NCBI RefSeq assembly: GCF_000503895.1
Contig: NC_022997.1
Span: 2,669,821 to 2,733,820, forward strand
Reading direction: 5' to 3'
Source: Hyphomicrobium nitrativorans NL23
GTDB taxonomy: Bacteria; Pseudomonadota; Alphaproteobacteria; Rhizobiales; Hyphomicrobiaceae
DNA: 64,000 nt
Below are positions 1-64,000 of this stretch, piece by piece; positions within the stretch are counted from its first letter, which is position 1, and each line of letters starts with the position of its first letter. Under the pieces are notes generated by a model. It saw only the letters and a program-made list of their open reading frames with translations, was not told where the DNA came from and did not search any database. The position numbers and the translations under genes are program-made.

Positions 1-1
1 C

Positions 2-931
2 AGCCAGTTCCTGCCGCCATCCATGGCCGGGCGCCCGTATACGCGCGCCTACTATCGCTTTCATGCGGACGTGGACCGGCGGATCGGCGAGGTGATGGCC
101 GCGCTCGAAGGCTCGTCGTTCTTCAAGAACACGATCGTGGTGTTCACCTCCGACCACGGCCATCTGCTCGGCGCACACGGGGGCATGCATCAGAAATGGT
201 ACACGGCTTACGAGGAAGCGCTGCGCGTCCCGTTCACGATCGTGCTGCCCAGCCAATGGCAAGCTCGCTCAATTGCGATGCCGACAAGCCACATCGACAT
301 CGCGCCGACGCTGCTCGGGCTTGTCGGCCTCGACCGGGAGTCCCTGCGCGAGGAAATCGCGCCGGCCTTCACGGATGCGCTTCCTTTGGTCGGCCGCGAT
401 CTCTCGCCGCTCCTGCGCGGCGAAGCCAAGATCGATACGTTCGCGGCGCCCATCTATTTCATGACCGACGACGATCCGAGCCGTGGGCCAAACGAGGAGA
501 ACTTCATCGGCATCGCGCCGAACTCCGTCGCTCAGCCCACCCACATCGAAACGGTCATCACGGAGATCGACGGCGAGATCTGGAAGTATTCGCGCTACTT
601 CGATCACCCGCGCTATTGGAGCCATCCGGGAACGCCCGGCAGCGAAGGCGTGCGCGATGTCGTCCTCGTCTCGAAGGTGCAAGAGGCATCGGCCGACGGC
701 GTAGCGCGACGCGTCTTCGACGAGCAGGTGAAAACCACGCCGGCCGTGACCGAATACGAGATGTACAATGTGTCGGCGGACCCGATGGAACTCGAAAATC
801 TTGCCGGCCGGGCCACACAGAAAGAACGAGAGGCGCAATTGCGCCGGCTGCTCGACGAGCAGTGCGGACAGAAGCGCCTCACGCCGCAGAGCGGCCCCGT
901 TCCGGGCGAAGTGGGATGCGGCAAGGTGTGA
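2..931 (+). CDS. Sulfatase family protein, C-terminal part (5' end outside window)
   Basis: The frame is open from the first bases, so the gene starts upstream and only about 309 residues are seen. They match the second half of type I sulfatases of the alkaline phosphatase superfamily. The metal-binding segment TSDHGHLLGAHGG is followed by a GMHQKWYTAYEE stretch that fits the lysine/His active-site region and the usual YEE-x-RVP motif. The remainder is the C-terminal subdomain, ending with a 'MYNVSADPMELENLA' block typical of sulfatases. The Cys/Ser that is matured to formylglycine lies upstream and cannot be checked. Family members hydrolyse sulfate esters, but some act as phosphonate or phosphate hydrolases. 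The substrate is unknown. Confidence 0.85.
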   Translation, partial: SQFLPPSMAGRPYTRAYYRFHADVDRRIGEVMAALEGSSFFKNTIVVFTSDHGHLLGAHGGMHQKWYTAYEEALRVPFTIVLPSQWQARSIAMPTSHIDIAPTLLGLVGLDRESLREEIAPAFTDALPLVGRDLSPLLRGEAKIDTFAAPIYFMTDDDPSRGPNEENFIGIAPNSVAQPTHIETVITEIDGEIWKYSRYFDHPRYWSHPGTPGSEGVRDVVLVSKVQEASADGVARRVFDEQVKTTPAVTEYEMYNVSADPMELENLAGRATQKEREAQLRRLLDEQCGQKRLTPQSGPVPGEVGCGKV

Positions 932-1010
932 CGTGCCGATGCGGCCCGCAGGTGATTTTTCCTACCACGCATCGATACTCACACATTTTTCTACGTAAGG
1001 ATTTTCTACC

Positions 1011-1175
1011 TAGGGCGTTTTCCGATCCGATGGAATCGGACCGGACGCTCTATATCTTTGATGAGGCCGATGATGCATCGCTTCGGACCAATAGGGGTTC
1101 GAAGCGATCATGGTCTCTTGGGTTAGACCGATGATTCACGCTTCAGGCTGGTAGGGCCTGAAGCGATCATGGTCT
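1011..1175. repeat. Palindromic repeat element, copy 1 (hairpin plus two 59-bp-type units)
   Basis: The left part (about 1014-1050) is a hairpin, GCGTTTTCCGATCC... ...GGACGCTC. It is followed by two imperfect palindromic units with stems of the form CGCTTC...GAAGCG, each ending in ATCATGGTCT. Related elements lie at 39410-39744, 40409-40566 and 51708-51811. The right edge runs into the 3' end of the XRE gene on the minus strand and supplies its stop codon. Few bases outside the repeat are seen between the sulfatase gene and the XRE gene. Confidence 0.85.
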
Positions 1176-1409
1176 GGGTACCCGCTTCAAGCGCACGCCC
1201 GGGCCTTCGCGCCCATGGGGCAATAACTGCGCACCTGCTTGCTCGAATGCCTCGATCAACAGGTCTTCGGTGCTCTGGTGCAGAGCATGGCGATGACGTT
1301 CGAAATCTTTGATCGTGCTGCGCGACACACCGGCTGCGGCGGCTAGCCGCTCCTGCGTCCAATTCAACAGACCGCGGGCGGCCCGACATTGCTCCGGATG
1401 GATAGGCAT
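1167..1409 (-). CDS. Small XRE-type helix-turn-helix regulator
   Basis: This 80-residue protein begins MPIHPEQCRAARGLLNWTQE and carries a Cro/CI helix-turn-helix (about residues 8-60, with the TQERLAAAAGVSRSTIKDFE core). The recognisable tail is a short basic segment. An AAGGA sequence lies about 9 bases before the ATG. The gene is divergent from the mrp operon, with about 93 bp between the two starts, so it is placed to act on mrp or on itself (inference). Its last codons, AGA CCA TGA, are supplied by the palindromic repeat. The ancestral C-terminus may therefore have been longer or different. Confidence 0.8.
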   Translation of the reverse strand: MPIHPEQCRAARGLLNWTQERLAAAAGVSRSTIKDFERHRHALHQSTEDLLIEAFEQAGAQLLPHGREGPGVRLKRVPRP

Positions 1410-1502
1410 GATTTATATCCTTGCCCCGCCTTGCCGAAGTCAACCATATTGGGTGACATCGAGCAATCACTTCCTAATTTCCCCTGAGGAGAGTTGCGCC
1501 GA

Positions 1503-4418
1503 ATGCCGGGCGAGACATCGCTATTTTTGACGATTGCGCTCCCATTCGTGGGCAGCCTGCTCGCGACTCTCCTGCCCGCAAATGCCCGCAATGCCGAAGC
1601 CTGGCTCGCCGGCACGTTCGCCCTGCTCATTCTTCTCGTCGTGACCGCGTCCTATCCCGGCGTGACCGACGGACGTGTGCTGCGCGCAACCGTCGAATGG
1701 GTCCCGTCTCTCGGGCTCAACTTCTCCCTCAGGATGGACGGGTTCGCATGGATGTTCGCCATGCTAATCAGCGGCATCGGCTTTCTCGTCGTGCTCTATG
1801 CGCGATATTACATGTCGCCGAAGGACCCGATCCGGCGCTTCTATTCGCTGTTCCTGGCGTTCATGGGCGCCATGCTCGGCATCGTGCTCTCCGGCAACCT
1901 CATTCTGATGGTCGTGTTCTGGGAGCTGACGAGCATCGTCTCGTTCCTGCTCATCGGCTACTGGTACCACACGGTCGCGGCCCGCGACGGCGCCAAGATG
2001 GCGCTGACAATCACCGCGATCGGCGGGCTTGCGCTGCTTGGCGGCGTGCTGATCATCGGGCATATCGTCGGCAGCTACGACCTCGACACGGTGCTGGTCT
2101 CGGGACACCTGATCCGCAACCACGACCTCTACCTGCCCGCGCTCATTCTCGTTCTGCTCGGCGCGCTGACCAAGAGCGCGCAGTTCCCGTTCCACTTCTG
2201 GCTGCCCTCCGCCATGTCCGCGCCGACGCCGGTGTCCGCCTACCTTCACTCCGCGACGATGGTGAAGGCCGGCGTGTTCCTGATGACGCGGCTGTGGCCT
2301 GCGCTGGCGGGGACCTACGAGTGGTTCCTGATCGTCGGCACGGCCGGCATGATCACGCTCGTGCTCGGCGCCTACTTCGCGATCTATCAGCAGGACATCA
2401 AGGGCCTGCTGGCCTACTCGACCATCAGCCATCTCGGCCTCATCACGCTTCTGCTCGGCCTTGGCAGCCCGCTCGGCGTGGTAGCCGCCATCTTCCACAT
2501 GATGAACCACGCCACGTTCAAGGCGTCGCTCTTCATGGCGGCCGGTATCATCGACCACGAGACGGGCACGCGCGACATCCGACGATTATCGGGGCTCTTC
2601 CGATACATGCCGTTCACGGCCACGCTCGCGATGGTTTCGAGCGCGGCCATGGCCGGCGTGCCGCTGCTCAACGGCTTCCTCTCCAAGGAGATGTTCTTCG
2701 CGGAAGCAATCGAGCGTCACCAGACGTCCGTTCTCGATACGATCGCGCCCTATGTCGCCGTGCTTGCGGGTGCGTTTGCGGTCACCTACTCGTTACGCTT
2801 CATCCATCAGGTGTTCTTCGGGCCGCCGCCGACCGACCTGCCCCGCGAGCCGCACGAGCCGCCGTTCTGGATGCGCTTCCCGATCCTGCTGCTCGTCACC
2901 GCCTGCCTGATCGTCGGCATCATTCCGGGCCGGACCATCGGGCCTTACCTCGACACGGCGGTCTCCTCGGTTCTCGGGCCCAACAAGCCGTATTACAGCC
3001 TTGCCGTCTGGCACGGGTTCAACCTGCCGCTGATCATGAGCGCCGTCGCGCTCGTCGCTGGCGTGCTGCTCTATTTCAAGCTCAAGGACTTTCTCGCCCA
3101 TTTCGAGAACGGCCCGCCGATTTTCGCCCGTTTCAAAGGTCCGCGCATCTTCGAGCGCGTGCTCACGACGGCGGCGTGGAGATGGCCGGTCGCCATCGAA
3201 GGACGCCTCGGGACGCGCCGCCTCCAGCCGCAGCTCGGCATGGTCATCATCGTGGCCTTCATCGCCGCGGCGTGGCCGCTCTATACGCACGGCTTCGATA
3301 CCGGGCCGCTGACGTTCGCCGGGCTCGATCCCGCCTTCGCGCTCGTCTGGCTCACGGCCATCGCCTGCGCCATCGGCGCGGCACAGCAGGCGCGGCTGCA
3401 TCGGTTTGCGGCGCTCGTTCTGCTCGGCGGCGCGGGGCTCGCGACCTGCATCACCTTCGTGTGGTTCTCGGCGCCCGATCTCGCCGTGACACAGCTCGTC
3501 GTGGAGATCGTCACCACGGTTCTCATCCTGCTTGGGCTGCGCTGGCTGCCGAAGCGCTCCAAGGAAGCGGCTCGCGCCCTCGGCTCCAAGAACCAGAACC
3601 GGCGCTACCGCGACATCGCGCTCGCCGTCGTGGTGGGTGCGGGCGTCACGCTCATTGCGTACGCCATGATGATGCGCGCGCCCCCCGATACCATCGCCAC
3701 GTACTTCCTCGAACGCGCCTACAGCGAAGGCGGCGGGCGCAACGTCGTGAACGTGATCCTCGTCGACTTCCGCGCTTTCGACACTCTGGGCGAAATCACG
3801 GTGGTCGGCATCGTGGCGCTGACGGTGTTCGCGCTCTTGCGGCGTTTCCGTCCGGCCGCAGACAACGTCGAAGCGCCGAAGCAGCAGCGTATTCAGGACG
3901 CGACCGACGAGGAACGTCCGGACCGGCAGTTGGGAGATACCCTCTCGGATTATCTGCTCGTGCCATCCGTTATCATGACGTGGCTGTTCCCGGTCATCAT
4001 CGTGCTGGCCGCCTATCTCTTCCTGCGCGGCCATGACCTGCCGGGTGGCGGCTTCGCGGCGGGCGTGGCCATGGCGGCAGCGTTCATTCTGCAATACATG
4101 GCGCTTGGCACGCGGAAGGTCGAAGACCGCCTGACGGTGCTGCCGGTCAACTGGATCGGCTTCGGCCTGCTCGTGGCCGTCGCAATCGGCGCGGCCTCAT
4201 GGACGATAGGCTATCCGTTCCTCACATCCTATTCGCAGTATGTGGACATTCCGCTCATCGGCGCGGTGCCGGCCGCGACGGCACTCATCTTCGATCTCGG
4301 CGTATTTGCGCTCGTGCTCGGCGCAACGGTGCTGATGCTCATCGCGCTGGCTCACCAGTCCATCCGCCGCCATCGCGCTTCGCGGGTTGCGAGCGCCATC
4401 AAGGAGGAGGCCGCCTGA
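1503..4418 (+). CDS. mrpA: Mrp-type Na+(K+)/H+ antiporter, fused subunits A and B
   Basis: This 971-residue polytopic membrane protein is the large subunit of a multi-subunit cation/proton antiporter related to complex I NuoL. Residues 1 to about 700 form the antiporter-like core, with the conserved membrane Glu in VVFWELTSIVSFLL and the Lys in HSATMVKAGVFL. The last 170 residues or so (HDLPGGGFAAGV onward) match MrpB, as in the fused PhaAB proteins of Rhizobiales. ATG 1503 is preferred because GAGGAG at 1486-1491 is 11 bases away; a TTG at 1494 is too close to it. The stop overlaps the mrpC start (TGATG), which indicates a coupled operon. Expected roles are pH homeostasis and Na+ or K+ efflux. 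Confidence 0.95.
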   Translation: MPGETSLFLTIALPFVGSLLATLLPANARNAEAWLAGTFALLILLVVTASYPGVTDGRVLRATVEWVPSLGLNFSLRMDGFAWMFAMLISGIGFLVVLYARYYMSPKDPIRRFYSLFLAFMGAMLGIVLSGNLILMVVFWELTSIVSFLLIGYWYHTVAARDGAKMALTITAIGGLALLGGVLIIGHIVGSYDLDTVLVSGHLIRNHDLYLPALILVLLGALTKSAQFPFHFWLPSAMSAPTPVSAYLHSATMVKAGVFLMTRLWPALAGTYEWFLIVGTAGMITLVLGAYFAIYQQDIKGLLAYSTISHLGLITLLLGLGSPLGVVAAIFHMMNHATFKASLFMAAGIIDHETGTRDIRRLSGLFRYMPFTATLAMVSSAAMAGVPLLNGFLSKEMFFAEAIERHQTSVLDTIAPYVAVLAGAFAVTYSLRFIHQVFFGPPPTDLPREPHEPPFWMRFPILLLVTACLIVGIIPGRTIGPYLDTAVSSVLGPNKPYYSLAVWHGFNLPLIMSAVALVAGVLLYFKLKDFLAHFENGPPIFARFKGPRIFERVLTTAAWRWPVAIEGRLGTRRLQPQLGMVIIVAFIAAAWPLYTHGFDTGPLTFAGLDPAFALVWLTAIACAIGAAQQARLHRFAALVLLGGAGLATCITFVWFSAPDLAVTQLVVEIVTTVLILLGLRWLPKRSKEAARALGSKNQNRRYRDIALAVVVGAGVTLIAYAMMMRAPPDTIATYFLERAYSEGGGRNVVNVILVDFRAFDTLGEITVVGIVALTVFALLRRFRPAADNVEAPKQQRIQDATDEERPDRQLGDTLSDYLLVPSVIMTWLFPVIIVLAAYLFLRGHDLPGGGFAAGVAMAAAFILQYMALGTRKVEDRLTVLPVNWIGFGLLVAVAIGAASWTIGYPFLTSYSQYVDIPLIGAVPAATALIFDLGVFALVLGATVLMLIALAHQSIRRHRASRVASAIKEEAA

Positions 4419-4756
4419 TGGAACTCATGCTCGCCATCGGTATCGGCGTTCTGATCGGCTCGGGCGTCTGGCTCCTGCTCAGGACCCGCACGTTCCAAGT
4501 CATCATCGGACTGTCGCTGATCGCCTACGGCGTCAATCTCTTCATCTTCAGCATGGGCCGCCTCAAGACAAACGCGGCACCCATCCTCGAATCGGGCGCC
4601 GTCGATCCCTCACGCTATGCGGACCCCGTACCGCAGGCGCTCGTGCTGACGGCGATTGTCATCGGCTTTGCCACGACCGCACTCTTTCTTGTCGTGCTGC
4701 TGGCCTCGCGCGGTCTGACGGGTAGCGATCACGTCGACGGAACGGAATCCAAATGA
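4418..4756 (+). CDS. mrpC: Mrp antiporter subunit C
   Basis: This 112-residue protein has three hydrophobic segments and resembles NuoK, like other MrpC/PhaC subunits. The start is ATG 4418, which overlaps the mrpA stop by one base, with AAGGAGGAGG just upstream. The segment IGLSLIAYGVNLFIFSMGRL, followed by DPVPQALVLTAIVIGFA, is the family signature. The stop overlaps the mrpD start as ATGA. It is a membrane subunit of the Mrp complex. Confidence 0.93.
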   Translation: MELMLAIGIGVLIGSGVWLLLRTRTFQVIIGLSLIAYGVNLFIFSMGRLKTNAAPILESGAVDPSRYADPVPQALVLTAIVIGFATTALFLVVLLASRGLTGSDHVDGTESK

Positions 4757-6396
4757 CGGGAGCGGCCAACCACCTTCTGATCGCACCCGTTGTGCTCCCG
4801 CTGGTCGCGGGCGCGGCGCTCATGATGTTCGACGAGCGGCGTCATACGCTCAAGGCGCTGATCAACGCGTTCTCGACGTTGCTGCTGCTCGTGCTCGCCG
4901 TGCATCTTCTGACGATGGCCGATAGCGGGGCCGCCGGCGGCGGTGCGATGACCGGCGTCTATCTGCTCGGCAATTGGCCCGCACCGTTCGGCATCGTGCT
5001 GGTGCTCGACAGGCTTTCCGCGCTGATGCTGGTGCTCGCCGCGCTGCTTGCGCTGGCCGCCCTCGTGTTCGCGCTCGCGCGATGGCACAGAGGCGGCCCG
5101 CACTTCCATACGCTTTTCCAATTCCTCTTGATGGGCGTCAACGGCGCCGTGCTGACCGGCGACCTGTTCAACCTGTTCGTGTTCTTCGAGGTCATGCTGG
5201 CCGCGTCCTACGGCCTGGCTCTGCATGGCTCGGGGCCTGCGCGCGTCAAGGCGGGGCTGCACTACATCGCCATCAATCTCGCAGCCTCGTCGCTGTTCCT
5301 GATCGGCGTTGCGCTGATCTACGGCACCACGGGCACGCTCAATATGGCCGACCTCGCAGCCCGGATTCCTCAGGTGCCCGAGGCGGATCGCATGCTGCTT
5401 CACGCAGGCGCGGCGCTGCTCGGCATCGCGTTCCTGGTGAAGGCCGGCATGTGGCCGCTGTGCTTCTGGCTTCCCACGACTTATACGGCAGCGGCGGCGC
5501 CGGTGGCTGCGGTGTTCGCCATTCTCTCCAAGGTGGGCATCTACATTCTGCTTCGCCTGTCGCTGCTTCTTTTCGGGGCGACGGCGGGCGCATCATCCGG
5601 CTTCGGCACATCGTGGCTGTTCGTGGGCGGCCTCCTCACGCTTGCGTTCGGCGCGATCGGGATGCTCTCGTCCCAGTCGATGGGCCGCCTCGCGGGCTTC
5701 AGCATCATTACATCGTCGGGAACGCTCATGGCCGCGATCGGGCTTTCGAGCGCGGGTGTCACGTCGGGCGCGCTGTTCTACATGGTGAGCTCGACGCTTA
5801 CCGTCAGCGCCTTTTTCCTGCTGATCGAGCTCATCGAGCGCGCGCAGGACCCGTCCATGGACGAGCTTGCGGCGTTCACGGCGCCCGACGAGGAAGCGGG
5901 CATCGATGCCGAGGACGAGGTCGGTGTCGTCATTCCGGGGACGCTGGCTGTGCTCGGCATTTGTTTTGCGGGCTGCGGATTGTTGCTCGCGGGACTGCCG
6001 CCACTCTCCGGCTTCGTCGGCAAGTTCGCTCTGCTTACGGCGATGCTCTCGCCCATCGGAGCGGAGCCGAACAGCACCATCGCCACGGGCACGTGGATCT
6101 TTTTCGCGCTCCTCATTCTTTCCGGTCTCGCGGCCATGATCGCGATGGTTCGCGCCGGCATCCGCACATTCTGGGCGCCCGCGGAAGGGCCGGCGGTGCC
6201 GCGCGTGCGCCTGATCGAGATCATGCCGGTCGCGTTTCTGCTGGTGCTTTGCGTGGGCATGTCGATCCAGGGCGGCGCATTGATGCGCTACATGGATGCT
6301 ACCGCGCAGGCTCTTCATACGCCCTCCGCCTACATCGAAAATGTGCTCGATGCGCCCCGCGTCGAACGAGATAAGGGGGAGGAGACGGCGCCATGA
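4753..6396 (+). CDS. mrpD: Mrp antiporter subunit D
   Basis: This 547-residue polytopic protein is a NuoN/NuoM-like antiporter subunit. The conserved Glu lies in LFNLFVFFEVMLAASYGL and the conserved Lys in FLVKAGMWPLCFWLP. About 14 transmembrane segments can be read. ATGA overlaps at both ends tie it to mrpC and mrpE. Together with MrpA it is expected to form the ion-translocating part of the complex. Confidence 0.94.
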   Translation: MTGAANHLLIAPVVLPLVAGAALMMFDERRHTLKALINAFSTLLLLVLAVHLLTMADSGAAGGGAMTGVYLLGNWPAPFGIVLVLDRLSALMLVLAALLALAALVFALARWHRGGPHFHTLFQFLLMGVNGAVLTGDLFNLFVFFEVMLAASYGLALHGSGPARVKAGLHYIAINLAASSLFLIGVALIYGTTGTLNMADLAARIPQVPEADRMLLHAGAALLGIAFLVKAGMWPLCFWLPTTYTAAAAPVAAVFAILSKVGIYILLRLSLLLFGATAGASSGFGTSWLFVGGLLTLAFGAIGMLSSQSMGRLAGFSIITSSGTLMAAIGLSSAGVTSGALFYMVSSTLTVSAFFLLIELIERAQDPSMDELAAFTAPDEEAGIDAEDEVGVVIPGTLAVLGICFAGCGLLLAGLPPLSGFVGKFALLTAMLSPIGAEPNSTIATGTWIFFALLILSGLAAMIAMVRAGIRTFWAPAEGPAVPRVRLIEIMPVAFLLVLCVGMSIQGGALMRYMDATAQALHTPSAYIENVLDAPRVERDKGEETAP

Positions 6397-6884
6397 CCCT
6401 GAGCCGATGGCTCCCTTATCCGCTGCTCACGCTCGCGCTCGTCGTGATGTGGCTGCTGCTCAACAGCTTCTCGATCGGGCACATCCTGCTCGGCAGCGTG
6501 ATCGCGATCGGAGCTTCGCGGGTGATGGTCGCGCTCAAGCCCGAACCCGTGCGGATCGGAAGCTGGAGCGCGGTCGTCCGGCTTTCGTTGACGCTTATCT
6601 ATGACATCCTTCGCTCGAACATCGCGGTGGCGAGCATCGTCCTGCGCGGCCGCCGGTCGGCTCATACGGCGGGGTTCATCGTCATTCCCTTGGAGTTGCG
6701 CCACCCCATGGGGCTTGCGCTCCTCTCGTGCATTCTGACCAGCACACCGGGTACGGCTTGGCTCGAATACCGCGCCGCGAACGGCAGGCTCCTGCTCCAC
6801 GTGCTCGACCTTTACGACGAACAGGCGTGGATCGACCTGATCAAAAATCGCTACGAGCGGTTGCTGATGGAGATTTTCGAATGA
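6393..6884 (+). CDS. mrpE: Mrp antiporter subunit E
   Basis: This 163-residue protein has two N-terminal hydrophobic segments and a soluble C-terminal domain, including ELRHPMGLALLSCILTSTPG, a stretch typical of MrpE. It starts with the ATGA overlap after mrpD and ends in an ATGA overlap with mrpF. MrpE has no complex I counterpart and is thought to help assemble or stabilise the Mrp complex. Confidence 0.92.
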   Translation: MTLSRWLPYPLLTLALVVMWLLLNSFSIGHILLGSVIAIGASRVMVALKPEPVRIGSWSAVVRLSLTLIYDILRSNIAVASIVLRGRRSAHTAGFIVIPLELRHPMGLALLSCILTSTPGTAWLEYRAANGRLLLHVLDLYDEQAWIDLIKNRYERLLMEIFE

Positions 6885-7162
6885 GCGCCACCATTCTCAT
6901 GTGGTCGGTCACCATCGCGCATGTGCTGCTCGCGGTGGCCATGGTCTGCCAGGCGATCCGCTTCATTCGCGGACCCCGGGCGCAAGATCGCGTGATGGCA
7001 TTCGATGCCTTCTACGTCAGCTCCATGCTGCTGCTGCTCACCTTCGGAATCCGCACCGGCACCACACTCTACTTCGAAGCAGCCCTCGTGATCTCGCTCC
7101 TGGGATTCGTCTCGACGGTCGCGCTCGCCAAATTTCTCATGCGCGGGGAGGTCATCGAATGA
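6881..7162 (+). CDS. mrpF: Mrp antiporter subunit F
   Basis: This 93-residue protein with three transmembrane segments has the MrpF core IRGPRAQDRVMAFDAFYV. ATG 6881 overlaps the mrpE stop, and this start gives the usual family length. An earlier in-frame start would add a tail unrelated to MrpF. It is translationally coupled to mrpG. Confidence 0.92.
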   Translation: MSATILMWSVTIAHVLLAVAMVCQAIRFIRGPRAQDRVMAFDAFYVSSMLLLLTFGIRTGTTLYFEAALVISLLGFVSTVALAKFLMRGEVIE

Positions 7163-7551
7163 CGCATCTCGCGGAACTCCCTGCCTGGGCGCAACTGCTC
7201 GCCTCGTTCTTTATCCTCGTCGGGGCCTTTGTCACCCTCATCGGCGCGGTGGGGCTTCTGACATTGCGCAGCTTCTACGATCGAATTCACGTGCCGACGC
7301 TGGGCAGCACGTGGGGCGCAGGCGGGATTTTGCTCGCATCCATCATCATTTTCAGCGTTCTGCAGTCACGTGCGGTGCTGCACGAGGTGCTGATCGCGAT
7401 TTTTCTCACCGTCACCATGCCGGTGGTGCTGATGCTCCTGGGCCGCGCCGCGCTCTATCGCGACCGCACGGAGGGCGTGGAAACAGTGCCGCCCATGGAG
7501 GCGGTGTCCGGACTTCCGGAAGACGCTCCGGACGAGACCGACGGCAAGTAG
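7159..7551 (+). CDS. mrpG: Mrp antiporter subunit G
   Basis: This 130-residue protein has three hydrophobic segments and the MrpG signature LTLRSFYDRIHVPTLGSTWG. ATG 7159 overlaps the mrpF stop. The charged C-terminal tail, about 30 residues, is cytoplasmic or periplasmic and variable. It closes the mrp operon. The 213 bp to the next gene hold no obvious terminator with a T run. Confidence 0.92.
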   Translation: MTHLAELPAWAQLLASFFILVGAFVTLIGAVGLLTLRSFYDRIHVPTLGSTWGAGGILLASIIIFSVLQSRAVLHEVLIAIFLTVTMPVVLMLLGRAALYRDRTEGVETVPPMEAVSGLPEDAPDETDGK

Positions 7552-7764
7552 CGCCCGCCCCCTCTACGCACCTCGTTTGAAGCGCGGGCGGGCCCTGTCT
7601 GTCACGCGTTTGCGCTTATCTGCGACCAAGACGCGCCGTGCCGGCGTGCATCGGCGTTGGCGCACCGGCAAGTCCTGCTATCCTCTCTCCTCGTCAGGAC
7701 GCCGAGCGCGCAAACCCGCGCCTCGACGCCTCGGAGACACGCGAAAGAGCGAGAAGGCATCATC

Positions 7765-8874
7765 ATGGGGTGGTCAATCTCACTGGGACGCATCGCAGGC
7801 ACGGAGGTGCGCATCCACCTCACGTTCTTCCTGCTGGTGGCATGGTTCGCAATCGTAGCAGGGGCGCGCGGGGGACAGGCGGCCGCCATCGATGCCGTCC
7901 TTTTCATTCTCGCCATCTTCGCCTGCGTGCTGGCGCACGAATACGGGCACGTGCTCGCCGCGCGCCGCTTCGGCATCGGGACCCGCGATATTACGCTGCT
8001 TCCCATAGGGGGCGTGGCCAGCATCGAACGGATGCCCGAGAAGCCGACGCAGGAACTCATCATTGCGCTGGCCGGCCCGGCCGTGAACGTCGCGATCGCG
8101 TTCGTGCTGTTCACCGTCTTCGGCGCAGGCGTCGGGCTCGATCCCGCAGCGCTCGAAAATCAGACCGTCGATTTCACGACACGGCTCGCGTTCGTCAATG
8201 TGATGCTCGTGGTGTTCAATCTCATTCCCGCTTTTCCGATGGACGGCGGGCGCGTGCTGCGGGCGCTTCTCTCCTATCGCTTCGACCGCGCCTTTGCGAC
8301 GCGCATTGCCGCGGGCATCGGGCAGGCCGTCGCGTTCGGCCTCGGCTTCCTCGGGCTTTTCGGAAATCCGCTGCTCATTTTCATCGCGCTTTTCGTGTTC
8401 CTCGCAGCGAGCCACGAAAGCTACGCGGTCGCCCTCAGCGAAGCGACGAAAGGCGCGGCGATGCGCCAAGCCACCATCACGGCGTTTTCCACGCTCGATC
8501 CGCAGTCGAACGTGGGCGAGGCTGCGCGTCTTCTTCTCTCGACCACGCAGACGGAATTCCCCGTTACCGACGGTGGCGGACGCCTACGAGGCGTCCTGAC
8601 GCGTGACGGGATGATCCGTGCGCTTTCCGACAGCGGACCCGATACGGCGGTGCTCGATGTGATGGAACGCGACGTGCCGACCATCAACTGCCGCGCACCC
8701 CTCGAACGCGCGGTGTCGACGCTCCAACAGAGCGGCAAGCCACTGATCGGCGTTATCGACGACGAGGAGCGCGTGGTCGGCATTATCACGCTCGAGAATA
8801 TCGCGGAGTACATGATGGTCGCCCAAGCCAGCCGCGATTGGCGCCCGCCGGCACGGCCTCCGTCGAGCGAATAA
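7765..8874 (+). CDS. Site-2 protease family (M50) zinc metalloprotease with CBS domains
   Basis: This 369-residue membrane protein resembles SpoIVFB-type intramembrane proteases. The zinc-binding HEYGH lies at residues 58-62, and the third ligand is Asp in NLIPAFPMDGGRVLRALL (about residue 160). Several transmembrane segments fill residues 15-220. The last 130 residues or so form a CBS pair (ITAFSTLDPQSNVGEAARLL ... VLDVMERDVPTI), which usually binds adenosine nucleotides. ATG 7765 is chosen because the protein then starts MGWSISLGRIAGTEVRIH, as in relatives, with GAGAAGG upstream. Family members cleave membrane-bound regulators such as anti-sigma factors. The target here is unknown. Confidence 0.9.
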   Translation: MGWSISLGRIAGTEVRIHLTFFLLVAWFAIVAGARGGQAAAIDAVLFILAIFACVLAHEYGHVLAARRFGIGTRDITLLPIGGVASIERMPEKPTQELIIALAGPAVNVAIAFVLFTVFGAGVGLDPAALENQTVDFTTRLAFVNVMLVVFNLIPAFPMDGGRVLRALLSYRFDRAFATRIAAGIGQAVAFGLGFLGLFGNPLLIFIALFVFLAASHESYAVALSEATKGAAMRQATITAFSTLDPQSNVGEAARLLLSTTQTEFPVTDGGGRLRGVLTRDGMIRALSDSGPDTAVLDVMERDVPTINCRAPLERAVSTLQQSGKPLIGVIDDEERVVGIITLENIAEYMMVAQASRDWRPPARPPSSE

Positions 8875-8935
8875 ATTCGCAATGCGAGGTCGTGATTTTT
8901 TTTGCCTCGCGCTCCTTCGTTCGCAAAAGTGCGCG

Positions 8936-9097
8936 CTACCAGATCCCGAACACCCAGGCGACGAGCGCGGCGATCACACCTCCGGCGAGCCCCGCGACGA
9001 ATACCGCCCGTTGCCATGGCCGTCGCAGGACGATCTCGCCCTGCCGCGCTTTGCCTGCCGGATAAGGATCGGGTCGTTTCTTGTGCTTCCCGCTCAT
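8936..9097 (-). CDS. Small single-pass membrane protein, conserved type
   Basis: This is a 53-residue protein. A basic N-terminal half (GKHKKRPDPYPAGKARQGEI) is followed by one transmembrane helix (RAVFVAGLAGGVIAALVAWV). Small proteins with this DPYP-x-ARxGEIxL layout are common in alphaproteobacteria, but I know no function for them. The start is placed at the ATG that opens MSGKHKK; an upstream in-frame ATG would add 32 residues of low-complexity sequence. Confidence 0.6.
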   Translation of the reverse strand: MSGKHKKRPDPYPAGKARQGEIVLRRPWQRAVFVAGLAGGVIAALVAWVFGIW

Positions 9098-9313
9098 AAA
9101 TAGGCAACGCCGTTGCGATGGCGTCGTTCCGGCGGGGCGAGAGCACGGACTGCCCTTCGCATCCGCCTGTCGAAGCACGATTTCGAAAGACAAAACAATT
9201 CATCCGTTTTTCACTTCTTCGAATGGGAAATCCACCGGATGAAATCCATCAAATGTTAGCTTCCTCACATTAAGCTTCGGGTCACGCTTCAGGCTGTCAA
9301 TACCGGAGGCTTT

Positions 9314-11265
9314 GTGGTTTCCAAATTTTATGACATTAAGAAATATATAACCGTCCCATCCGACAACCCGGCGCTCCTGAAGGCGCAGCACCGGGCTATC
9401 TCTCGTCAGATGCCGATGATGTACTTCATCCTCATGGCCAACACATGGGCCGTTGCGATGACGCACATCTCGACGGCCCCCGTGTGGCTCACGCTCGTCA
9501 TTCCCGGTATTTTCACGGTCATCAGCGCGGTTCGCGCCGCCCACTGGTTCAAAACGACGAACAACGATCTCGCGCCCGAGGCCGCTCATCATGAACTCGT
9601 GCGGACCACGCGACTGGCCGTCGGCATCTCGGTCGTTTTCACGGCCTGGTCGTTCGCTCTCATTCCGTATGGCAACGCGTACGCGCAATCTCACGTCGCG
9701 TTCTACATGGCGATCACAGTCATCGCCTGCATCTTCTGCCTGATGTACCTGCGCTCTGCCGCCCTGCTCGTCACGGTCGTCGTCAACGGTGCGTTCATCG
9801 CGTTTTTTGCCTCGACGGGCCAGCCGACGTTCATCGCGATCGCCATCAATATCCTTCTCGTCTGTATCGGGATGCTGGTCATTCTCACGATCAACTATCG
9901 CAACTTTGCGCGCATGATCAGTGCGCAGGAGCAGACCCAGGCCCTGAGCGACGAAAATCTGCGGCTCGCCAACCTCGATACCTTGACGGACCTTCCCAAT
10001 AGACGAGCGTTCTTCGCTCGCCTCGACAGCGCTCTCAAATCGGCGCGGGAGAACGGAACGCGGCTGGCTGTCGGGATTATCGATCTCGACGGCTTCAAGC
10101 CCGTCAACGATCTTTACGGTCATTCGACGGGCGATCGCTTGTTGGCCGCCGCAGCGACGCGGCTTCAGCACGTGGGCGCGCGCCATGATATCTATTTCGC
10201 GCGTATCGGCGGCGACGAGTTCGCGTTTATCGTCGTCAATTCTCCGGACGATACCGATCTCGTCGTTCGCAGCGATGAAATTTGCGCGGAGCTTCATGCT
10301 CCGTTCGAACTCTCGGATGCCACCGTCATGATCTCGGGCTCGATCGGCATTTCCGTCTATCCGGAAACGGCTCAGACGCGCGAACAGCTTTTCGACCGCG
10401 CCGACTATGCGCTGTTTTACGGCAAGCGGGCCAAGCGGGGCAGCAGCACCCTGTTCACGACCACGCATCACGAACAGATCCACCGCCACGCGCAGATCGA
10501 GCAAACGCTCAAGCAAGCCGATCTCGCGGCGGAGCTTTCCGTCGTGTTTCAGCCGATCGTCGATATTCGCACCGGCTTTACCGTCGGGTTCGAAGCGCTG
10601 GCGCGGTGGCACAGTCCGCGACTGGGGGCGATCTCGCCGGGAGAGTTCGTGCCCGTCGCGGAGCGGGCCGGCATCGTGGGAATGCTCTCGCGGCATCTGC
10701 TCGTGAAAGCGCTTGCCGTAGCCACTCATTGGCCGGCGGACATCCGCCTGGCGTTCAATCTCTCGGCCCACGACCTCAACACATCCGAGGGGATCGCGGA
10801 CCTCATCGAGATCATCAAGACGAGTACGTTCCCCCGTCCCGGCTCGATATCGAGATCACGGAAACCGCATTCGCTCACGACTTTCAGCAGGTCGCGCACT
10901 CAATCGCGACGTTGCGGCAGCTCGGATGCGGGATTTCACTCGACGATTTCGGAACGGGCTATTCCAGCCTGACGCAGCTCTATGCTCTACCGCTCACCAA
11001 GATCAAGATCGACCGCAGCTTCGTCAGCGAGTTGCATCTCCGGCCATCGAGCTACAAAATCGTGAAATCATTGCTCGCGCTCGGCACAGACATGGGCCTC
11101 GATTGCGTCGTGGAAGGTGTCGAGACCGAGGCGGAGCTTGCGGCCATAGAACAGTTGGGTGGCGTTCTGGCTCAAGGATACCTGTATTCTCCACCCGTCG
11201 CGGCCAGCAAAACGCACGATTTTATCTCTGCGACTTCGCCATCACGGGAACGGGCGACCGCTTAA
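9314..11265 (+). CDS. Membrane GGDEF-EAL cyclic-di-GMP protein, frameshifted
   Basis: The N-terminal 200 residues hold several transmembrane segments. They are followed by a GGDEF domain with an intact GGDEF motif (residues 299-303) and an EAL domain (EAL at 427-429). The frame breaks at a run of five C at 10831-10835. Before it the protein reads LIEIIKTSTFP; after it the family sequence continues in another frame (SRLDIEITETAFAHDF ... DDFGTGYSSLTQL ... EGVETEAEL) to 11265. One extra C restores a protein of about 650 residues. The GTG start has GGAGG at 9305-9309. If intact it would make or break cyclic di-GMP. The break may be a true mutation, phase variation or a sequencing error. Confidence 0.85.
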
Positions 11266-11289
11266 CAGGGCGCGTGTTGCAGCACCGGA

Positions 11290-11389
11290 GCCGTTCCGAT
11301 TTCGGTAGAATCGCGGAACGCCTCCAAGCTTTTGCTTGGTCATGCTTCTTATCGGAAAACCGGCTCCCACTTTTCCGGAAGCACTCTAG
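11290..11389. repeat. REP-like hairpin cluster of the Rhizobiales type
   Basis: The stretch holds three inverted repeats in a row: CGTTCCG...CGGAACG, CCAAGC-TTTT-GCTTGG, and an ATCGGAAAACCGGCTCCCAC/TTTTCCGG module. The last resembles a short repeat that I recall as widespread in Rhizobiales genomes. It lies between the GGDEF-EAL gene and the FadL-type gene and may act as a terminator. The rest of the 267-bp gap shows nothing clear. Confidence 0.55.
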
Positions 11390-11532
11390 CCAGCCGTCGA
11401 CCGACCGCCCTCCACGTTTCGCATCGGCACGGCAATTAACGCCTTTTTAAGCAGACACGTGGCTTGCTTCTGCTCAGTGCGCGTCATTCTTCAAAAAACA
11501 TCAAATAAATAAGTTCGGTCAGGGAGAGCTCC

Positions 11533-12924
11533 ATGGCTCGCGACGTCTCTGCGGGGCAGGCTATCCGTTGGTCTGGCGCTATCGCACTCGGCGGTTTGAT
11601 CACGTTCTCGTCATTCGTTCTTTCCGGCACGGACGCGCAGGCCGGCGGCCTCTCGGTCCGCGAACAGTCCGTTTCCTTCCAGGGAATGTCGTTTGCAGGT
11701 GCCGCTGCCGGCGGAGACCTCAGCTCCAGCTTCTGGAACCCGGCCGCGATGGCGACCGCGGGCTACGGGCTCGCGACGGAAAGCCACTTTTCTCTCATCG
11801 TCGCGGATATCGACGTGCGCGCGGAGAGCGTGAGCGTGTTACCCGGCTCGCTCGTGACGCCCTCGACGACGGCGGTCAACGACGTTTCCAAGATCGATCC
11901 GATCGCTGTCGTCGGTGCCTCATACGCCTCTTGGCGCGTCAACGACGAGTTCGTTTTCGGCCTTTCGATCTCGGCCCCGTTCGGATCACAAAACGACGCC
12001 AGCGATCCCGTGTGGTCGGGACAATACCACTATCGCGCCTCGCAGCTCCTCACCGTCAACGTCAATCCGATCGTTTCGTATCAGATCTCGCCCACGCTTG
12101 CGATCGGCGCAGGTCCGCAGATCCAATACATGCTGCTGAAGGTCAAGGCCAACCCGTCCGGCGCGCTGGCGCCGCCGCAACGCAGGTCGGTCCTCGAAGG
12201 CGACGACATCGGCGTGGGCTTTACGGCCGGCCTTCTTTGGCAGCCCACCCCCGCTACGAGCATCGGTCTCGGATACCGCTCAGCGGTGTCTCACAATATC
12301 GAGGGCGACGCGTCGATGCGCGGCGGAATGCTCGCGACGGGGGGCGGTCTCGGAACTGTCGCCTTCGAGCCTACCGCATTCTCAGCCAAGCTCGAAACAC
12401 CGGAGATGCTCACGCTCAGCGCGCGCCAATCCATCAGCCCAGCCGCTCGTCTTCTGGCGACCGTGGAATGGACGAACTGGAGCCGGCTCGACGAAGTCAA
12501 CTTCATGGCCACCCGCATGGGCGGCATCGCGGCTGGCCCCTTCTCACCGGGCGACAGCGTCAACGTCCTCGATTTCCATTGGGACGATGGATGGTTCTTC
12601 TCACTCGGAGGCGAGTGGGATTATTCGAGCCGGGTTACGTTGCGCGCAGGGGCCGCCTACGAAGTATCGCCCATTCGGCGCGCCACCCAGCGCAAGATCA
12701 ACGTCGCGGACAGCGATCGCATCTGGCTCAGCGCCGGCGCCAGCTATGCGCTCAACGAGACCATGTCCTTCGACGTTGCCTATTCGCACATCATTTTCGA
12801 CGATGCGCCCATCGACTCGCTCACGACCTCGCCCGCCAGCCCGACGACACCCGTGAGGCAGTTCGTCGGGCGCGCCCATCAATCCGCCGACATCGTCTCG
12901 GTCGCGATGAAATCGAAGTGGTGA
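11533..12924 (+). CDS. OmpP1/FadL family outer-membrane transporter
   Basis: This 463-residue protein has an N-terminal signal sequence ending near DAQA-GGLSV. The FadL-type N-terminus follows, with a SFQGMSFAG ... SSSFWNPAAMATA motif, where the NPAA element is diagnostic. The rest reads as amphipathic beta strands, and the C-terminus ends IVSVAMKSKW. AGGGAGAG precedes ATG 11533. The family lets hydrophobic molecules such as fatty acids or aromatics cross the outer membrane. It converges on the ebo operon with only 16 bp between the stops, so a link to ebo cargo is possible but unproven. Confidence 0.88.
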   Translation: MARDVSAGQAIRWSGAIALGGLITFSSFVLSGTDAQAGGLSVREQSVSFQGMSFAGAAAGGDLSSSFWNPAAMATAGYGLATESHFSLIVADIDVRAESVSVLPGSLVTPSTTAVNDVSKIDPIAVVGASYASWRVNDEFVFGLSISAPFGSQNDASDPVWSGQYHYRASQLLTVNVNPIVSYQISPTLAIGAGPQIQYMLLKVKANPSGALAPPQRRSVLEGDDIGVGFTAGLLWQPTPATSIGLGYRSAVSHNIEGDASMRGGMLATGGGLGTVAFEPTAFSAKLETPEMLTLSARQSISPAARLLATVEWTNWSRLDEVNFMATRMGGIAAGPFSPGDSVNVLDFHWDDGWFFSLGGEWDYSSRVTLRAGAAYEVSPIRRATQRKINVADSDRIWLSAGASYALNETMSFDVAYSHIIFDDAPIDSLTTSPASPTTPVRQFVGRAHQSADIVSVAMKSKW

Positions 12925-12940
12925 GGCGACACCCGTTGCC

Positions 12941-13843
12941 TCACTCGTTGCCGGATCCCGACTGCGGCATGCGCGGGGTCTGACCGCCGCGGAGCACGGT
13001 GTTGCCCTGGTAAAGGGTGCGCTGATCGATGGGCTCGGGGGACAGCCAATCCGCTTCCGCCATCTGTCCGCTTTTGCCGTAGACGGCGAGCGCGTTGGCG
13101 TAGGTGACAAGGCGCACGTCTTCGGCGGAGATACCGGAGTCCGCCATCAGCTTCGCGGTCTTCGGCACGGAGAGCGGATCGGACACGCCCCAGTCGCATG
13201 CCGAATCCGCGATCAGGCGCTCCGCGCCGTACGTCTTCACCAGCGCGGCCATGCGTTCGGCCGTCATCTTCGAGTGCGGATAGATCGAGAAGGCCGCCCA
13301 GAAGCCGCGATCCTTCACCTCCTGGATCGTCTCCTCGTTGACGTGATCGATCACGACGCGGGAGGGGTCGAGCTTATGCTCCAGGATGACGTCCATCGAA
13401 CGCGAGGCGCCGCGCTTCTTGTCGCGATGCGGCGTGTGGATCATCACGGGCAGATCGAGATCGCGCGCAAGGTCGAGCTGCAGGCGGAAATATTTGTCTT
13501 CGAGCGCCGTCTGCTCGTCGTAGCCGATCTCGCCGATGGCGACGACGCCCTCCTTCGTGGCAAAGCCGGGCAGGATGTCCATCACCGCCTCGGCAAGCTC
13601 CTCGTTGTTGGCTTCCTTCGAGTTGAGGCCGATGCAGCAATAGTGGCGCACACCGAACTGGCCGGCGCGGAAGCGCTCGAAGCCGAGGATGTGGGAGAGA
13701 TAATCCCTGTAGCTTCCCACGTTGGTGCGCGCTTGCCCGATCCAGAACGCAGGCTCGATGACGGCGACGACGCCGGCTTTCGCCATCGCCTCGTAGTCGT
13801 CGGTGGTGCGGGAGATCATGTGCGCGTGCGGGTCGATGAACAT
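12941..13843 (-). CDS. eboB: EboB: TatD-type metal-dependent hydrolase of the ebo cluster
   Basis: This 300-residue TIM-barrel protein has TatD-like metal ligands: DPHAH at residues 4-8, a Glu in VVAIGEIGYDE, and His in PVMIHTPH and VVIDHVNEET. An Asp in LIADSACDWG completes the set. It is the last gene of the minus-strand ebo operon, 27 bp after eboA. Its true substrate is unknown. In cyanobacteria the ebo genes are needed to move a scytonemin precursor to the periplasm (established for Nostoc). The name rests on sequence type and on this context. Confidence 0.85.
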   Translation of the reverse strand: MFIDPHAHMISRTTDDYEAMAKAGVVAVIEPAFWIGQARTNVGSYRDYLSHILGFERFRAGQFGVRHYCCIGLNSKEANNEELAEAVMDILPGFATKEGVVAIGEIGYDEQTALEDKYFRLQLDLARDLDLPVMIHTPHRDKKRGASRSMDVILEHKLDPSRVVIDHVNEETIQEVKDRGFWAAFSIYPHSKMTAERMAALVKTYGAERLIADSACDWGVSDPLSVPKTAKLMADSGISAEDVRLVTYANALAVYGKSGQMAEADWLSPEPIDQRTLYQGNTVLRGGQTPRMPQSGSGNE

Positions 13844-13870
13844 CGTCGGCTCCGAGGGGTTTTGGTGAGG

Positions 13871-14758
13871 TCAGGCTATATTGTCCCAGAACACGCGGCC
13901 GGATTGGACCGTCTCTGCGAGTTCCGGTGCGGTGGCGAGTGCGGCACGCGCCGACGGCACGGGGCAATCGTTGAGCGCGAGGGCTGCGCCTTTGCGTTCG
14001 GCGTCGGTTCCGGCACGAAGAATGTCGCCAAGCGTTGCGACTTCCGCTTCACCCGCGAAGGGCGCCACGCAGCGCCACAACTCCGGCGAGATCGCGCGGC
14101 CCGCGGCGCGGCGCTCGGCGGCGTAGTCTATCAGCATCCGCGCGAGATCCGGATTGCGGCGCGCGTCGAGCCCTTGGATCGGGCAGAGACGGCTTTCGAT
14201 GAACAGGGCTTTGACGACCATCTGGTTCCACTGCGCCTCGCTGAACTGCTCGCGAGGATAGGGATTGCGATGCGCAACCGCTTCGAAGATGGGCTGCATC
14301 GCCGAGCGCACGCCCTCGGCGGCGCGATGCAAGATGCGTTGCGGAGCCGGATAGAGCGGAAGGCCGCGCAGAAGCGCGATCTGCTCGCCGATTTCCGCAG
14401 CAGCGAGAACACGGTCGAGGCTCACTACGAATTGCTCGTCGTCGCCGCGATGGCTTGCAAGCGCGAGCAGAATGCGCGCCGCCTGATCGACGCTCCAGCC
14501 CGTGGCGTCGAGACCTTCACGCACAGTGCGTCCCGCCTCGGCCTCGTCCGTCGTGAGGTCGAGATCGGTCTTGCCGACCTTGCGCGGTGCGAGACCGACG
14601 GCGATGGCCAGTTGCATCGGTTTTTCTCCCGACGCGATGATCGCAAGCTGGGAAGCGAGCCACGCGGCGGCGTCGGACGTCAGGCGTGGCGCGAGCCACG
14701 CGTTAAGCAGTTGCATGGCCTTTTCGGCTTCGATGGTCTGAGAAGGAAATGCCGTCAT
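13871..14758 (-). CDS. eboA: EboA domain protein
   Basis: This 295-residue protein lacks membrane segments and is rich in Ala, Leu and Arg helices. It matches the EboA family in order and style: LNAWLAPRLTSDAAAWLASQ near the N-terminus, and WNQMVVKALFIESRLCPIQG followed by the RRNPDLARMLIDYAAERRAAGR block. EboA has no assigned biochemical activity. It lies 10 bp after eboC and 27 bp before eboB. The sole basis for function is the cluster role in metabolite export. Confidence 0.85.
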   Translation of the reverse strand: MTAFPSQTIEAEKAMQLLNAWLAPRLTSDAAAWLASQLAIIASGEKPMQLAIAVGLAPRKVGKTDLDLTTDEAEAGRTVREGLDATGWSVDQAARILLALASHRGDDEQFVVSLDRVLAAAEIGEQIALLRGLPLYPAPQRILHRAAEGVRSAMQPIFEAVAHRNPYPREQFSEAQWNQMVVKALFIESRLCPIQGLDARRNPDLARMLIDYAAERRAAGRAISPELWRCVAPFAGEAEVATLGDILRAGTDAERKGAALALNDCPVPSARAALATAPELAETVQSGRVFWDNIA

Positions 14759-14768
14759 GCGCTCAGCC

Positions 14769-15617
14769 TCACGTGCCTGGAACGATGCGCTGCAACGCCA
14801 ATGTCAGGGCGAACAGCCCAACACAGATCATCGCCATCGTCGCGTTGCCGTGGGCTGCTGACACGACGCCATCGACGAGGGCGATGGCCGCGATCAGAAG
14901 CCCGACCGAACGCTCGCGCCGCTCCGCCGCGCCCGATCTCAGACCGCCCACAGCCAGGATAATAACCGCAGCCGCGCCAGCCGCCATGAGCAGGCTCAAG
15001 GAATTAACCTCGCCGCTGGCGAGCGCGACGCCGATCGGGAGCAAGAGGAGCAGGACCGGCCAGTGCGGCACCGCGGAACGCGCGCCTGCGCCGCGGGCGA
15101 CGAGGCTCAATCCCGCGACATAGGCCAGGAGCGCGAGAGCCGCCGCGATCACGGGCGCAGAGAGAGCGGCCCCTGCCGCCAGCACCGTCGCGATGTAGAC
15201 GAGCGCGCGGCAAAGCCCCATCACCAGCGGCGCGAACGCATAGCCCTTGTGCCACGCATCGTAGATCAGAATTGCGCCCGCGAGCGCCACCGCCGCGCTT
15301 GCGCTCCTGCCGCCGAAGCTTGCCAGCATGGCCACGCCCAGCGCGAGCAAAGCAAGCCCCACGGCCCACGCAGTGGCGGGCGCGGCATCGCCCGCGGGCA
15401 GCGGACGTTCGGGCCGCTCGCGCGCATCGATTTCGCGGTCGAAGGCGTCGTTGAGGATCATGCCGCCGGAGTAAAGCGCGGACATGGCGACGAGCACCAT
15501 GGCCAGACTCGGGCTCGCGAGGCCGCCAGCGAGAACGGACGCCGCGAGCACGTTGCTCCAGACGGTCGGCAGGTTGGAAACACGAGCAAGGCGCACGAGC
15601 GCCACGATGGCCCTCAC
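14769..15617 (-). CDS. eboC: EboC: UbiA-like membrane protein
   Basis: This 282-residue protein has about eight transmembrane segments and the first Asp motif of UbiA prenyltransferases, NDAFDREIDARERPERPLPA. The second Asp-rich motif of classic UbiA enzymes is replaced by YDAWHKGYAF. The GTG start at 15617 overlaps the eboE stop as GTGA, so the two are coupled; this gives a normal UbiA length. A longer reading upstream would only be the eboE gene in another frame. The protein may prenylate a metabolite or serve as a membrane carrier. The Idi gene in the opposite unit could supply its isoprenoid donor (inference). Confidence 0.87.
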   Translation of the reverse strand: MRAIVALVRLARVSNLPTVWSNVLAASVLAGGLASPSLAMVLVAMSALYSGGMILNDAFDREIDARERPERPLPAGDAAPATAWAVGLALLALGVAMLASFGGRSASAAVALAGAILIYDAWHKGYAFAPLVMGLCRALVYIATVLAAGAALSAPVIAAALALLAYVAGLSLVARGAGARSAVPHWPVLLLLLPIGVALASGEVNSLSLLMAAGAAAVIILAVGGLRSGAAERRERSVGLLIAAIALVDGVVSAAHGNATMAMICVGLFALTLALQRIVPGT

Positions 15618-16813
15618 GCGCCGAGCTCCGTCCGCACCCAGGCAAGCTCGCGGACGATGTCGCCAACAAGCTCCGGCGATTTCACCGCGTCGGGAAGCAC
15701 GCTCCAGGTGTAGGTCTCCACTTCCAGATGAGGCGAGACCGCACGCCGGCGGCAGAGCGCCAACGCGTCGCGGAGGTTCTGCTGTGTGGCTTCCAGCGCC
15801 TCGAAGCGATCGAGGAAGACCGGCACATGACAATGCACGCGCCATTCTCCGCCCGCTTCGCCACGGCGGGCCGCGCCGAACGCGTCTGGAAGATCGAGAT
15901 GGCGCGTGATCGCCTCGCCGTTCCGCTCCACCGTCTGGTGCAGATAAATGCCATCGTCGAAGCGTCCGAGCAGCCGCTCGAAGTGCGCCGCCTCTCCGGT
16001 CGTACGAAGCGCGGAGCTGAGTTGAAGCTTCGCGACCGTAATGCCCGCAGCGTGGACCGCATCGAGCATTGGGATCGTGTCCTCGAACGCCACGGCCGAA
16101 TGGCAGACGTCGAAACAGAGGCCGACGTGCCGGCGGAGACGCGCGTCGGCATCGTGCGGAGAAGCCCCTGCGAGGCGTGCGAACAGATCTGCCGCCGGGC
16201 CGCGCAAGAGATACTCCTCGATGAAACGCACCGCCTCTTGCGTCGTCTCCATGAAGCACGCGGGCTCCGGCTCGATGGCGAGCGTGATCGTTTTTCCTGT
16301 CCGCAGACGGATACCGTCGAGGTGGGCTGCGGTGCGCGCATATCCCTCGGCAACGCGCGCGATGTCGGCGGGCGCCGCGATGTTAGTGCGAAAGCCACCC
16401 GGGACGGTGCTGATGCTGGCGTCCATGCCATCGGGTGCGAGATCGGCCAGGAGGTCCGCGACGCGGCAGGTGAAGCCGAGCCGTTCGGGCGTGCGCCAAT
16501 CCGGCTCGTAGACCCGCTCCTTGACGCGGGCGCCGTGGAAATTTCCGTAGGGAAAGGCATTGATGGTGAAGACGTAGAGATCGTGGATGCGCAGAAAGCG
16601 CTTGAAGCGTTCCCGCAGCGCGGGTGCCGCCAGTTCTCCTGCCGCCTGCGCCGATAGCCTGAGGCCCACGCCCATCGCACGGTCGGGCGATATGCCAGCC
16701 TTGACGCGCGGGAGCGCATCGCAAAGCGCCGTTTCAATCTCGCTCCAGGTCTCTCCGGCGTGAATATTCGTGCAGTACGTGAGGTGGGGGTTGCCGGGAA
16801 GCGCAAGCTGCAT
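15614..16813 (-). CDS. eboE: EboE: xylose-isomerase-like metabolite traffic protein
   Basis: This 399-residue TIM-barrel protein belongs to the sugar phosphate isomerase/epimerase superfamily. It begins MQLALPGNPHLTYCTNIHAG, a typical EboE opening. It contains LAIEPEPACF, VGLCFDVCHSAVAFED and the closing LEVETYTWSVLP, which hold the likely metal ligands (Glu, Asp, His, Glu). ATG 16813 overlaps the eboD stop by one base (TAATG). An upstream start would add 9 residues. It acts with the other Ebo proteins in moving or finishing an unknown metabolite. Confidence 0.88.
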   Translation of the reverse strand: MQLALPGNPHLTYCTNIHAGETWSEIETALCDALPRVKAGISPDRAMGVGLRLSAQAAGELAAPALRERFKRFLRIHDLYVFTINAFPYGNFHGARVKERVYEPDWRTPERLGFTCRVADLLADLAPDGMDASISTVPGGFRTNIAAPADIARVAEGYARTAAHLDGIRLRTGKTITLAIEPEPACFMETTQEAVRFIEEYLLRGPAADLFARLAGASPHDADARLRRHVGLCFDVCHSAVAFEDTIPMLDAVHAAGITVAKLQLSSALRTTGEAAHFERLLGRFDDGIYLHQTVERNGEAITRHLDLPDAFGAARRGEAGGEWRVHCHVPVFLDRFEALEATQQNLRDALALCRRRAVSPHLEVETYTWSVLPDAVKSPELVGDIVRELAWVRTELGA

Positions 16814-18024
16814 TAGACGCGCGCTCCCCCGCGCAGCCACGCCATCGCCTCACCGATCAGCGTCTCGTCCATCGTGTGCACCTCGACGCCCGTACCGAGG
16901 GCGGACAGGAGCGTGATGGTGAGTTCACCGCCGAGATGCTCGCGGAACTCCTGCAATCCCTTCATCAGCTTGCGGCGATCGTTCTCGTCGCGAAGCTCGC
17001 ACGCCGGATGCCACAGCGCGAAGCCGAGCCGCGTCAGCAGCCGCGCCACGCGCACATCGTCGCCTTCCGGCAGGAGGCCCGCAAGAACGGAATAGCGTGT
17101 GTCGAGCGCGATGCCGATGGCCACCGCCTCGCCATGGCGCAGTTCGTAGTTCGAGAGCACTTCGAGCTTGTGGGCCGCCCAGTGGCCGAAATCGAGCGGA
17201 CGCACGCTGCCGCGCTCGAACGGGTCGCCGCCGTGGGCGATCTGGCGCATGTGGAGAAGCGCGCAATGGCGGATCAGCTTTTCCAGCGGCTCCGACGCGA
17301 ACAGCGCGAGCGCTTCCGCTTTCTCTTCCAGCCACTCGAAGAACGCGCGGTCGCGGATCAGCGCGACCTTGACCGCCTCAGCCATGCCCGCACGCTTTTC
17401 GCGGCCGGGCAGAACGTCGATGAATGCGGAATCGTTGACGACGGCATCCGGAGGCACAAACGTGCCAAGCATATTCTTGGCGCCGAACGCGTTGATGCCG
17501 TTCTTTACGCCGACGCCGGAATCGTTCTGTGCCAGGACAGTGGTCGGGACGCGGATATGGCGAATGCCGCGATGCGTCGTCGCCGCAGCGTATCCCACGA
17601 GATCGAGCATCGCACCGCCGCCGATGCCAACGACATAGGAATGGCGATCAAGGTTTCGCGCGACGAAACCGCGCTGAAGAGCGGTCAGCAGAGACGGATC
17701 GTTTTTTGCCGCTTCGCCGCCCGCGATTTCGATGATCGGACCGGCGAGCGTGAGCCCGTCGTACACCGCGACGTAGTCCGCGATCCGCTTGGCGAGATCC
17801 GGCATTTCCCGCACAACGCCCTCATCCACCACGAAATTCACGCGGGTCTCGACTCCGCGAGAGCGGGCCGAGATCAATTCAGAAAGGATCGCGTTTGAGG
17901 GCGCGAAAACATCCCTGGTGAACGCAACGGGGAATTCATAGGACACAGAAAATTTCTGCGAGAAAACGAGTTGATTCACATTCGATTCAATTGCCGGAAG
18001 CGCGAATGCTGCATTAATCGACAC
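16813..18024 (-). CDS. eboD: EboD: 3-dehydroquinate synthase-like cyclase
   Basis: This 403-residue protein belongs to the sugar phosphate cyclase superfamily. It has an NAD-binding GIGGGAMLDLVGY loop (about residues 133-145). Zinc ligands are likely Glu216 (AGMAEAVK), His281 (LDFGHWAAH) and His297 (LRHGEAVAIG). The NDSGVGVKNGINAFGAKNML block resembles the sedoheptulose-phosphate and EboD group more than housekeeping AroB. It is the first gene of the minus-strand ebo operon and overlaps eboE. The product is likely a cyclic polyol or cyclitol-like compound (inference). Confidence 0.87.
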   Translation of the reverse strand: MSINAAFALPAIESNVNQLVFSQKFSVSYEFPVAFTRDVFAPSNAILSELISARSRGVETRVNFVVDEGVVREMPDLAKRIADYVAVYDGLTLAGPIIEIAGGEAAKNDPSLLTALQRGFVARNLDRHSYVVGIGGGAMLDLVGYAAATTHRGIRHIRVPTTVLAQNDSGVGVKNGINAFGAKNMLGTFVPPDAVVNDSAFIDVLPGREKRAGMAEAVKVALIRDRAFFEWLEEKAEALALFASEPLEKLIRHCALLHMRQIAHGGDPFERGSVRPLDFGHWAAHKLEVLSNYELRHGEAVAIGIALDTRYSVLAGLLPEGDDVRVARLLTRLGFALWHPACELRDENDRRKLMKGLQEFREHLGGELTITLLSALGTGVEVHTMDETLIGEAMAWLRGGARV

Positions 18025-18527
18025 CGTTTCGTTTCCCCATGAAGACAGTTCCGTCGCGGTCTTGAGCGACCATTCGGGAATTATTCTTGTTAACTTCGGG
18101 ATAATCGCCCGATTGATCGAAACGCGCCCCCTCAGGGACGCGCTTTGATTTCAAATCTGCGCCAAACGGCGCTGTCTGGCAACCGCAGTCACGTTTCGAG
18201 CACCTTCGAGCCACGTCTGGGACAGGGCGTTCGAGCGGCTTCACGGCCGGGTGCATCGCGACATTATGGCCTGCTTCCCGCCTTTTGCGGGAATATATTG
18301 CAATTAACGCCGCGACTATTTCCTATTTTCCTATCTAGGCACATTTTTCAACTTTTCTTGATTGACGGCATAAATGAAGTGGTTGCTCTATTTCGAGCGG
18401 CCGATAGTTTCGATGGCGCTCGGGTTGCTTTTTGGCTGCGCCTGAAATTTGCGCAACGCAGCAAAGTCCGCTGTCGCACAAATAGAAACTTAGCTGCCAA
18501 ATCAAACTTGAATGGGAGAACGTCCAA
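18025..18527. promoter_or_regulatory. Divergent control region between the two ebo units
   Basis: This 503-bp stretch separates eboD (minus) from the PQQ dehydrogenase gene (plus). I see no gene in it. It is AT-richer than its surroundings, for example around 18300-18365, where promoters could lie. I could not identify a convincing operator or sigma-70 pair. GGGAGA upstream of 18528 is the ribosome site of the dehydrogenase gene. Confidence 0.5.
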
Positions 18528-19955
18528 ATGCGAATGCGGTTTATTACATCCGCGTCGGTGTTGGCGGCGGGCTTCTTCGCTGCGGGGTCGATGATCGCCG
18601 TAGCGCAGGAAGTTCCGAAAGAGGCCAGCGAAGTCGCGCGGCCCGGGGGCAAGCTCCCCGGCGATCCTAAAATCGCGCTGGTGAAGGTTGCAGACGGCTT
18701 CCTCGATCCCGTGGGCGTGTCGTCCGCGTTCGACGGGACGGGCCGCATCTTCGTTGTCGAGCGCCAAGGCACGATCCGGGTCGTGAACAAGGACGGCTCC
18801 GTCAACGAGAAGCCTTTCCTCGACCTCACGAAGAACAGCCCGCTCGGAAGCGAAGTCCAGACCGGGTTCGTGGAACAGGGCCTCTGGGCCATAGCATTCC
18901 ATCCGAAGTTCAAGGAGAACGGGCACTTCTTCGTCAGCTACGCATCGCTGCCGTTCAACGGAGCGCACATCATCGCGCGCTATACCGTCGATCCTGCGAG
19001 CCCTGACGAAGTGACCGTCGAGCACGCCAACAAGACCGTCAAGGTCATCATGAATATCCCGCAGCCCTACTACAATCACTACGGCGGCGGCATTCAGTTC
19101 GGCCCCGATGGCTTCCTTTACATCGGCAAGGGCGACGCCGGCTGGGAAGGCGATCCGCTCGACGCCGGCCAACGCAAAGACGTGCTGTGGGGCAAGATGC
19201 TCCGCATCGATATCGACGTCGACGATAGCGAGATGCACGCCTACAACGTGCCGAGAGAAAACCCCTGGGCAACCGCCTGGCAGGATCGCATGATGACGCT
19301 CTTCGGCATCACCGAAGAGGGCTTCTCCAAGATCCACATGGGCGCTCGCCCCGAATCGTGGGCCTACGGCCTGCGTAACCCCTACGCCTTCCACTTCAAC
19401 AAGAAGACGGGCGACCTCTTCATCGCAGACGTGGGCCAGAACCACTGGGAAGAGATCAACTGGCAGCCCGCCTCCAGCAAGGGTGGCGAGAACTACGGCT
19501 GGAAGCACAACATGGGCACGCACTGCCATCCGGCAACGGGCCCGAACGACGTGTGTCCGCAGGTCGGCGTGCTCCCGGTCTCCGAGTATCCGCACCAGGA
19601 ACCCTATCCGGGCGCTGAAAAGCTCACGGAAGGCTGGGGCTGCTCGGTCCAGGGACTTGGCGTGGCCAACTACGCCGGCATGGACGGCGTGTACCTGACC
19701 GGCGACTGGTGCTCGGGCCGCGTGTTCGCCACCGGCTGGGACGGAAGCAAGTGGCAGCTCCAGGAGCTGGCGCAGACCGACCTGCAGTTCACGGCCGGTA
19801 ACAACGACGAGGACGGCACCGTTCTCGCCGTGAACTGCAACTGCTTCTACCTCGACGACAAGGGTGCTGCGGCCAACCCGCCGGGCGCACTGTGGAAGAT
19901 CGTTGCCGCCGACGCGGTGCCGGAAGGCGCCGAGACGGCTCGCATGAAGCAGTAA
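18528..19955 (+). CDS. PQQ-dependent sugar dehydrogenase (soluble, periplasmic)
   Basis: This 475-residue protein has a signal peptide cut near SMIAVAQ-EVPK. It is a six-bladed propeller of the aldose dehydrogenase (YliI/GdhB) type. Family features are FLDPVGVSSAFDGTGRIFV (N-terminal), the catalytic His in NHYGGGIQFGPDGFLYIG, the following GDAGWEGDPLDAGQ loop, and WAYGLRNPYAF. The family oxidises aldose sugars with PQQ and passes electrons to a carrier. The next gene encodes a c-type cytochrome, which fits. No PQQ synthesis gene is in the window. It opens the unit that carries eboF and idi. Confidence 0.87.
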   Translation: MRMRFITSASVLAAGFFAAGSMIAVAQEVPKEASEVARPGGKLPGDPKIALVKVADGFLDPVGVSSAFDGTGRIFVVERQGTIRVVNKDGSVNEKPFLDLTKNSPLGSEVQTGFVEQGLWAIAFHPKFKENGHFFVSYASLPFNGAHIIARYTVDPASPDEVTVEHANKTVKVIMNIPQPYYNHYGGGIQFGPDGFLYIGKGDAGWEGDPLDAGQRKDVLWGKMLRIDIDVDDSEMHAYNVPRENPWATAWQDRMMTLFGITEEGFSKIHMGARPESWAYGLRNPYAFHFNKKTGDLFIADVGQNHWEEINWQPASSKGGENYGWKHNMGTHCHPATGPNDVCPQVGVLPVSEYPHQEPYPGAEKLTEGWGCSVQGLGVANYAGMDGVYLTGDWCSGRVFATGWDGSKWQLQELAQTDLQFTAGNNDEDGTVLAVNCNCFYLDDKGAAANPPGALWKIVAADAVPEGAETARMKQ

Positions 19956-19997
19956 AGATCTAGGCGATGCTCATGAGCACGCCCATATGAGAGACAA

Positions 19998-20061
19998 GGA
20001 AGGCCCTCACGCCAGCCGGCAGGGGGCCTTCCCGTCTTCGACGCGCTGCCTTCGGCGCGTC
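19998..20061. terminator. Two hairpins between the dehydrogenase and cytochrome genes
   Basis: GGAAGGCCC (19998-20006) pairs with GGGCCTTCC (20024-20032). Right after it, GACGCGC (20040-20046) pairs with GCGCGTC (20055-20061) around a TTCG-containing loop. No T run follows, so these may stabilise or attenuate the transcript rather than end it. They could lower expression of the downstream cytochrome-eboF-idi genes. Confidence 0.5.
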
Positions 20062-20112
20062 TTGCAGACCATGTCTCCGGCATGAGACACCATCCAAGCG
20101 AGCAACCACGAC

Positions 20113-20592
20113 ATGACCCTGAAATCGCGCCTCTTCCCGCTTCGTCCGGCTCTGTTTGCGGCCGCCTTCATGGTGCCTGCCGTGACGATGTCGCTTGCGC
20201 CTCCCGCGATGGCCGAGATCGAATTCCGCCACGCGCTCGACAACTCGCCGCTCGACCTCGCGCCGATCAAGGGCGAGGAGATTACCGCGGCGGTCGAAGC
20301 CTTCCGCAAGGACGGCGTTAATCCCTATAACGGCGACGCCGACGCCATCGCAGCCGGCAAAACGCTTTACAACGACAATTGCCAAGCCTGTCACAAGCCG
20401 GACGGCTCGGGCGGAATGGGGCCGAGCCTTATCGACGACGTCTACATCAACAAGCGCGCCAACACGGACGTCGGCGTTTTCGAGATCATCCATTCTGGGT
20501 CGTCGGGCGCCATGCGTTCGTTTTCGATCCGTGGCGTCACGCAAGACCAGATCCTCAAGATGATCGCGTACATTCACACGTTGAAGAAGTAA
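20113..20592 (+). CDS. Periplasmic c-type cytochrome
   Basis: This 159-residue protein has a signal peptide ending near PAMA-EIEFR. One haem-binding site, CQACH, lies at residues 90-94, and a likely axial Met is in GSSGAMRSFS. It is a mono-haem class I cytochrome domain. It lies directly after the PQQ dehydrogenase and just before eboF, whose first possible ATG overlaps its stop. The likely job is to accept electrons from the dehydrogenase. Confidence 0.9.
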   Translation: MTLKSRLFPLRPALFAAAFMVPAVTMSLAPPAMAEIEFRHALDNSPLDLAPIKGEEITAAVEAFRKDGVNPYNGDADAIAAGKTLYNDNCQACHKPDGSGGMGPSLIDDVYINKRANTDVGVFEIIHSGSSGAMRSFSIRGVTQDQILKMIAYIHTLKK

Positions 20593-20615
20593 TGCCGCCA
20601 GGAGGCTGGCCGGCA

Positions 20616-21992
20616 ATGCATCCCACCGTGGTGATCAATGTCGTCGGGCTCACACCGAGCCTGATGGGACAGCACATGCCGCGGCTCTCGCGCTTTGCGG
20701 CCGAGGGCGCGAGCAGACGGCTCGATACGGTCACGCCCGCCGTCACCTGCGCCGCACAAGCCACGTTCGTTACCGGGCTTGCGCCACGCGATCACGGCAT
20801 CGTCGGCAACGGCTGGCTGTTTCGCGAGTTGATGGAAGTCTGGCTCTGGCGGCAATCCAACCGGCTGGTCGCAGGAGAGGCGATCTGGGAGGCCGCGAAA
20901 AAGCGCGATCCAAGTTTCACCTCCGCCAACCTGTTCTGGTGGTATGCGATGGGGGCTTCGACGGACGTCACGGTGACGCCGCGTCCGATCTATAAAGCCG
21001 ACGGACGCAAACTGCCCGACTGCTGGTCCGACCCGCCCGACCTGCGCGACGAGTTGCAGGACAAGCTCGGCACCTTCCCTCTCTTTCAATTCTGGGGACC
21101 GGCGACGTCGATCGCTTCGAGCCGATGGATCGCGGATGCGGCCAAGCATGTCCTTGCGACGCGCGATCCGACGCTTACGCTCGTCTACCTGCCGCACCTC
21201 GACTATGCGCTTCAGCGCTTCGGGCCGGACGATCCGGCGATTGCGCCAGACCTTGCGGAGATCGATGCCGTCAGCGGCGATCTCATCGAAGCTGCGAACG
21301 CTCTCGGACGGCGCGTCGTGGTGCTCTCCGAATACGGCATTGTGCCGGTACGTCAACCCGTACATATCAATCGCGCGCTTCGCGCCGCACGGCTCCTCTC
21401 CGTGCGCGATGAGCAGGGCGGCGAAATTCTCGACATCCCGCGCTGCCGAGCGTTCGCCGTCGCCGATCATCAAGTGGCCCACGTGTATGTCCGCGACGAC
21501 CGTGACATCCCCACGGTTCGCGGGCTACTGGCCGACCTCGCGGGGGTCGATCGCGTGCTCGAGCGCGCGGAGCAAAGCGCTTTCGGCCTCGATCACGAAC
21601 GCTCCGGCGAACTGGTCGCGATCTCGGCGCCCGACGCCTGGTTCACGTATTACTACTGGCTCGACGACGCGCGTGCGCCGGACTTCGCGCACACCGTTGA
21701 GATCCACCGCAAGCCGGGCTACGATCCCGTTGAGCTCTTTCTCGATCCAACCATCCGCTTTCCCAAGCTCTCGATAGGCTGGCGCCTTTTCAAGAAGATG
21801 CTGGGGTTGCGGACGCTGATGGACGTCATCCCGCTTGATGCCACGCTCGTCAAAGGCTCGCACGGGCGCTCAGATACGCCGGAGCACCACAGCCCGGTGT
21901 TCCTATCCTCCGCCCCGCACCTGGTTCCTGAAGAGCCGGTCGACGCGCGCGACGTCAAGGCGCTCATCCTGTCCCACCTTTTCGAAGCGTGA
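20616..21992 (+). CDS. eboF: EboF-like alkaline phosphatase superfamily protein (nucleotide pyrophosphatase type)
   Basis: This 458-residue protein belongs to the nucleotide pyrophosphatase/phosphodiesterase group of the alkaline phosphatase superfamily. The N-terminal region reads INVVGLTPSLMG and TPAVTCAAQATFVTGLAPRD, the usual place of the nucleophilic Thr. Later come LPHLDYALQRFGPD, VVLSEYGIVP and KGSHGR. Usual metal-binding Asp and Asp-His positions read as VVGL and SEYG, so metal binding may differ. ATG 20616 is preferred because AGGAGG lies at 20600-20605; an ATG at 20592 overlaps the cytochrome stop. Its identity as EboF rests on type and on the nearby eboABCDE. No signal peptide is visible. 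Confidence 0.75.
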   Translation: MHPTVVINVVGLTPSLMGQHMPRLSRFAAEGASRRLDTVTPAVTCAAQATFVTGLAPRDHGIVGNGWLFRELMEVWLWRQSNRLVAGEAIWEAAKKRDPSFTSANLFWWYAMGASTDVTVTPRPIYKADGRKLPDCWSDPPDLRDELQDKLGTFPLFQFWGPATSIASSRWIADAAKHVLATRDPTLTLVYLPHLDYALQRFGPDDPAIAPDLAEIDAVSGDLIEAANALGRRVVVLSEYGIVPVRQPVHINRALRAARLLSVRDEQGGEILDIPRCRAFAVADHQVAHVYVRDDRDIPTVRGLLADLAGVDRVLERAEQSAFGLDHERSGELVAISAPDAWFTYYYWLDDARAPDFAHTVEIHRKPGYDPVELFLDPTIRFPKLSIGWRLFKKMLGLRTLMDVIPLDATLVKGSHGRSDTPEHHSPVFLSSAPHLVPEEPVDARDVKALILSHLFEA

Positions 21993-22002
21993 GCATTCTG
22001 CA

Positions 22003-22581
22003 ATGGCATCCTCATCCGAACGCGTCATCCTGATCGACGAGAGAGACCGCGAAATCGGCAGCGCGGAGAAGATCGACGTCCATCGGAGAGGGCTATTGCA
22101 TCGCGCGTTTTCGGTCGTGGTCTGGGATGCCTCAGGCCGGCAGCTTCTGCAGAAGCGCGCCGACGCGAAGTATCATTCGGGCGGCCTTTGGACGAACACG
22201 TGTTGCGGCCATCCGCGTCCTGGCGAGCCCGTCGCGGACGCAGCCGCACGGCGGCTCGAAGAAGAGATGGGCTTCACCAGCCCGCTCGAATGGCTGGGTG
22301 TCGTCGGATACCGTGCCGACGTCGGCAACGATCTGATCGAGCACGAAATCGTGCATGTTTTCCGCGCGCGCTACGACGGCGCCGTCGTGCCGGATCCCGC
22401 CGAGGTCGAAGACTACAAATGGTGCGGGCTCGACAGTATTCAGCGCGATGTCGCGGCCTCGCCCCATCAATTCACGGCGTGGTTCGTGCGCTATGTGGCA
22501 GAGGAATGGCCCGTCGCACTCATGCCGCCGGAGAACGCCGAACGGATCCCCTCCACGACGCAGAAAAGGGTGCAACGATGA
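22003..22581 (+). CDS. idi: Isopentenyl-diphosphate delta-isomerase, type I
   Basis: This 192-residue Nudix-fold enzyme interconverts IPP and DMAPP in the cytoplasm. The active-site Cys is in TNTCCGHP (Cys68), and acidic residues are in LIEHEIVHVF (Glu113/115). The Nudix-like stretch is AAARRLEEEMGF. Its length matches bacterial type I enzymes. It follows eboF by 10 bp and overlaps the GAF gene as ATGA. It would raise DMAPP or IPP for a prenyl step, perhaps with EboC, or for hopanoids or carotenoids (inference). Confidence 0.93.
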   Translation: MASSSERVILIDERDREIGSAEKIDVHRRGLLHRAFSVVVWDASGRQLLQKRADAKYHSGGLWTNTCCGHPRPGEPVADAAARRLEEEMGFTSPLEWLGVVGYRADVGNDLIEHEIVHVFRARYDGAVVPDPAEVEDYKWCGLDSIQRDVAASPHQFTAWFVRYVAEEWPVALMPPENAERIPSTTQKRVQR

Positions 22582-23036
22582 AGACGCGCGGAAACGGAGC
22601 GCAGGAACCGAGCGGTCTCGATCTCATCCGCATCGTTTCCGATTTCGCGGCCGACAGCGGGACCATTCATTTCCTGGGAGAGGATGGCCTCTTGCATCTC
22701 GCCGCCGCCACCCCCGGCATTCCGGACGTCGTTCTCGCCACCATCCGCACGATTCCGGTCGGAAAGGGCATGGCTGGGCTTGCCGTCGAGCGGAAAGCTC
22801 CCGTCAACGCCTGCAACCTTCAAACCGATACCAGCGGCGATGTCCGAGCTGGCGCAAAGGCCACGGGGCTCGCAGGTTCGATCGTCGTTCCGATTTTCGA
22901 CGGCGATGCGGCCGTGGGCGCTTTGGGCGTGGCCAACCGCGCGGAGCGCACGTTCAAGGACGACGAGATCGCGCGGCTGATCGAGGAAGGACGCCGGCTG
23001 GCTACGGCGCGTACGAGCCTCTCCGGCAAGAATTGA
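22578..23036 (+). CDS. GAF domain protein
   Basis: This 152-residue protein is essentially one GAF domain. It reads LDLIRIVSDFAADSGTIHFLGED at the start, VGKGMAGLAVERKAPVNACN in the middle and a C-terminal IVVPIFDGDAAVGALGVANR core. Such lone GAF proteins bind small ligands or act as free-standing sensors. It overlaps idi by four bases (ATGA), so it shares that operon. The ligand is unknown. Confidence 0.8.
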   Translation: MKTRGNGAQEPSGLDLIRIVSDFAADSGTIHFLGEDGLLHLAAATPGIPDVVLATIRTIPVGKGMAGLAVERKAPVNACNLQTDTSGDVRAGAKATGLAGSIVVPIFDGDAAVGALGVANRAERTFKDDEIARLIEEGRRLATARTSLSGKN

Positions 23037-23047
23037 GAAGATCCGCG

Positions 23048-23767
23048 ATGACGCGCCCCACAGCGAGCACCGTCGAACCCGAGACAGGACGCGCGTTTCC
23101 GTCGAGACGTCGGGGTGCGAACCGGCGGCGGATCGCAAAACTGACTGCGCTTGCCGTGGCTATGCTAGCCGTCGTGATCGTTCCGTTTCTTCTTTTCGGA
23201 GACCCGCTGGATTCCTTCGCCCGCGATGCGATGGCGAGCGCATCGTATTGGCCTCTTGCCGGCGCATTCGGATTTCTCCTGCTGGCTGCGGACGTCGTGC
23301 TTCCCATTCCCTCGACGGTCGTGATCGCTCTCCTCGGCGGATGGTTCGGCGCCTTAACCGGCACGCTCGTCGCCGCGGGCGGACTGACGCTCGGCTGTGC
23401 CATCGGCTATTGGCTCGGCAAGCGCTTCGGCTTCGACTTCGCGGAACGCACCATCGGACGCGAGGATCTGGCCGCCGTCTCGACCTGGTTCGAACGCCAC
23501 GGTGTGCTCGTGCTCGCGTTCTGCCGGCCTGTGCCCGTGCTCGCTGAAGCGAGCGTCATCGCGGCAGGCGTGGCGAACCTTCCGGCACGCAAGGTTCTCA
23601 TCGTCACGACGCTCGCCAATATCGGCTTTGCCGCCGTGTATGCGCTCATCGGCGCGCGTGTTGAGAGCGGCGTGGAATTTCTGGCGGCACTTGCGGCGTC
23701 CATCGCTCTTCCGGGAGCCGCCATGCTGGGCGCGAGGGCATGGCGGCGGCGCACGGCGACGCCCTGA
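23048..23767 (+). CDS. VTT/DedA-type membrane protein
   Basis: This 239-residue protein has a basic N-terminus and five or six transmembrane segments. It contains the SNARE-associated (VTT) motif GALTGTLVAAGGLTLGCAIGYWLGKRFG and a later FCRPVPVLAEASVIAAG element typical of the family. Relatives include DedA proteins and eukaryotic lipid scramblases such as VMP1 and TMEM41B. It closes the PQQ-cytochrome-eboF-idi unit. Possible roles include lipid or undecaprenyl-phosphate flipping, but there is no direct evidence here. Confidence 0.85.
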   Translation: MTRPTASTVEPETGRAFPSRRRGANRRRIAKLTALAVAMLAVVIVPFLLFGDPLDSFARDAMASASYWPLAGAFGFLLLAADVVLPIPSTVVIALLGGWFGALTGTLVAAGGLTLGCAIGYWLGKRFGFDFAERTIGREDLAAVSTWFERHGVLVLAFCRPVPVLAEASVIAAGVANLPARKVLIVTTLANIGFAAVYALIGARVESGVEFLAALAASIALPGAAMLGARAWRRRTATP

Positions 23768-23788
23768 TGCGCAAAATCGCGTTTGGAT

Positions 23789-24133
23789 CTAAAATCGATC
23801 CTCGGTCACGCTGCCGATGCCTGGGTCTGGAACGACCGCCGAGCGGCGCACGAACACGATAGAGCTATCGCTGCGCTGGACTCTCATGTGGTCGTTGAAC
23901 CCCACGCCGATCTCAGGCTGGTCGATCAGGCGTTCCCCGGAATAGAGCACCGCGCATCCCTCAGGCGGCGGCCCGCTTGCCTCGTGCTGCGTTTGGCTCT
24001 GCTCGAACGCGACCAACGCCGCGCGATCCTGGCATCCGAGAACGCCGGAAGATTTGACCATCCACACGTTCTCCGCAGCAGCCGGAGAGGAGATCGCAAG
24101 GATGGCGGAAAAAACAAGTGCGCGACGGAGCAT
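23789..24133 (-). CDS. Secreted protein of unknown function
   Basis: This 114-residue protein begins MLRRALVFSAILAISSPAAA, a clear signal peptide, and then shows no known domain. It has two Cys (GVLGCQDRAAL and GCAVLYSG) that may form a disulfide. It could also start 27 bases further upstream. It lies just downstream of the VTT gene on the other strand. I do not recognise the family. Confidence 0.6.
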   Translation of the reverse strand: MLRRALVFSAILAISSPAAAENVWMVKSSGVLGCQDRAALVAFEQSQTQHEASGPPPEGCAVLYSGERLIDQPEIGVGFNDHMRVQRSDSSIVFVRRSAVVPDPGIGSVTEDRF

Positions 24134-24296
24134 GGGCCGACCTCTCGCAAACGGCGTCAAAGCTTTTGCGAAGGGATGGCGCGCTCAGTCGCCGTGCGCA
24201 AGCGCGAGCACGGCGCGCGCGGATAAACTCCGCGTGAACGCCGCGGGAGGGACGCAAGAGACCGCCTGCCTCTCGCACCCTGCCCCTTCTCGCGCC

Positions 24297-24815
24297 CTAC
24301 CGGGAAAGTTCGCCGCGAAGCGCATCGAAGCGGGCAACCTGATCGGCAATCAGATTGCGCGCTTCGTCCCGGCGTACGAAGATCTTGAACATCGCCTCGC
24401 CGTCCTCGCTGAAGAACTGGACCGAGCGGGACTCGCGCCCCATGAAGGGGCGAGAGACGAACGCGATCGTCTTGCAGCCTTCGGCGCGGATATGCCCGCC
24501 GATGGGGCTGTCGCCGTGGATGTTGTAGTACCCGCGGCCGAACGTTCCCGGCGGAAGCACGCCCTCGCATTCGAGAACGATGTGGCGCGTGTGCACGATG
24601 AACAGGATCGCTCCCCACTCGCCGATTGCCGCCATCACGTCGGCGAAGCGTGTGCCATCGACGAGCGCGCGGTGCTCGCCAGGGAGCGCCCGAACGACAT
24701 CGAGCGTGCTTACGCCGTACTCGGCCGCGATCTGCTCCAGGATGCCATCGGCGTTCCGGGCGAGACGCTCGGCCAGCGGCGGACGAGGCGACGCGGTCTC
24801 AGAGGTCCCGGTCAT
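24297..24815 (-). CDS. hutX: HutX/HuvX-type haem utilisation protein
   Basis: This 172-residue cytosolic protein matches the HutX/ChuX family of haem carrier proteins. The C-terminal half holds the expected stretch VLECEGVLPPGTFGRGYYNI, followed by HGDSPIGGHIRAEGCKTIAF and then FMGRESRSVQFFS. The start MTGTSETA is placed 5 bp after the monooxygenase gene; a longer reading would include that gene in another frame. It would take or store haem brought in by the nearby receptor and HmuTUV. Regulation by iron is likely but no box was found. Confidence 0.88.
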   Translation of the reverse strand: MTGTSETASPRPPLAERLARNADGILEQIAAEYGVSTLDVVRALPGEHRALVDGTRFADVMAAIGEWGAILFIVHTRHIVLECEGVLPPGTFGRGYYNIHGDSPIGGHIRAEGCKTIAFVSRPFMGRESRSVQFFSEDGEAMFKIFVRRDEARNLIADQVARFDALRGELSR

Positions 24816-24820
24816 GCCGC

Positions 24821-25159
24821 TTATGCCGCAACGACGCGTTTTCCGTCGGACGTGACGGTTTGCAGCACTGTGAAGCCTTCGAACTCGGGATGGCCCTGGT
24901 AGAGCGGCTTGCTGCCGCCGGCGCCCGAGTGGGCCTTCCGGAACTGCTCGGATTTCGTCCATGCCTCGAAATCGGCGTGGGAGCGCCAGATCGTGTGCGA
25001 GGAATAGAGCACGTAATCTTCCCGCTCGGGGCCCTTCAGGAGATGAAATTCGACGAACCCGTCGAGTTCATCAAGGTGCGTCTCGCGCGACAGCCAAACG
25101 TTCTCGAAATCCTTCTCCGAACCTTTAAGCACCTTGAAGCGGTTCATTGCGATGAACAT
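24821..25159 (-). CDS. Haem-degrading monooxygenase of the IsdG/HmuQ type
   Basis: This 112-residue single antibiotic-biosynthesis-monooxygenase-fold domain reads FIAMNRFKVLKGSEKDFENV and then SRETHLDELDGFVEFHLL, followed by a YSSHTIWRSHADFEAW stretch. The MNRF, HLDE and WRSH features fit IsdG-like haem oxygenases such as the HmuQ/HmuD proteins of Bradyrhizobium. It lies in the haem receptor operon, directly before hutX. It is expected to cleave haem in the cytoplasm and free iron. The distinction between HmuQ and HmuD cannot be made here. Confidence 0.83.
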   Translation of the reverse strand: MFIAMNRFKVLKGSEKDFENVWLSRETHLDELDGFVEFHLLKGPEREDYVLYSSHTIWRSHADFEAWTKSEQFRKAHSGAGGSKPLYQGHPEFEGFTVLQTVTSDGKRVVAA

Positions 25160-25252
25160 TGGAACTTTCTCCTCACACTGGAACAGGCGGGACCGCGGCC
25201 GACATTGTCGCTGGCCGCGGCTCCCTATTCTTTCGCCGCCGGAGCGGTCCGT

Positions 25253-27487
25253 TCAGTTCGACGCACCGAACCGCATCGTGAGCCCTGCGCGCGCGCTGAA
25301 GCCCGGGCTGTTGTACTGGTCAAGGTGCTGGCGGTACGTCTGGTCGAACAGATTGTCAATGTTGACGTTCAATGTCACGTTATCTGTCGCTTCATATTGC
25401 GCGAAGAGATCGACGACATTGTAGGAGTCGGCATGCCTCATGGCAGCGTTCTCGCCCTCGATGAAGCGATCCTGCGCAGCGACGAAGCGGACGCGACCAC
25501 CCGCGACGAGCTTATCGTCGAAGGCCCTGAAGCCCGCAGTGACCGTAACCTGATCGGCAGGCACCGTGCGCAAGCCTTCGCCCGTATCCTCGTTCTTGCC
25601 GCGAATGTGATGTGCGCCAAGCCCCGCGAACCAGGCACCGGCATCATAGAGGGCCTCGAATTCGATGCCTTCGAGCGTGGCGTTGCTGATGTTTCGATAC
25701 TGGACGTAATCGTCCATCAAGATCGGTAGGAACGACGTCGGGAAACAGGACACAGGGGGGCCCGCGGGGCGCACGCATCCTGGGCGATTGAACAGCAAGT
25801 AGCCGTCGATCGGACCCGGCACGCTCACCATGTCGATGTAATCTTCAACCTCGTTACGGAACGCCGTCACTTTGGCCCGGAACCTGTCACCCGTGGACAG
25901 CACGTTATCAAACTTGAAATTGACGCCACCTTCGACGTTCTGCGCAACTTCAGGTTTCAGATCCGGGTTGGGGCGCAGCTCGAAGTTTGCGAAGCCGGGA
26001 TGGAAGCCGGTAATGAGCGTTTCGGACAGCGCAGGAGCGCGGAAGCCCTCGGCCCAGGTGCCGAAGACGGTGACGCCCTGCACAGGCGTGACGCCGACCG
26101 TGATTTTGGGCGAGACATGCTCGTCCTGGACGTTGACGCCGTTGCCGTCGAGTTCATAGCTGTCGTACCGCAGCGCGCCGATCACGTCGACGACGTCGAA
26201 GAACGTGATCTTGCTCTGGACGAAGCTCCCCCAGATGTTGCGCTCTCCCGATGGCGTGAATTCGTCGCCGCTGCCGGAGGGATCAACCGTATTCACGGTA
26301 TCGCGGAAGCCATCGACGCCGTATGTCAGCGCAACGTCCACGCCACTTGAGAGTGGAAAGCGTGACGTGTTGAACACATCGAAGCCTTCCGTTTCGGTGT
26401 TGAAGCCTCGCTGTGCACCGACGGGAAATGTTCCAGGCGTAACGAAGCACGGCGCGCCGACCGGAAGGAACCCGTTCAAGTTGTTCGCCGCCAAGTGCGC
26501 AGGCGTGCAGGGCACGCTTCCGGCGAGAGGCGTGGGCGAAAAGAACGTCGCATTACCGCCTGTAAGCCGGGTTTGGTCGAGTGCGGTCTCGTTGCGGTAG
26601 ATTTTGCTGCTGAAATCGATCAGCGGATTGGTCGGGCTCTGGAAGGTGTAGCCCAGCGTGTATTGACGGTTGTCGACGCCGGTGTCGTATTGCGTGCCGC
26701 CACTCTCAACTTCGTCGATGAACGCGGAGTTATAGTCGATAAGCGACGCCGTGATCTGGTGGCCTTCTGCGGGACGAACGCGGAACTTCACCAGTTTCGA
26801 ATCCGTCTCGTCGTTCGAGCCGGGAACCTTATTGCCGCTGCCATCCTCGTAGTCGCCATTCCGCCGGGCGTTGAACTGGCCGAGAATATCGAAGTTCCCC
26901 ACCTTGACGGCCGCTGTGCCGCTGCCGAGTTTTTCGTCGCCGTTCGTGCCGTAGCTCCCGCGTCCGCGCACGGCAGCGTACTCGCCGGGCCTTAGAATAT
27001 CGTCGGCATCGAGCGTTTCGAAGGCCGCGACGCCGCCGATGGCACCGGAGCCATAGATCGTCGCGGTGGGGCCGCGCGTGATGTCCACGCGCTTGATCAT
27101 TTCCGGCTCGATGTAAAACACGCCATTGGCGCTGTGGCCGCTGCGCTGGAAGTTCTGGCGCGCGCCGTCCACGAGGACGTTCACCCGTCCGAAGTCCTGA
27201 AGGCCGCGAATATTGACAGCGGTCGCCGTGTCGCGCGCCGTCTCCTGCGTCGTCACGCCCGGGATGGTGCGCAGAATTTCCGATACGCGATCCGCATTGA
27301 ACTGCTCGTCCATTGTCGCCCGATCGACCGCACTCGATCCCGACAGCGCGTCGATCCAGCTTTCCTCGGTTTTCGTCGAGGTTACGACGATGCCGTCGAG
27401 TTGAATTTCGTCCGCTACCGCATGGCTCCCGGCCACACCCAAGAGAACAGCCGCCATCAGCAGCCGCGACGACGCGCGCTTCGACAT
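25253..27487 (-). CDS. TonB-dependent haem/haemoglobin receptor
   Basis: This 744-residue outer-membrane receptor starts with a signal peptide (SHAVA-DEIQ) and a TonB-box-like region (DGIVVTSTKTEE). The plug domain runs to about residue 170 (AVNIRGLQDFGRVNVLVDGA, ITRGPTATIYGSGAIGGVAAF), and a 22-strand barrel type sequence follows. It fits the haemoglobin/transferrin/lactoferrin (HmuR/ShuA) receptor group. It is the first gene of a minus-strand unit with the IsdG-type and hutX genes, and lies divergent from hmuTUV. The cargo is most likely haem. Confidence 0.88.
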   Translation of the reverse strand: MSKRASSRLLMAAVLLGVAGSHAVADEIQLDGIVVTSTKTEESWIDALSGSSAVDRATMDEQFNADRVSEILRTIPGVTTQETARDTATAVNIRGLQDFGRVNVLVDGARQNFQRSGHSANGVFYIEPEMIKRVDITRGPTATIYGSGAIGGVAAFETLDADDILRPGEYAAVRGRGSYGTNGDEKLGSGTAAVKVGNFDILGQFNARRNGDYEDGSGNKVPGSNDETDSKLVKFRVRPAEGHQITASLIDYNSAFIDEVESGGTQYDTGVDNRQYTLGYTFQSPTNPLIDFSSKIYRNETALDQTRLTGGNATFFSPTPLAGSVPCTPAHLAANNLNGFLPVGAPCFVTPGTFPVGAQRGFNTETEGFDVFNTSRFPLSSGVDVALTYGVDGFRDTVNTVDPSGSGDEFTPSGERNIWGSFVQSKITFFDVVDVIGALRYDSYELDGNGVNVQDEHVSPKITVGVTPVQGVTVFGTWAEGFRAPALSETLITGFHPGFANFELRPNPDLKPEVAQNVEGGVNFKFDNVLSTGDRFRAKVTAFRNEVEDYIDMVSVPGPIDGYLLFNRPGCVRPAGPPVSCFPTSFLPILMDDYVQYRNISNATLEGIEFEALYDAGAWFAGLGAHHIRGKNEDTGEGLRTVPADQVTVTAGFRAFDDKLVAGGRVRFVAAQDRFIEGENAAMRHADSYNVVDLFAQYEATDNVTLNVNIDNLFDQTYRQHLDQYNSPGFSARAGLTMRFGASN

Positions 27488-27682
27488 ATCAAGAGAACTC
27501 CAATGTAGTCCCGGCTTGCACCTGTCGCGCCCGCTTAAACGCAGGCTTCACAGCAGGTGTCCCTTCGGACCGATCAACCCGAACGCCAGGGCACGGGCCT
27601 CCCGATCCGCGTCCGACTTGCTATCCGTATATTTCCTGATTATTTTCGTCAATATTGGCGGATCACGATTTCCATGGGTGTT

Positions 27683-27702
27683 GCAGATTGATCGCAATCT
27701 GC
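27683..27702. promoter_or_regulatory. Perfect 8+8 palindrome ahead of hmuT
   Basis: GCAGATTG (27683-27690) is repeated in inverted order as CAATCTGC (27695-27702) around ATCG. It ends 16 bases before the hmuT ATG. It could be an operator for the divergent haem genes or an RNA hairpin hiding the ribosome site. It does not match Fur, RirA or Irr boxes that I know. The rest of the 231-bp region is AT-rich near 27620-27660, with no clear -35/-10 pair. Confidence 0.5.
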
Positions 27703-27718
27703 CGCGGCCCTGCTCCGC

Positions 27719-28672
27719 ATGACAAAAAGGATGATCGCAATGTTCGTTCGGCCAAGGCCCACCGCTTGCGCGCTCGCACGTGCAGCTTTCCTGCTCCTCG
27801 CCTCGGTATCGGTGTCCGCACCGTCTCATAGCGCAGAGATGTCCGCGCGCGACACCTCCCGCATCGTGTCGGTCGGCGGCGACGTGACGGAGATTCTTTA
27901 CGAGCTTGGGCTCGGCGATAACGTGGTCGCCATCGACACGACGAGCGTGTTTCCTCCGCAAATTCCTTCCGAGAAGAAGAGCGTCGGATACATGCGCGCC
28001 CTCTCATCCGAGGGCGTTCTCGCCGTTCGGCCGACGCTCATTCTCGCCACAGACAAAGCCGGTCCGCCCGAAGTCGTCGCGGCGCTCAAGGCATCGTCGA
28101 CGCCTTTCATCACGATAGACGGTCCCGACACACCCGAAGGCGTCGCCGAAAAGGTGAAGCAAGTCGCAGCAATCGTAGGAAAGGAAGAGGCCGGGGAAAC
28201 ACTGGCTCAGCGTATTCGCACCGAGTTCGAGGCCGCGGCGGATGCGCGTAAGACGATCGCGAAACCGATCAAGGCGCTGTTTCTCCTCTCAGTGCAGAGC
28301 GGGCGCGCGTTGGCGGGCGGCCGGAACACAGCGGCCGATGCGATGCTCGCGCTTGCGGGCGCCGAAAACGTCGTGAACTCGTTCGACGGATACAAGCCGC
28401 TTTCGGGCGAAGCCGCACTCGCGCTTGCGCCGGACGCGATCATCGTCATGAAAGCCGCGCCCGGCCACCGCACGGCCGAAGCCAGTGGTCCGATCGCGAC
28501 GGAAATCGCCGCCATTACCGGGCTTGCCAACACGCCGGCCGTCAAAGACGGACGCATCATCGAATTCGACGGCAGCCTGATGCTGCAGTTCGGTCCGCGC
28601 GCACCACAAGCCGCTCATGACCTGATGCATATCCTTTACCCCGACCTCGTACCCACGCGCCGGATCAACTGA
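27719..28672 (+). CDS. hmuT: Haem ABC transporter, periplasmic binding protein
   Basis: This 317-residue protein has an N-terminal signal peptide (SVSVSAPSHSAE) and the two-lobe cluster A-8 binding fold. HmuT-like features include TSRIVSVGGDVTEILYELGL, VGYMRALSSEGVLAVRPTLIL and GGRNTAADAMLALAGAENVV. It is followed 3 bp later by the permease. It binds haem in the periplasm after import by the receptor encoded next door. Confidence 0.92.
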   Translation: MTKRMIAMFVRPRPTACALARAAFLLLASVSVSAPSHSAEMSARDTSRIVSVGGDVTEILYELGLGDNVVAIDTTSVFPPQIPSEKKSVGYMRALSSEGVLAVRPTLILATDKAGPPEVVAALKASSTPFITIDGPDTPEGVAEKVKQVAAIVGKEEAGETLAQRIRTEFEAAADARKTIAKPIKALFLLSVQSGRALAGGRNTAADAMLALAGAENVVNSFDGYKPLSGEAALALAPDAIIVMKAAPGHRTAEASGPIATEIAAITGLANTPAVKDGRIIEFDGSLMLQFGPRAPQAAHDLMHILYPDLVPTRRIN

Positions 28673-28675
28673 CGG

Positions 28676-29761
28676 ATGCTGAAACCGACACCAGCGGAGG
28701 ACCTCCGCACACACACCCGCTCCGCGCGTGACCGGACGAGGTCCCGCGGCCTCATCGTGCTTGGGATGGCTTTCCTGCTCACGGCGTTTCTTTCGCTCTC
28801 CGTGGGACCGAGCGGTATCACTCTTCTCTCCCTCCCCCAGGTGATCGCCGAGGTCACGGGATATTCGGCGGGGACGGGCGGGCACGAGGCCCTCGTGCTG
28901 CTGGACATCCGGCTGCCGAGAACGCTGCTTGCCATGTATGTGGGGGCGGCGCTCGCCGTTTCGGGCGCGATCATGCAAGGCATGTTCCGTAACCCACTTG
29001 CGGATCCCGGACTGATCGGCGTCTCCTCCGGCGCCGCGCTGTTCGCGGTGGCCATGATCGCATTCGGAGATGCGTATCTGCCAGCGATCAAAGCCGCGCT
29101 CGGGGTGCATGCTCTTCCGGTCGCGGCGTTCGTCGGCGGGCTTGGCGCGACGGCCCTGCTTGTCGGCCTCACCAACGGGCGACGAGTAATTTCAACCGGC
29201 ACGCTTTTGCTTGCGGGCGTGGCGCTCGCGGCGCTGGCCTCGGCGCTCATGGGGGTCGTCGCTTACCTCTCAGACGACCGTGCGCTGCGCGATCTCACGC
29301 TCTGGACACTCGGAAGCCTCGCGGGCGCGAGTTGGAGCAAGGTGATCGGCACGCTGCCGTTCGCCCTCGTTCTGGCGCTTCTTCTGCCCCGACTGATCCG
29401 GGACCTCAACGGACTGCTGCTCGGCGAGGCCGAGGCCTATCACCTCGGCGTTAACGTGCAGCGCGCCAAGATGCTGATCGTGTTCGTCACCGCAGGCGCT
29501 GTGGGCGCAGCCGTCGCGGTTGCAGGCATCGTCGGCTTTATCGGCATCGTGACGCCGCACATCATTCGCCTCGTCGCAGGGCCGGACCATCGCTTCCTGC
29601 TTCCGGCAAGCGCACTCCTCGGCGGCACGCTGGCTGTGGCGGCCGACATGGTGGCGCGCGTCGCCGTCGCGCCTGCGGAGCTTCCGCTCGGCATTATAAC
29701 GGCACTGATCGGCGCGCCCTTCTTCCTCCATCTCGTCTTGCGGAGGGGTGCGCATGGCTAA
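28676..29761 (+). CDS. hmuU: Haem ABC transporter, permease
   Basis: This 361-residue protein is of the FecCD/BtuC family with about ten transmembrane segments. Motifs include LPRTLLAMYVGAALAVSGAI, QGMFRNPLADPGLIGVSSGA and AVAGIVGFIGIVTPHIIRL. ATG 28676 follows the hmuT stop by 3 bases. Its end overlaps the hmuV start. It forms the inner-membrane channel of the haem transporter. Confidence 0.93.
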   Translation: MLKPTPAEDLRTHTRSARDRTRSRGLIVLGMAFLLTAFLSLSVGPSGITLLSLPQVIAEVTGYSAGTGGHEALVLLDIRLPRTLLAMYVGAALAVSGAIMQGMFRNPLADPGLIGVSSGAALFAVAMIAFGDAYLPAIKAALGVHALPVAAFVGGLGATALLVGLTNGRRVISTGTLLLAGVALAALASALMGVVAYLSDDRALRDLTLWTLGSLAGASWSKVIGTLPFALVLALLLPRLIRDLNGLLLGEAEAYHLGVNVQRAKMLIVFVTAGAVGAAVAVAGIVGFIGIVTPHIIRLVAGPDHRFLLPASALLGGTLAVAADMVARVAVAPAELPLGIITALIGAPFFLHLVLRRGAHG

Positions 29762-30632
29762 CGTGAAATCTCCGGCCATCGAGGCTTGCGGCTTACGTTT
29801 CGAAATCTCCGGCAAGCGGCTCGTGGACGATGTCAGCCTCGCAATTCCTGCGGGACGCATGGTCGGCATTCTGGGACCGAACGGCGCGGGCAAATCCACG
29901 TTCTTGAAACTCGCGACCGGCGAACTCAGGCCGACCGCGGGGCGAATTCTATTCGACGGCGTACCGCTCGCCCAAGCTCATCCCGCACTTCTCGCCCGCC
30001 GCCGCGCCGTCGTGCCCCAGTCGTCACAGCTCACGTTCTCGTTCTCCGCGCTCGAAGTGGTGACGCTCGGCGCCTCCGTTCCGGGGTTTGGGCTTTCGGA
30101 CGATCACAGCCGCGCCGCGGAATGGGCGCTCGACCGGGTCGGGCTCGCTCATCTCGCTGCGCGAGCCTATACGGATCTCTCCGGAGGCGAGCGCCAGCGC
30201 GTCCATATCGCACGCGCCATGTGCCAGCTCGCGACGGCACCTCCGAGCCCTGGCGAAACGTTGCTCCTGCTCGTCGACGAGCCGACCTCAAACCTCGACA
30301 TCGGACACCAACGCCGCGTGCTCGGGGCGCTGCGCGAGGCGGCGACCGAAGGGGCGGCCGTGCTTGCCGTTTTGCACGACATCAATCTTGCTGCCGGATA
30401 CTGCGACACCCTGGCGCTGATGCGCGAAGGCCGCCTGATTGCGCATGGGGCGCCAGACGAGATCGTTCGCGACGATCTTCTTTCACACACCTACGGATGC
30501 GCCCTCGACGCCAACCAGACACCCTCGCGGACACCTTTCGTGCTGCCCATTACGCGAGACGCCCCGGAGCCCGCGACGCCCGTGTTCACCTCCTCCGCCC
30601 GCCATCATGCCTCGGATGTGTCTTCAGGGTAG
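29754..30632 (+). CDS. hmuV: Haem ABC transporter, ATPase
   Basis: This 292-residue ATP-binding subunit has Walker A GPNGAGKST, signature LSGGERQR, Walker B LLLVDEPT and a switch His in LHDINLA. It begins at ATG 29754 inside the end of hmuU; a GTG two codons earlier is possible. The last 28 bases overlap the end of the metallophosphoesterase gene on the other strand. It energises haem import. Confidence 0.92.
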   Translation: MANVKSPAIEACGLRFEISGKRLVDDVSLAIPAGRMVGILGPNGAGKSTFLKLATGELRPTAGRILFDGVPLAQAHPALLARRRAVVPQSSQLTFSFSALEVVTLGASVPGFGLSDDHSRAAEWALDRVGLAHLAARAYTDLSGGERQRVHIARAMCQLATAPPSPGETLLLLVDEPTSNLDIGHQRRVLGALREAATEGAAVLAVLHDINLAAGYCDTLALMREGRLIAHGAPDEIVRDDLLSHTYGCALDANQTPSRTPFVLPITRDAPEPATPVFTSSARHHASDVSSG

Positions 30633-32386
30633 GCGGTGGCCTCGGCATCGGGCACGACGACGGTCTCCGTCGCCGTCACCCAGATGCGGCCTGTTTCGCC
30701 CCAGGCCATCTCATGCAGGTGGAAAAGCCCGGGTCCGTACTTCGTGTCATGCGCTCCCAGGGTCGATGAGGGCACGGAGCAAAGTTGCAGCGCGCCGCAC
30801 ATTCCGACCCAGTTCCGGTGGCGGTGACCGTGCAGCACGACGGCCTGACGCGCGCGCGCGCCGATCGACGCGAGCAGATCGGGGGCATTGATCAGAGAAA
30901 GCCCGAACCTCTCCTTGAGGGGGATGCCGAACGCGGCGTACTCGATGACCTGGTGATGGAGCGCGAGCAACCACCTGGCCTCACCATGCCGTTCTAACAG
31001 GCGCTCCAGCGCCTGAAGTTGCCGCGGCTCGATGGCCCCTATGCCATTGGTCAGCGCCATGTGGCTATCCGTGCATGAGTTGAGCAGGATCACGCCGGGC
31101 CGGCCGCCGGTGCCGGGCGGCACCACCATGGGGAACAGATCGCGCCAAAGCTGAGAGACCAGCCAGCGTCCGCGGACGTTTCCATCTCGTGCGAGCGCCT
31201 GCAGCCGGTGCAGTCTTTCTCCGTCGCGCAATGCCTCGCGGAGGGTTTGTTTCAGCTCGCCGGTGCGGGAGCATACGAGGCGTACGCGCTCGCCTTGAAC
31301 CTGATCGGCCGCCACGATGAAGCGGAGCTTGCGCAAGGCGAGCCCGGCGCTCCATGGCATTTCCAAACGTCCGGCATTCCATCGGTCGCAGATGTTGACG
31401 TCGTGATTTCCGGGCAGGATCAGGACCCGCTCGCGGAGCGCAGCGTTCGCGTCGATCTGTTCGAGAAACTCCACCCATTCGGCACGCGCGCCGGTGTCCG
31501 TCACGTCTCCCGTGATCAGGATCACGTCAAACGGCGCCGTCCGGTCCATTTCCGCAAGGTGCGCGGCCGTCGCCTGCCAGCGCGCGTTTCCCTGCGGCCC
31601 GCGCGTTCCAGGCTCCATCCGGAAGTCGTGGCGGCTCCCGACGAGATGCAGGTCGGACAGGTGCGCGACACGCAGGACACCTTGCGATTCCGGCACGTGC
31701 GCCTTGTCCTTCGCAAGTTCCGGAGGCGGCACGCTCAACTCGCGCCACGTCCAGTAGAGACTGGCGACAACAGTCGAGAACGCAAGCACCATGAGGCCGT
31801 CGATCACAGCGGCCCTGACGATCATCCGCGGACTTGCCGTCGCGAGCGAGACGCTCACGATCCCCGTCGTCAGAATGAGCGTCGTGGCGATGGCGAGAGA
31901 GAGGCCCGCGAACAGACCTCCCGACACGATGGTTCCCAACCTGCGGCGCGCCATCAGGTCAGCGAGGGTGGCATGGGGACCAAGCCACCTTTCGCCCGCG
32001 ATCTTCACCGCCTCCCGCACCAGAACGAAGATCGGGAACACCAGGGTGTAGTGGAGCTTCCAGAGGCTGCGCGCGGCCGACGCATAGCGCATCCGCCCCC
32101 ATTTGTACGCGACGAGCGCCAAGGCCGCGATGACGAGACCCGCCCAAAGCGGCTCGGACCAAAGCTGCCGCACGGACGTCATCACGAGCGTGCCGTATGT
32201 TTGGAGCAACGAGGGAACGAGCCCAACGAGGAATGCCGGCAGAAGCACCAGCGCAACGAATGCGAGTGCGGCCTGCACGACGTTGAACTCGAACAATGCC
32301 GACATCACAATCGCGCGCATGCCGCGACCGCCGGGGCTCATCCGATCGTCGTCCGCGTCGCCCTTCCGAAGATCCCAGATCGCCAT
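30605..32386 (-). CDS. Membrane-anchored calcineurin-type metallophosphoesterase
   Basis: This 593-residue protein has an N-terminal region of about 230 residues with several transmembrane segments. A metallophosphoesterase domain follows with the full motif set: SDLHL, ITGDVTDTG, LPGNHD, LALHH and LHGHRH. The start MAIWDLRKGD is chosen because GAGGGG lies just upstream and longer readings run into the RND gene. Domain order and size suggest a membrane-facing phosphoesterase; its substrate is unknown. It lies 17 bp after the RND pump gene and could be co-transcribed with it. Its stop lies inside hmuV. Confidence 0.8.
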   Translation of the reverse strand: MAIWDLRKGDADDDRMSPGGRGMRAIVMSALFEFNVVQAALAFVALVLLPAFLVGLVPSLLQTYGTLVMTSVRQLWSEPLWAGLVIAALALVAYKWGRMRYASAARSLWKLHYTLVFPIFVLVREAVKIAGERWLGPHATLADLMARRRLGTIVSGGLFAGLSLAIATTLILTTGIVSVSLATASPRMIVRAAVIDGLMVLAFSTVVASLYWTWRELSVPPPELAKDKAHVPESQGVLRVAHLSDLHLVGSRHDFRMEPGTRGPQGNARWQATAAHLAEMDRTAPFDVILITGDVTDTGARAEWVEFLEQIDANAALRERVLILPGNHDVNICDRWNAGRLEMPWSAGLALRKLRFIVAADQVQGERVRLVCSRTGELKQTLREALRDGERLHRLQALARDGNVRGRWLVSQLWRDLFPMVVPPGTGGRPGVILLNSCTDSHMALTNGIGAIEPRQLQALERLLERHGEARWLLALHHQVIEYAAFGIPLKERFGLSLINAPDLLASIGARARQAVVLHGHRHRNWVGMCGALQLCSVPSSTLGAHDTKYGPGLFHLHEMAWGETGRIWVTATETVVVPDAEATAYPEDTSEA

Positions 32387-32403
32387 GTTTTTCCCCTCGT
32401 GCG

Positions 32404-35400
32404 TTACGCCGGCACCGTGGCGGGATCGGCGGGCGCGGCCTCGGGCTCCTTGCCGCCGAACCATGCCACGTAGAGCGTCGGCAGAAAGACCAGCGTCAGG
32501 ATCGTCGCCACCAGAAGACCGCCCATGATCGCGAACGCCATCGGTCCCCAGAAGACGGTCGGCGCGATGGGGATCATGCCGAGCACGGTCGAGATCGCCG
32601 TCAGCATGATCGGGCGGAAGCGGGCGCTGCTTGCGTCCACGGCCGCCTGCCACACGTCTTTGCCAGCAGCGCGCTCAGCCTCGATCTGCCCGATCAGGAT
32701 CACCGCATTTTTCGTGATCATGCCGAGGAGCGCAAGAATGCCGAGGATGGCGACGAAGCCGAGCGGCCGCCCCGAGACGAGGAGCGCGGCCACCACACCG
32801 ATCAATCCCAGCGGCCCGACGGTGAGCACGAGCGCGAGCCGTTGGAAACTTTGGAGTTGCAGCATCAAAATCGTGAACATCAGCAGCAGCATCACCGGCA
32901 CGACGGCCATCACGGAGGCCTGCGACTTCGCACTTTCCTCGACGGTTCCTCCGACGGCTATCCGATACCCCTTGGGCAACGTGCCGGCGAGCGCATCTAT
33001 GCCGGGTGCGAGTGCGCTCACGACGGTGTCCGGAAGCACGCCAGGCTTGACGTCCGCCTGCACGGTCAGCGTCGGCACGCGGTCGCGGCGCCACACCAGC
33101 GGTTGATCCTGCTCGTATTCGAACGTCGCGAACTGACCGAGCGGCACCGTGCGTCCGCCGGGCAGCGGCACCTGCAGGTGGCGCAGGGTTGCGAGCGACA
33201 CCCGCTGCTCCTCCCGCGCCCGCGCGATGACATCGACGAGATAGATGTCGTCGCGCACTTGCGTCACGGGGCGACCGCTGATCACGGTGTTGAGCACGCC
33301 GGCCAGCGCCTCGGAACTGAGCCCCAGAAGACGGGCCTCATTCTGGTCCACGCGGATGCGGACTTGCCGCGTCGGCTCGATCCAGTCGTAGTTCACGCTT
33401 GCCGCGTCCGGATTGGATGCGACGATGGCGGCGAGCTTAAGCGATATTTCGCGGATAATGCCGATGTCGGGTCCGCTAACGCGATACTGCACGGGCCATC
33501 CGACCGGCGGACCGAGTTCCAACGGCGCGACGCGGCTCACGAGACCGGGAAACTCGTCGGCAAGGAGGCGCTCAAGCTTTTCCTGCAAGCGTTTGCGGGC
33601 CGCGACATCCTTCGCCACGATGACTGCCTGCGAAAAGAATTCGTTCGGAAGCTGCACGTCGAGCGGCAGGTAGAAACGGATGGCGCCGCGGCCGACGTAG
33701 GTGCTCCAGCGCGCGACGTCGGGATCGTCCTTCAGCGCCGCATCGAACCGGCGCGCCACGCTGTCGCTCGCGTAGATCGACGCGTTCTGCGGCAGCCCGA
33801 GGTCGACCATCAGCTCCGGCCGATCGGAGGAAGGGAAAAACTGGCGCGGGATGAGTGACATGGCGAGCAGCGCCACGACAAACAGGCCGACGGTGCCGCC
33901 GACGGTCAGCCACCTGGCCCGCATCGCCGACGTCAGAAGATTGCGGTAGGTCCGGAAAACGAAGCCGGGTTTCTCATCCTCTCCTGCTTTCTTTTCCGGC
34001 ACCTTCAGAATGGCGACGCCCATCAAGGGCGCAAAGAGAACCGCGACAAACCACGATACGACAAGCGCAATAGCCACCACGGCGAACAGCGAGAAGGTGT
34101 ACTCGCCTGCTGAGCTGGCCGCGAAGCCGACCGGCACAAAGCCCGCAATAGTCACCAACGTGCCGGCCAACATCGCGAACGCATACGTGCGGAACGCGAA
34201 CGTTGCCGCCTCGACCTTGCCGTCGCCCTCAGCTAATCGGCTCAGCATCGCGTCGGTCGTCGTCATGGCGTCGTCCACGAGCAGCGCGAGCGCTATGATG
34301 AGCGCTCCGAGCGAGATGCGCTGCATGTCGATGCCCGAAAGATCCATGATCGAAAATACGACAGCGAGCGTCAGCGGGATCGAGAGCGCGATGACGAGGC
34401 CCGGCCGTACGCCGAGGCTGATGAAACTCACGGCCAGGATGATGGCGACCGCCTGCCACAGCGACGTCATAAATTCCGAAATCGCCCCCTCGACGGTCAC
34501 GGCCTGATCCGCCACGAGCATCGGTTCGATGCCGATCGGAAGATTGGCCGTCAGCTCTGCCATGGCCGCCTTGACGGCCTTGCCGAGTGCGAGAATGTCG
34601 CCGCCGTCCCGCATGGCGATGGCCAGACCTATGGCGGGCGCACCGTCGACGCGAAAGAACGGTTGCGGCGGATCGGCGTACCCTCGCCTCACCTCCGCGA
34701 TGTCGGCGAGGCGCAGCAGGCGGCCCCCCACCGCAAAGTTGAGTTCCCGGAGATCGCGCTCGGATTCAAAGCCGCCAGACACGCGCACCGACAGGCGCTC
34801 GTCGCCGGTTTGAATCGTTCCGGCGGGCTGCACCACGTTCTGGGCGTGAAGGGCTGCCAGAAGCGCGGCGCGGTCGATGCCGAGGCTCGCCAGCTCCTTG
34901 ATCGAAAACTCGACGAAGATCTTTTCGTCCTGGGCGCCGAGGACCTCGATCTTGGACACGTCCGGCACCTGCAGGAGGCGCGAGCGCACGGCGTCCACAT
35001 AGTCGCGCAATTCCCGATGGGTGAAGCCGTCGGCCGTGAAACCGTAGATGATGCCGAAGGTATCGCCGAAATCGTCGTTGAATCCGGGGCCCACAATGCC
35101 CGCGGGAAGGGTATGGCGGATATCGCCCACGCTGTTGCGTACGTGGTACCAGATGTCGGCCACCTCCGGCGCCGTCGTGTCGCCTTCGAGGTTGACGAAA
35201 ATGGTCGTGACGCCGGCGGTCGTGTAGCTGCGGAGAAAATCGAGCTTCGGGGTCTCTTGCAGCTTGCGCTCCAATCGCTCCGTCACCTGGCGCAGCGTGT
35301 CCTCGATCGAAGCGCCCGGCCAGGCCGCCTGCACGACCATGGTCTTGATGACGAACGTCGGGTCTTCGCTGCGGCCAAGGCGATTATAGGCGGCAAGGCC

Positions 35401-35478
35401 TGCCAGCACGGCGATGATCATGAAATAGACGACGACCGAGCGATGCCGGAGGGCCCATTCGGAGAGATTGAACCTCAT
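32404..35478 (-). CDS. RND efflux pump, inner-membrane permease
   Basis: This 1024-residue protein has the full RND layout: 12 transmembrane segments, two large periplasmic loops, and a proton-relay region SLGALIIALALLVDDAMTTT with two Asp in the fourth transmembrane helix. It resembles the HAE1 group rather than the metal pumps, but closer assignment needs an alignment. It overlaps the adaptor gene by four bases. No outer-membrane channel gene is next to it, so it may share a TolC-type channel. Confidence 0.9.
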   Translation of the reverse strand: MRFNLSEWALRHRSVVVYFMIIAVLAGLAAYNRLGRSEDPTFVIKTMVVQAAWPGASIEDTLRQVTERLERKLQETPKLDFLRSYTTAGVTTIFVNLEGDTTAPEVADIWYHVRNSVGDIRHTLPAGIVGPGFNDDFGDTFGIIYGFTADGFTHRELRDYVDAVRSRLLQVPDVSKIEVLGAQDEKIFVEFSIKELASLGIDRAALLAALHAQNVVQPAGTIQTGDERLSVRVSGGFESERDLRELNFAVGGRLLRLADIAEVRRGYADPPQPFFRVDGAPAIGLAIAMRDGGDILALGKAVKAAMAELTANLPIGIEPMLVADQAVTVEGAISEFMTSLWQAVAIILAVSFISLGVRPGLVIALSIPLTLAVVFSIMDLSGIDMQRISLGALIIALALLVDDAMTTTDAMLSRLAEGDGKVEAATFAFRTYAFAMLAGTLVTIAGFVPVGFAASSAGEYTFSLFAVVAIALVVSWFVAVLFAPLMGVAILKVPEKKAGEDEKPGFVFRTYRNLLTSAMRARWLTVGGTVGLFVVALLAMSLIPRQFFPSSDRPELMVDLGLPQNASIYASDSVARRFDAALKDDPDVARWSTYVGRGAIRFYLPLDVQLPNEFFSQAVIVAKDVAARKRLQEKLERLLADEFPGLVSRVAPLELGPPVGWPVQYRVSGPDIGIIREISLKLAAIVASNPDAASVNYDWIEPTRQVRIRVDQNEARLLGLSSEALAGVLNTVISGRPVTQVRDDIYLVDVIARAREEQRVSLATLRHLQVPLPGGRTVPLGQFATFEYEQDQPLVWRRDRVPTLTVQADVKPGVLPDTVVSALAPGIDALAGTLPKGYRIAVGGTVEESAKSQASVMAVVPVMLLLMFTILMLQLQSFQRLALVLTVGPLGLIGVVAALLVSGRPLGFVAILGILALLGMITKNAVILIGQIEAERAAGKDVWQAAVDASSARFRPIMLTAISTVLGMIPIAPTVFWGPMAFAIMGGLLVATILTLVFLPTLYVAWFGGKEPEAAPADPATVPA

Positions 35479-36587
35479 GGCGACGATCCGAGGAGACGGA
35501 CCTCCTGTCCGGGATGAAGCGCCTGCACGCCAGCAGTGACGACCACCTCACCGGTGTCGAGCCCCTGCGAGATCGTGACCGTTGCGGGCTCGAAGCGGAG
35601 CACGTCGACGTTGCGCATCGACACCGTGCGCGTCTCGGGATCGACAATCCAGACCGCTGGCTGCTGCTCGCTTCTCGTCAGCGCCGAGGCCGGGATCTCG
35701 ATGATCGCGCCGGAGGCCATCGTTACGCGCCCTGTCACCGTCGCTCCGAGACGCATGGCTTCGGGCGGATCGGTGAGCCCAACCTTGACTTCGAAGGTTC
35801 GCATCACCGGGTCCGCCTGGGGCGCGACCTCGCGGACGCGACCCATCGCGGTGACCGTCGGGGCTTCCGTGAGAAACACCGAGATCTCCGGATCGCCCGG
35901 CACCGTGCGCAACACGTTTGCGGGGACGTCGAAAACCGCATCGCGGCCATCCTTGCGCGCGAGGCGTACGATGGCCTGACCGGCCTGGACGACCTCACCT
36001 GCGCCCGGCCCCGCATCCGTGACCGTGCCCGGCGCATCCGCTTTCAGTTCGGTGAAGCCCACGAGATCGTGCGCGGCCTTGAGTTCCGCTTCCGCCGCTT
36101 CCACCGCCTGCTCGGCCGTGCGGCGCGCCTTCTCCGCCTGGTCGTAGATGGCGCGCGTGGTCCAGCCTTGTCCGATGAGGGTTTCCTGGCGCTCGTAGTG
36201 ATTTCTTGCCTGTGTGAGTTGTGCCTGCGCTGTCGCGAGACCGGCTTGGGCGACACGCAGCGCATTCATCTCGTTCTGGGATTCGAGGCGAACCAAAACC
36301 TGGCCCGCAACGACGCGCTGGCCGCGGCTCACGCTGTTCTCCAGCACCCGGCCGGCGATGCGGAAACCGAGGATCGCCTCGTCATCGGCCTCGATGCGTC
36401 CGGTCAGCGTGATCGGCGTTCCCGCTTCCCGCTTCTCGACCGTCACGGCGCGAACGGGTCGCGGCTCCGGCGTCGCCGCTTCGGGTTCGGCTCCGCAACC
36501 TGCCAGCAGCAGGGGGACTGCAGCCATGGAAATACCGAGCTTGGGCCATCCGCATCGTACCCGTCGCGTCCGGACGCTCGCCATCAT
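35475..36587 (-). CDS. RND efflux pump, periplasmic adaptor lipoprotein
   Basis: This 370-residue protein has a lipoprotein signal with lipobox LLAGC (AAVPLLLAGCGAEPE). It then shows the membrane-fusion-protein arrangement: a lipoyl-like segment (ADDEAILGFRIAGRVLENSV), a helical hairpin (about residues 95-165) and beta-barrel domains. It couples the permease to an outer-membrane channel. ATGA overlap with the permease gene shows co-translation. An alternative start at the second Met is possible. Confidence 0.9.
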   Translation of the reverse strand: MMASVRTRRVRCGWPKLGISMAAVPLLLAGCGAEPEAATPEPRPVRAVTVEKREAGTPITLTGRIEADDEAILGFRIAGRVLENSVSRGQRVVAGQVLVRLESQNEMNALRVAQAGLATAQAQLTQARNHYERQETLIGQGWTTRAIYDQAEKARRTAEQAVEAAEAELKAAHDLVGFTELKADAPGTVTDAGPGAGEVVQAGQAIVRLARKDGRDAVFDVPANVLRTVPGDPEISVFLTEAPTVTAMGRVREVAPQADPVMRTFEVKVGLTDPPEAMRLGATVTGRVTMASGAIIEIPASALTRSEQQPAVWIVDPETRTVSMRNVDVLRFEPATVTISQGLDTGEVVVTAGVQALHPGQEVRLLGSSP

Positions 36588-36607
36588 GACCGCAACCCTC
36601 CCTTGCC

Positions 36608-38062
36608 TCAGAATGCACCGGCCACGGACCCGATGCCGATCACCGCGACGAGCGCGATGAGGGCGCCTACGATCGCGACCATCACGATATCGAAATAGCT
36701 TTCGCGATGACTTGCACCGCAGACGGCGAGCAGCGTGACCACGGCGCCGTTGTGCGGGAGGCTATCGAGCGTGCCGGAGCTGATCACAGCCACGCGATGC
36801 ATGAGGGCGGGGTCGATGCCGGCATCGAGCGCCATCGCCTTGTAAACCTCGCCCAGCGCATCGAGCGCGATGGTCATGCCACCCGATGCCGAACCCGTCA
36901 GCGCCGCCAGGACGTTCGTCGCAACGGCGAGCGAGACCAGCGGACCTCCCTCCATCGCGAGCAGTGCGTCGCGAACGGCAGCGAATGCGGGCAACGCAGC
37001 CACGACCGCGCCGAAACCGACGAGGCTCGCGACGCTGACGGCCGGCAGAACAGACGCGTTAGCGCCAGCGTCCATGGTGTCGCGCAACGCCGGCAGGCGG
37101 CGATGGTTGATGGAGATGACCGCCACGATGGCGGCCACAAGCGCCGTCACGACCGACCACACACCGCCGACACCGGCGAGTGTCGTCTCGCCCCAGCGTT
37201 CTTCGGCGAGGAAGGACACGTCGAGGCTGGGAAGGACGAACTGAGACATTACGAGGTTGACGGCTATGACGATGCCGAGCGGCAGCATCGCGAGCGCAAT
37301 CGGCGGACGCGTCGGACTTGGCTGGCCGCGCGACAGCTCGGCGGGGTCGAACTCGCGGGCCACGGTGCCGAGTTCGCGGACCAGAAGATCGTCGGCGGGG
37401 GTCGCATCGACTTTCGGCGGATCTTCCCCGAAACCCTCGCCCGCACGTTTGGCGCGCTCCTCCGCGCCTTTCAGCCACCACATGCCGAAGCCGAGCATGA
37501 TCAGCGACGCGATCAAGCCCAGACCCGGCGCCGCGAACGGTGTCGTGCCGAAGAACGGCATCGGGATCGCGTTCTGGATCGACGGCGTTCCCGGCAGCGC
37601 CGACATCGTGAAGGTGGACGTGCCGAGCGCGATGGCGGCGGGCATGAGACGGCGCGGCACGTTGGCGGCACGGAACAGGGCAACCGCCATCGGGGCCAGC
37701 ACGAAGAACGCAACGAACAGGCTGACGCCGCCATAGGTCACGAGCGCGCCCGCCAGGACGACGGCGAGGACCGCACGTTTCGGGCCGAGTTTCTCGGTCA
37801 TGAAGTCCGCGATCGTGGCAACCGAACCGCTGTCGTCCATGAGCTTTCCGAACAGCGCCCCAAGAAGAAACAACGGGAAGAACTGCGCGAAGAAGCCCGC
37901 GGCACTCGTCATGAACGTCTGCGTCCAGTGCGCGAGAAGCGGTTCGGCCGCAAAGGCGGCCGCGACCAACGCGGCGACGGGCGCGAGGAGGAGGATGCTC
38001 CATCCCCGATAGGCAAGCCCGATCATCAAGAAGAGACCGACGAGGATACCGAGCAGACCCAT
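36608..38062 (-). CDS. GntP-type permease
   Basis: This 484-residue protein with about 12 transmembrane segments has GntP-family features: FFPLFLLGALFGKLMDDSGS, a STFTMSALPGTPSIQNAIPM element and ISSGTLDSLPHNGAVVTLLA near the C-terminus. The last element is shared with the short-chain hydroxy- or fatty-acid subgroup. It is likely a proton-coupled carboxylate importer, possibly for beta-hydroxybutyrate, but the substrate is not proven. It lies 3 bp after the patatin gene, so the two are probably transcribed together. Confidence 0.83.
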   Translation of the reverse strand: MGLLGILVGLFLMIGLAYRGWSILLLAPVAALVAAAFAAEPLLAHWTQTFMTSAAGFFAQFFPLFLLGALFGKLMDDSGSVATIADFMTEKLGPKRAVLAVVLAGALVTYGGVSLFVAFFVLAPMAVALFRAANVPRRLMPAAIALGTSTFTMSALPGTPSIQNAIPMPFFGTTPFAAPGLGLIASLIMLGFGMWWLKGAEERAKRAGEGFGEDPPKVDATPADDLLVRELGTVAREFDPAELSRGQPSPTRPPIALAMLPLGIVIAVNLVMSQFVLPSLDVSFLAEERWGETTLAGVGGVWSVVTALVAAIVAVISINHRRLPALRDTMDAGANASVLPAVSVASLVGFGAVVAALPAFAAVRDALLAMEGGPLVSLAVATNVLAALTGSASGGMTIALDALGEVYKAMALDAGIDPALMHRVAVISSGTLDSLPHNGAVVTLLAVCGASHRESYFDIVMVAIVGALIALVAVIGIGSVAGAF

Positions 38063-38065
38063 GGA

Positions 38066-39100
38066 TCAGACTCCCTCCAACAAGACGTCGAGGTCAACGG
38101 TGGAGCGCTTGCCGATGTGCTTGCCGTCCCGGGTCAGGAACTCGTCCGCCGCCTTGCGCCCCTCGCTGTGCAGCCACGAGATGAAGTCCCACTCAGCATT
38201 GAGCTTGGACGAGTAGCCGAGTTCGCTCATCAGACCGTTTCGCACGAGGTGGATCCGCATTCGGGCCCAGCGCGCACCCTCGCTGTTGCCAGCATCGACC
38301 ACCTTGCGCAGCAGGGCGATCATGCGCAGCTCCTTGAGAAGCACGGCGTTGAACGACACTTCGTTGAGGCGATTCAGGATGTCGCGCGCGCTGCTCGGCG
38401 TGCCGGGACGTTCGACGGGGTTGATCGGAATGAGGATGGTGTCGTCGGAATCCAGTTCGCGCACCAAGGGCGTCATGGTCGGATTGCCGGAATAGCCGCC
38501 GTCCCAATAGGATTCGCCATCAATCTCGATGGCCTGGAACAGCGTCGGCAGGCAGGCGGAAGCCAAGAGCACGTCCGGCGTAATGTCCGCATTGCGAAAC
38601 ACGCGTCCACGCCCAGTGCGCACGTTGGTTGCGGTGATGAACAGGCGGATCGGAGACGAGCGCAGACGCTCGAAATCGATCATCTCGCTCAGAATGTCGC
38701 GCAGCGGATTGGCGTTGCCCGGATTGAGATCGTAGGGCGAGAACAGCCGCGACAGCAGATCCATTCCGATGAACACCGGCGAGTTGTCGAGTGTCCATTT
38801 GCCGAGCACCCTGTCTAGCGGGCCGCGCTGGAACGGACTGAAGCGCGCCGCGTCCGAAATGCCGCGCCAGAAAGCCGCCAATGCCTCACGCGCGCCTTCC
38901 GCACCGCCTGCCGCATACCCGTCTGCCAGAACGGCAGCGTTCATCGCGCCTGCGGACGTGCCGGATATGCCGTCGATCTTGAAACGGGTGTCTTCGAGGA
39001 GGCGGTCCAGAACGCCCCAGGTGAACGCGCCATGCGATCCCCCGCCCTGGAGCGCGAGATCGATCGGGACAGGCTTGGAAGAGGATGCGCTTTTGGTCAT
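38066..39100 (-). CDS. Patatin-like phospholipase
   Basis: This 344-residue protein has the patatin oxyanion loop LQGGGSHGAF (residues 18-27), the catalytic Ser in GTSAG (Ser49) and the partner Asp in WDGGYSGN. No signal peptide is seen, so it is probably cytoplasmic. ATG 39100 is preferred with an AGGG upstream; a start 36 bases further on the 5' side is possible. With the GntP-type permease downstream, a role in PHB or lipid turnover is conceivable (inference). Confidence 0.87.
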   Translation of the reverse strand: MTKSASSSKPVPIDLALQGGGSHGAFTWGVLDRLLEDTRFKIDGISGTSAGAMNAAVLADGYAAGGAEGAREALAAFWRGISDAARFSPFQRGPLDRVLGKWTLDNSPVFIGMDLLSRLFSPYDLNPGNANPLRDILSEMIDFERLRSSPIRLFITATNVRTGRGRVFRNADITPDVLLASACLPTLFQAIEIDGESYWDGGYSGNPTMTPLVRELDSDDTILIPINPVERPGTPSSARDILNRLNEVSFNAVLLKELRMIALLRKVVDAGNSEGARWARMRIHLVRNGLMSELGYSSKLNAEWDFISWLHSEGRKAADEFLTRDGKHIGKRSTVDLDVLLEGV

Positions 39101-39409
39101 CCCTGCCTGCGTCCTCTGTCGCGGCTCCCGCCCCACCGGGAATTGTCATCTGTGATACGAATGAGCGTACACACGCGCCGGCTCTTCGACGATGCGTGTG
39201 CTGAGACGTAGTTAATCGACAGTGTGCGCGTCAGGCAAGGCGGCCGTTGCAGCCGTCATCCTTTCTCGATGGGAGGCAAGGTCATCCGAAATTCTATCGA
39301 GGCGGCGGACGCCGACAATCGTCACGGTTGCGAAGTTGCAGGCTCGAACGCGCCGCGTGAAACTGTCTCGCCCCGGAGATCGATTTCTCCGAGGCTGCTA
39401 TCGACCGCC
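39101..39409. other. Intergenic stretch, nothing assigned
   Basis: This 309-bp region lies upstream of the patatin gene on its strand and before the repeat array. No coding potential with a good start was found. It should hold the patatin-permease promoter, but no clear -35/-10 pair was seen. Confidence 0.4.
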
Positions 39410-39744
39410 TAGGGCGTTTTCCGATCCGTTTCATCGGATCGGACGCTCTATATCTTTGATGCGACCGATGATTCACGCTTCGGACTTTCTCCGCGCTGCC
39501 GATTCACGCCGCGCCGGGTAGGCGGCGCGGCGATCGGAGCAGCTAGGGTCCAAAGCGATCATGGCCACTTTCGTCAGACCGATGATTCACGCTTCAGGCT
39601 GGTAGGGCCTGAAGCGATCATGGTCTCTTGAGCTAGACCGATGATTCACGCTTCGGACTGATAGGGTCCAAAGCGATCATGGTCACTTGAGTTAGACCGA
39701 TGATTCACGCTTCGGACTGATAGGGTCCGAAGCGATCATGGTCT
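39410..39744. repeat. Palindromic repeat array, copy 2 (hairpin plus four units, 59-bp period)
   Basis: The array starts with the GCGTTTTCCGATCC...GGATCGGACGCTC hairpin. Four copies of the GATTCACGCTTC...GAAGCGATCATGGTC unit follow; the CATGG marks fall at 39560, 39619, 39678 and 39737, exactly 59 bp apart. Some arms read CAGGC/GCCTG and others CGGAC/GTCC(G/A). The first unit is interrupted near 39490-39545 by a second, GC-rich palindrome with the same GATTCAC...GATC frame. The right end lies 4 bp from the stop codon of the YciF-type gene. Confidence 0.9.
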
Positions 39745-39748
39745 GGGT

Positions 39749-40303
39749 TTAGGCTGAGGCGTGGCGGTTGCCCGTGCTCTTCTTCTTCGAAGACGCTTTG
39801 CCCTTGGGCGCTTCGCCGCCCTGTCCGGCGCGCGCATTGATCTCGGACTCTGCAAGCTTCGACAGTTTGGCGTCGGTCTGCTTTTCTTCTTCGAGCGTCT
39901 CTCTCAGAAGGTCTCCCGCGTCCGACATTCCGAGTTTGTCGGCCCAGGCCGCCAAGGTGCCATAGCGAGCGATCTCGTAATGCTCGACGGCCTGAGCCGC
40001 GCTCAGCATCCCGGCATCGCGGACGGTGTCGTCTTCTGCCTCCTCGATGATTTCCCCGGCTTCCTCGGCGAGGCCGTCGATTGCAGGGCAGCGCTTGCCG
40101 CGCGCCGCCTTGCCGACCATTTCAAAAATTCGTTCCAGACGCTCGACTTGGCCTTCCGTCTGTTCGATGTGCTCCTCGAAAGCCGCCGCAAGCCGCGAGG
40201 AACTCGCCTTCTTCGCCATTTTCGGCAGGTTCTTTAAGATCGCTTTTTCAGCGTAGTAGACGTCTCTCAATGTCGCTTCAAAGAGCTTTTCGAGCGTGTC
40301 CAT
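39749..40303 (-). CDS. YciE/YciF-type ferritin-like protein (DUF892)
   Basis: This 184-residue protein with a four-helix ferritin-like fold starts MDTLEKLFEATLRDVYYAEK. It contains AAFEEHIEQTEGQVERLERI and the helical pair AVEHYEIARYGTLAAWADKL, with His and Glu at iron-site-like places. A basic, Lys-rich tail follows. The family is linked to stress responses, and the metal role is not well settled. Its start lies inside a 261-bp gap that also holds the next repeat array. The stop lies 4 bp before a repeat element. Confidence 0.87.
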   Translation of the reverse strand: MDTLEKLFEATLRDVYYAEKAILKNLPKMAKKASSSRLAAAFEEHIEQTEGQVERLERIFEMVGKAARGKRCPAIDGLAEEAGEIIEEAEDDTVRDAGMLSAAQAVEHYEIARYGTLAAWADKLGMSDAGDLLRETLEEEKQTDAKLSKLAESEINARAGQGGEAPKGKASSKKKSTGNRHASA

Positions 40304-40408
40304 AGGCAATACTCCGGAGGTTGAGCGGTGGAAGTCACAACGCCTTCGCCCGCGGGACGTTCCGGACGCTTGCGCCGATGGTGCTGAATGTCTTGAGGGC
40401 TGTCGGCC

Positions 40409-40566
40409 ACGCTTTTCAGGCTGATAGAGCCTGAATCGATCATGGTCTCTTGAGTTAGACCGATGATTCACGCTTCAGGCTGATAGAGCCTGAAGCGATC
40501 ATGGTCTCTTGAGTTAGACCGATGATTCACGCTTCAGGCTGATAGGGCCTGAAGCGATCATGGTCT
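40409..40566. repeat. Palindromic repeat array, copy 3 (three units, 59-bp period)
   Basis: Three copies of the CGCTTCAGGCTGATAGAGCC-type hairpin are seen, with CATGGTCT at 40441, 40500 and 40559 (exact 59-bp steps). The first copy is slightly degraded. Unlike the other elements, it lacks the distal GCGTTTTCCGATCC hairpin. The array overlaps the stop codon of the gene that ends at 40565 by two bases. Confidence 0.9.
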
Positions 40567-42508
40567 AGCCGCGCGGGGGCCGGCGACGCTCGCTGAACCA
40601 GGCGCGGTACTCCGTCATCTTCGCGCGCTGTGCCGACGACGCTTGCAGCTTGCACGTCGAGGCTTCCGCGCTACCGTCCGGCGCGCCCCAACGCAGCTCA
40701 ACGCAATCGTTCAGATTGTAGGCCATCTCCAGATCCGCCACGCGCTCTACCACGTCGCTCACCGTGAGCGTCCACTCCGAGCCATCGCTCCGCGTATAGG
40801 CGAACTTGCGCGCGGAAAGCTCCGACGCGAGCGTGCTCTCCAGGTCGGCCTTGACGTCGGCGACGCTCTTCCCCTCCGGCATTGCGTACCGCTCGGGCCG
40901 GCGCGCGACGCGGTCCGGAAACCCGCGCACCACATCGATCGCAATCAGCAGGCGCAGGTCGCGCGAGGGCGTCGCGAAATCCTCCCACGGCCCGGTCGTC
41001 TCGAAGATCGACGCGCCGTCCGGCATGGCCACGTCGCGACCGCCGCCCACCTGGAACTGTCGGCCGTTCTCGACCGATGTCACGCGGGCGTTCACCTGCT
41101 CATCAAGTGCCGCGATCGCCTCCTTCATCGCGCGCATCGGATCGAGCGGCGCGGGCGAGATCACGTCATCCATGCGATCATAGAAGTCCTCGACCGCGAT
41201 CTCGGATTGCTCAAGCGAAAAATCGCCGTACTCAGGATGCTTCGCGATCTGAGCATTGCTCAGCCGCCTGAGCGCGCCCTTCTCGCGCACGACGGGCCGG
41301 AAGCGCTTGAACCCCGGGCCTCCGAGCGCGGGATCTTGCGCGAACAGGAAATTGCCCCGCCAGAAGCGCTTACGCGCCACCGTCCCGTCGGGCTGGGCAT
41401 CGATGGCAAGCAGTATCCCCGCCGCGCCGTCCGACTGCGGCATGCGCTTGGCGAGCACCAGAATGTGTCCGTATGGATCGGCGTAGATGGTCCCCGGGCG
41501 CAGAGATTCCTGCGTCAGCGGCACAGGATAGTAGTCCGTGTTGTTGTCGTCCGCCGCCGTCCGCCCGGATCCGGAATGGACGCCGTTGGCAACGGTTGTC
41601 CGCAGATAGAATCCAAATCCCGGCACGAGCCCCGGCGGGCGTTGCGTGCGCGGCGCAGGCTTGGCTGGGGGCGGCGCGGGCGCGAACAACCCGAACAGAT
41701 CGGCCGACGCGGGCTTCGCCTCGGGCGCGGGCGGCTCGGGGGGAGGCTCCTCGTTTTGAATGTTCCACCACGCATGGCATCGTGGCGGCTTGCCGCCGCC
41801 ACCGCGCGTACACTTCGCGTACCCGAACGGCAGCCCCATCTTGAACGCGAAATACGCACGCAGGAAATAGGGAAGGTCGGCGCAATCCGGCCGAATAACG
41901 TGCTTCTGCTCGTCCTCGCGCAAGCCCAGATGATTGAACAGGATATTGCGCGACCGGTCATGCAACACCTCATGCAGCGCCTTCCACGACAGCGTCTCCT
42001 CGAGCGGTGCATCGAAGAGCTTCTCGATCCATGCAGAATAGAGGTTCTCGTTTTCACGGGTCCACGAATCCCGCACGGGCCAGACACTCTTTGCCGTCGC
42101 CCGCGAGGCCGCCGGCCGATTGCGCTGCACGGAAATCTCGCGCGTGAGCGGGCCGCATTCCGACGATGTTCCGCCGCGCGCGAGTTTCGCCTGCCACGTC
42201 CCTGCGGCTGGCGAGGCGACCTCGGCGACCCAGAAATACGGCGGCCCGCCGTACCGCTCGCGCGATGTGACGGCGACCTTCCCGCCAGGCGTGATCAGCG
42301 AAAGCTCGCCCTCGATCCGCTCCTCCGTCGCGAAGACGACGCGCAGCGGCGCACCGCGCCAGGGGGCGACTGGCGAGGACAGGACCGCAAGCCCGGCCGC
42401 GGCATCCTCGCAACGTCCGGATGGACTTTGGGTCTCCGCCTTCGCTACATCTGCGATCAGCAAAAAGGCTGCCGCAGCAGCAGCCGCAAAATGGGGCGCG
42501 GGAAACAA
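40565..42508 (-). CDS. Large secreted protein of unknown function with a possible papain-like fold
   Basis: This 647-residue protein has an N-terminal signal sequence (FLLIADVAKAE). A domain near residues 30-125 may be beta-rich. A conserved-looking segment, PDCADLPYFLRAYFAFKMGL at about residues 209-228, is followed by a proline-rich stretch and then DPYGHILVLAKR. A Cys followed later by a His in GH is the layout of NlpC/P60 or transglutaminase-like enzymes, but I cannot confirm it. The rest holds a long helical part. The stop codon lies in a repeat array. Confidence 0.7.
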   Translation of the reverse strand: MFPAPHFAAAAAAAFLLIADVAKAETQSPSGRCEDAAAGLAVLSSPVAPWRGAPLRVVFATEERIEGELSLITPGGKVAVTSRERYGGPPYFWVAEVASPAAGTWQAKLARGGTSSECGPLTREISVQRNRPAASRATAKSVWPVRDSWTRENENLYSAWIEKLFDAPLEETLSWKALHEVLHDRSRNILFNHLGLREDEQKHVIRPDCADLPYFLRAYFAFKMGLPFGYAKCTRGGGGKPPRCHAWWNIQNEEPPPEPPAPEAKPASADLFGLFAPAPPPAKPAPRTQRPPGLVPGFGFYLRTTVANGVHSGSGRTAADDNNTDYYPVPLTQESLRPGTIYADPYGHILVLAKRMPQSDGAAGILLAIDAQPDGTVARKRFWRGNFLFAQDPALGGPGFKRFRPVVREKGALRRLSNAQIAKHPEYGDFSLEQSEIAVEDFYDRMDDVISPAPLDPMRAMKEAIAALDEQVNARVTSVENGRQFQVGGGRDVAMPDGASIFETTGPWEDFATPSRDLRLLIAIDVVRGFPDRVARRPERYAMPEGKSVADVKADLESTLASELSARKFAYTRSDGSEWTLTVSDVVERVADLEMAYNLNDCVELRWGAPDGSAEASTCKLQASSAQRAKMTEYRAWFSERRRPPRG

Positions 42509-42694
42509 ATCGGGGCTTCCTCAATCGCAATTCAACAGCAATGCGAAAGCTTCAGCCGTAAAAATGGCGAATTTAATGCTCCGACGACCTCACGTGCTGC
42601 CCGACGCGCCGCCGGTCGACGCAACCGGGTCGGTGGCGCGGAGTGGGGACTTTCGGCAGATTTTTCCTGCGAAATCAATAGCCCCGAAATGGCG

Positions 42695-42771
42695 TGGCGA
42701 TCCCGGCTGGATTCGAACCAGCGACCCTCTGCTTAGAAGGCAGATGCTCTATCCGACTGAGCTACGGGATC
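42695..42771 (-). tRNA. tRNA-Arg (anticodon TCT)
   Basis: On the minus strand, a cloverleaf begins GATCCCGTAGCTCAGTCGG. Its anticodon loop is CTTCTAA (anticodon TCT, reads AGA). A T arm of GGTTCGAATCC and the closing CGGGATC pair follow. The discriminator base is G, and CCA is encoded at 42697-42695. The acceptor arm 42771-42765 pairs with 42705-42699. Confidence 0.95.
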
Positions 42772-42895
42772 GTGCTTTCTAAGGAGCGTTCGCCGACGCC
42801 GGAATGCGCGGCGAGCGCCTCGATGTGGCCCTTCTATATCAAAGAGATGCGCCGGCGCACACCCCGAGCCGTGTCTCAAATCTCCCTGCGGCCGC

Positions 42896-43201
42896 TCAGT
42901 GAGTCCAGGCGCCCAGACGCCCGAACTTGAAGTTGTCGGCGTAGGACTTGCGGATGAGGCCCCGCGGATTGGGCTCTTCGAGACGATAGGGGATCCCGTT
43001 CCGCTCGGCGTAGGCAATCGCCTCTTCCTTCGTGTCGAAGGACAGCCGGACCTGCGCGCGCGTATCGGCGGAGCTCGTCCAACCCATCAGCGGGTCGATC
43101 TTGCGCGGTGTCGCCGGCTCATGTTCGAGAACCCAAACTTTGGTTCGGGCCAGGCCAGACTGCATGGCGGTCTTGGCCGGCTTGTAGATGCGTGCCGTCA
43201 C
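42896..43201 (-). CDS. ETC complex I subunit (NDUFS4-type)
   Basis: This 101-residue protein reads MTARIYKPAKTAMQSGLART, then KVWVLEHEP and DPLMGWTSSADTRAQVRLSF, and closes with KSYADNFKFGR. This is the NDUFS4/18-kDa accessory subunit of NADH dehydrogenase, found in alphaproteobacteria and mitochondria. It stands alone here, away from any nuo operon, as is usual for this gene. It lies downstream of bluB by about 95 bp. Confidence 0.93.
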   Translation of the reverse strand: MTARIYKPAKTAMQSGLARTKVWVLEHEPATPRKIDPLMGWTSSADTRAQVRLSFDTKEEAIAYAERNGIPYRLEEPNPRGLIRKSYADNFKFGRLGAWTH

Positions 43202-43296
43202 GGATGACCTCGCTCGTTCTTTTGGTCGGTTGCTCTTTCGTGCTTAGCGCCGTCGGCGGCGGCCGGCAAGCACCAGACGACGCGCGTGCGAGCGGC

Positions 43297-43956
43297 TCAG
43301 CGGCGCACCACCAGGCCCGCCGCCTCGGTGCGGCGCTCCCAGCCCGCGCGCTCCAGTTCGGGGTCCAGGTGCTCTTCCACCGGCCAGCCGAGGCAGAGGT
43401 AGGCCACGAGCTTCCAGGCCTCGGGGACGTCCAGGGCGCGCGTGACCTCTTGGGGATCGAGGATCGAGACCCAGCCGACGCCGATGCCCTGGGCGCGAGC
43501 CGCGAGCCACAGGGTGTGGACGGCGCCCACCACCGAATAATGCAGCGTCTCCGGCATGGTCTGGCGACCAAGACCCGCGCCGCGGTCCGTCGCCTCGTCA
43601 GCGAAGACAGCGAGTTGCACAGGGGCGCAACCCAGTCCTTCCAGTTTCAGGCTGGCATAGAGCGCATGCCGTTCGCCTTCATAGCCCGCAAGCGCGCGCT
43701 CGTTCGCACGCTTAAAGGCAGATTTCACCACGTCGCGGCGCTCAGCCGTTTCGACAAAAACGAACCGCCAGGGCTGGCAATTTCCGACCGACGGCGCGCG
43801 GCAGGCGAGTTCGATCAGGCGCTCCACGGCGCCTTCGGGCAAAGCATCGGTGCGGAAACGCCGCACATCGCGACGCCAGAGCACGAGGTCGCGGAACCGA
43901 TCGGAAAATTCCGAAGCGAAGACGGGCGGCGATGCGGCGTCGCTGCGATCCGCCAT
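43297..43956 (-). CDS. bluB: 5,6-dimethylbenzimidazole synthase
   Basis: This 219-residue flavin enzyme of the nitroreductase fold makes the lower ligand of cobalamin from reduced FMN and O2. Key signatures are LWRRDVRRFRTDALPEGAVE and the motif APSVGNCQPWRFVFV. TMPETLHYSVVGAVHTLWLA follows near the FMN site. Its length and motifs match BluB. It is near cobA and cbiB but separated by 117 bp. No riboswitch was seen. Confidence 0.93.
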   Translation of the reverse strand: MADRSDAASPPVFASEFSDRFRDLVLWRRDVRRFRTDALPEGAVERLIELACRAPSVGNCQPWRFVFVETAERRDVVKSAFKRANERALAGYEGERHALYASLKLEGLGCAPVQLAVFADEATDRGAGLGRQTMPETLHYSVVGAVHTLWLAARAQGIGVGWVSILDPQEVTRALDVPEAWKLVAYLCLGWPVEEHLDPELERAGWERRTEAAGLVVRR

Positions 43957-44073
43957 CGCGTCACGCGGCCCGGCAGATATGCACGTACGTCCATCGCAGA
44001 GCAGATTTTACGAGGCGGCATGCGGAGCGGACTGCCGTTCCGCGCCCATCCGACTTGTCTCTCGGCCTTCCCT

Positions 44074-44865
44074 TCATAGGCGGACCATGCCGGGGGCGAG
44101 GGTCGCGCGCAAGGCTGCGTTCGCCCCGACGACGATCACCGCGGGCGGCTCTATCCCGCTCACCTTCGCATCCGATACGAGCCGACTGAGACGTGTTTCG
44201 AGAATACGCTCCTCGCCGCCGGTCGCGTTCGAAATGATCGTTGCCGGGGTGTCCGCGGAAAGGCCGCCACGTTCGAACGCTGCGACAATCTCCGGCAGTT
44301 GCGCCAATGCCATGTAGAGCACAATCGGCTGACCCGTGGCTGCCAGAGCCTCCCAATCCGCCGCGCCTTCGTCGCCGGCCGCCCGATGGCCAGCCGCAAG
44401 GATGACAGCGTGGTTGGTGTCTCGGCTCGTGGCCGGAATGCCCGCCAGCGCGGGCGCGGCCAGCCCGGCCGTGAGACCCGGCACCACGCGATAGGGGATG
44501 CCTGCCTGCACCAGAGCGCGGGCCTCCTCGCCTCCCCGGCCGAACACGAACGGATCGCCGCCCTTGAGACGCAGCACACGCCGCCCCTTCTTCGCCTCGG
44601 CGACGATCAGCTCGTTGATGTCGCGCTGCTGCGACGACGGCCGTCCGCCACGTTTGCCGGCGAAATGGATCTCCGCGTCTCCAGCCGCGAGACGCAAAAT
44701 GCGCGGATCGACGAGGGCGTCGTGCACGATCGTGTTGGCTTGGCGCAACGCGTGAACGGCCATGACGGTCAGAAGGCGCGGGTCTCCCGGTCCCGCGCCC
44801 ACGAGCCAGACCTCGCCAGGCGCCATTTCGGGGAACGGCGGGAAGATGTCGGAAGAAAACGGCAT
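44074..44865 (-). CDS. cobA: Uroporphyrinogen-III C-methyltransferase
   Basis: This 263-residue SAM-dependent tetrapyrrole methylase has VWLVGAGPGDPRLLTVMA at the N-terminus, LRLKGGDPFVFGRGGEE in the middle and a C-terminal half with PATSRDTNHAVI. It makes precorrin-2 for cobalamin or sirohaem. The start MPFSSDIF is preferred; an upstream in-frame start would add 27 residues. It is a single-domain enzyme, without the CysG oxidase-chelatase part. Its sirohaem branch may also serve the nearby sulfite reductase CysI. Confidence 0.9.
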   Translation of the reverse strand: MPFSSDIFPPFPEMAPGEVWLVGAGPGDPRLLTVMAVHALRQANTIVHDALVDPRILRLAAGDAEIHFAGKRGGRPSSQQRDINELIVAEAKKGRRVLRLKGGDPFVFGRGGEEARALVQAGIPYRVVPGLTAGLAAPALAGIPATSRDTNHAVILAAGHRAAGDEGAADWEALAATGQPIVLYMALAQLPEIVAAFERGGLSADTPATIISNATGGEERILETRLSRLVSDAKVSGIEPPAVIVVGANAALRATLAPGMVRL

Positions 44866-44971
44866 GGGCGCTCGGAGACGGTCGGATCGGATGGGCTGCG
44901 GGGCGGGATCAAGCGCACGCACGCGTGAGCTAAGTCCTTGCGGCACGGCAATTCAAACGAAAAACGTGTCT

Positions 44972-45955
44972 TTAGAAAACGATCAGGAGGATCAGGGCAA
45001 TGAGCCCAATCGCCGCCGCCTGAACCACATAGGCAATCCGATAAAGGCGGAGCGCGCGATGAATATCGGCTGCCGTCAAGGCGCGCCGGCCCGATCCCAT
45101 CCAAGAATTATCGATCCGCCTGCCTCCGACGTCGGTCGGCCCCGCAAGCGTCAGTCCCAGCGCTCCGGCCATCGCGGCTTCCGGCCAACCGGCGTTGCGC
45201 TCGCGATGGCGCGGCCCGTCGCGGACGGCGGACATGAGCGCACTCCGCCAATCCGCGCCGGGCATGATCCGGGCGGCCGCGGCGAGCCAAAGGGCGGAGA
45301 GACGCGCCGACGGCATGTTCACGGCCTCGTCCAGGCGCACCGCGGCCCAGCCATAGGCTCCCCGTCCATCGGTATCCGGCGATTGAGAGGACATGCTCCC
45401 CGCCGTGCTCACGGTCTTGTAAAGGGCACAGCCTGGCAACCCCAAGATCGCAAGCCACATCAGCGGCGCGACGACGCCTTCGGAAAAACCTCCTGCAAGG
45501 CTTTCGATGGCGGCGCGAGACACGCCGGCTTCATCCAGCGCGGCCGTATCGCGCTCGACGATCGGCGCAAGCGCCGTTCGTCCCGCGTTGACCCCGCGCT
45601 CATCCAGAGCGTCGGCAACGGCCGAGACGCGCTCGTCGAGGCTGCGGCCCGCAATCAGCGTGCTCGCAAGGATAGCTTTTGCGATCAGCGCCACCGCCAC
45701 AGGCAGGAGAAGATCCAGGGTCCGATCGAGCAAAAGAACGCAGGATGTGCCCACCAGCAGAACGGTCGCGAGCGCAAGAACGCCTCTCAAACGGCGCTGA
45801 GAGAGCGAGAGAGAGCGCTCGTTCCAAGCGGCGGCCGCACGCCGAACCAGCGCGCTCATCCAGCCCACGGGGTGGCCGATCCGCGCCACAAGCTTTTCCG
45901 GATAGCCCGCAAGCGCCTCGATGAAGAGCGCGAGAAAGGCCAGCGCAAAAGTCAT
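44972..45955 (-). CDS. cbiB: Adenosylcobinamide-phosphate synthase
   Basis: This 327-residue membrane protein matches CbiB/CobD: MTFALAFLALFIEALAGYPE, HPVGWMSALVRRAAAAWNER and RDTAALDEAGVSRAAIESLA, followed by SEGVVAPLMW. It attaches the aminopropanol phosphate arm in cobalamin synthesis. ATG 45955 is preceded by GGGGAG at good spacing; an ATG 12 bases upstream is possible. It is followed by cobA at about 106 bp. In the 251-bp region upstream there is no B12 box. Confidence 0.92.
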   Translation of the reverse strand: MTFALAFLALFIEALAGYPEKLVARIGHPVGWMSALVRRAAAAWNERSLSLSQRRLRGVLALATVLLVGTSCVLLLDRTLDLLLPVAVALIAKAILASTLIAGRSLDERVSAVADALDERGVNAGRTALAPIVERDTAALDEAGVSRAAIESLAGGFSEGVVAPLMWLAILGLPGCALYKTVSTAGSMSSQSPDTDGRGAYGWAAVRLDEAVNMPSARLSALWLAAAARIMPGADWRSALMSAVRDGPRHRERNAGWPEAAMAGALGLTLAGPTDVGGRRIDNSWMGSGRRALTAADIHRALRLYRIAYVVQAAAIGLIALILLIVF

Positions 45956-46108
45956 CTCACTCCCCATCGGAAGGCTCGGTCTTGGCGGCGGGCGTTATCG
46001 TAGCGCTGACCACGGGTCCGTGTGTGGCCATTGGGGGGCCTGAATTCCAGATCGATCTAACTCATTGTTTTTAATAATATTGCACCGCACGGCCCATCGC
46101 TAGCTGAG

Positions 46109-46150
46109 AAACGGCGCCGTTTTAGGGGTTTTGAATCGGGAAAATTTCCC
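46109..46150. promoter_or_regulatory. Two small palindromes in the cbiB upstream region
   Basis: The palindromes AAACGGCGCCGTTT (46109-46122) and GGGAAAATTTCCC (46138-46150) lie in the 251 bp between cbiB (minus) and the small gene at 46207 (plus). They could be operator sites of the divergent promoters. I could not match them to a known regulator. Confidence 0.35.
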
Positions 46151-46206
46151 TATAACAAGGTTACATTATTCCCAATCACCCTGCTTCAGGCACGTCTCAG
46201 GATCCC

Positions 46207-46419
46207 ATGAAGAACAGCAAGCCCGACGTTTCGCGCCCGTCCGCGCCGACCGCACTCGACCCGAGCCATCCCAACTACGACGCGATCCTGCTCAAGCGCG
46301 CGCGCCTCGAAGCCCATCGGCGGCGGCGACTCGAAAACCAAGGCCTCCTGCTCGCGCGCGATAAAACTCCCGTCGCCGGGAAGCCAACCAAAAAGCGCAC
46401 ACGCGGCCGCGACGCCTGA
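46207..46419 (+). CDS. Small basic protein, unknown function
   Basis: This 70-residue protein is very rich in Arg and Lys, with a conserved-looking core DPSHPNYDAILLKRARLEAH. The codon pattern is strongly GC at third positions, as in real genes nearby. AGGA stands before the ATG. No domain is recognised. The palindrome-bearing region upstream may be its promoter. Confidence 0.55.
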   Translation: MKNSKPDVSRPSAPTALDPSHPNYDAILLKRARLEAHRRRRLENQGLLLARDKTPVAGKPTKKRTRGRDA

Positions 46420-46596
46420 TCGCTTTCTACCGGCCGCGGCTTCGTTCGATTTCGTTGCCCAGCCCGATCGCTCTCCGGAGACACGCCCCTCCGTCATCGT
46501 TTGGCCTCTCACGCGTGGGAGCCAAACTCGGCTGGCGTGCGTTGCGGTTGATGCGCCAAGTGCGCTTCACCGTCTCTCGATCCGGAGAAACATCGC

Positions 46597-48166
46597 GTGA
46601 CATACGCCTCCAATCTTTCCTCGCTTGCCTTGGCCGCCATCCTGCTGGGCGCCACCTCCGTCTCAGTGTTCGCCGCGTCACCTCACATGCAGCTCGCGCA
46701 GGCCGCGCCTGAAGACGAACAAGCCGATCAGCCGACCGCCGACGAAGGACCGGCCGATCTTGGCGAACTCGGGCGGGAAGACGGCGCCGATATTCCCGAA
46801 ACCGGCGCTGACGCTCCCGACGCGCCGCCCGCGCCCGCGCCCGAGGAGCCCGGCTCCCCCCGTCGAAAGCCAACCTCCGCCGCCGGCACCGCCAGCCGAA
46901 CCCGAGCCGATGCCGGAGCCCGCTGCTCCGCCGCCGTCCCCGGAGCCAGAAACCGCACCTCCACCGCCGGCACCCGAGCCCGAGGCGGCACCCGAAACGC
47001 CTCCTGTCGACGAGCCACCGCCTGCGCAAGACACACCGGCGCCTTCTCCAGACGCACCACCGGCACCCGCGCCGGACGCCGCTCCGCCGCCCAAGGCGGA
47101 CGAGCCTCCTCCGGCTGTGACACCTCCGCAGCCTCAGTCCCCACAGGCACCGGAGGCGGCTCCAAAAGCCGCTCCCAAAGACGGCACGCGCCCGCGCCGC
47201 GACCGTGAGGGCGGGCCGCGAGAAGGCCGCGCGCCGGAAGCCGGTCCAGCTCCATCGGAAGTAAAGGACCTCAAGGAGCTTCGGGAGGAACGCAAAGAGC
47301 GCTCCGAAGACGGCGGCAAGCGCGTCGTGATCGAGGAGCCGGACAACCGCGTGATCGTGCGCGAAGGCGGCCGATCCATCATCCGCGCGGACGAAGGCGA
47401 ACGCTTCCGCCGCCTCGGCGGCCAGCAGCGCCGCGAAAAGCGCGACGGTCTCGACGTCACCATCAGCGCGCGGCCGGGCGGCGTCGAGATCTTCACCGAG
47501 AACGACGACCGCGGCCGGCCGCTGCGGCGTTATCGGCGTGATCGCGAAGGCCGCGAAGTCATCCTGTTCGACAACCGCGATTACTACCGGCGCCACCGCG
47601 GCGGCTCGTTCACCGACGCCATCGTCGATCTTCCTCCGCCGCGGGTCGGAATTCCACGCCGCTCCTATGTCCTCGATTACGAAGACGCGAGCGACGAAGA
47701 CGTCTACGACGCACTCTCCGCGCCGCCCGTAGAACGGCTCGAACGCACGTATTCACTTGAGGAGGTGCGCCGCTCGCCGAACCTCCGCGCCCGGATGCGG
47801 CGGATCGATCTCGACGTCATCAACTTCGATTTCGGCGCGTGGGGCGTCGCGCCCAATCAGTATCCGGCGCTGGAGCGCATCGCGGACGCGATGAACCGGG
47901 TTATCGACCGCAATCCGAACGAGATGTTTCTGGTCGAGGGACACACCGATGCGGTCGGCTCGGACGAAGACAACCTCAGCCTCTCGGACCGGCGCGCGGA
48001 GACCGTCGCCATCATCCTCACCGACGAATTCGGCGTCCCTCCCGAGAACATCGCCACACAGGGCTATGGCGAGCACTATCTCAAGATCAACACGCAGGCG
48101 GCGGAGCGGCAGAACAGACGCGTTGCCGTGCGGCGGATCACGCCTCTGATCTCGCGCGGCAACTGA
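46597..48166 (+). CDS. OmpA-family protein with proline-rich linker, frameshifted
   Basis: The reading begins at GTG 46597 (GGAGA at 46583-46587) with a signal peptide (MTYASNLSSLALAAILLGAT ... FAASPHMQLAQAAPE). It then changes frame near the run of six C at 46856-46861. From there the frame runs to 48166: a proline-rich linker of about 90 residues, a basic middle part (RDRREG...), and a C-terminal OmpA domain. The domain contains NFDFGAWGVAPNQYPALERI, LVEGHTDAVGSDEDNLSLSD and RRAETVAIILTDEFGVPPEN. Removing one base gives about 522 residues. It is likely a peptidoglycan-binding outer-membrane protein. The break may be real or a base error. Confidence 0.85.
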
Positions 48167-48293
48167 CACCGCCGACGACAATCGGGAAGATCGGGAGAGG
48201 CGGCCTCAGGGCCGCCTCTTTCGTGAGGGCACCGGAACCGACCCTCCGTGCTGCACGTTAAAGCGACAGACCAACGAACAAGAGGTTCAACCA

Positions 48294-48368
48294 ATGCCCG
48301 TTCTTCTCTGGATTCTCGGCGTGCCGCTCAGTGTCGTGCTGTTGCTGATGATCTTCGGTGCGGTTTAG
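48294..48368 (+). CDS. 24-residue single-pass membrane peptide
   Basis: This very short gene encodes MPVLLWILGVPLSVVLLLMI followed by four more residues (FGAV), one transmembrane helix. An AGAGG sequence lies at 48281-48285, before the ATG at 48294. Tiny hydrophobic proteins of this MPVLLWxLGVP type occur widely in alphaproteobacteria. The function is unknown. About 115 bp later a strong terminator follows, so the gene forms a small transcription unit. Confidence 0.65.
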   Translation: MPVLLWILGVPLSVVLLLMIFGAV

Positions 48369-48482
48369 GCCGCGCCATGCATCCGCTCGTTGCGGCGTAT
48401 CTCTGGTCGTCGATGCCGAGCACGACGATGTTCAGCGGCGCGACGATCGGAAAAACTGCGTCCGTCGCTGACGCACACGGAC

Positions 48483-48511
48483 GTTAGGCGGCGAAAGCCG
48501 CCTAACTTTTT
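48483..48511 (+). terminator. Rho-independent terminator
   Basis: A perfect 10-bp stem (GTTAGGCGGC / GCCGCCTAAC) closes on a GAAA tetraloop and is followed by five T. This is the clearest intrinsic terminator in the window. It ends transcription on the plus strand after the membrane peptide gene, and perhaps after the OmpA gene. Confidence 0.9.
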
Positions 48512-48562
48512 CATAGTCGCGCGTCTCGCGCTCACGCTTTCACCCCCTTCGATTGTCGCGGG

Positions 48563-49078
48563 TCAGCGCTCGCTTCCTACAGCGTCTTTGCACCATGCCA
48601 GGATGCGGTCGCGCTCGTGCGGCAGCATGAGCGGCTCGTCGCCGACGAAACGTTTCCAAGCGTCGAGGTGCACCTGTTTTACACCGACGAGCACAGCCAC
48701 ATCCATCGCAACCGCGCTTTCGATCATCGAGCGGAAACCTCGACCGTCAGTTTCGCGTTTTCCGAAGCGGTTGACGATCACGAGCCTCGTCGCGGGATCG
48801 AGCGATGCGGTCGCGAGGCCCACCGAATCCTCCAGCGCTTCCGTGTCGAGCCGACATCCCGAAGCTGTCGGACCCAACTCGTCCGACATCTCGACGCACG
48901 CCCCCGTCGCGAGATCCTCAAGCGTCATCTCGCATCGGCTGTTGCGTGGCGCGGCCGGCGTCTGCACGGCACCGGCGAGCTTCCACCCGCTCGCGCGCAG
49001 GTCATAGGCAATGTCGGCGAGCAGCGCGTCTACCGCCGCTCCCTGATCGCCCTGGTACACGATTGCAGCGATGTTCAT
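48563..49078 (-). CDS. DUF2478 domain protein, denitrification-associated
   Basis: This 171-residue protein begins MNIAAIVYQGDQGAAVDALL and includes CEMTLEDLATGACVEMSDEL and RLVIVNRFGKRETDGRGFRS. I match it to the DUF2478 family, which I recall near nitrate/denitrification and molybdenum genes. Its activity is not known, though the fold may resemble P-loop NTPases. A TTGAC-N4-GTCAA box lies 53 bp upstream of its start, linking it to the NnrR-type regulator (inference). Confidence 0.75.
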   Translation of the reverse strand: MNIAAIVYQGDQGAAVDALLADIAYDLRASGWKLAGAVQTPAAPRNSRCEMTLEDLATGACVEMSDELGPTASGCRLDTEALEDSVGLATASLDPATRLVIVNRFGKRETDGRGFRSMIESAVAMDVAVLVGVKQVHLDAWKRFVGDEPLMLPHERDRILAWCKDAVGSER

Positions 49079-49131
49079 GGCGCCTCTCCTATATCGACCG
49101 CCCCTCGTTGCGCGTCCCCGATGGGCGGCCC

Positions 49132-49145
49132 TTGACCGGGGTCAA
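49132..49145. promoter_or_regulatory. Candidate NnrR/FNR-type box upstream of the DUF2478 gene
   Basis: The perfect palindrome TTGAC-CGGG-GTCAA fits the TTG-N8-CAA layout of FNR/NNR family operators. It lies 53 bp upstream of the minus-strand ATG at 49078, a normal activating position. The regulator gene is 2.8 kb away. Confidence 0.6.
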
Positions 49146-49158
49146 GCGCGGGCTATCG

Positions 49159-49341
49159 ATGTGCTCTCGCGGTTTTCGCCGTGCGCCCCCGCAAAGCGGA
49201 TCGCACCCTGCCTCTCCGCGGGCACTCGCGAAGCTGCGTCCGCTCGGCGTCAGCGTCGATCGCGAGCAGATCTCGATTGTGGACGTGGCGCTGCTCGCGA
49301 CGTTCGTCGAGTGGAGCGACCGTGGAGAGGAAGGGTTCTAA
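49159..49341 (+). CDS. Possible small protein, function unknown
   Basis: This 60-residue reading frame ends LGVSVDREQISIVDVALLAT plus FVEWSDRGEEGF. Its last 45 codons have a clear coding pattern. The ATG 49159 lies only 14 bp after the NNR-type box, so it may not be transcribed from it. It may be a real small protein or the remnant of a longer gene. The rest of the 452-bp gap between 49079 and 49530 holds the two boxes and no other gene. Confidence 0.35.
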   Translation: MCSRGFRRAPPQSGSHPASPRALAKLRPLGVSVDREQISIVDVALLATFVEWSDRGEEGF

Positions 49342-49440
49342 GCGCGCGGGGGATGCGCACGCGCACCCATTCCGTTTCCACGCGTTCCTTCTATTCTTTC
49401 TCAGACAGCTGCTAAAGTGCCGCATCGGCGTGGAAGGCTT

Positions 49441-49458
49441 CTTTGCTCCACAGCAAAG
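49441..49458. promoter_or_regulatory. Candidate NnrR box upstream of nirK
   Basis: CTTTGCT-CCAC-AGCAAAG is a perfect inverted repeat. The inner TTGCT-N4-AGCAA has the spacing of FNR/NNR-family sites but lacks the TTGAT core of FNR. It ends 72 bp before the nirK ATG, where activators usually bind. An NnrR-like gene is 2.4 kb downstream. Confidence 0.65.
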
Positions 49459-49530
49459 AGCGCACCGCGAATGCTCCTACAAAGGAAGAAACGGGCAATA
49501 CCCGCTTCCATCCTAGAGAGGAGATGACCG

Positions 49531-50658
49531 ATGGCTAATCATTTGCAGATGACACGCCGCACGATGATGGCCGGTGCGGCCATTGCCGGTGCGCTGGCAC
49601 CCGTCGTGAGCGGAAGCCCCGCGCGGGCTCGCGAAGCTGCTTCCAACACACCCGTCGACATCGCGTCTTTACCCCGCGTTAAGGTCGATCTCGTGAGGCC
49701 GCCGTTCGTGCACGCGCACACGCAGAAAGCCGAGGGCGGACCCAAGATCGTCGAATTCACGATGACGATCGAGGAGAAGAAAATCATCCTCGACGACCAG
49801 GGCACCGAAGTGCATGCGATGACTTTCGACGGGTCGGTTCCCGGCCCGCTCATGGTCGTGCACCAAGGCGATTACGTCGAGCTGACGCTCATCAACCCGT
49901 CGACCAGCAGCATGCCGCACAACATCGACTTCCACTCCGCAACGGGTGCGTTGGGCGGCGCGGGACTGACGCTCGTCAATCCCGGCGAGCGGACGGTGCT
50001 GCGCTGGAAGGCCACCAAGGCCGGCGTTTTCGTCTATCACTGCGCGCCTCCAGGCATGGTTCCCTGGCACGTCACCGCCGGCATGAACGGCGCCGTCATG
50101 GTGCTGCCGCGCGAGGGGCTGACCGACGGCAAGGGCAAGGAGCTTCCTTACGACCGCGTCTACTACGTGGGCGAGCAGGACTTCTACGTGCCGCGCGACG
50201 AGAAGGGCGATTACAAGAAGTACGAGACCATCAACGACTCCTATTTCGATACGGTCCAGACCATGCGGACGCTTGTGCCCAGCCACATCGTGTTCAACGG
50301 TGCGGTCGGTGCTCTCACCGGCGACAACGCGCTCAAGGCTGCCGTGGGCGAGACGGTTCTCATCATCCATTCGCAGGCCAACCGCGATACGCGCCCGCAC
50401 CTCATCGGTGGGCACGGCGACTACGTCTGGGGAACGGGCAAGTTCCGCAATCCGCCCGATGTCGATCAGGAGACTTGGTTCATTCCGGGCGGCACCGCGG
50501 GCGCCGCGCTCTACACCTTCGAGCAGCCGGGCATTTACGCTTACGTGAACCACAATCTGATCGAGGCCTTCGAGCTTGGCGCGGCCGCCCACTTTACCGT
50601 CACGGGCGACTGGAACGACGACCTGATGACGACCGTCGTTGCGCCGTCAGGAAGCTGA
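49531..50658 (+). CDS. nirK: Copper-containing nitrite reductase
   Basis: This 375-residue periplasmic enzyme reduces nitrite to nitric oxide. The N-terminus has a twin-arginine signal (TRRTMMAG). Copper ligands are present: His130 (PHNIDFH, type 1), His135 (type 2), His170-Cys171 (VYHCAPPG), His180 and Met185 (WHVTAGM), and the second-domain type 2 His341 (VNHNLIEAF). Asp133 and the His of [10 protein letters not shown] (His290) are the catalytic residues. A candidate NnrR box lies upstream. nirV follows. Confidence 0.96.
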
Positions 50659-50797
50659 CGCCCTCTCGGGGAGGCGAGCGATACGCTAGCCCGCCTTCCC
50701 TCTCCTCGTTCCTTTCCACGTCCGGAACCGGCGGCAATTCAAGCCATCTCCCCTAGGTGCCGGTTCCGGGCGTGCGGAATTTGGCATGGAGGCCGCC

Positions 50798-51709
50798 ATG
50801 ACCGCTCTCTCACTCAAAGACGACATTCTTCATGCCACGATTGTCGGATCGTCGATCTTCATCGCCGTTGTGGCATGCGCCGTTCTGATCAAGGCGACGC
50901 TCTTCCGAACCGAGACAGTTGCCATCGCGCTTGCCGACGCACCGCAGGTGGTCACGGTCGCGCCGCGCACGTTCAGCTATCGCGCGGCCGGGGAATATTA
51001 TCGCGACGGCTATGAGGTCGATGGCCCCGTCCGTACGGTGTCGGTCACGCAACCGCTCACGATCATGAAGTATCAGGTGTCCCAGGCAGACTACGCCCGC
51101 TGCGTCGCCGATGGCGCCTGCTCGGCTGCCGAACCCGAATTCCACGTGGCGGATGACGTCGACGTGCCCGTGACGGGCGTGAGCTATACGGATGCCGAGG
51201 CGTATGCGTCATGGCTTGGCCGCCAGACCGGCGAGGCCTGGCGGCTTCCGACCGACGAGGAACTCGCGTTTGCCGCCGGAACGCGCTTTCCCGACGACGC
51301 GCTTGGGTCCAGCGCCAATCCCGCCGACCGCTGGCTCGCCACGTATCGCAAAGATGCCGAGCGCACCGCCAACCGTGACGGCGTTCCGAAACCGCTCGGG
51401 CATTTCGGCGAGAACGAACTCGGCGTCGCGGATTTTGCAGGCAATGTCTGGGAATGGAGCACCACCTGCCGTCAGCGTGTCGACCTCAGCCGCAGCCAGG
51501 CGGAGCGTCTCGCGCCCGCCGCCTCGTGCGGGATCTATTGGGCCGCGGGGCAGCATCGGGCCGCGATGGTGTTCTTCGTTCGAAATCCCAAGGGCGGCGG
51601 CTGCGCCGTCGGCGCGCCGCCCGACAACCTGGGCTTCCGTCTCGTCAAAGACACCACGTGGTACGAGCCTCTCCTGGTCGCCGTGCGGTCGTTAGGCATT
51701 CGGCTCTAG
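50798..51709 (+). CDS. nirV: NirV-like protein with SUMF1 (formylglycine-generating-like) domain
   Basis: This 303-residue protein has one N-terminal transmembrane helix (SSIFIAVVACAVLIK) and a periplasmic SUMF1 domain with VSQADYARCVADGACSAAEP, GEAWRLPTDEELAFAAGTRF and GVADFAGNVWEWSTTC. NirV often accompanies nirK; its exact function is unclear. The start at 50798 is chosen because GGAGG precedes it; an ATG 12 bases earlier is possible. The stop (TAG) shares two bases with a palindromic repeat. Confidence 0.85.
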   Translation: MTALSLKDDILHATIVGSSIFIAVVACAVLIKATLFRTETVAIALADAPQVVTVAPRTFSYRAAGEYYRDGYEVDGPVRTVSVTQPLTIMKYQVSQADYARCVADGACSAAEPEFHVADDVDVPVTGVSYTDAEAYASWLGRQTGEAWRLPTDEELAFAAGTRFPDDALGSSANPADRWLATYRKDAERTANRDGVPKPLGHFGENELGVADFAGNVWEWSTTCRQRVDLSRSQAERLAPAASCGIYWAAGQHRAAMVFFVRNPKGGGCAVGAPPDNLGFRLVKDTTWYEPLLVAVRSLGIRL

Positions 51710-51811
51710 ACCATGATCGCCTCGGGCCCTATCAGTCCGAAGCGTGAATCATCGGTCTCATCAAAAAGATGGAGCGTCCGATCCGGTTCCATCGGATCGG
51801 AAAACGCTCTA
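51708..51811. repeat. Palindromic repeat element, copy 4 (one unit plus distal hairpin)
   Basis: It reads AGACCATGATCGCCTCGGGC... ...GAAGCGTGAATCATCGGTCT. The distal hairpin GAGCGTCCGATCC...GGATCGGAAAACGCTC follows. This is copy 1 in reverse orientation, as expected since nirV runs on the opposite strand from the XRE gene. It begins in the nirV stop codon. Confidence 0.9.
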
Positions 51812-51821
51812 GGCACGCCGG

Positions 51822-51835
51822 TTGATCCGCAACAA
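51822..51835. promoter_or_regulatory. Possible NNR-type box upstream of the nnrR-like gene
   Basis: TTGAT-CCGC-AACAA has the TTG-N8-CAA layout but imperfect arms. It ends about 101 bp upstream of the regulator ATG and could allow feedback control. Weak on its own. Confidence 0.35.
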
Positions 51836-51936
51836 AGACTTTTCGCGCCTCGCCACCGAATGATGGACGCTCGATTGTGCTCCTGACCGCCCGGCCGGCG
51901 GGAGTTCGTGCCTGTTCGAGGTGAGGCGCCCATTCC

Positions 51937-52632
51937 GTGAAGATGCACCGCACCGTCATCAAGTCGCTCCCTCTCTTCGAGACGATGAGCGATGCGGACC
52001 TCGACGGGCTGCTGGCTCAGGCCACGCCACGGCGCGTGGCGCAAGGCGAGGCCGTGTTCAAGCAAGGGGAAACGGCGACGAGCTTCTTCCTTCTGCTCAG
52101 CGGGCGATTGAAGGTCACCCAGGTCACTGGAGACGGTCAGCAGATCATCGTTCGCGTCGTGCATCCCGGCGAACTTTTCGGCTTTGCGAAGGCGCTCGCG
52201 CGGCCTGACTATCCGGGCACCGCAATGGCGGTCACCGATAGCATGACACTCGCGTGGCCGAGCTGCCTCTGGTCCGATTTCATCGGACGGACACCGCTCC
52301 TTGCCGCCAGGACCATGCAAACCCTCGGCCGCCAGCTCGACGAAGCGCACACCCGCATTCGGGAAATGTCGACGCAGGAATCGGAGCGGCGCGTCGCTCA
52401 TGCGATCTTGCGGCTTTCGGGAAAGGCGGGCCGCCAGGAGGAGGCCGGCATCCAGATCGGCTTTCCGATCTCGCGGCGTGACATCGCCGAAATGACGGGC
52501 ACGACGCTCCACACCGTTTCGCGCATTCTGAGCGCCTGGAATACTCAGGGGCTCGTCGAGGTCGGGCGCCAGAAAATCATCATCCGCGATATCCCGGGCC
52601 TGGCGCGGCTTGCCGAGGGGAAGCCCGAGTAG
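51937..52632 (+). CDS. nnrR: Crp/Fnr-family regulator, NnrR/DNR-like
   Basis: This 231-residue regulator has an N-terminal cyclic-nucleotide-type sensor domain (about residues 10-120) and a C-terminal winged helix-turn-helix (about residues 175-225) with SRRDIAEMTGTTLHTVSRIL. It lacks the Cys cluster of FNR, which points to NO or haem sensing as in DNR/NnrR. The recognition helix reads LHTVSR, where FNR has an E-x-x-SR, which fits non-FNR half-sites such as TTGCT. It follows nirK-nirV by 227 bp and the repeat element. Confidence 0.78.
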   Translation: MKMHRTVIKSLPLFETMSDADLDGLLAQATPRRVAQGEAVFKQGETATSFFLLLSGRLKVTQVTGDGQQIIVRVVHPGELFGFAKALARPDYPGTAMAVTDSMTLAWPSCLWSDFIGRTPLLAARTMQTLGRQLDEAHTRIREMSTQESERRVAHAILRLSGKAGRQEEAGIQIGFPISRRDIAEMTGTTLHTVSRILSAWNTQGLVEVGRQKIIIRDIPGLARLAEGKPE

Positions 52633-52703
52633 CTGCGGCTCCAGGCAGGCCGCGTGCTAGCTCACTCCACGGCACCGACAGGCCGCACATTTCCGGAACC
52701 GAA

Positions 52704-52780
52704 TGGTCGGGGCAGAGAGATTCGAACTCCCGGCCCCCTGCTCCCAAAGCAGGTGCTCTACCAGGCTGAGCTATGCCCCG
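52704..52780 (-). tRNA. tRNA-Pro (anticodon TGG)
   Basis: On the minus strand, CGGGGCATAGCTCAGCCTGG starts the molecule. The anticodon loop is TTTGGGA (anticodon TGG, reads CCA). A GAGTTCGAATCTC T arm and the closing TGCCCCG follow. The discriminator is A, and CCA is encoded at 52706-52704. Confidence 0.95.
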
Positions 52781-52931
52781 ACGATTGTGCGCGGCTCTGA
52801 GGCACGACGCGGTTCTGCTGCGGATCGCGTTCCGGCTGGCCGCAGAGTGAGGCCTTCTAGCACACGGATGCGAGACAAAAAAGCGGCGTGCGCTGCTGCG
52901 GGGCTACGTCGCGGCTTTCTCCTGCTCCGGG

Positions 52932-54443
52932 TCACGGGGGCTCGACCGCAAAGCCGCCCCCGAGGCTCATCAGCGTTTCGAAGCCAGGCGGCCGCCCGAC
53001 TGTTCGCGGCGTCGGTTGGGAGGCCAGGTCGTTCGACGAAACCTCGGGGTCCCTCTTCTTCTCCATCGCCGGAGCTGCTCGCTGGGACGCGGGCTTGGAG
53101 GGTGGCGACGGTAAAGGCTGGAGCGGGAAGAGGCCACGAGGCGGAGGTGTCGCGGACGCGCGCTGCGTCGGTGCCCTGGCGGAGAGACTATCCTTCTTTT
53201 CCGACTGCTTGACCGGCTGCGTCGTCCTGGCCCGGCGGGGCGCGCTCTTGCGCTCCGCGCGCGGCGCCCTCTTTTTTGTGCGCGGGACGGGAGGCGCATC
53301 GACAGCCGGTTTCTCAGGATCTGCGCCTTCGTCGTCCGCGCCGCCGTGCCGCTCTTCGTCATTTTCCAGTGGTCGTCGCTCCTCGCTCTCGTTCTCGCCC
53401 TGCGGTAGGCGGGAGATCAAAGTCTGATCGATTTTGAGATCGAACCGGGCGATCTCGCCGCCATCGCGCTGCCTCAATGCAACGCGTGCGCGGGAGGTAT
53501 CCTGGCCACTCTCGGGCAACAGCACGAACTCGACCTCGCCGAGAGCGTCGAGGGGGATTTCCAGAACGCGCTTATCCGCGTCTTCGGCACCGTGCGGCAC
53601 GTCGGGTTTTTCCTCAGAAGTCGAGAAGGCGGTCTCGGCCGGCGCAGGCGTTTTCAAGACAACGTCTTGAGCGATGACGTGGAATTCATCCCCGACAGCC
53701 GTTTCGGCGATGCCCGCCGCCCGCCCCAGCGCGGGCTGCAACATCGGTCGAAGGGTCTCATACGGACGATGCACGAGAAGCGTGTTGCATCGCGTGCCGG
53801 TGCAGAGCGTCGCGTTCTTGAAGATCAGCGCATCGGCGGCAGGCCGCTCTTTCGCCGGTTCACGCTCTTGCAACGCATGCTCCCCGGGAGGGGCCGACGG
53901 CGCTGCCTCGACGGCGTGTTCCACCGGCTGTGCGCGCACTGCGGACGCCTCGCCACGCGCCGGTTGCGCGAGTGTCGCCGGCACAATGCTCGCGACGCGA
54001 CGGCCCTCCTGCGGAACGCTCGTCCCTCCAGGCCCGACCGCGACGGCGGCAAGGATCCCGACTGCGACCAATGCGACGTGGGGCACGCGCCGTTCGCGGG
54101 ACCTGTCCCGCTGCTTTTCAACGACGCTTGCTCGGGCCGGGCTTTCGTCTCCCACCTTCCGCACCGCGCCCGGCGGCGCATCGGCGCGGTCAAGCTCCGC
54201 CGCAACGGGCAGCGTCTTATGCTGCGACCTGTCGTTTCCTGTGGAGCCCGCGCTTCCTGTAGAGCCCGGCAGCAATGAAACCGAAGATGGTGGCCGCGTC
54301 TTCGCCCCCACGTCCTCCGGGGCGCCGGGCGCGGACACCGTCTCGTCTCTCGCCGGCTGCTCGCGGGCAACAACTTGCGGCACGCCAGACTTTACGACTT
54401 CGCTCATCCGGGCCGAAACCCAGTGAGACCCACGCTGGAACAT
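52932..54443 (-). CDS. Large proline/arginine-rich protein with one membrane segment, unknown function
   Basis: This 503-residue protein has a hydrophilic N-terminal part and one transmembrane segment (VPHVALVAVGILAAVAVGPG). A domain of about 150 residues contains ATLCTGTRCNTLLVHRPYET and VLEIPLDALGEVEFVLLPES. A Pro, Arg and Lys-rich C-terminus follows. The paired Cys in CTGTRC may form a disulfide. The start MFQRGSHW has AGGA upstream; MSEVVKS, 12 residues later, is another option. I do not recognise the family. Confidence 0.6.
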   Translation of the reverse strand: MFQRGSHWVSARMSEVVKSGVPQVVAREQPARDETVSAPGAPEDVGAKTRPPSSVSLLPGSTGSAGSTGNDRSQHKTLPVAAELDRADAPPGAVRKVGDESPARASVVEKQRDRSRERRVPHVALVAVGILAAVAVGPGGTSVPQEGRRVASIVPATLAQPARGEASAVRAQPVEHAVEAAPSAPPGEHALQEREPAKERPAADALIFKNATLCTGTRCNTLLVHRPYETLRPMLQPALGRAAGIAETAVGDEFHVIAQDVVLKTPAPAETAFSTSEEKPDVPHGAEDADKRVLEIPLDALGEVEFVLLPESGQDTSRARVALRQRDGGEIARFDLKIDQTLISRLPQGENESEERRPLENDEERHGGADDEGADPEKPAVDAPPVPRTKKRAPRAERKSAPRRARTTQPVKQSEKKDSLSARAPTQRASATPPPRGLFPLQPLPSPPSKPASQRAAPAMEKKRDPEVSSNDLASQPTPRTVGRPPGFETLMSLGGGFAVEPP

Positions 54444-54713
54444 TTTCAATCCTAATGCTCGCGCGGTGGACCCAGCGCACTTGCGCACTCAATTGCGCAG
54501 GACCACCGCAGAACGCATTATGGAGACCCTCCCCGTCAGGCTCCGCCCATTCGACCCGATCTTTAAAGATCGTCACTGAGGCGATTTTCCGAACTCAGCG
54601 CATATCTTATTTTCGTGATTACGGGATATGCTTACTCAGTTCTTCGCAAGTGCTTCATTCGCAAAGCACTTGCGATAAGCGTTCCGGAGCAATTTTCGTT
54701 TTTCGACGGGGCG

Positions 54714-55241
54714 TTACCGCTGCGCGGACGTGCCGAAGTGTGCATGACGCACGGTATCGCCCGGCTTGAGGCCCAGCCGTGCGGCGACACCGCCCGCGAT
54801 TTCGAGCACGGCGGTCACGGCGCCTTGGGAGCCGATGGTGCGTTCGGAAAACGGCACGGTCTGCGCTTCGATCCGGTGCACGGTGCCGTCGGCGCGGATG
54901 AACACCATATCGAGCGGAATATAGGTGTTGCGCATCCACATCGTGAGCTCGCGCGGTTCAGAGTACGGAAAGAGCATTCCCTTGTTCTCGGCCAGCTCGG
55001 TGCGGAACATCAGTCCGCGGGCTTGCTGCTCGGGTGTGGTTGCGACCTCGATGTCGAACGCGTGAACGCCCGTTGCGGTCACGAGTTCGAGCCGCTCTTC
55101 GATAACCGATGCACCCGCGCGTTCGGCGTCGGCGGTGCGCGTCGACTGCCCAGCCCAGAGCAGCGCTCCGGCTCCCGCGACGGTCGCAAGCAAAAGGGCC
55201 GCCCCAACGACGGCCCTTCGTCCATGTCGAAATTCGCTCAT
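54714..55241 (-). CDS. DUF192 family protein
   Basis: This 175-residue protein has an N-terminal signal or anchor segment (VVGAALLLATVAGAGALLWA). The DUF192 core follows, with EQQARGLMFRTELAENKGML and the characteristic FPYSEPRELTMWMRNTYIPL-DMVFI. Its function is unknown. The 270 bp before it hold no gene. Confidence 0.85.
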   Translation of the reverse strand: MSEFRHGRRAVVGAALLLATVAGAGALLWAGQSTRTADAERAGASVIEERLELVTATGVHAFDIEVATTPEQQARGLMFRTELAENKGMLFPYSEPRELTMWMRNTYIPLDMVFIRADGTVHRIEAQTVPFSERTIGSQGAVTAVLEIAGGVAARLGLKPGDTVRHAHFGTSAQR

Positions 55242-55416
55242 CGGTGCATCCCGGCGCTTCGGCTGCCGGGAACGCGCACATCACGCGAACCGGCCTCGCA
55301 TCAAACTCGTCGCCGATAGTCGAGATCGGCGGAGCTCGAAACCAGCACGGCCCGGCGTTCCGATCAATGGGGCGCTGCTCTGCTTGGCGCCGTTCGCACC
55401 GGATCAGCCCAAGATC

Positions 55417-55447
55417 ATCGCATCAGGCCAGATCGGCCTGATGCGAT
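55417..55447. terminator. Perfect 13-bp hairpin between CSD and DUF192 genes
   Basis: ATCGCATCAGGCC (55417-55429) pairs perfectly with GGCCTGATGCGAT (55435-55447) around a five-base loop. It lies just after the stop of the cold-shock gene on the minus strand. There is no clear T run, so it may be a processing or stabilising hairpin, or a weak terminator. Confidence 0.55.
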
Positions 55448-55458
55448 CCGTTGGTCGC

Positions 55459-56061
55459 TCAGTGCGACGAGGCGATGCCCGTCGACGAGCCGTCCGGGCG
55501 AAGCTCGGCCGCCATGTGGCCCTTGGAGCCCATGCCCCAGCGAACCAAAACAGTCTGACCGGGCCTGAGTTCGGTAAAACCGAAGCGGCGCAGCGTCTCC
55601 ATGTGCACGAAGATGTCCGGCGTGCCCTCGCCTTTGCTGAGGAAGCCGAAACCGCGCACGCGGTTGAACCACTTCACCATCACGCGCTCCCAGTCGCTCT
55701 CCGGCGTCACCTGAACGTGGGTGCGCTGCGGCAGCAACGAGGGGTGGATGGCCGTCGATTCGTCCATCGACAGGATGCGAAATGCCTGCATCCCCTTCGG
55801 ACGCTTCAGGACCTGGCAGTGAATCCGGGCCCCTTCGTATGCGGTCTGGTAGCCGCCGGCCCGCAGGCAGGTCACATGGAGGAGAACATCCTGCAGTCCG
55901 TTGTCAGGGACAATAAAGCCGTATCCCTTCGCCACATCGAACCACTTTATGGTGCCCGCGATCTCGAATACTTCGAGACCACCTTCCTCCAGGCGCTCCA
56001 GATCGCCTTCAGACAATACTCCGTCGCCCGGATACTCCGGAGGTAGCTTGGAATCCCCCAT
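55459..56061 (-). CDS. Protein with two cold-shock domains
   Basis: This 200-residue protein contains two cold-shock domains. The first (about residues 33-98) has KGYGFIV and DVLLHV; the second (about residues 127-185) has RGFGFLS and DIFVHM. These are the RNP1 and RNP2 RNA-binding motifs. The C-terminus is short and polar. Such double-domain proteins occur in alphaproteobacteria and probably bind RNA or DNA under stress. Confidence 0.92.
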   Translation of the reverse strand: MGDSKLPPEYPGDGVLSEGDLERLEEGGLEVFEIAGTIKWFDVAKGYGFIVPDNGLQDVLLHVTCLRAGGYQTAYEGARIHCQVLKRPKGMQAFRILSMDESTAIHPSLLPQRTHVQVTPESDWERVMVKWFNRVRGFGFLSKGEGTPDIFVHMETLRRFGFTELRPGQTVLVRWGMGSKGHMAAELRPDGSSTGIASSH

Positions 56062-56615
56062 AATTTTACCCCGCCTATACTTGGCCTACGTTGAACATTA
56101 ATGCGCCGCCTCGACGCCAATACAGTGTCAGCCCTCAACATCGACTGTATTTCGCTTTCGGCGATGGGCGGAGAATATCACCTCGGAAGGTCGAGGCCAG
56201 CCCTTCGTCCAGATGGGACACGTCGGAAGGGACACCACTCACGGCATGTCCACATGAGATGCGAACAGCAAGGGACTGAGTTCATTAACCCTTTTTTAGC
56301 GATCCAACGTTCCGGAAATTTTCTGAGCCGCAGCAGAGCCGAGCCGTGTCGCATGTGCATCAACGTGGTTTTTGGCTCCCCTCGGGCCAAAAGAGCGGCC
56401 AACTGATTCGCTTTGACGACAGGCCTCCTAACGGCATTCCCGCAGATCTGCACACAGGGTAAGACCGTCACGAGAGGCCAGTGGAGGGCCTGGGGATAAC
56501 GTCATTTCGGGCCCGTCGAGAGCGAAAGCTGAGGAAAGTCGCCGGGTTGGGCGTCTCCGCTCCTTGAGTTCACGGGATGTTTCCCGTGATATGCGTGCAA
56601 CAGCGGGAGGTCGAT
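56062..56615. other. Intergenic region between the CSD and gloA genes
   Basis: This 554-bp divergent region is AT-rich near 56075-56100 and 56280-56330. It presumably carries the promoters of both genes and a long leader for the cold-shock gene. I see no gene. The start of gloA at 56616 is preceded by GGGAGG. Confidence 0.4.
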
Positions 56616-57056
56616 ATGCGCTATCTCCATACCATGGTTCGCGTGACAAGCCTCGAACACAGCCTGGCGTTCTATTGCGGGCTCCTCGGCCTCGTCGAAA
56701 CGCGGCGGATCGCCAACCCGATCGGACGCTTTACGCTGGTCTTCCTCGCCGCACCCGGCGACGAACCTCGGGCGGGCGCCGAAAACGCTCCCCTTATCGA
56801 ACTCACTCATAACTGGGATCCGGAGGATTACGGGGCGGGCCGCAACTTCGGCCACCTCGCATTCGAGGTCGACGACATCTATGCGGCCTGCGCCAGGCTT
56901 GCGGAGGGCGGCGTCGCGATCAACCGACCTCCGCGCGACGGACGGATGGCGTTTGTCCGCTCGCCCGACGGCATCTCGATCGAACTGCTCCAAAAGGGCG
57001 CCTCGTTGCCCAAGGCCGAGCCGTGGGTGTCCATGGAAAACACGGGAACCTGGTAG
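56616..57056 (+). CDS. gloA: Lactoylglutathione lyase (glyoxalase I)
   Basis: This 146-residue metal-dependent enzyme detoxifies methylglyoxal. Metal ligands are likely His5 ([10 protein letters not shown]), the His of FGHLAFEV and the Glu of [10 protein letters not shown]. The core [14 protein letters not shown] is typical. ATG 56616 is chosen because it has GGGAGG at proper spacing and begins the usual MRYLHTM; an in-frame ATG 39 bases upstream is less likely. Confidence 0.93.
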
Positions 57057-57278
57057 CTGAGGCGCCGTTTTCCGTTCCGCCCAGCGATGTCAGAGAGGCT
57101 CGGACGGTCTAAGACGGTGCGGAGGCATGCTGCTCTGCAAGAAATGGTTCCCAAAGCGGCCTCTGCGGAACAATTTTTCTCCACCTCCGCCCTGTCGGAA
57201 TGAGATACTATTTTTATTTCAAGATGCCCCTTTATCTGGGAACAGCATTTCATTAGCTTCCGGGCATCGGAGGATTTC

Positions 57279-58085
57279 ATGACCCAATCGAGTGTTCAGG
57301 TGCGCGCCGGGGGCTCCGCCGGTGCGCCGACAGATCATTCCGCCCTTGCGGACGGGGGAGACGCACGCGCCGCCCGTCTCGATGCCGAACTCGCCGCGCT
57401 CGATACCATCGAGGCGCGCCTGATCGCCATTTCCGATGCTATTCCGGGGCGGATCGCTTTCTCGACAAGCCTCGGGATCGAGGATCAGGCCGTCCTCCAC
57501 GCCATTGCCGCGACGGGGCGGGCGTTCGACGTCTTCACGCTCGACACCGGACGCCATTTCCCCGAAACGCTCGAAACGCTCGAAGCGAGCGTGCTGCGCT
57601 ACAAGCCGGCGGTCCGCGTGGTGTTTCCGGAGGCGTCCGACGTCGAAGCGCTTGTCGCCCGCGACGGCATCATGGGCTTCCGCCAGTCCATCGAGGCCCG
57701 CCGCGCGTGCTGCCACGTGCGCAAAGTGCTGCCTCTGAACAAGGCGCTCGCGGGGGCCGCGGGATGGATCACCGGGCTCCGGCGCGATCAGTCCGAGGGG
57801 CGCTCGCATGTTCCGTTCGCAGCCTGGGACGCGGCGCAGGGCCTCGTCAAGCTGAACCCCATCGCCGACTGGAGCCTCGAAACGCTCGAAGCCTATATCG
57901 CCGCCAACAGGGTTCCGATCAATTCGCTGCACGCCCGCGGCTTCCCTTCCATCGGCTGCCAGCCGTGCACGCGCGCCATCCGACCCGGCGAGGACATCCG
58001 CGCCGGCCGCTGGTGGTGGGAGAACGAGGACGGCAAAGAGTGCGGCCTTCACAACCGCCCGAAGCCGAAAGAGGCTCACGTATGA
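57279..58085 (+). CDS. cysH: Phosphoadenylyl/adenylyl-sulfate reductase
   Basis: This 268-residue enzyme reduces APS (or PAPS) to sulfite. It has the Cys pair Cys144-Cys145 (ACCHVRK) and Cys227/Cys230 (CQPC) of 4Fe-4S APS reductases, the PAPS-loop-like [10 protein letters not shown], and the catalytic ECGLH near the C-terminus. This favours APS as substrate. The stop overlaps the cysD start as ATGA. Confidence 0.94.
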
Positions 58086-58987
58086 CGCAACAGATTTCGC
58101 ATCTCGACCTTCTGGAAGCCGAGAGCATTCATATTTTCCGGGAAGCGGCGGCCCAGTTCCGCAAGCCGGTGCTGCTCTATTCCATCGGCAAGGATTCGAC
58201 GGTGCTGCTCCATCTCGCGCGCAAGGCGTTCTGGCCGGCGCGCCTGCCGTTCCCCTTGCTGCACATCGATACGGGCTGGAAGTTCCGTGACATGATCGCG
58301 TTTCGCGACAAGACGGTGCGCGACTTCGACCTCGATCTCATCGTGCACACCAACGAGGACGGCCGCGAGAAGGGCATCAATCCGCTCGACTATTCGCCCT
58401 CGGTCTACACCGACGTCATGAAGACGGTGCCGCTTAAGCAGGCGCTCGACAAATACGCATTCGATGCCGCGTTCGGCGGCGCGCGTCGCGACGAGGAAGC
58501 GAGCCGCGCGAAGGAACGCGTGTTCTCGTTCCGCGCCGAGGGCCACCGCTGGGATCCGCGCCGGCAACGCCCGGAGATGTGGCGCTTGCTCAACGGGCGT
58601 CTCGGCGCCGGGGAATCGGTGCGCGTGTTTCCGCTCTCGAACTGGACCGAGCGCGACGTGTGGCGCTACATCCTGCGCGAGAAGCTCGACGTGGTGCCGC
58701 TCTATTTCGCCGCCGAGCGCCCCACCATCGTGCGCAACGGCCAACTCATCATGCAGGACGACGACCGCCTGACGCTGAAGCCGGGCGAGGAGGTCGTCAA
58801 CCGGCGCGTTCGCTTCCGCACGCTCGGCTGCTATCCGCTGACGGCCGCGGTCGAATCCGATGCCGCCGACATGGAAAGCGTGGTTGCAGAAACGCTCGGC
58901 GCGCGCACCTCCGAGCGCCAGGGCCGCCTCATCGATCACGATCAGGTCGGCGCGATGGAAAAGAAGAAGCAGGAAGGGTACTTCTAA
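58082..58987 (+). CDS. cysD: Sulfate adenylyltransferase subunit 2
   Basis: This 301-residue ATP sulfurylase small subunit has the PP-motif [13 protein letters not shown] and the later segments [18 protein letters not shown] and [20 protein letters not shown]. It begins four bases inside cysH. With CysN it forms APS from sulfate and ATP. It precedes cysN by 2 bp. Confidence 0.95.
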
Positions 58988-58989
58988 AG

Positions 58990-60549
58990 ATGTCCGCACA
59001 GCCCACCGCCCTGCAGAAGTCACAGTCCGGCGTCTCGAAAGCGCCGCTCAAGGTCGTGTCCGGCCAGACGCCGGCCGCCTCGCCTTCGGGCGCCAATCTC
59101 GACGAGATCGCACCCGAGCTTTCCGGCCTCTTGCGCGTGCTCACCTGCGGCTCGGTGGACGACGGCAAGTCGACGCTCATCGGCCGCCTGCTTTGGGATG
59201 CCACCGATCTCTACGACGACCAGCGCGAAACGCTTGAGCGCGGCAAGAGGGTCGACGGCGGCAATCCGGATTTCAGCCTGCTCATGGACGGGCTCGTCGC
59301 CGAGCGCGAGCAAGGCATCACCATCGACATCGCCTGGCGCTACTTCGATACCGCGACGCGGCGCATCGTCGTCATCGACAGCCCCGGACACGAGCAATAC
59401 ACGCGCAACATGGCGTCCGGCGCTTCGCACGCCGACGTTGCGATCCTTCTCATCGATGCACGCCACGGCATCAAGACGCAGACGCGCCGGCACGCAGCAA
59501 TCCTCGACCTCGTCGGCGTGAAGCGCGTGATCCTCGTCGTCAACAAGATGGATCTCGTCGACTGGTCGGAATCGACCTTCCGCAAGATCGAAGCGGACTT
59601 CGAGACCTTCTCGTGGCGGTTCGGTTTCTGGGAGACGACGGTGATCCCGACGGCTGCCGTCTCCGGCGACAACGTCGCCGCCGCATCGGCGCACATGCCC
59701 TGGTATTCCGGCCCCACGCTGCTCGAACATCTCGAAAGCCTGCCGAGCCGCGTAACGGAACCCACCGGCCCGTTCCGCTTCCCCGTGCAGACTGTCCTGC
59801 GCGACAGCCGCAACGACTTCCGCGGTCTTGCCGGCACCGTCAGCGGCGGCAGCGTGCGGGTGGGCGAGACGGTCGTCGATGCGCTATCCCAGCGCAAGGC
59901 CAAGATCCTGCGCATCTCGACCATGGACGGCGATCTCGACACGGCGTCCCAGGGGCAGGCCGTCGCCATCCAGCTCGACACCGATATCGACGTCGCGCGT
60001 GGCGCCGTGCTCTCCAAGGGTGACATGCCGCCGCTTGCGGCCCGCGTTCTCGAAGCGCGCATGGTGTGGCTCAGCGAGACAGCCTACGATCCGCGCGGCT
60101 CCTACCTCTTGCGCACCGCGACCGACCTGACGCCGGTCTCCAACCTCAAGATCAGCGCGCTGCTCGATCTCGAAACTCTCGAAACGCATGAAGCGGACGC
60201 GTGCGCGACCAACGACATCGCCATCGGCACCATCGCGCTCGGGCGCACGGCCGCCATCGACACCTTCACGGAGGCTCCGGAAACGGGAAGCTTCGTGCTG
60301 GTGGATGCCATCACGGGCGGCTCCGTCGCCGGCGGCGTGATCACGGCTGCGAAAGCCGAAGCGGCGGAAGCCGACGAGAACACCTTCGTGCTGACGCGCG
60401 CGATGCTCGAACGCGGCCTCAACTCCGACCTCGGCGACAGCCCGCAGGCGGATGCAGAGTTCCGCCGTCGCGCCAATGAGGTGGCCCTCATTCTCAGGGC
60501 GGCGGGGATCAACGTCGAGATCGAGAACGCGCCGGACTATTCGATCTAA
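58990..60549 (+). CDS. cysN: Sulfate adenylyltransferase subunit 1
   Basis: This 519-residue GTPase subunit has GSVDDGKST (P-loop), DSPGHEQY, NKMD and an elongation-factor-like C-terminal part. It ends soon after the GTPase/beta-barrel region, so it is a CysN without the CysC kinase domain found fused in many relatives. This fits the APS-type CysH. The extra N-terminal 30-40 residues are disordered-looking. Confidence 0.94.
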   Translation: MSAQPTALQKSQSGVSKAPLKVVSGQTPAASPSGANLDEIAPELSGLLRVLTCGSVDDGKSTLIGRLLWDATDLYDDQRETLERGKRVDGGNPDFSLLMDGLVAEREQGITIDIAWRYFDTATRRIVVIDSPGHEQYTRNMASGASHADVAILLIDARHGIKTQTRRHAAILDLVGVKRVILVVNKMDLVDWSESTFRKIEADFETFSWRFGFWETTVIPTAAVSGDNVAAASAHMPWYSGPTLLEHLESLPSRVTEPTGPFRFPVQTVLRDSRNDFRGLAGTVSGGSVRVGETVVDALSQRKAKILRISTMDGDLDTASQGQAVAIQLDTDIDVARGAVLSKGDMPPLAARVLEARMVWLSETAYDPRGSYLLRTATDLTPVSNLKISALLDLETLETHEADACATNDIAIGTIALGRTAAIDTFTEAPETGSFVLVDAITGGSVAGGVITAAKAEAAEADENTFVLTRAMLERGLNSDLGDSPQADAEFRRRANEVALILRAAGINVEIENAPDYSI

Positions 60550-60584
60550 GCGTCCCGCTCGCGCATTGCCGACGCAAAAAAACG

Positions 60585-60618
60585 AAGCCCGTCCCTCGCA
60601 TCCGAGGGGCGGGCTTTC
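60585..60618. terminator. Hairpin terminator after cysN
   Basis: AAGCCCGTCCCTCG (60585-60598) pairs with CGAGGGGCGGGCTT (60603-60616) with one G-T pair and a four-base loop. TTT follows on the plus strand. An A-run just upstream gives a T-run on the minus strand, so it may act in both directions. It separates the cys operon from the TauE/SafE genes. Confidence 0.8.
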
Positions 60619-60729
60619 GGCGTGTTCGAGCCCACGATACGGCGCCGCGTTAACACGAATTTTAAATGCGTCTTCAATGGCCTAGAGCAAACAAATCTGT
60701 ATCGCCGGGCGCGTGTTGTCTGCTATTGA

Positions 60730-61503
60730 ATGGCAACAAAAACGGAAACTCCGCCGGTCATCATGGACGACATTCTCTTCTACGTCATCGTTGGGTTTCT
60801 CGCCCAGATGATCGACGGCGCGATAGGCATGGCCTACGGAGTGACAGCCACATCCGTGCTTCTGAGCGCGGGCGTGCCGCCGGCCACGGCAAGCGCATGC
60901 GTGCATGCAGCCGAGACGGTCACGACAGCCGCATCGGGGACCGCGCACTGGAAGCTCGGCAACGTCGATCGCAAACTGCTGTGGCGTCTTGCGGTGCCGG
61001 GCGCCATCGGCGGCGCGATCGGTGCATACGTTCTGTCGGAATTTCCTGGCGATACGCTGAAGCCGTTCATCGCCGCCTATCTCCTCATCCTCGGGCTCGT
61101 CATCATCTGGAAGGCCATCGGCGCCCGCCAGCGCGACGGCGTGGAACCGCGCACGGTTGCACCGCTCGGCTTCTTCGGCGGGCTGCTCGACGCCATCGGC
61201 GGCGGTGGGTGGGGGCCTATCGTGACATCGAGCCTGCTCGGGCAGGGCGCGACACCGCGCTATGCGATCGGCTCCGTCAATCTCGCGGAGTTCTTCGTCA
61301 CACTCACCATCTCGGCGACGTTCTTCGTCACCATCGGGCTCAGCCTGTGGCCGATCATTCTGGGGCTCATCATCGGCGGCGTGATCGCCGCACCGTTCGC
61401 GGCACTCGCGGCGAAACATATCCCGGCAAAAGTGCTGATGCTCGCGGTCGGCTGCGTGGTCGTTCTTCTGAGCATGCACACGATTTATCGCGTGTTCATT
61501 TAG
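60730..61503 (+). CDS. TauE/SafE family permease 1
   Basis: This 257-residue protein with about eight transmembrane segments belongs to the TSUP family. It has the repeats VGFLAQMIDGAIGMAYGVTA and LGFFGGLLDAIGGGGWGPIV, with the conserved GGGGWGP loop. The family moves sulfite, sulfoacetate or other small anions. It sits next to the cys genes, so a sulfite or sulfate role is likely. Confidence 0.9.
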   Translation: MATKTETPPVIMDDILFYVIVGFLAQMIDGAIGMAYGVTATSVLLSAGVPPATASACVHAAETVTTAASGTAHWKLGNVDRKLLWRLAVPGAIGGAIGAYVLSEFPGDTLKPFIAAYLLILGLVIIWKAIGARQRDGVEPRTVAPLGFFGGLLDAIGGGGWGPIVTSSLLGQGATPRYAIGSVNLAEFFVTLTISATFFVTIGLSLWPIILGLIIGGVIAAPFAALAAKHIPAKVLMLAVGCVVVLLSMHTIYRVFI

Positions 61504-61517
61504 GCGGCTCCCCAAGC

Positions 61518-62324
61518 ATGTTCGACATTTCCGTTCTTTCCTTGTGGCCCCAGATCGTGGCTGGCGGGCTTGTGGTCGGGTTTCTCGTCGGAATGACGGG
61601 CGTCGGTGCGGGCTCGCTGATGACACCGTTCCTGATTACGAAAGTCGGGATCTCGCCCGCCATCGCGGTCGGGACGGATCTGCTTTTCGCGGCGATCACG
61701 AAGGCCTCCGCTGTCGCGCCGCATCATACGTTCGGGCATGTGAACTGGCGCATCGTGCGGTGGCTCGCCGCGGGCAGCGTGCCGGGCTCCATCGCGATGC
61801 TGGTGCTGATCAAGATCCTCGAACCCGACCTCGCGACGATGGCGTCTGTGATCAAGACAGGGCTCTCGGCGGCCTTGATCCTGAGCTCGTTCGCCCTGGT
61901 CATTTATCCGTTCATGAAACGCGCGTCGTTTCGCGATGCGCCTGGCAAGGCCGACGACACGGTGGCGCGCCCGTTTCCAACGATGCTGCTCGGCTTCGCT
62001 CTGGGATCGGTCGTGACGCTCACGTCCGTGGGTGCCGGCGCCATTGGCGTGGTCGTGCTGACGCTGCTCTATCCCGCGTTGCGTCCGCGTTACCTGATCG
62101 GCACCGACATCGTGCACGCGGTGCCGCTGACGCTGGTGTCGGGGCTCGGGCACCTGAGCATGGGAAACGCGGATTTCGCGCTGCTCGGGCTCTTGCTTTT
62201 GGGGTCGCTTCCGGGGATCGCGCTCGGATCGCGGCTCACGGGCATTCTGCCGGACTGGCTGCTGCGCTCCGCCCTTGCGGCCATCCTCGTGTTCGCGGCC
62301 TATCAGCTCCACGCGAAGGGTTGA
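61518..62324 (+). CDS. TauE/SafE family permease 2
   Basis: This 268-residue protein has the TSUP fold: FLVGMTGVGAGSLMTPFLIT and VTLTSVGAGAIGVVVLTLLY. It lies 14 bp after permease 1 but is a different subgroup. It may carry a different anion, or both may be linked to sulfate and sulfite traffic in the adjoining cys operons. Confidence 0.9.
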   Translation: MFDISVLSLWPQIVAGGLVVGFLVGMTGVGAGSLMTPFLITKVGISPAIAVGTDLLFAAITKASAVAPHHTFGHVNWRIVRWLAAGSVPGSIAMLVLIKILEPDLATMASVIKTGLSAALILSSFALVIYPFMKRASFRDAPGKADDTVARPFPTMLLGFALGSVVTLTSVGAGAIGVVVLTLLYPALRPRYLIGTDIVHAVPLTLVSGLGHLSMGNADFALLGLLLLGSLPGIALGSRLTGILPDWLLRSALAAILVFAAYQLHAKG

Positions 62325-62363
62325 CGACGCCCCTTCGCGTTGCTGGATGAAAGGCGCCTTCGT

Positions 62364-64000
62364 CTAGACAAGCGCGATGTCGTCGTGGAACGTGTTGCCG
62401 CCGAGCGTCGGCTTCACGACGCCCGCGCGGATCACGAAGTCGCCGAAGCTCTCACCCTCGTCGCGCTCCTTGGCGTAGCGGACGAACAACGGCTCCAGAA
62501 GCTCGACGATCCGCGCCTTGCCGACGTCCTGCGCATAGAGCTTGTTCAGCCGCGTGCCCTCGTGGGCCGCGCCGAGGTAGAGGTTGTAAAGACCCGGCGA
62601 GCGACCGACGAAGCCGATCTCGGCCATGTACGGACGGCCGCAGCCGTTGGGGCAGCCGGTCATGCGGATGACGATATCGTCGTTGCGCAGGCCCGCCTTG
62701 TCGAGGCTGTCTTCCAGCGTCGTGATCAGTTCCGGCAGGAAGCGCTCGCTCTCGGCAAGAGCCAGCGCGCACGTCGGCAGCGCGACGCACGAGATCGAGT
62801 TGCGGCGCAGGCCCGACGACGTCGCAATGTCGATGCCGTGCGATTTGAGGATCGCGTCGATCCTGGTCTTCTGCTTCGCGGACGCGTTGCAGATGATGAT
62901 GTTCTGGTTGCCGGTGACCGAGAACGTGATGCCGCCCGCTTCGGCGATCTCGCGGATCGCTGTCCGCAGGTGGCGGCCCGGGAAGTCCCGGATGCGCCCC
63001 GCCTCGATGAAGAGACCGAGGTGCCACTTCTTGTCGGGGCCCTGGTACCAGCCGATGGGATCGCCCATCGAGGTGAACTTGAAGGGGCGCGCCTCGCCCA
63101 GCTTGTAGCCGAGGCGACTCTCGACCTCTTCCCTGTACTTGTCGACGCCGAAGCGCTCGACGGTGTACTTCAGGCGCGCGTTGGCACGGTTCTCGCGGTT
63201 GCCCCAGTCGCGCTGGACGAGCATCACCTTCTCAGCCACGTCGACCGCCTGCTCGGGCGTGCAGAAGCCGATGACATCGCCCGTGCGCGGGAAGGTTGCC
63301 GTGTCGCCGTGCGTCATGCCCATGCCGCCGCCGATGGAGACGTTCCAGCCTGCAAGCTCGCCCTTGGCATTCGTGATAGCGATGTAGCCGAGATCGTGCG
63401 CGAACACGTCGCCGTCGTTGTGCGGCGGCACGGCGATCACGATCTTGAATTTGCGCGGCAGGTAGTGTGTGCCGTAGAGCGGCTCGGTGTCGACAACGGC
63501 CGGGCGCGACATGTCCTCGACCTTGTCGCCCTCAAGCCAGATCTCATGATAGGCGCTCGTTTTCGGCAGCAGGTGATCGCTCACCTTGCGCGCAAACTCG
63601 CCGGCCGCGGCGTGAACCGGCGAGAAGAACGGGTTTGCCACGCACATCACGTTACGGTTGACGTCGCCGCAGGCCGCGATGGTGTCGAGGCAGGCGCCGT
63701 TGATCGCCTGCATCGTGCGGCGCAGGTTCGACTTGATGACGCCGTGGTACTGGAACGTCGCGCGCGTCGTGAGGCGCAGCGAGCCGTTGGCGTAAGTCCC
63801 CGCGATGTCGTCGAGCTTGATCCACTGCTCGGGCGAGACGAGGCCGCCCGGCAACCGCAGGCGGATCATGAAGCTGAACGCTTTTTCGAGCTTCTTCTTC
63901 GCGCGCTCGCCGCGGATGTCCCGGTCGTCCTGCATGTAGGAGCCGTGGAACTTGATGAGCTGCGTGTCGTCGTCGGAGATCGCGCCCGTCTCCACGTGCG
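62364..64000 (-). CDS. cysI: Sulfite reductase (NADPH) haemoprotein, 5' end outside window
   Basis: The frame is open to the window end, so the N-terminal residues are missing. The seen part (about 545 residues) begins with TGAISDDDTQLIKFHGSYMQ, which aligns to the region after the CysI N-terminus. It has the siroheme/4Fe-4S cysteines: SCVALPTCALALAESERFLP and the final TGCPNGCGRP motif. It reduces sulfite to sulfide. It faces the TauE/SafE genes tail to tail, with 39 bp between the stops. Confidence 0.94.
   Translation of the reverse strand, partial: HVETGAISDDDTQLIKFHGSYMQDDRDIRGERAKKKLEKAFSFMIRLRLPGGLVSPEQWIKLDDIAGTYANGSLRLTTRATFQYHGVIKSNLRRTMQAINGACLDTIAACGDVNRNVMCVANPFFSPVHAAAGEFARKVSDHLLPKTSAYHEIWLEGDKVEDMSRPAVVDTEPLYGTHYLPRKFKIVIAVPPHNDGDVFAHDLGYIAITNAKGELAGWNVSIGGGMGMTHGDTATFPRTGDVIGFCTPEQAVDVAEKVMLVQRDWGNRENRANARLKYTVERFGVDKYREEVESRLGYKLGEARPFKFTSMGDPIGWYQGPDKKWHLGLFIEAGRIRDFPGRHLRTAIREIAEAGGITFSVTGNQNIIICNASAKQKTRIDAILKSHGIDIATSSGLRRNSISCVALPTCALALAESERFLPELITTLEDSLDKAGLRNDDIVIRMTGCPNGCGRPYMAEIGFVGRSPGLYNLYLGAAHEGTRLNKLYAQDVGKARIVELLEPLFVRYAKERDEGESFGDFVIRAGVVKPTLGGNTFHDDIALV

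Follow-up and report, generated by a model that had tools for sequence, protein, structure and literature searches.

Recurrence of a secreted GSDH-family propeller protein and a c-type cytochrome at ebo loci

The ebo cluster is spread over many phyla and reaches even into algal plastids. Klicki et al. (2018, PMC6282210), in the sections consulted, reported that delivery of the scytonemin monomer to the periplasm depends on ebo in Nostoc, and that the same monomer accumulates in ebo deletion mutants and in a mutant of scyE, whose product is periplasmic. The monomer was located in the cytoplasm in the ebo mutants and in both compartments in the scyE mutant, and no lipid-conjugated monomer was seen. 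The "sorbosone dehydrogenase" of those sections is a periplasmic marker protein there, nothing more. The same source notes the EDB cluster of Pseudomonas fluorescens NZI7, which shares a full ebo cluster with the locus studied here and carries other signal-peptide ORFs. In addition, the EboC-type enzyme Ubi-297 farnesylates quinoline acids in vitro, according to the part consulted of PMC9235831.

Compared with the ebo cluster of Yurchenko et al. (2016, PMC5133447), the window, i.e., the whole 64,000-nucleotide stretch analyzed here, has all six genes eboA-F, five of them contiguous and co-directional, whereas eboF sits apart, in a divergent unit that also holds GSDH1 (a secreted protein of the GSDH family), a cytochrome c gene, idi, a GAF gene, and a VTT gene. 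The main text of that paper contains none of the terms "PQQ", "cytochrome", and "idi". The Nostoc scytonemin cluster likewise pairs ebo with a secreted periplasmic protein, ScyE, thought to do the oxidative step (PMC6282210, sections consulted), whereas the window has no recognized genes of the scyA-C type and its partner is a GSDH-family protein with its own cytochrome c.

All genes that a preliminary description had placed at 12941-23767 were found there by profile searches. The minus strand carries eboB-A-C-E-D, and the plus strand, divergent from eboD, carries GSDH1, cytochrome c, eboF, idi, GAF, and VTT/DedA. On the minus strand, eboB (12941..13843, TatD/metallo-hydrolase family, PF01026 at 66.9 bits) shares 44-93% identity with EboB of other ebo loci, and is followed by eboA (13871..14758), with 247 bits for NF035937 (cut-off 320) and 157 bits for the EboA domain NF035938 (cut-off 50). 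The UbiA-superfamily prenyltransferase gene eboC (14769..15617, scanned over 14769-15614) scored 130 bits for NF035940 (cut-off 250) and 61.8 bits for PF01040; its probable start is a GTG overlapping the eboE stop. Next are eboE (15614..16840, xylose-isomerase-like TIM barrel, NF035939 at 435 bits, cut-off 250) and eboD (16813..18024, sugar phosphate cyclase of the 3-dehydroquinate-synthase superfamily, PRK06203 at 564 bits, PF01761, PF24621). On the plus strand, eboF (20616..21992, type I phosphodiesterase/alkaline-phosphatase-like, PF01663 at 224.5 bits) shares 39-74% identity with EboF of other loci. Clustered eboA-F homologues thus place the locus among ebo clusters, with EboA and EboC below their NCBIfam family cut-offs and EboE and the EboA domain above theirs.

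Within the minus operon, intergenic spacing ranges between −28 and +27 bp. From the cytochrome through VTT it lies between −4 and +23 bp, and 157 bp separate GSDH1 from the cytochrome; we infer a single transcript for the plus-strand genes. Promoters are expected in the region between the two divergent operons (18025..18527). A promoter/terminator scan of 12700-24300 gave a sole promoter-like match at 21697, no more than chance, and none in 18025..18527, and an Rfam search gave nothing useful for the ebo locus.

GSDH1 (18528..19955, plus strand, PF07995 at 92.9 bits) is a secreted GSDH-family beta-propeller and a probable oxidoreductase, with a hydrophobic signal-like stretch, read by eye, at its N terminus. 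A fold model with pLDDT 84 (an earlier one, at 57, was set aside as too poor) matched HHIP best and PQQ sugar dehydrogenases next, and Foldseek matches to 3a9g (E 1.3e-17) and 1c9u (E 4.8e-17) place it in the GSDH fold. HHIP is the closest solved relative by both sequence and fold. The secreted cytochrome encoded alongside (20113..20592, plus strand, PF13442) has one CXXCH and is MoxG/cytochrome cL-like; with 93 bits for TIGR03872 against a cut-off of 147.8, it is related to MoxG and no member by score. This type of cytochrome resembles cytochrome cL (MoxG/XoxG) of methanol dehydrogenases in its TIGR03872 score (93-106 bits in the four scanned) and single CXXCH, and differs in falling below the cut-off; the one in the window has no methanol dehydrogenase among its ebo-unit neighbours.

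To relate GSDH1 to ebo, we compared 199 genomes of the order, in which GSDH1 occurred in 8 of 11 EboE-positive and 0 of 188 EboE-negative genomes (Fisher p = 3e-12, kinship not corrected for). The eight matches had 62-100% identity (E ≤ 3.3e-198), the next one 36% (8.8e-51). The preliminary description had tied ebo to the dehydrogenase and its cytochrome, with the link to be read as coincidence of position if the arrangement were unique and relatives lacking ebo kept the dehydrogenase. We found the opposite: the arrangement recurs, also in other families, and three genomes of the same family without EboE (G001, G053, and G152) have no close orthologue of GSDH1. Co-occurrence in the order and recurrence at other loci rule out chance adjacency. 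With G102 set aside, a true ebo cluster is present in 10 genomes, and in each of them a GSDH protein is paired with a cytochrome at ebo: either GSDH1 and a cytochrome that is MoxG-like, or its distant relative GSDH2 and a diheme cytochrome; for G181, the pair counted lies on the contig carrying eboB. G098 has GSDH1 and its cytochrome on a contig other than that of ebo, hence co-occurrence without adjacency. In a second order, chosen since one member has GSDH1, it was found in 0 of 183 EboE-negative genomes. A class-wide search of 385 genomes (E ≤ 1e-60) returned GSDH1 from the window's own genome alone, a result that carries no information on the link given that EboE is itself rare (3 of 398 genomes in a phylum sample).

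For a wider view, we used the best 80 of at least 593 pattern matches (at least 587 confirmed), in which relatives of the query are over-represented, and 15 further stretches selected manually at EboE and GSDH matches, of which 14 entered the counts. Different GSDH-cytochrome pairs occur at the 64 loci with eboD and eboE in this combined set: GSDH1 in 13, always (13/13) with the MoxG-like cytochrome adjoining, and GSDH2 with a diheme cytochrome in 12, counts whose sensitivity is partly circular because the profiles were built from those very loci. The MoxG-like cytochrome also adjoins GSDH1 in L050, which is not linked to ebo. The neighbour table was sorted by ORF start, so that overlapping neighbours may swap; L060 was checked by tblastn. 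For 7 of the 13 linked GSDH1 loci among the matches listed, the core gene eboF comes immediately after the cytochrome in the same orientation; idi follows eboF in 5.

A propeller-cytochrome pair was present in 15/30 Pseudomonadota ebo loci and 0/23 of other phyla, counted in the best 80 of at least 593 matches, a similarity-biased set from which 27 loci with at most one of A, B, C, D, and F beside E were dropped, with phylum assigned by hand and some contigs short. Since the pair is missing from all 23 of the latter and from half of the former, oxidation cannot be the core ebo function. A quick EboE tree, in which 22 of 62 inner branches have weak support, requires a minimum of 7 changes for GSDH1 and of 12 for the GSDH2 pair; its starred branches force just 5 GSDH1 changes (GSDH1 versus GSDH2 rows). 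The pairing recurs in many relatives and is probably part of how the ebo system works.

We next considered the cofactor. Like YliI/Asd and sGDH, GSDH1 has the GSDH fold and the catalytic residues of the PQQ quinone site: His and Arg-Asn are present in all 14 GSDH1 proteins (from the best 80 of at least 593 matches and the hand-taken loci). The His is also present in HHIP in the alignments. Unlike YliI/Asd and sGDH, GSDH1 has a cytochrome gene adjoining in 14/14 copies and has lost the R-x-R arginines that bind the PQQ carboxylate: either one is present in 0/14, with Gln (once Met) and Thr instead. In sGDH, the two arginines are Arg406 and Arg408. Arg408 of sGDH is given as a carboxylate-binding residue in the consulted part of PMC6881789. 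Among GSDH2 rows, both arginines were found in 0/17 and one in 1/17, and of the 22 control loci (GSDH family, same order) 14 had both. The other eight controls comprise two ebo-linked GSDH2 and six outside ebo, which indicates that Arg loss marks a wider branch. The Lys at the PQQ C-7 carboxylate (sGDH Lys377) is Cys in GSDH1 (Lys in 0/14), yet just 4/22 controls have it, and we dropped it as a marker. With 475 residues against 371, GSDH1 also exceeds YliI in length by roughly 100.

PqqE and PqqC exceeded the cut-offs in 9/14 GSDH1 genomes, and pqqC and pqqE were both missing in 5/14. E. coli uses PQQ without making it, and a host lacking pqq genes is no proof against PQQ use. With the carboxylate-binding arginines in 0/14 and both genes missing in 5/14 hosts, PQQ as the enzyme cofactor, as proposed in the preliminary description, is not supported, though conceivable, and the same holds for GSDH1 as a standard PQQ sugar dehydrogenase. 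The term "PQQ-type" denotes a family, and on these residues the label is doubtful for GSDH1, which suggests that family matching is an unsafe basis for "PQQ sugar dehydrogenase" in this branch.

The remaining plus-strand genes were compared in the same way. Idi (22003..22581; PRK03759, 177 bits, cut-off 127; TIGR02150, 118 bits, cut-off 105.8) is a type I isopentenyl-diphosphate isomerase and the single idi match in the window's genome. Matches (E ≤ 0.001) occur in 9/11 EboE-positive and 33/188 EboE-negative genomes; 24 of 199 genomes exceed the cut-off, five of them EboE-positive, and in G177 idi is far from ebo. The earlier link of idi to ebo thus held in part: idi lies in the cluster in several families and is enriched, but is not ebo-specific, hence recruited, and idi as a specific ebo partner is not supported. 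The GAF-domain gene (22578..23036, PF13185) adjoins idi also in L060 and L053. The VTT/DedA membrane protein (23048..23767, PF09335 at 69 bits) has the VTT domain and a weak likeness to the undecaprenyl-phosphate transporter UptA (NF052604, 42 bits against a cut-off of 250). Both genes are present in the unit as described, and among the matches listed GAF occurs in 3/64 and VTT in 7/64 eboD+eboE loci. Among the families sought in the best 80 of at least 593 matches and the 14 hand-taken stretches, no transporter was common to all clusters (VTT 7/64, TMEM220 20/64).

We tentatively propose, as a reading that may well hold although we stop short of calling it probable, that the ebo cluster is coupled to a periplasmic oxidation module. 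In the cytoplasm, EboD, with EboE and EboB, would convert a sugar phosphate into a cyclitol-type ring; EboC would add a prenyl chain, for which Idi may help supply the donor; and the prenylated product would sit in the inner membrane. This product, or a cargo carried by it, would be moved to the periplasmic side, perhaps with help from a VTT/DedA or TMEM220 protein, and there be oxidized by GSDH1, with electrons passing to the adjacent cytochrome c and into respiration. The cyclitol lipid, its flipping, and the oxidation step are what we infer from the gene set, and export of a prenylated metabolite is suggested by published ebo work. Counting against this mechanism, GSDH1 may be no enzyme, as HHIP is a binding protein; GSDH1 is missing in 2 of 3 EboE-positive genomes of the second order; GSDH2-like proteins are found away from ebo, e.g., in five genomes without an EboE match (G002, G015, G140, G158, and G182); and the scytonemin monomer of Nostoc was not seen conjugated to a lipid (PMC6282210). 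A recurring periplasmic partner offers a handle on the ebo product, which could be sought among compounds that change once the propeller or the cytochrome is removed.

It is also possible, if somewhat unlikely, that the ebo lipid is a carrier bringing another metabolite to the periplasm, where the propeller-cytochrome pair would oxidize the cargo and not the ebo product. The different locations of the scytonemin monomer in ebo and scyE mutants (PMC6282210, sections consulted) set a precedent, and differing pairs across ebo loci would fit differing cargos; against this, no cargo-making genes were recognized in the window's ebo unit or among those recurring neighbour families that were annotated, and one GSDH1 family across several alphaproteobacterial families suggests a single substrate. 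We consider it unlikely that GSDH1 is a non-enzymatic, HHIP-like binding protein or chaperone for the ebo lipid, with the fold kept, the cofactor lost, and the cytochrome serving another partner. HHIP as top match and the missing arginines would agree with this, whereas the conserved His (though shared with HHIP) and Arg-Asn, and the constant adjacency of a cytochrome related to the partners of quinoprotein methanol dehydrogenases, argue for an enzyme.

Very improbable, in our view, is an ordinary PQQ sugar dehydrogenase with unusual PQQ binding that travelled together with ebo in a common transfer, so that island co-inheritance and not function explains the association. The 9/14 hosts with PqqC and PqqE are in line with this, fungal AA12 enzymes bind PQQ through a partly different residue set (PMC6881789, part consulted), and GSDH1 distances correlate with those of EboA, B, D, and E at 0.69-0.85 (13 loci, no background control). 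Speaking against it are the absence of GSDH1 from every EboE-negative genome searched in both orders, the persistence of the pair under differing gene orders and, in G098, unlinked, and the five hosts without either pqq gene.

Returning to a periplasmic redox step, we also entertain the speculative and decidedly improbable notion that the ebo pathway yields a novel redox compound residing in the membrane, a cyclitol that is prenylated and resembles an enolone or a quinone, which replaces PQQ in secreted beta-propeller oxidoreductases or shuttles electrons for them. Such a role would account for the retention in GSDH1 of the catalytic His and Arg-Asn without the PQQ-binding Arg pair, for the cytochromes and idi that come with the propellers, for the lack of PQQ synthesis in 5/14 hosts, and for the accumulation of the same compound in Nostoc ebo and ScyE mutants. 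The differing location of that compound in the two mutants and the Arg loss common to GSDH relatives without an ebo link stand against it.

ScyE is presumably a propeller too. The ScyD/ScyE profile NF033206 gave no match for the window's GSDH1. Among the matches listed, a third secreted protein lies beside a CXXCH protein at three ebo loci and is weakly ScyE-like where scanned; this Bradyrhizobium-type partner, at 27 bits for NF033206 against a cut-off of 80, is the sole weakly ScyE-like type.

The ebo unit of the window lies in a genome made up of a single contig of 3,653,837 bases. On the minus strand, eboD, eboE, eboC, eboA and eboB follow one another in that order from 18024 to 12941, spaced by −28 to +27 bp. 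Divergent from eboD across a 503-bp gap, the plus strand (18528-23767) carries GSDH1, which encodes a secreted β-propeller protein of the GSDH family, followed by genes for a c-type cytochrome, EboF, Idi, a GAF protein and a VTT/DedA protein, with gaps of −4 to +23 bp from the cytochrome onward. Read by eye, GSDH1 and the cytochrome have a hydrophobic signal-like N-terminal stretch, which was not seen in EboF, Idi or the GAF protein. After the unit, at 24297-28672, lie haem uptake genes, comprising HutX and an ABM-family monooxygenase by family assignment, and a TonB receptor and a periplasmic binding protein by reading of ORFs. At 9314-11265, what reads as an EAL-like continuation of a GGDEF protein is in another frame, as if a GGDEF-EAL gene were broken near 10900.

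A profile search detected EboE (NF035939) in 11 of 199 sampled genomes of the host's order (G numbers; G000 is the window's own). Close GSDH1 orthologues (62-100% identity; next best match 36%) were found in eight genomes, distributed as 8/11 EboE-positive versus 0/188 EboE-negative (Fisher p = 3e-12, kinship ignored). In a second order of 186 genomes, picked because one member carries GSDH1, EboE occurred in three and GSDH1 in one, itself EboE-positive; GSDH1 was found in none of the 183 EboE-negative genomes, and two EboE-positive genomes were also without it.

Some loci (L numbers denote fetched loci; L092, L098, L102, L113 and others) encode an EboE-like protein without other ebo genes. 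The neighbours of such solo EboE genes include an ABC importer, an alcohol dehydrogenase, and GFO/IDH, E1/transketolase and glyoxalase proteins, and the NCBIfam EboE model scores 396 bits on the L102 protein. From this context, solo EboE is probably a catabolic paralogue, for which the label "metabolite traffic protein" would be wrong. Two of these loci, L110 and L134, bear the surprising record titles of Akkermansia muciniphila and Bifidobacterium breve MAGs, for which mis-binning is conceivable. Because the EboE neighbours in G102 are of the solo kind and no other ebo gene was found in the 9.5 kb upstream (the contig ends 0.3 kb downstream), G102 probably does not count as an ebo genome and was set aside.

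In all ten remaining ebo genomes of the order, the ebo locus includes a GSDH-cytochrome pair. GSDH1 is there in G000, G090, G124, G177, G108, G157 and G167, and GSDH2, a distant GSDH found with a diheme cytochrome, in G013, G098, G108 and G157. In G181, GSDH2 and the diheme cytochrome lie on the contig that carries eboB, and G098 has a second pair, GSDH1 and cytochrome, on a contig other than that of ebo. Matches to the GSDH family (E < 1e-20) are also found outside ebo loci, among others in the EboE-less G002, G015, G140, G158 and G182; GSDH2 is not exclusive to ebo. The EboE-less genomes of the same family (G001, G053, G152) all lack GSDH1. The link between ebo and the dehydrogenase suggested in the preliminary description goes beyond chance position. 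We consider it very likely that the link of ebo with the propeller-cytochrome pair is functional.

For a wider comparison, EboE was searched in 84,980 species genomes, and a set of 95 was formed from the best 80 of at least 593 loci, the window itself and 14 further stretches taken within the order and phylum; a fifteenth stretch (L059), whose GSDH gene lies away from ebo, was left out. Among the matches listed, the closest named EboE relative was from an uncultured Hyphomicrobium (71% identity). By per-family profiles, eboD and eboE are both present in 64 of the 95 loci, accompanied there by eboA (54), eboB (53), eboC (57) and eboF (56). GSDH1 was found in 13 of these 64, with the MoxG-like cytochrome in the same 13, GSDH2 in 16 and the diheme cytochrome in 12; the accessory genes were Idi (13), VTT (7), GAF (3) and TMEM220 (20). 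In a Methyloceanibacter marginalis draft (L062, 2451-3666), eboD is spread over two ORFs, by draft error or decay.

The arrangement is not unique to the window: in Hyphomicrobium RBC040 (L060), GSDH1, cytochrome, eboF, idi and GAF stand against eboD-E-C-A-B in the same way, and past GAF the likeness to VTT is limited to a 41-residue stretch. As far as idi, the order is kept in Hyphomicrobium D-2 (L061), L045 and L046. In 7 of the 13 loci with linked GSDH1 (window, L045, L046, L047, L053, L060, L061), eboF comes straight after the cytochrome in the same direction, and in five of these seven idi comes after eboF. By EboE, L046/L061 (95%) and L066/L073 (93%) are near-copies. Among collection loci with EboE and at least two further ebo genes, drawn from the best 80 of at least 593, a propeller-cytochrome pair occurred in 15 of 30 from Pseudomonadota versus 0 of 23 from other phyla; three of these 23 loci carry a GSDH2-like gene but no diheme cytochrome. 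In a quick tree built from 65 EboE sequences, with 22 of the 62 inner branches weak and the change counts therefore rough, GSDH1 required at least 7 changes and the GSDH2 pair 12. These numbers suggest that the pairs at ebo were gained, lost or transferred repeatedly, not inherited once.

In the PQQ sugar dehydrogenase sGDH, PQQ is held by residues that include Lys377 and Arg408, with His144 as the catalytic residue (PMC6881789). We aligned GSDH1, GSDH2 and controls with YliI of E. coli, which gains a spectral maximum at 430 nm when PQQ is bound (PMC13088180). The catalytic His and the Arg-Asn pair are kept in 14/14 GSDH1 proteins. Arg406 is presumably a further PQQ-holding Arg of sGDH. At R-x-R, neither Arg occurs in any of the 14, the positions being Gln (Met once) and Thr; among 17 GSDH2 rows, which include one fragment, none has both and one has a single Arg, and both are present in 14 of 22 GSDH-family control loci of the order. 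Since six of the eight controls without both Arg are unlinked to ebo (the other two being ebo-linked GSDH2), the loss is a mark of a wider GSDH branch, not peculiar to ebo. The Lys377 equivalent is absent from all 14 GSDH1 proteins, which says little on PQQ because it is also missing in 18 of 22 controls.

The solved structures closest to GSDH1 by sequence are those of HHIP, which also came first (E 1.1e-24) in a fold search with a model of pLDDT 84 and pTM 0.87, followed by an apo PQQ sugar dehydrogenase (E 1.3e-17) and sGDH (E 4.8e-17). Nine of the 14 GSDH1 genomes have PqqE and PqqC above the cut-off; in five, some of them drafts (G108, G098, G157 and those of L085 and L111), neither was found. 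As E. coli takes up PQQ from outside, a host without PQQ synthesis proves nothing alone, and GSDH1 could conceivably bind PQQ in an unusual mode. Taken together, the Arg loss, the HHIP likeness and the PqqC/PqqE gaps make a normal PQQ role of GSDH1 doubtful, and its initial designation as a PQQ-type enzyme was not borne out.

A third pair was found in Bradyrhizobium (L066, L073; 12817-14938), where eboA is followed by genes for a secreted protein of 547 residues and for a c-type cytochrome; in an ebo locus from Geminicoccaceae (L067, 3282-5432), a relative of the secreted protein adjoins a CXXCH-bearing ORF. The L073 protein had no match in a Pfam scan, and its sole NCBIfam match was the ScyD/ScyE family (27 bits, cut-off 80); profile comparison with GSDH covered only 56 columns. 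As a lead, this protein may resemble ScyE, the periplasmic protein that partners ebo in making scytonemin.

Published ebo work reports that each ebo gene deleted in Nostoc (A, B, C, E, F) is required for scytonemin, and that monomer builds up in ebo mutants as in a scyE mutant, in ebo mutants in the cytoplasm alone (Klicki et al., PMC6282210). Yurchenko et al. proposed an isoprenoid-cyclitol compound as the ebo product (PMC5133447), and in membrane fractions a relative of EboC transfers farnesyl groups to quinoline acids (PMC9235831). Adding the propeller-cytochrome pairs to this work, the simplest reading would be periplasmic oxidation of the ebo product, or of its cargo, with electrons passing to a c-type cytochrome; we hold it tentatively, at slightly less than even weight. 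The ebo core cluster is known; by its coupling to the pair and its altered propeller, the present form is a new one. No description of GSDH, cytochrome or idi with ebo was found in the portions of open-licence literature searched, and "PQQ", "cytochrome", "idi" and "TMEM220" are all absent from the main text of the 2016 ebo paper (PMC5133447).

Of the 199 genomes of the order, 42 gave an Idi match, 9/11 with EboE and 33/188 without, and the window's idi is the sole match of its genome. Thus, of the proposed tie of idi to ebo, enrichment and position inside the unit stood and specificity did not; idi at ebo fits a need for prenyl donors. In its seven loci, VTT is next to eboB or eboA or closes a neighbouring unit, and the protein's UptA likeness is weak (NCBIfam scan).

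The TMEM220-family membrane protein (PF15071, named after a human protein), not in the window, mostly adjoins eboD or eboA. Five of the order's 199 genomes have it, all of them EboE-positive, and in each case it lies about 1.4 kb from eboE. The loci are L048, L049, L052, L054, L055, L069, L072, L074, L075, L080, L085, L109 and L111, and in Bacteroidota L115, L120, L122, L125, L126, L129 and L137; no TMEM220-ebo connection was found in the open-licence literature, as far as covered. Near eboD in Chromobacterium (L127, 7469-8530) and a Sulfitobacter MAG (L082, 5167-6210) lies a gene for a ferritin-like PF12902 protein, which we take to be of the VioB type.
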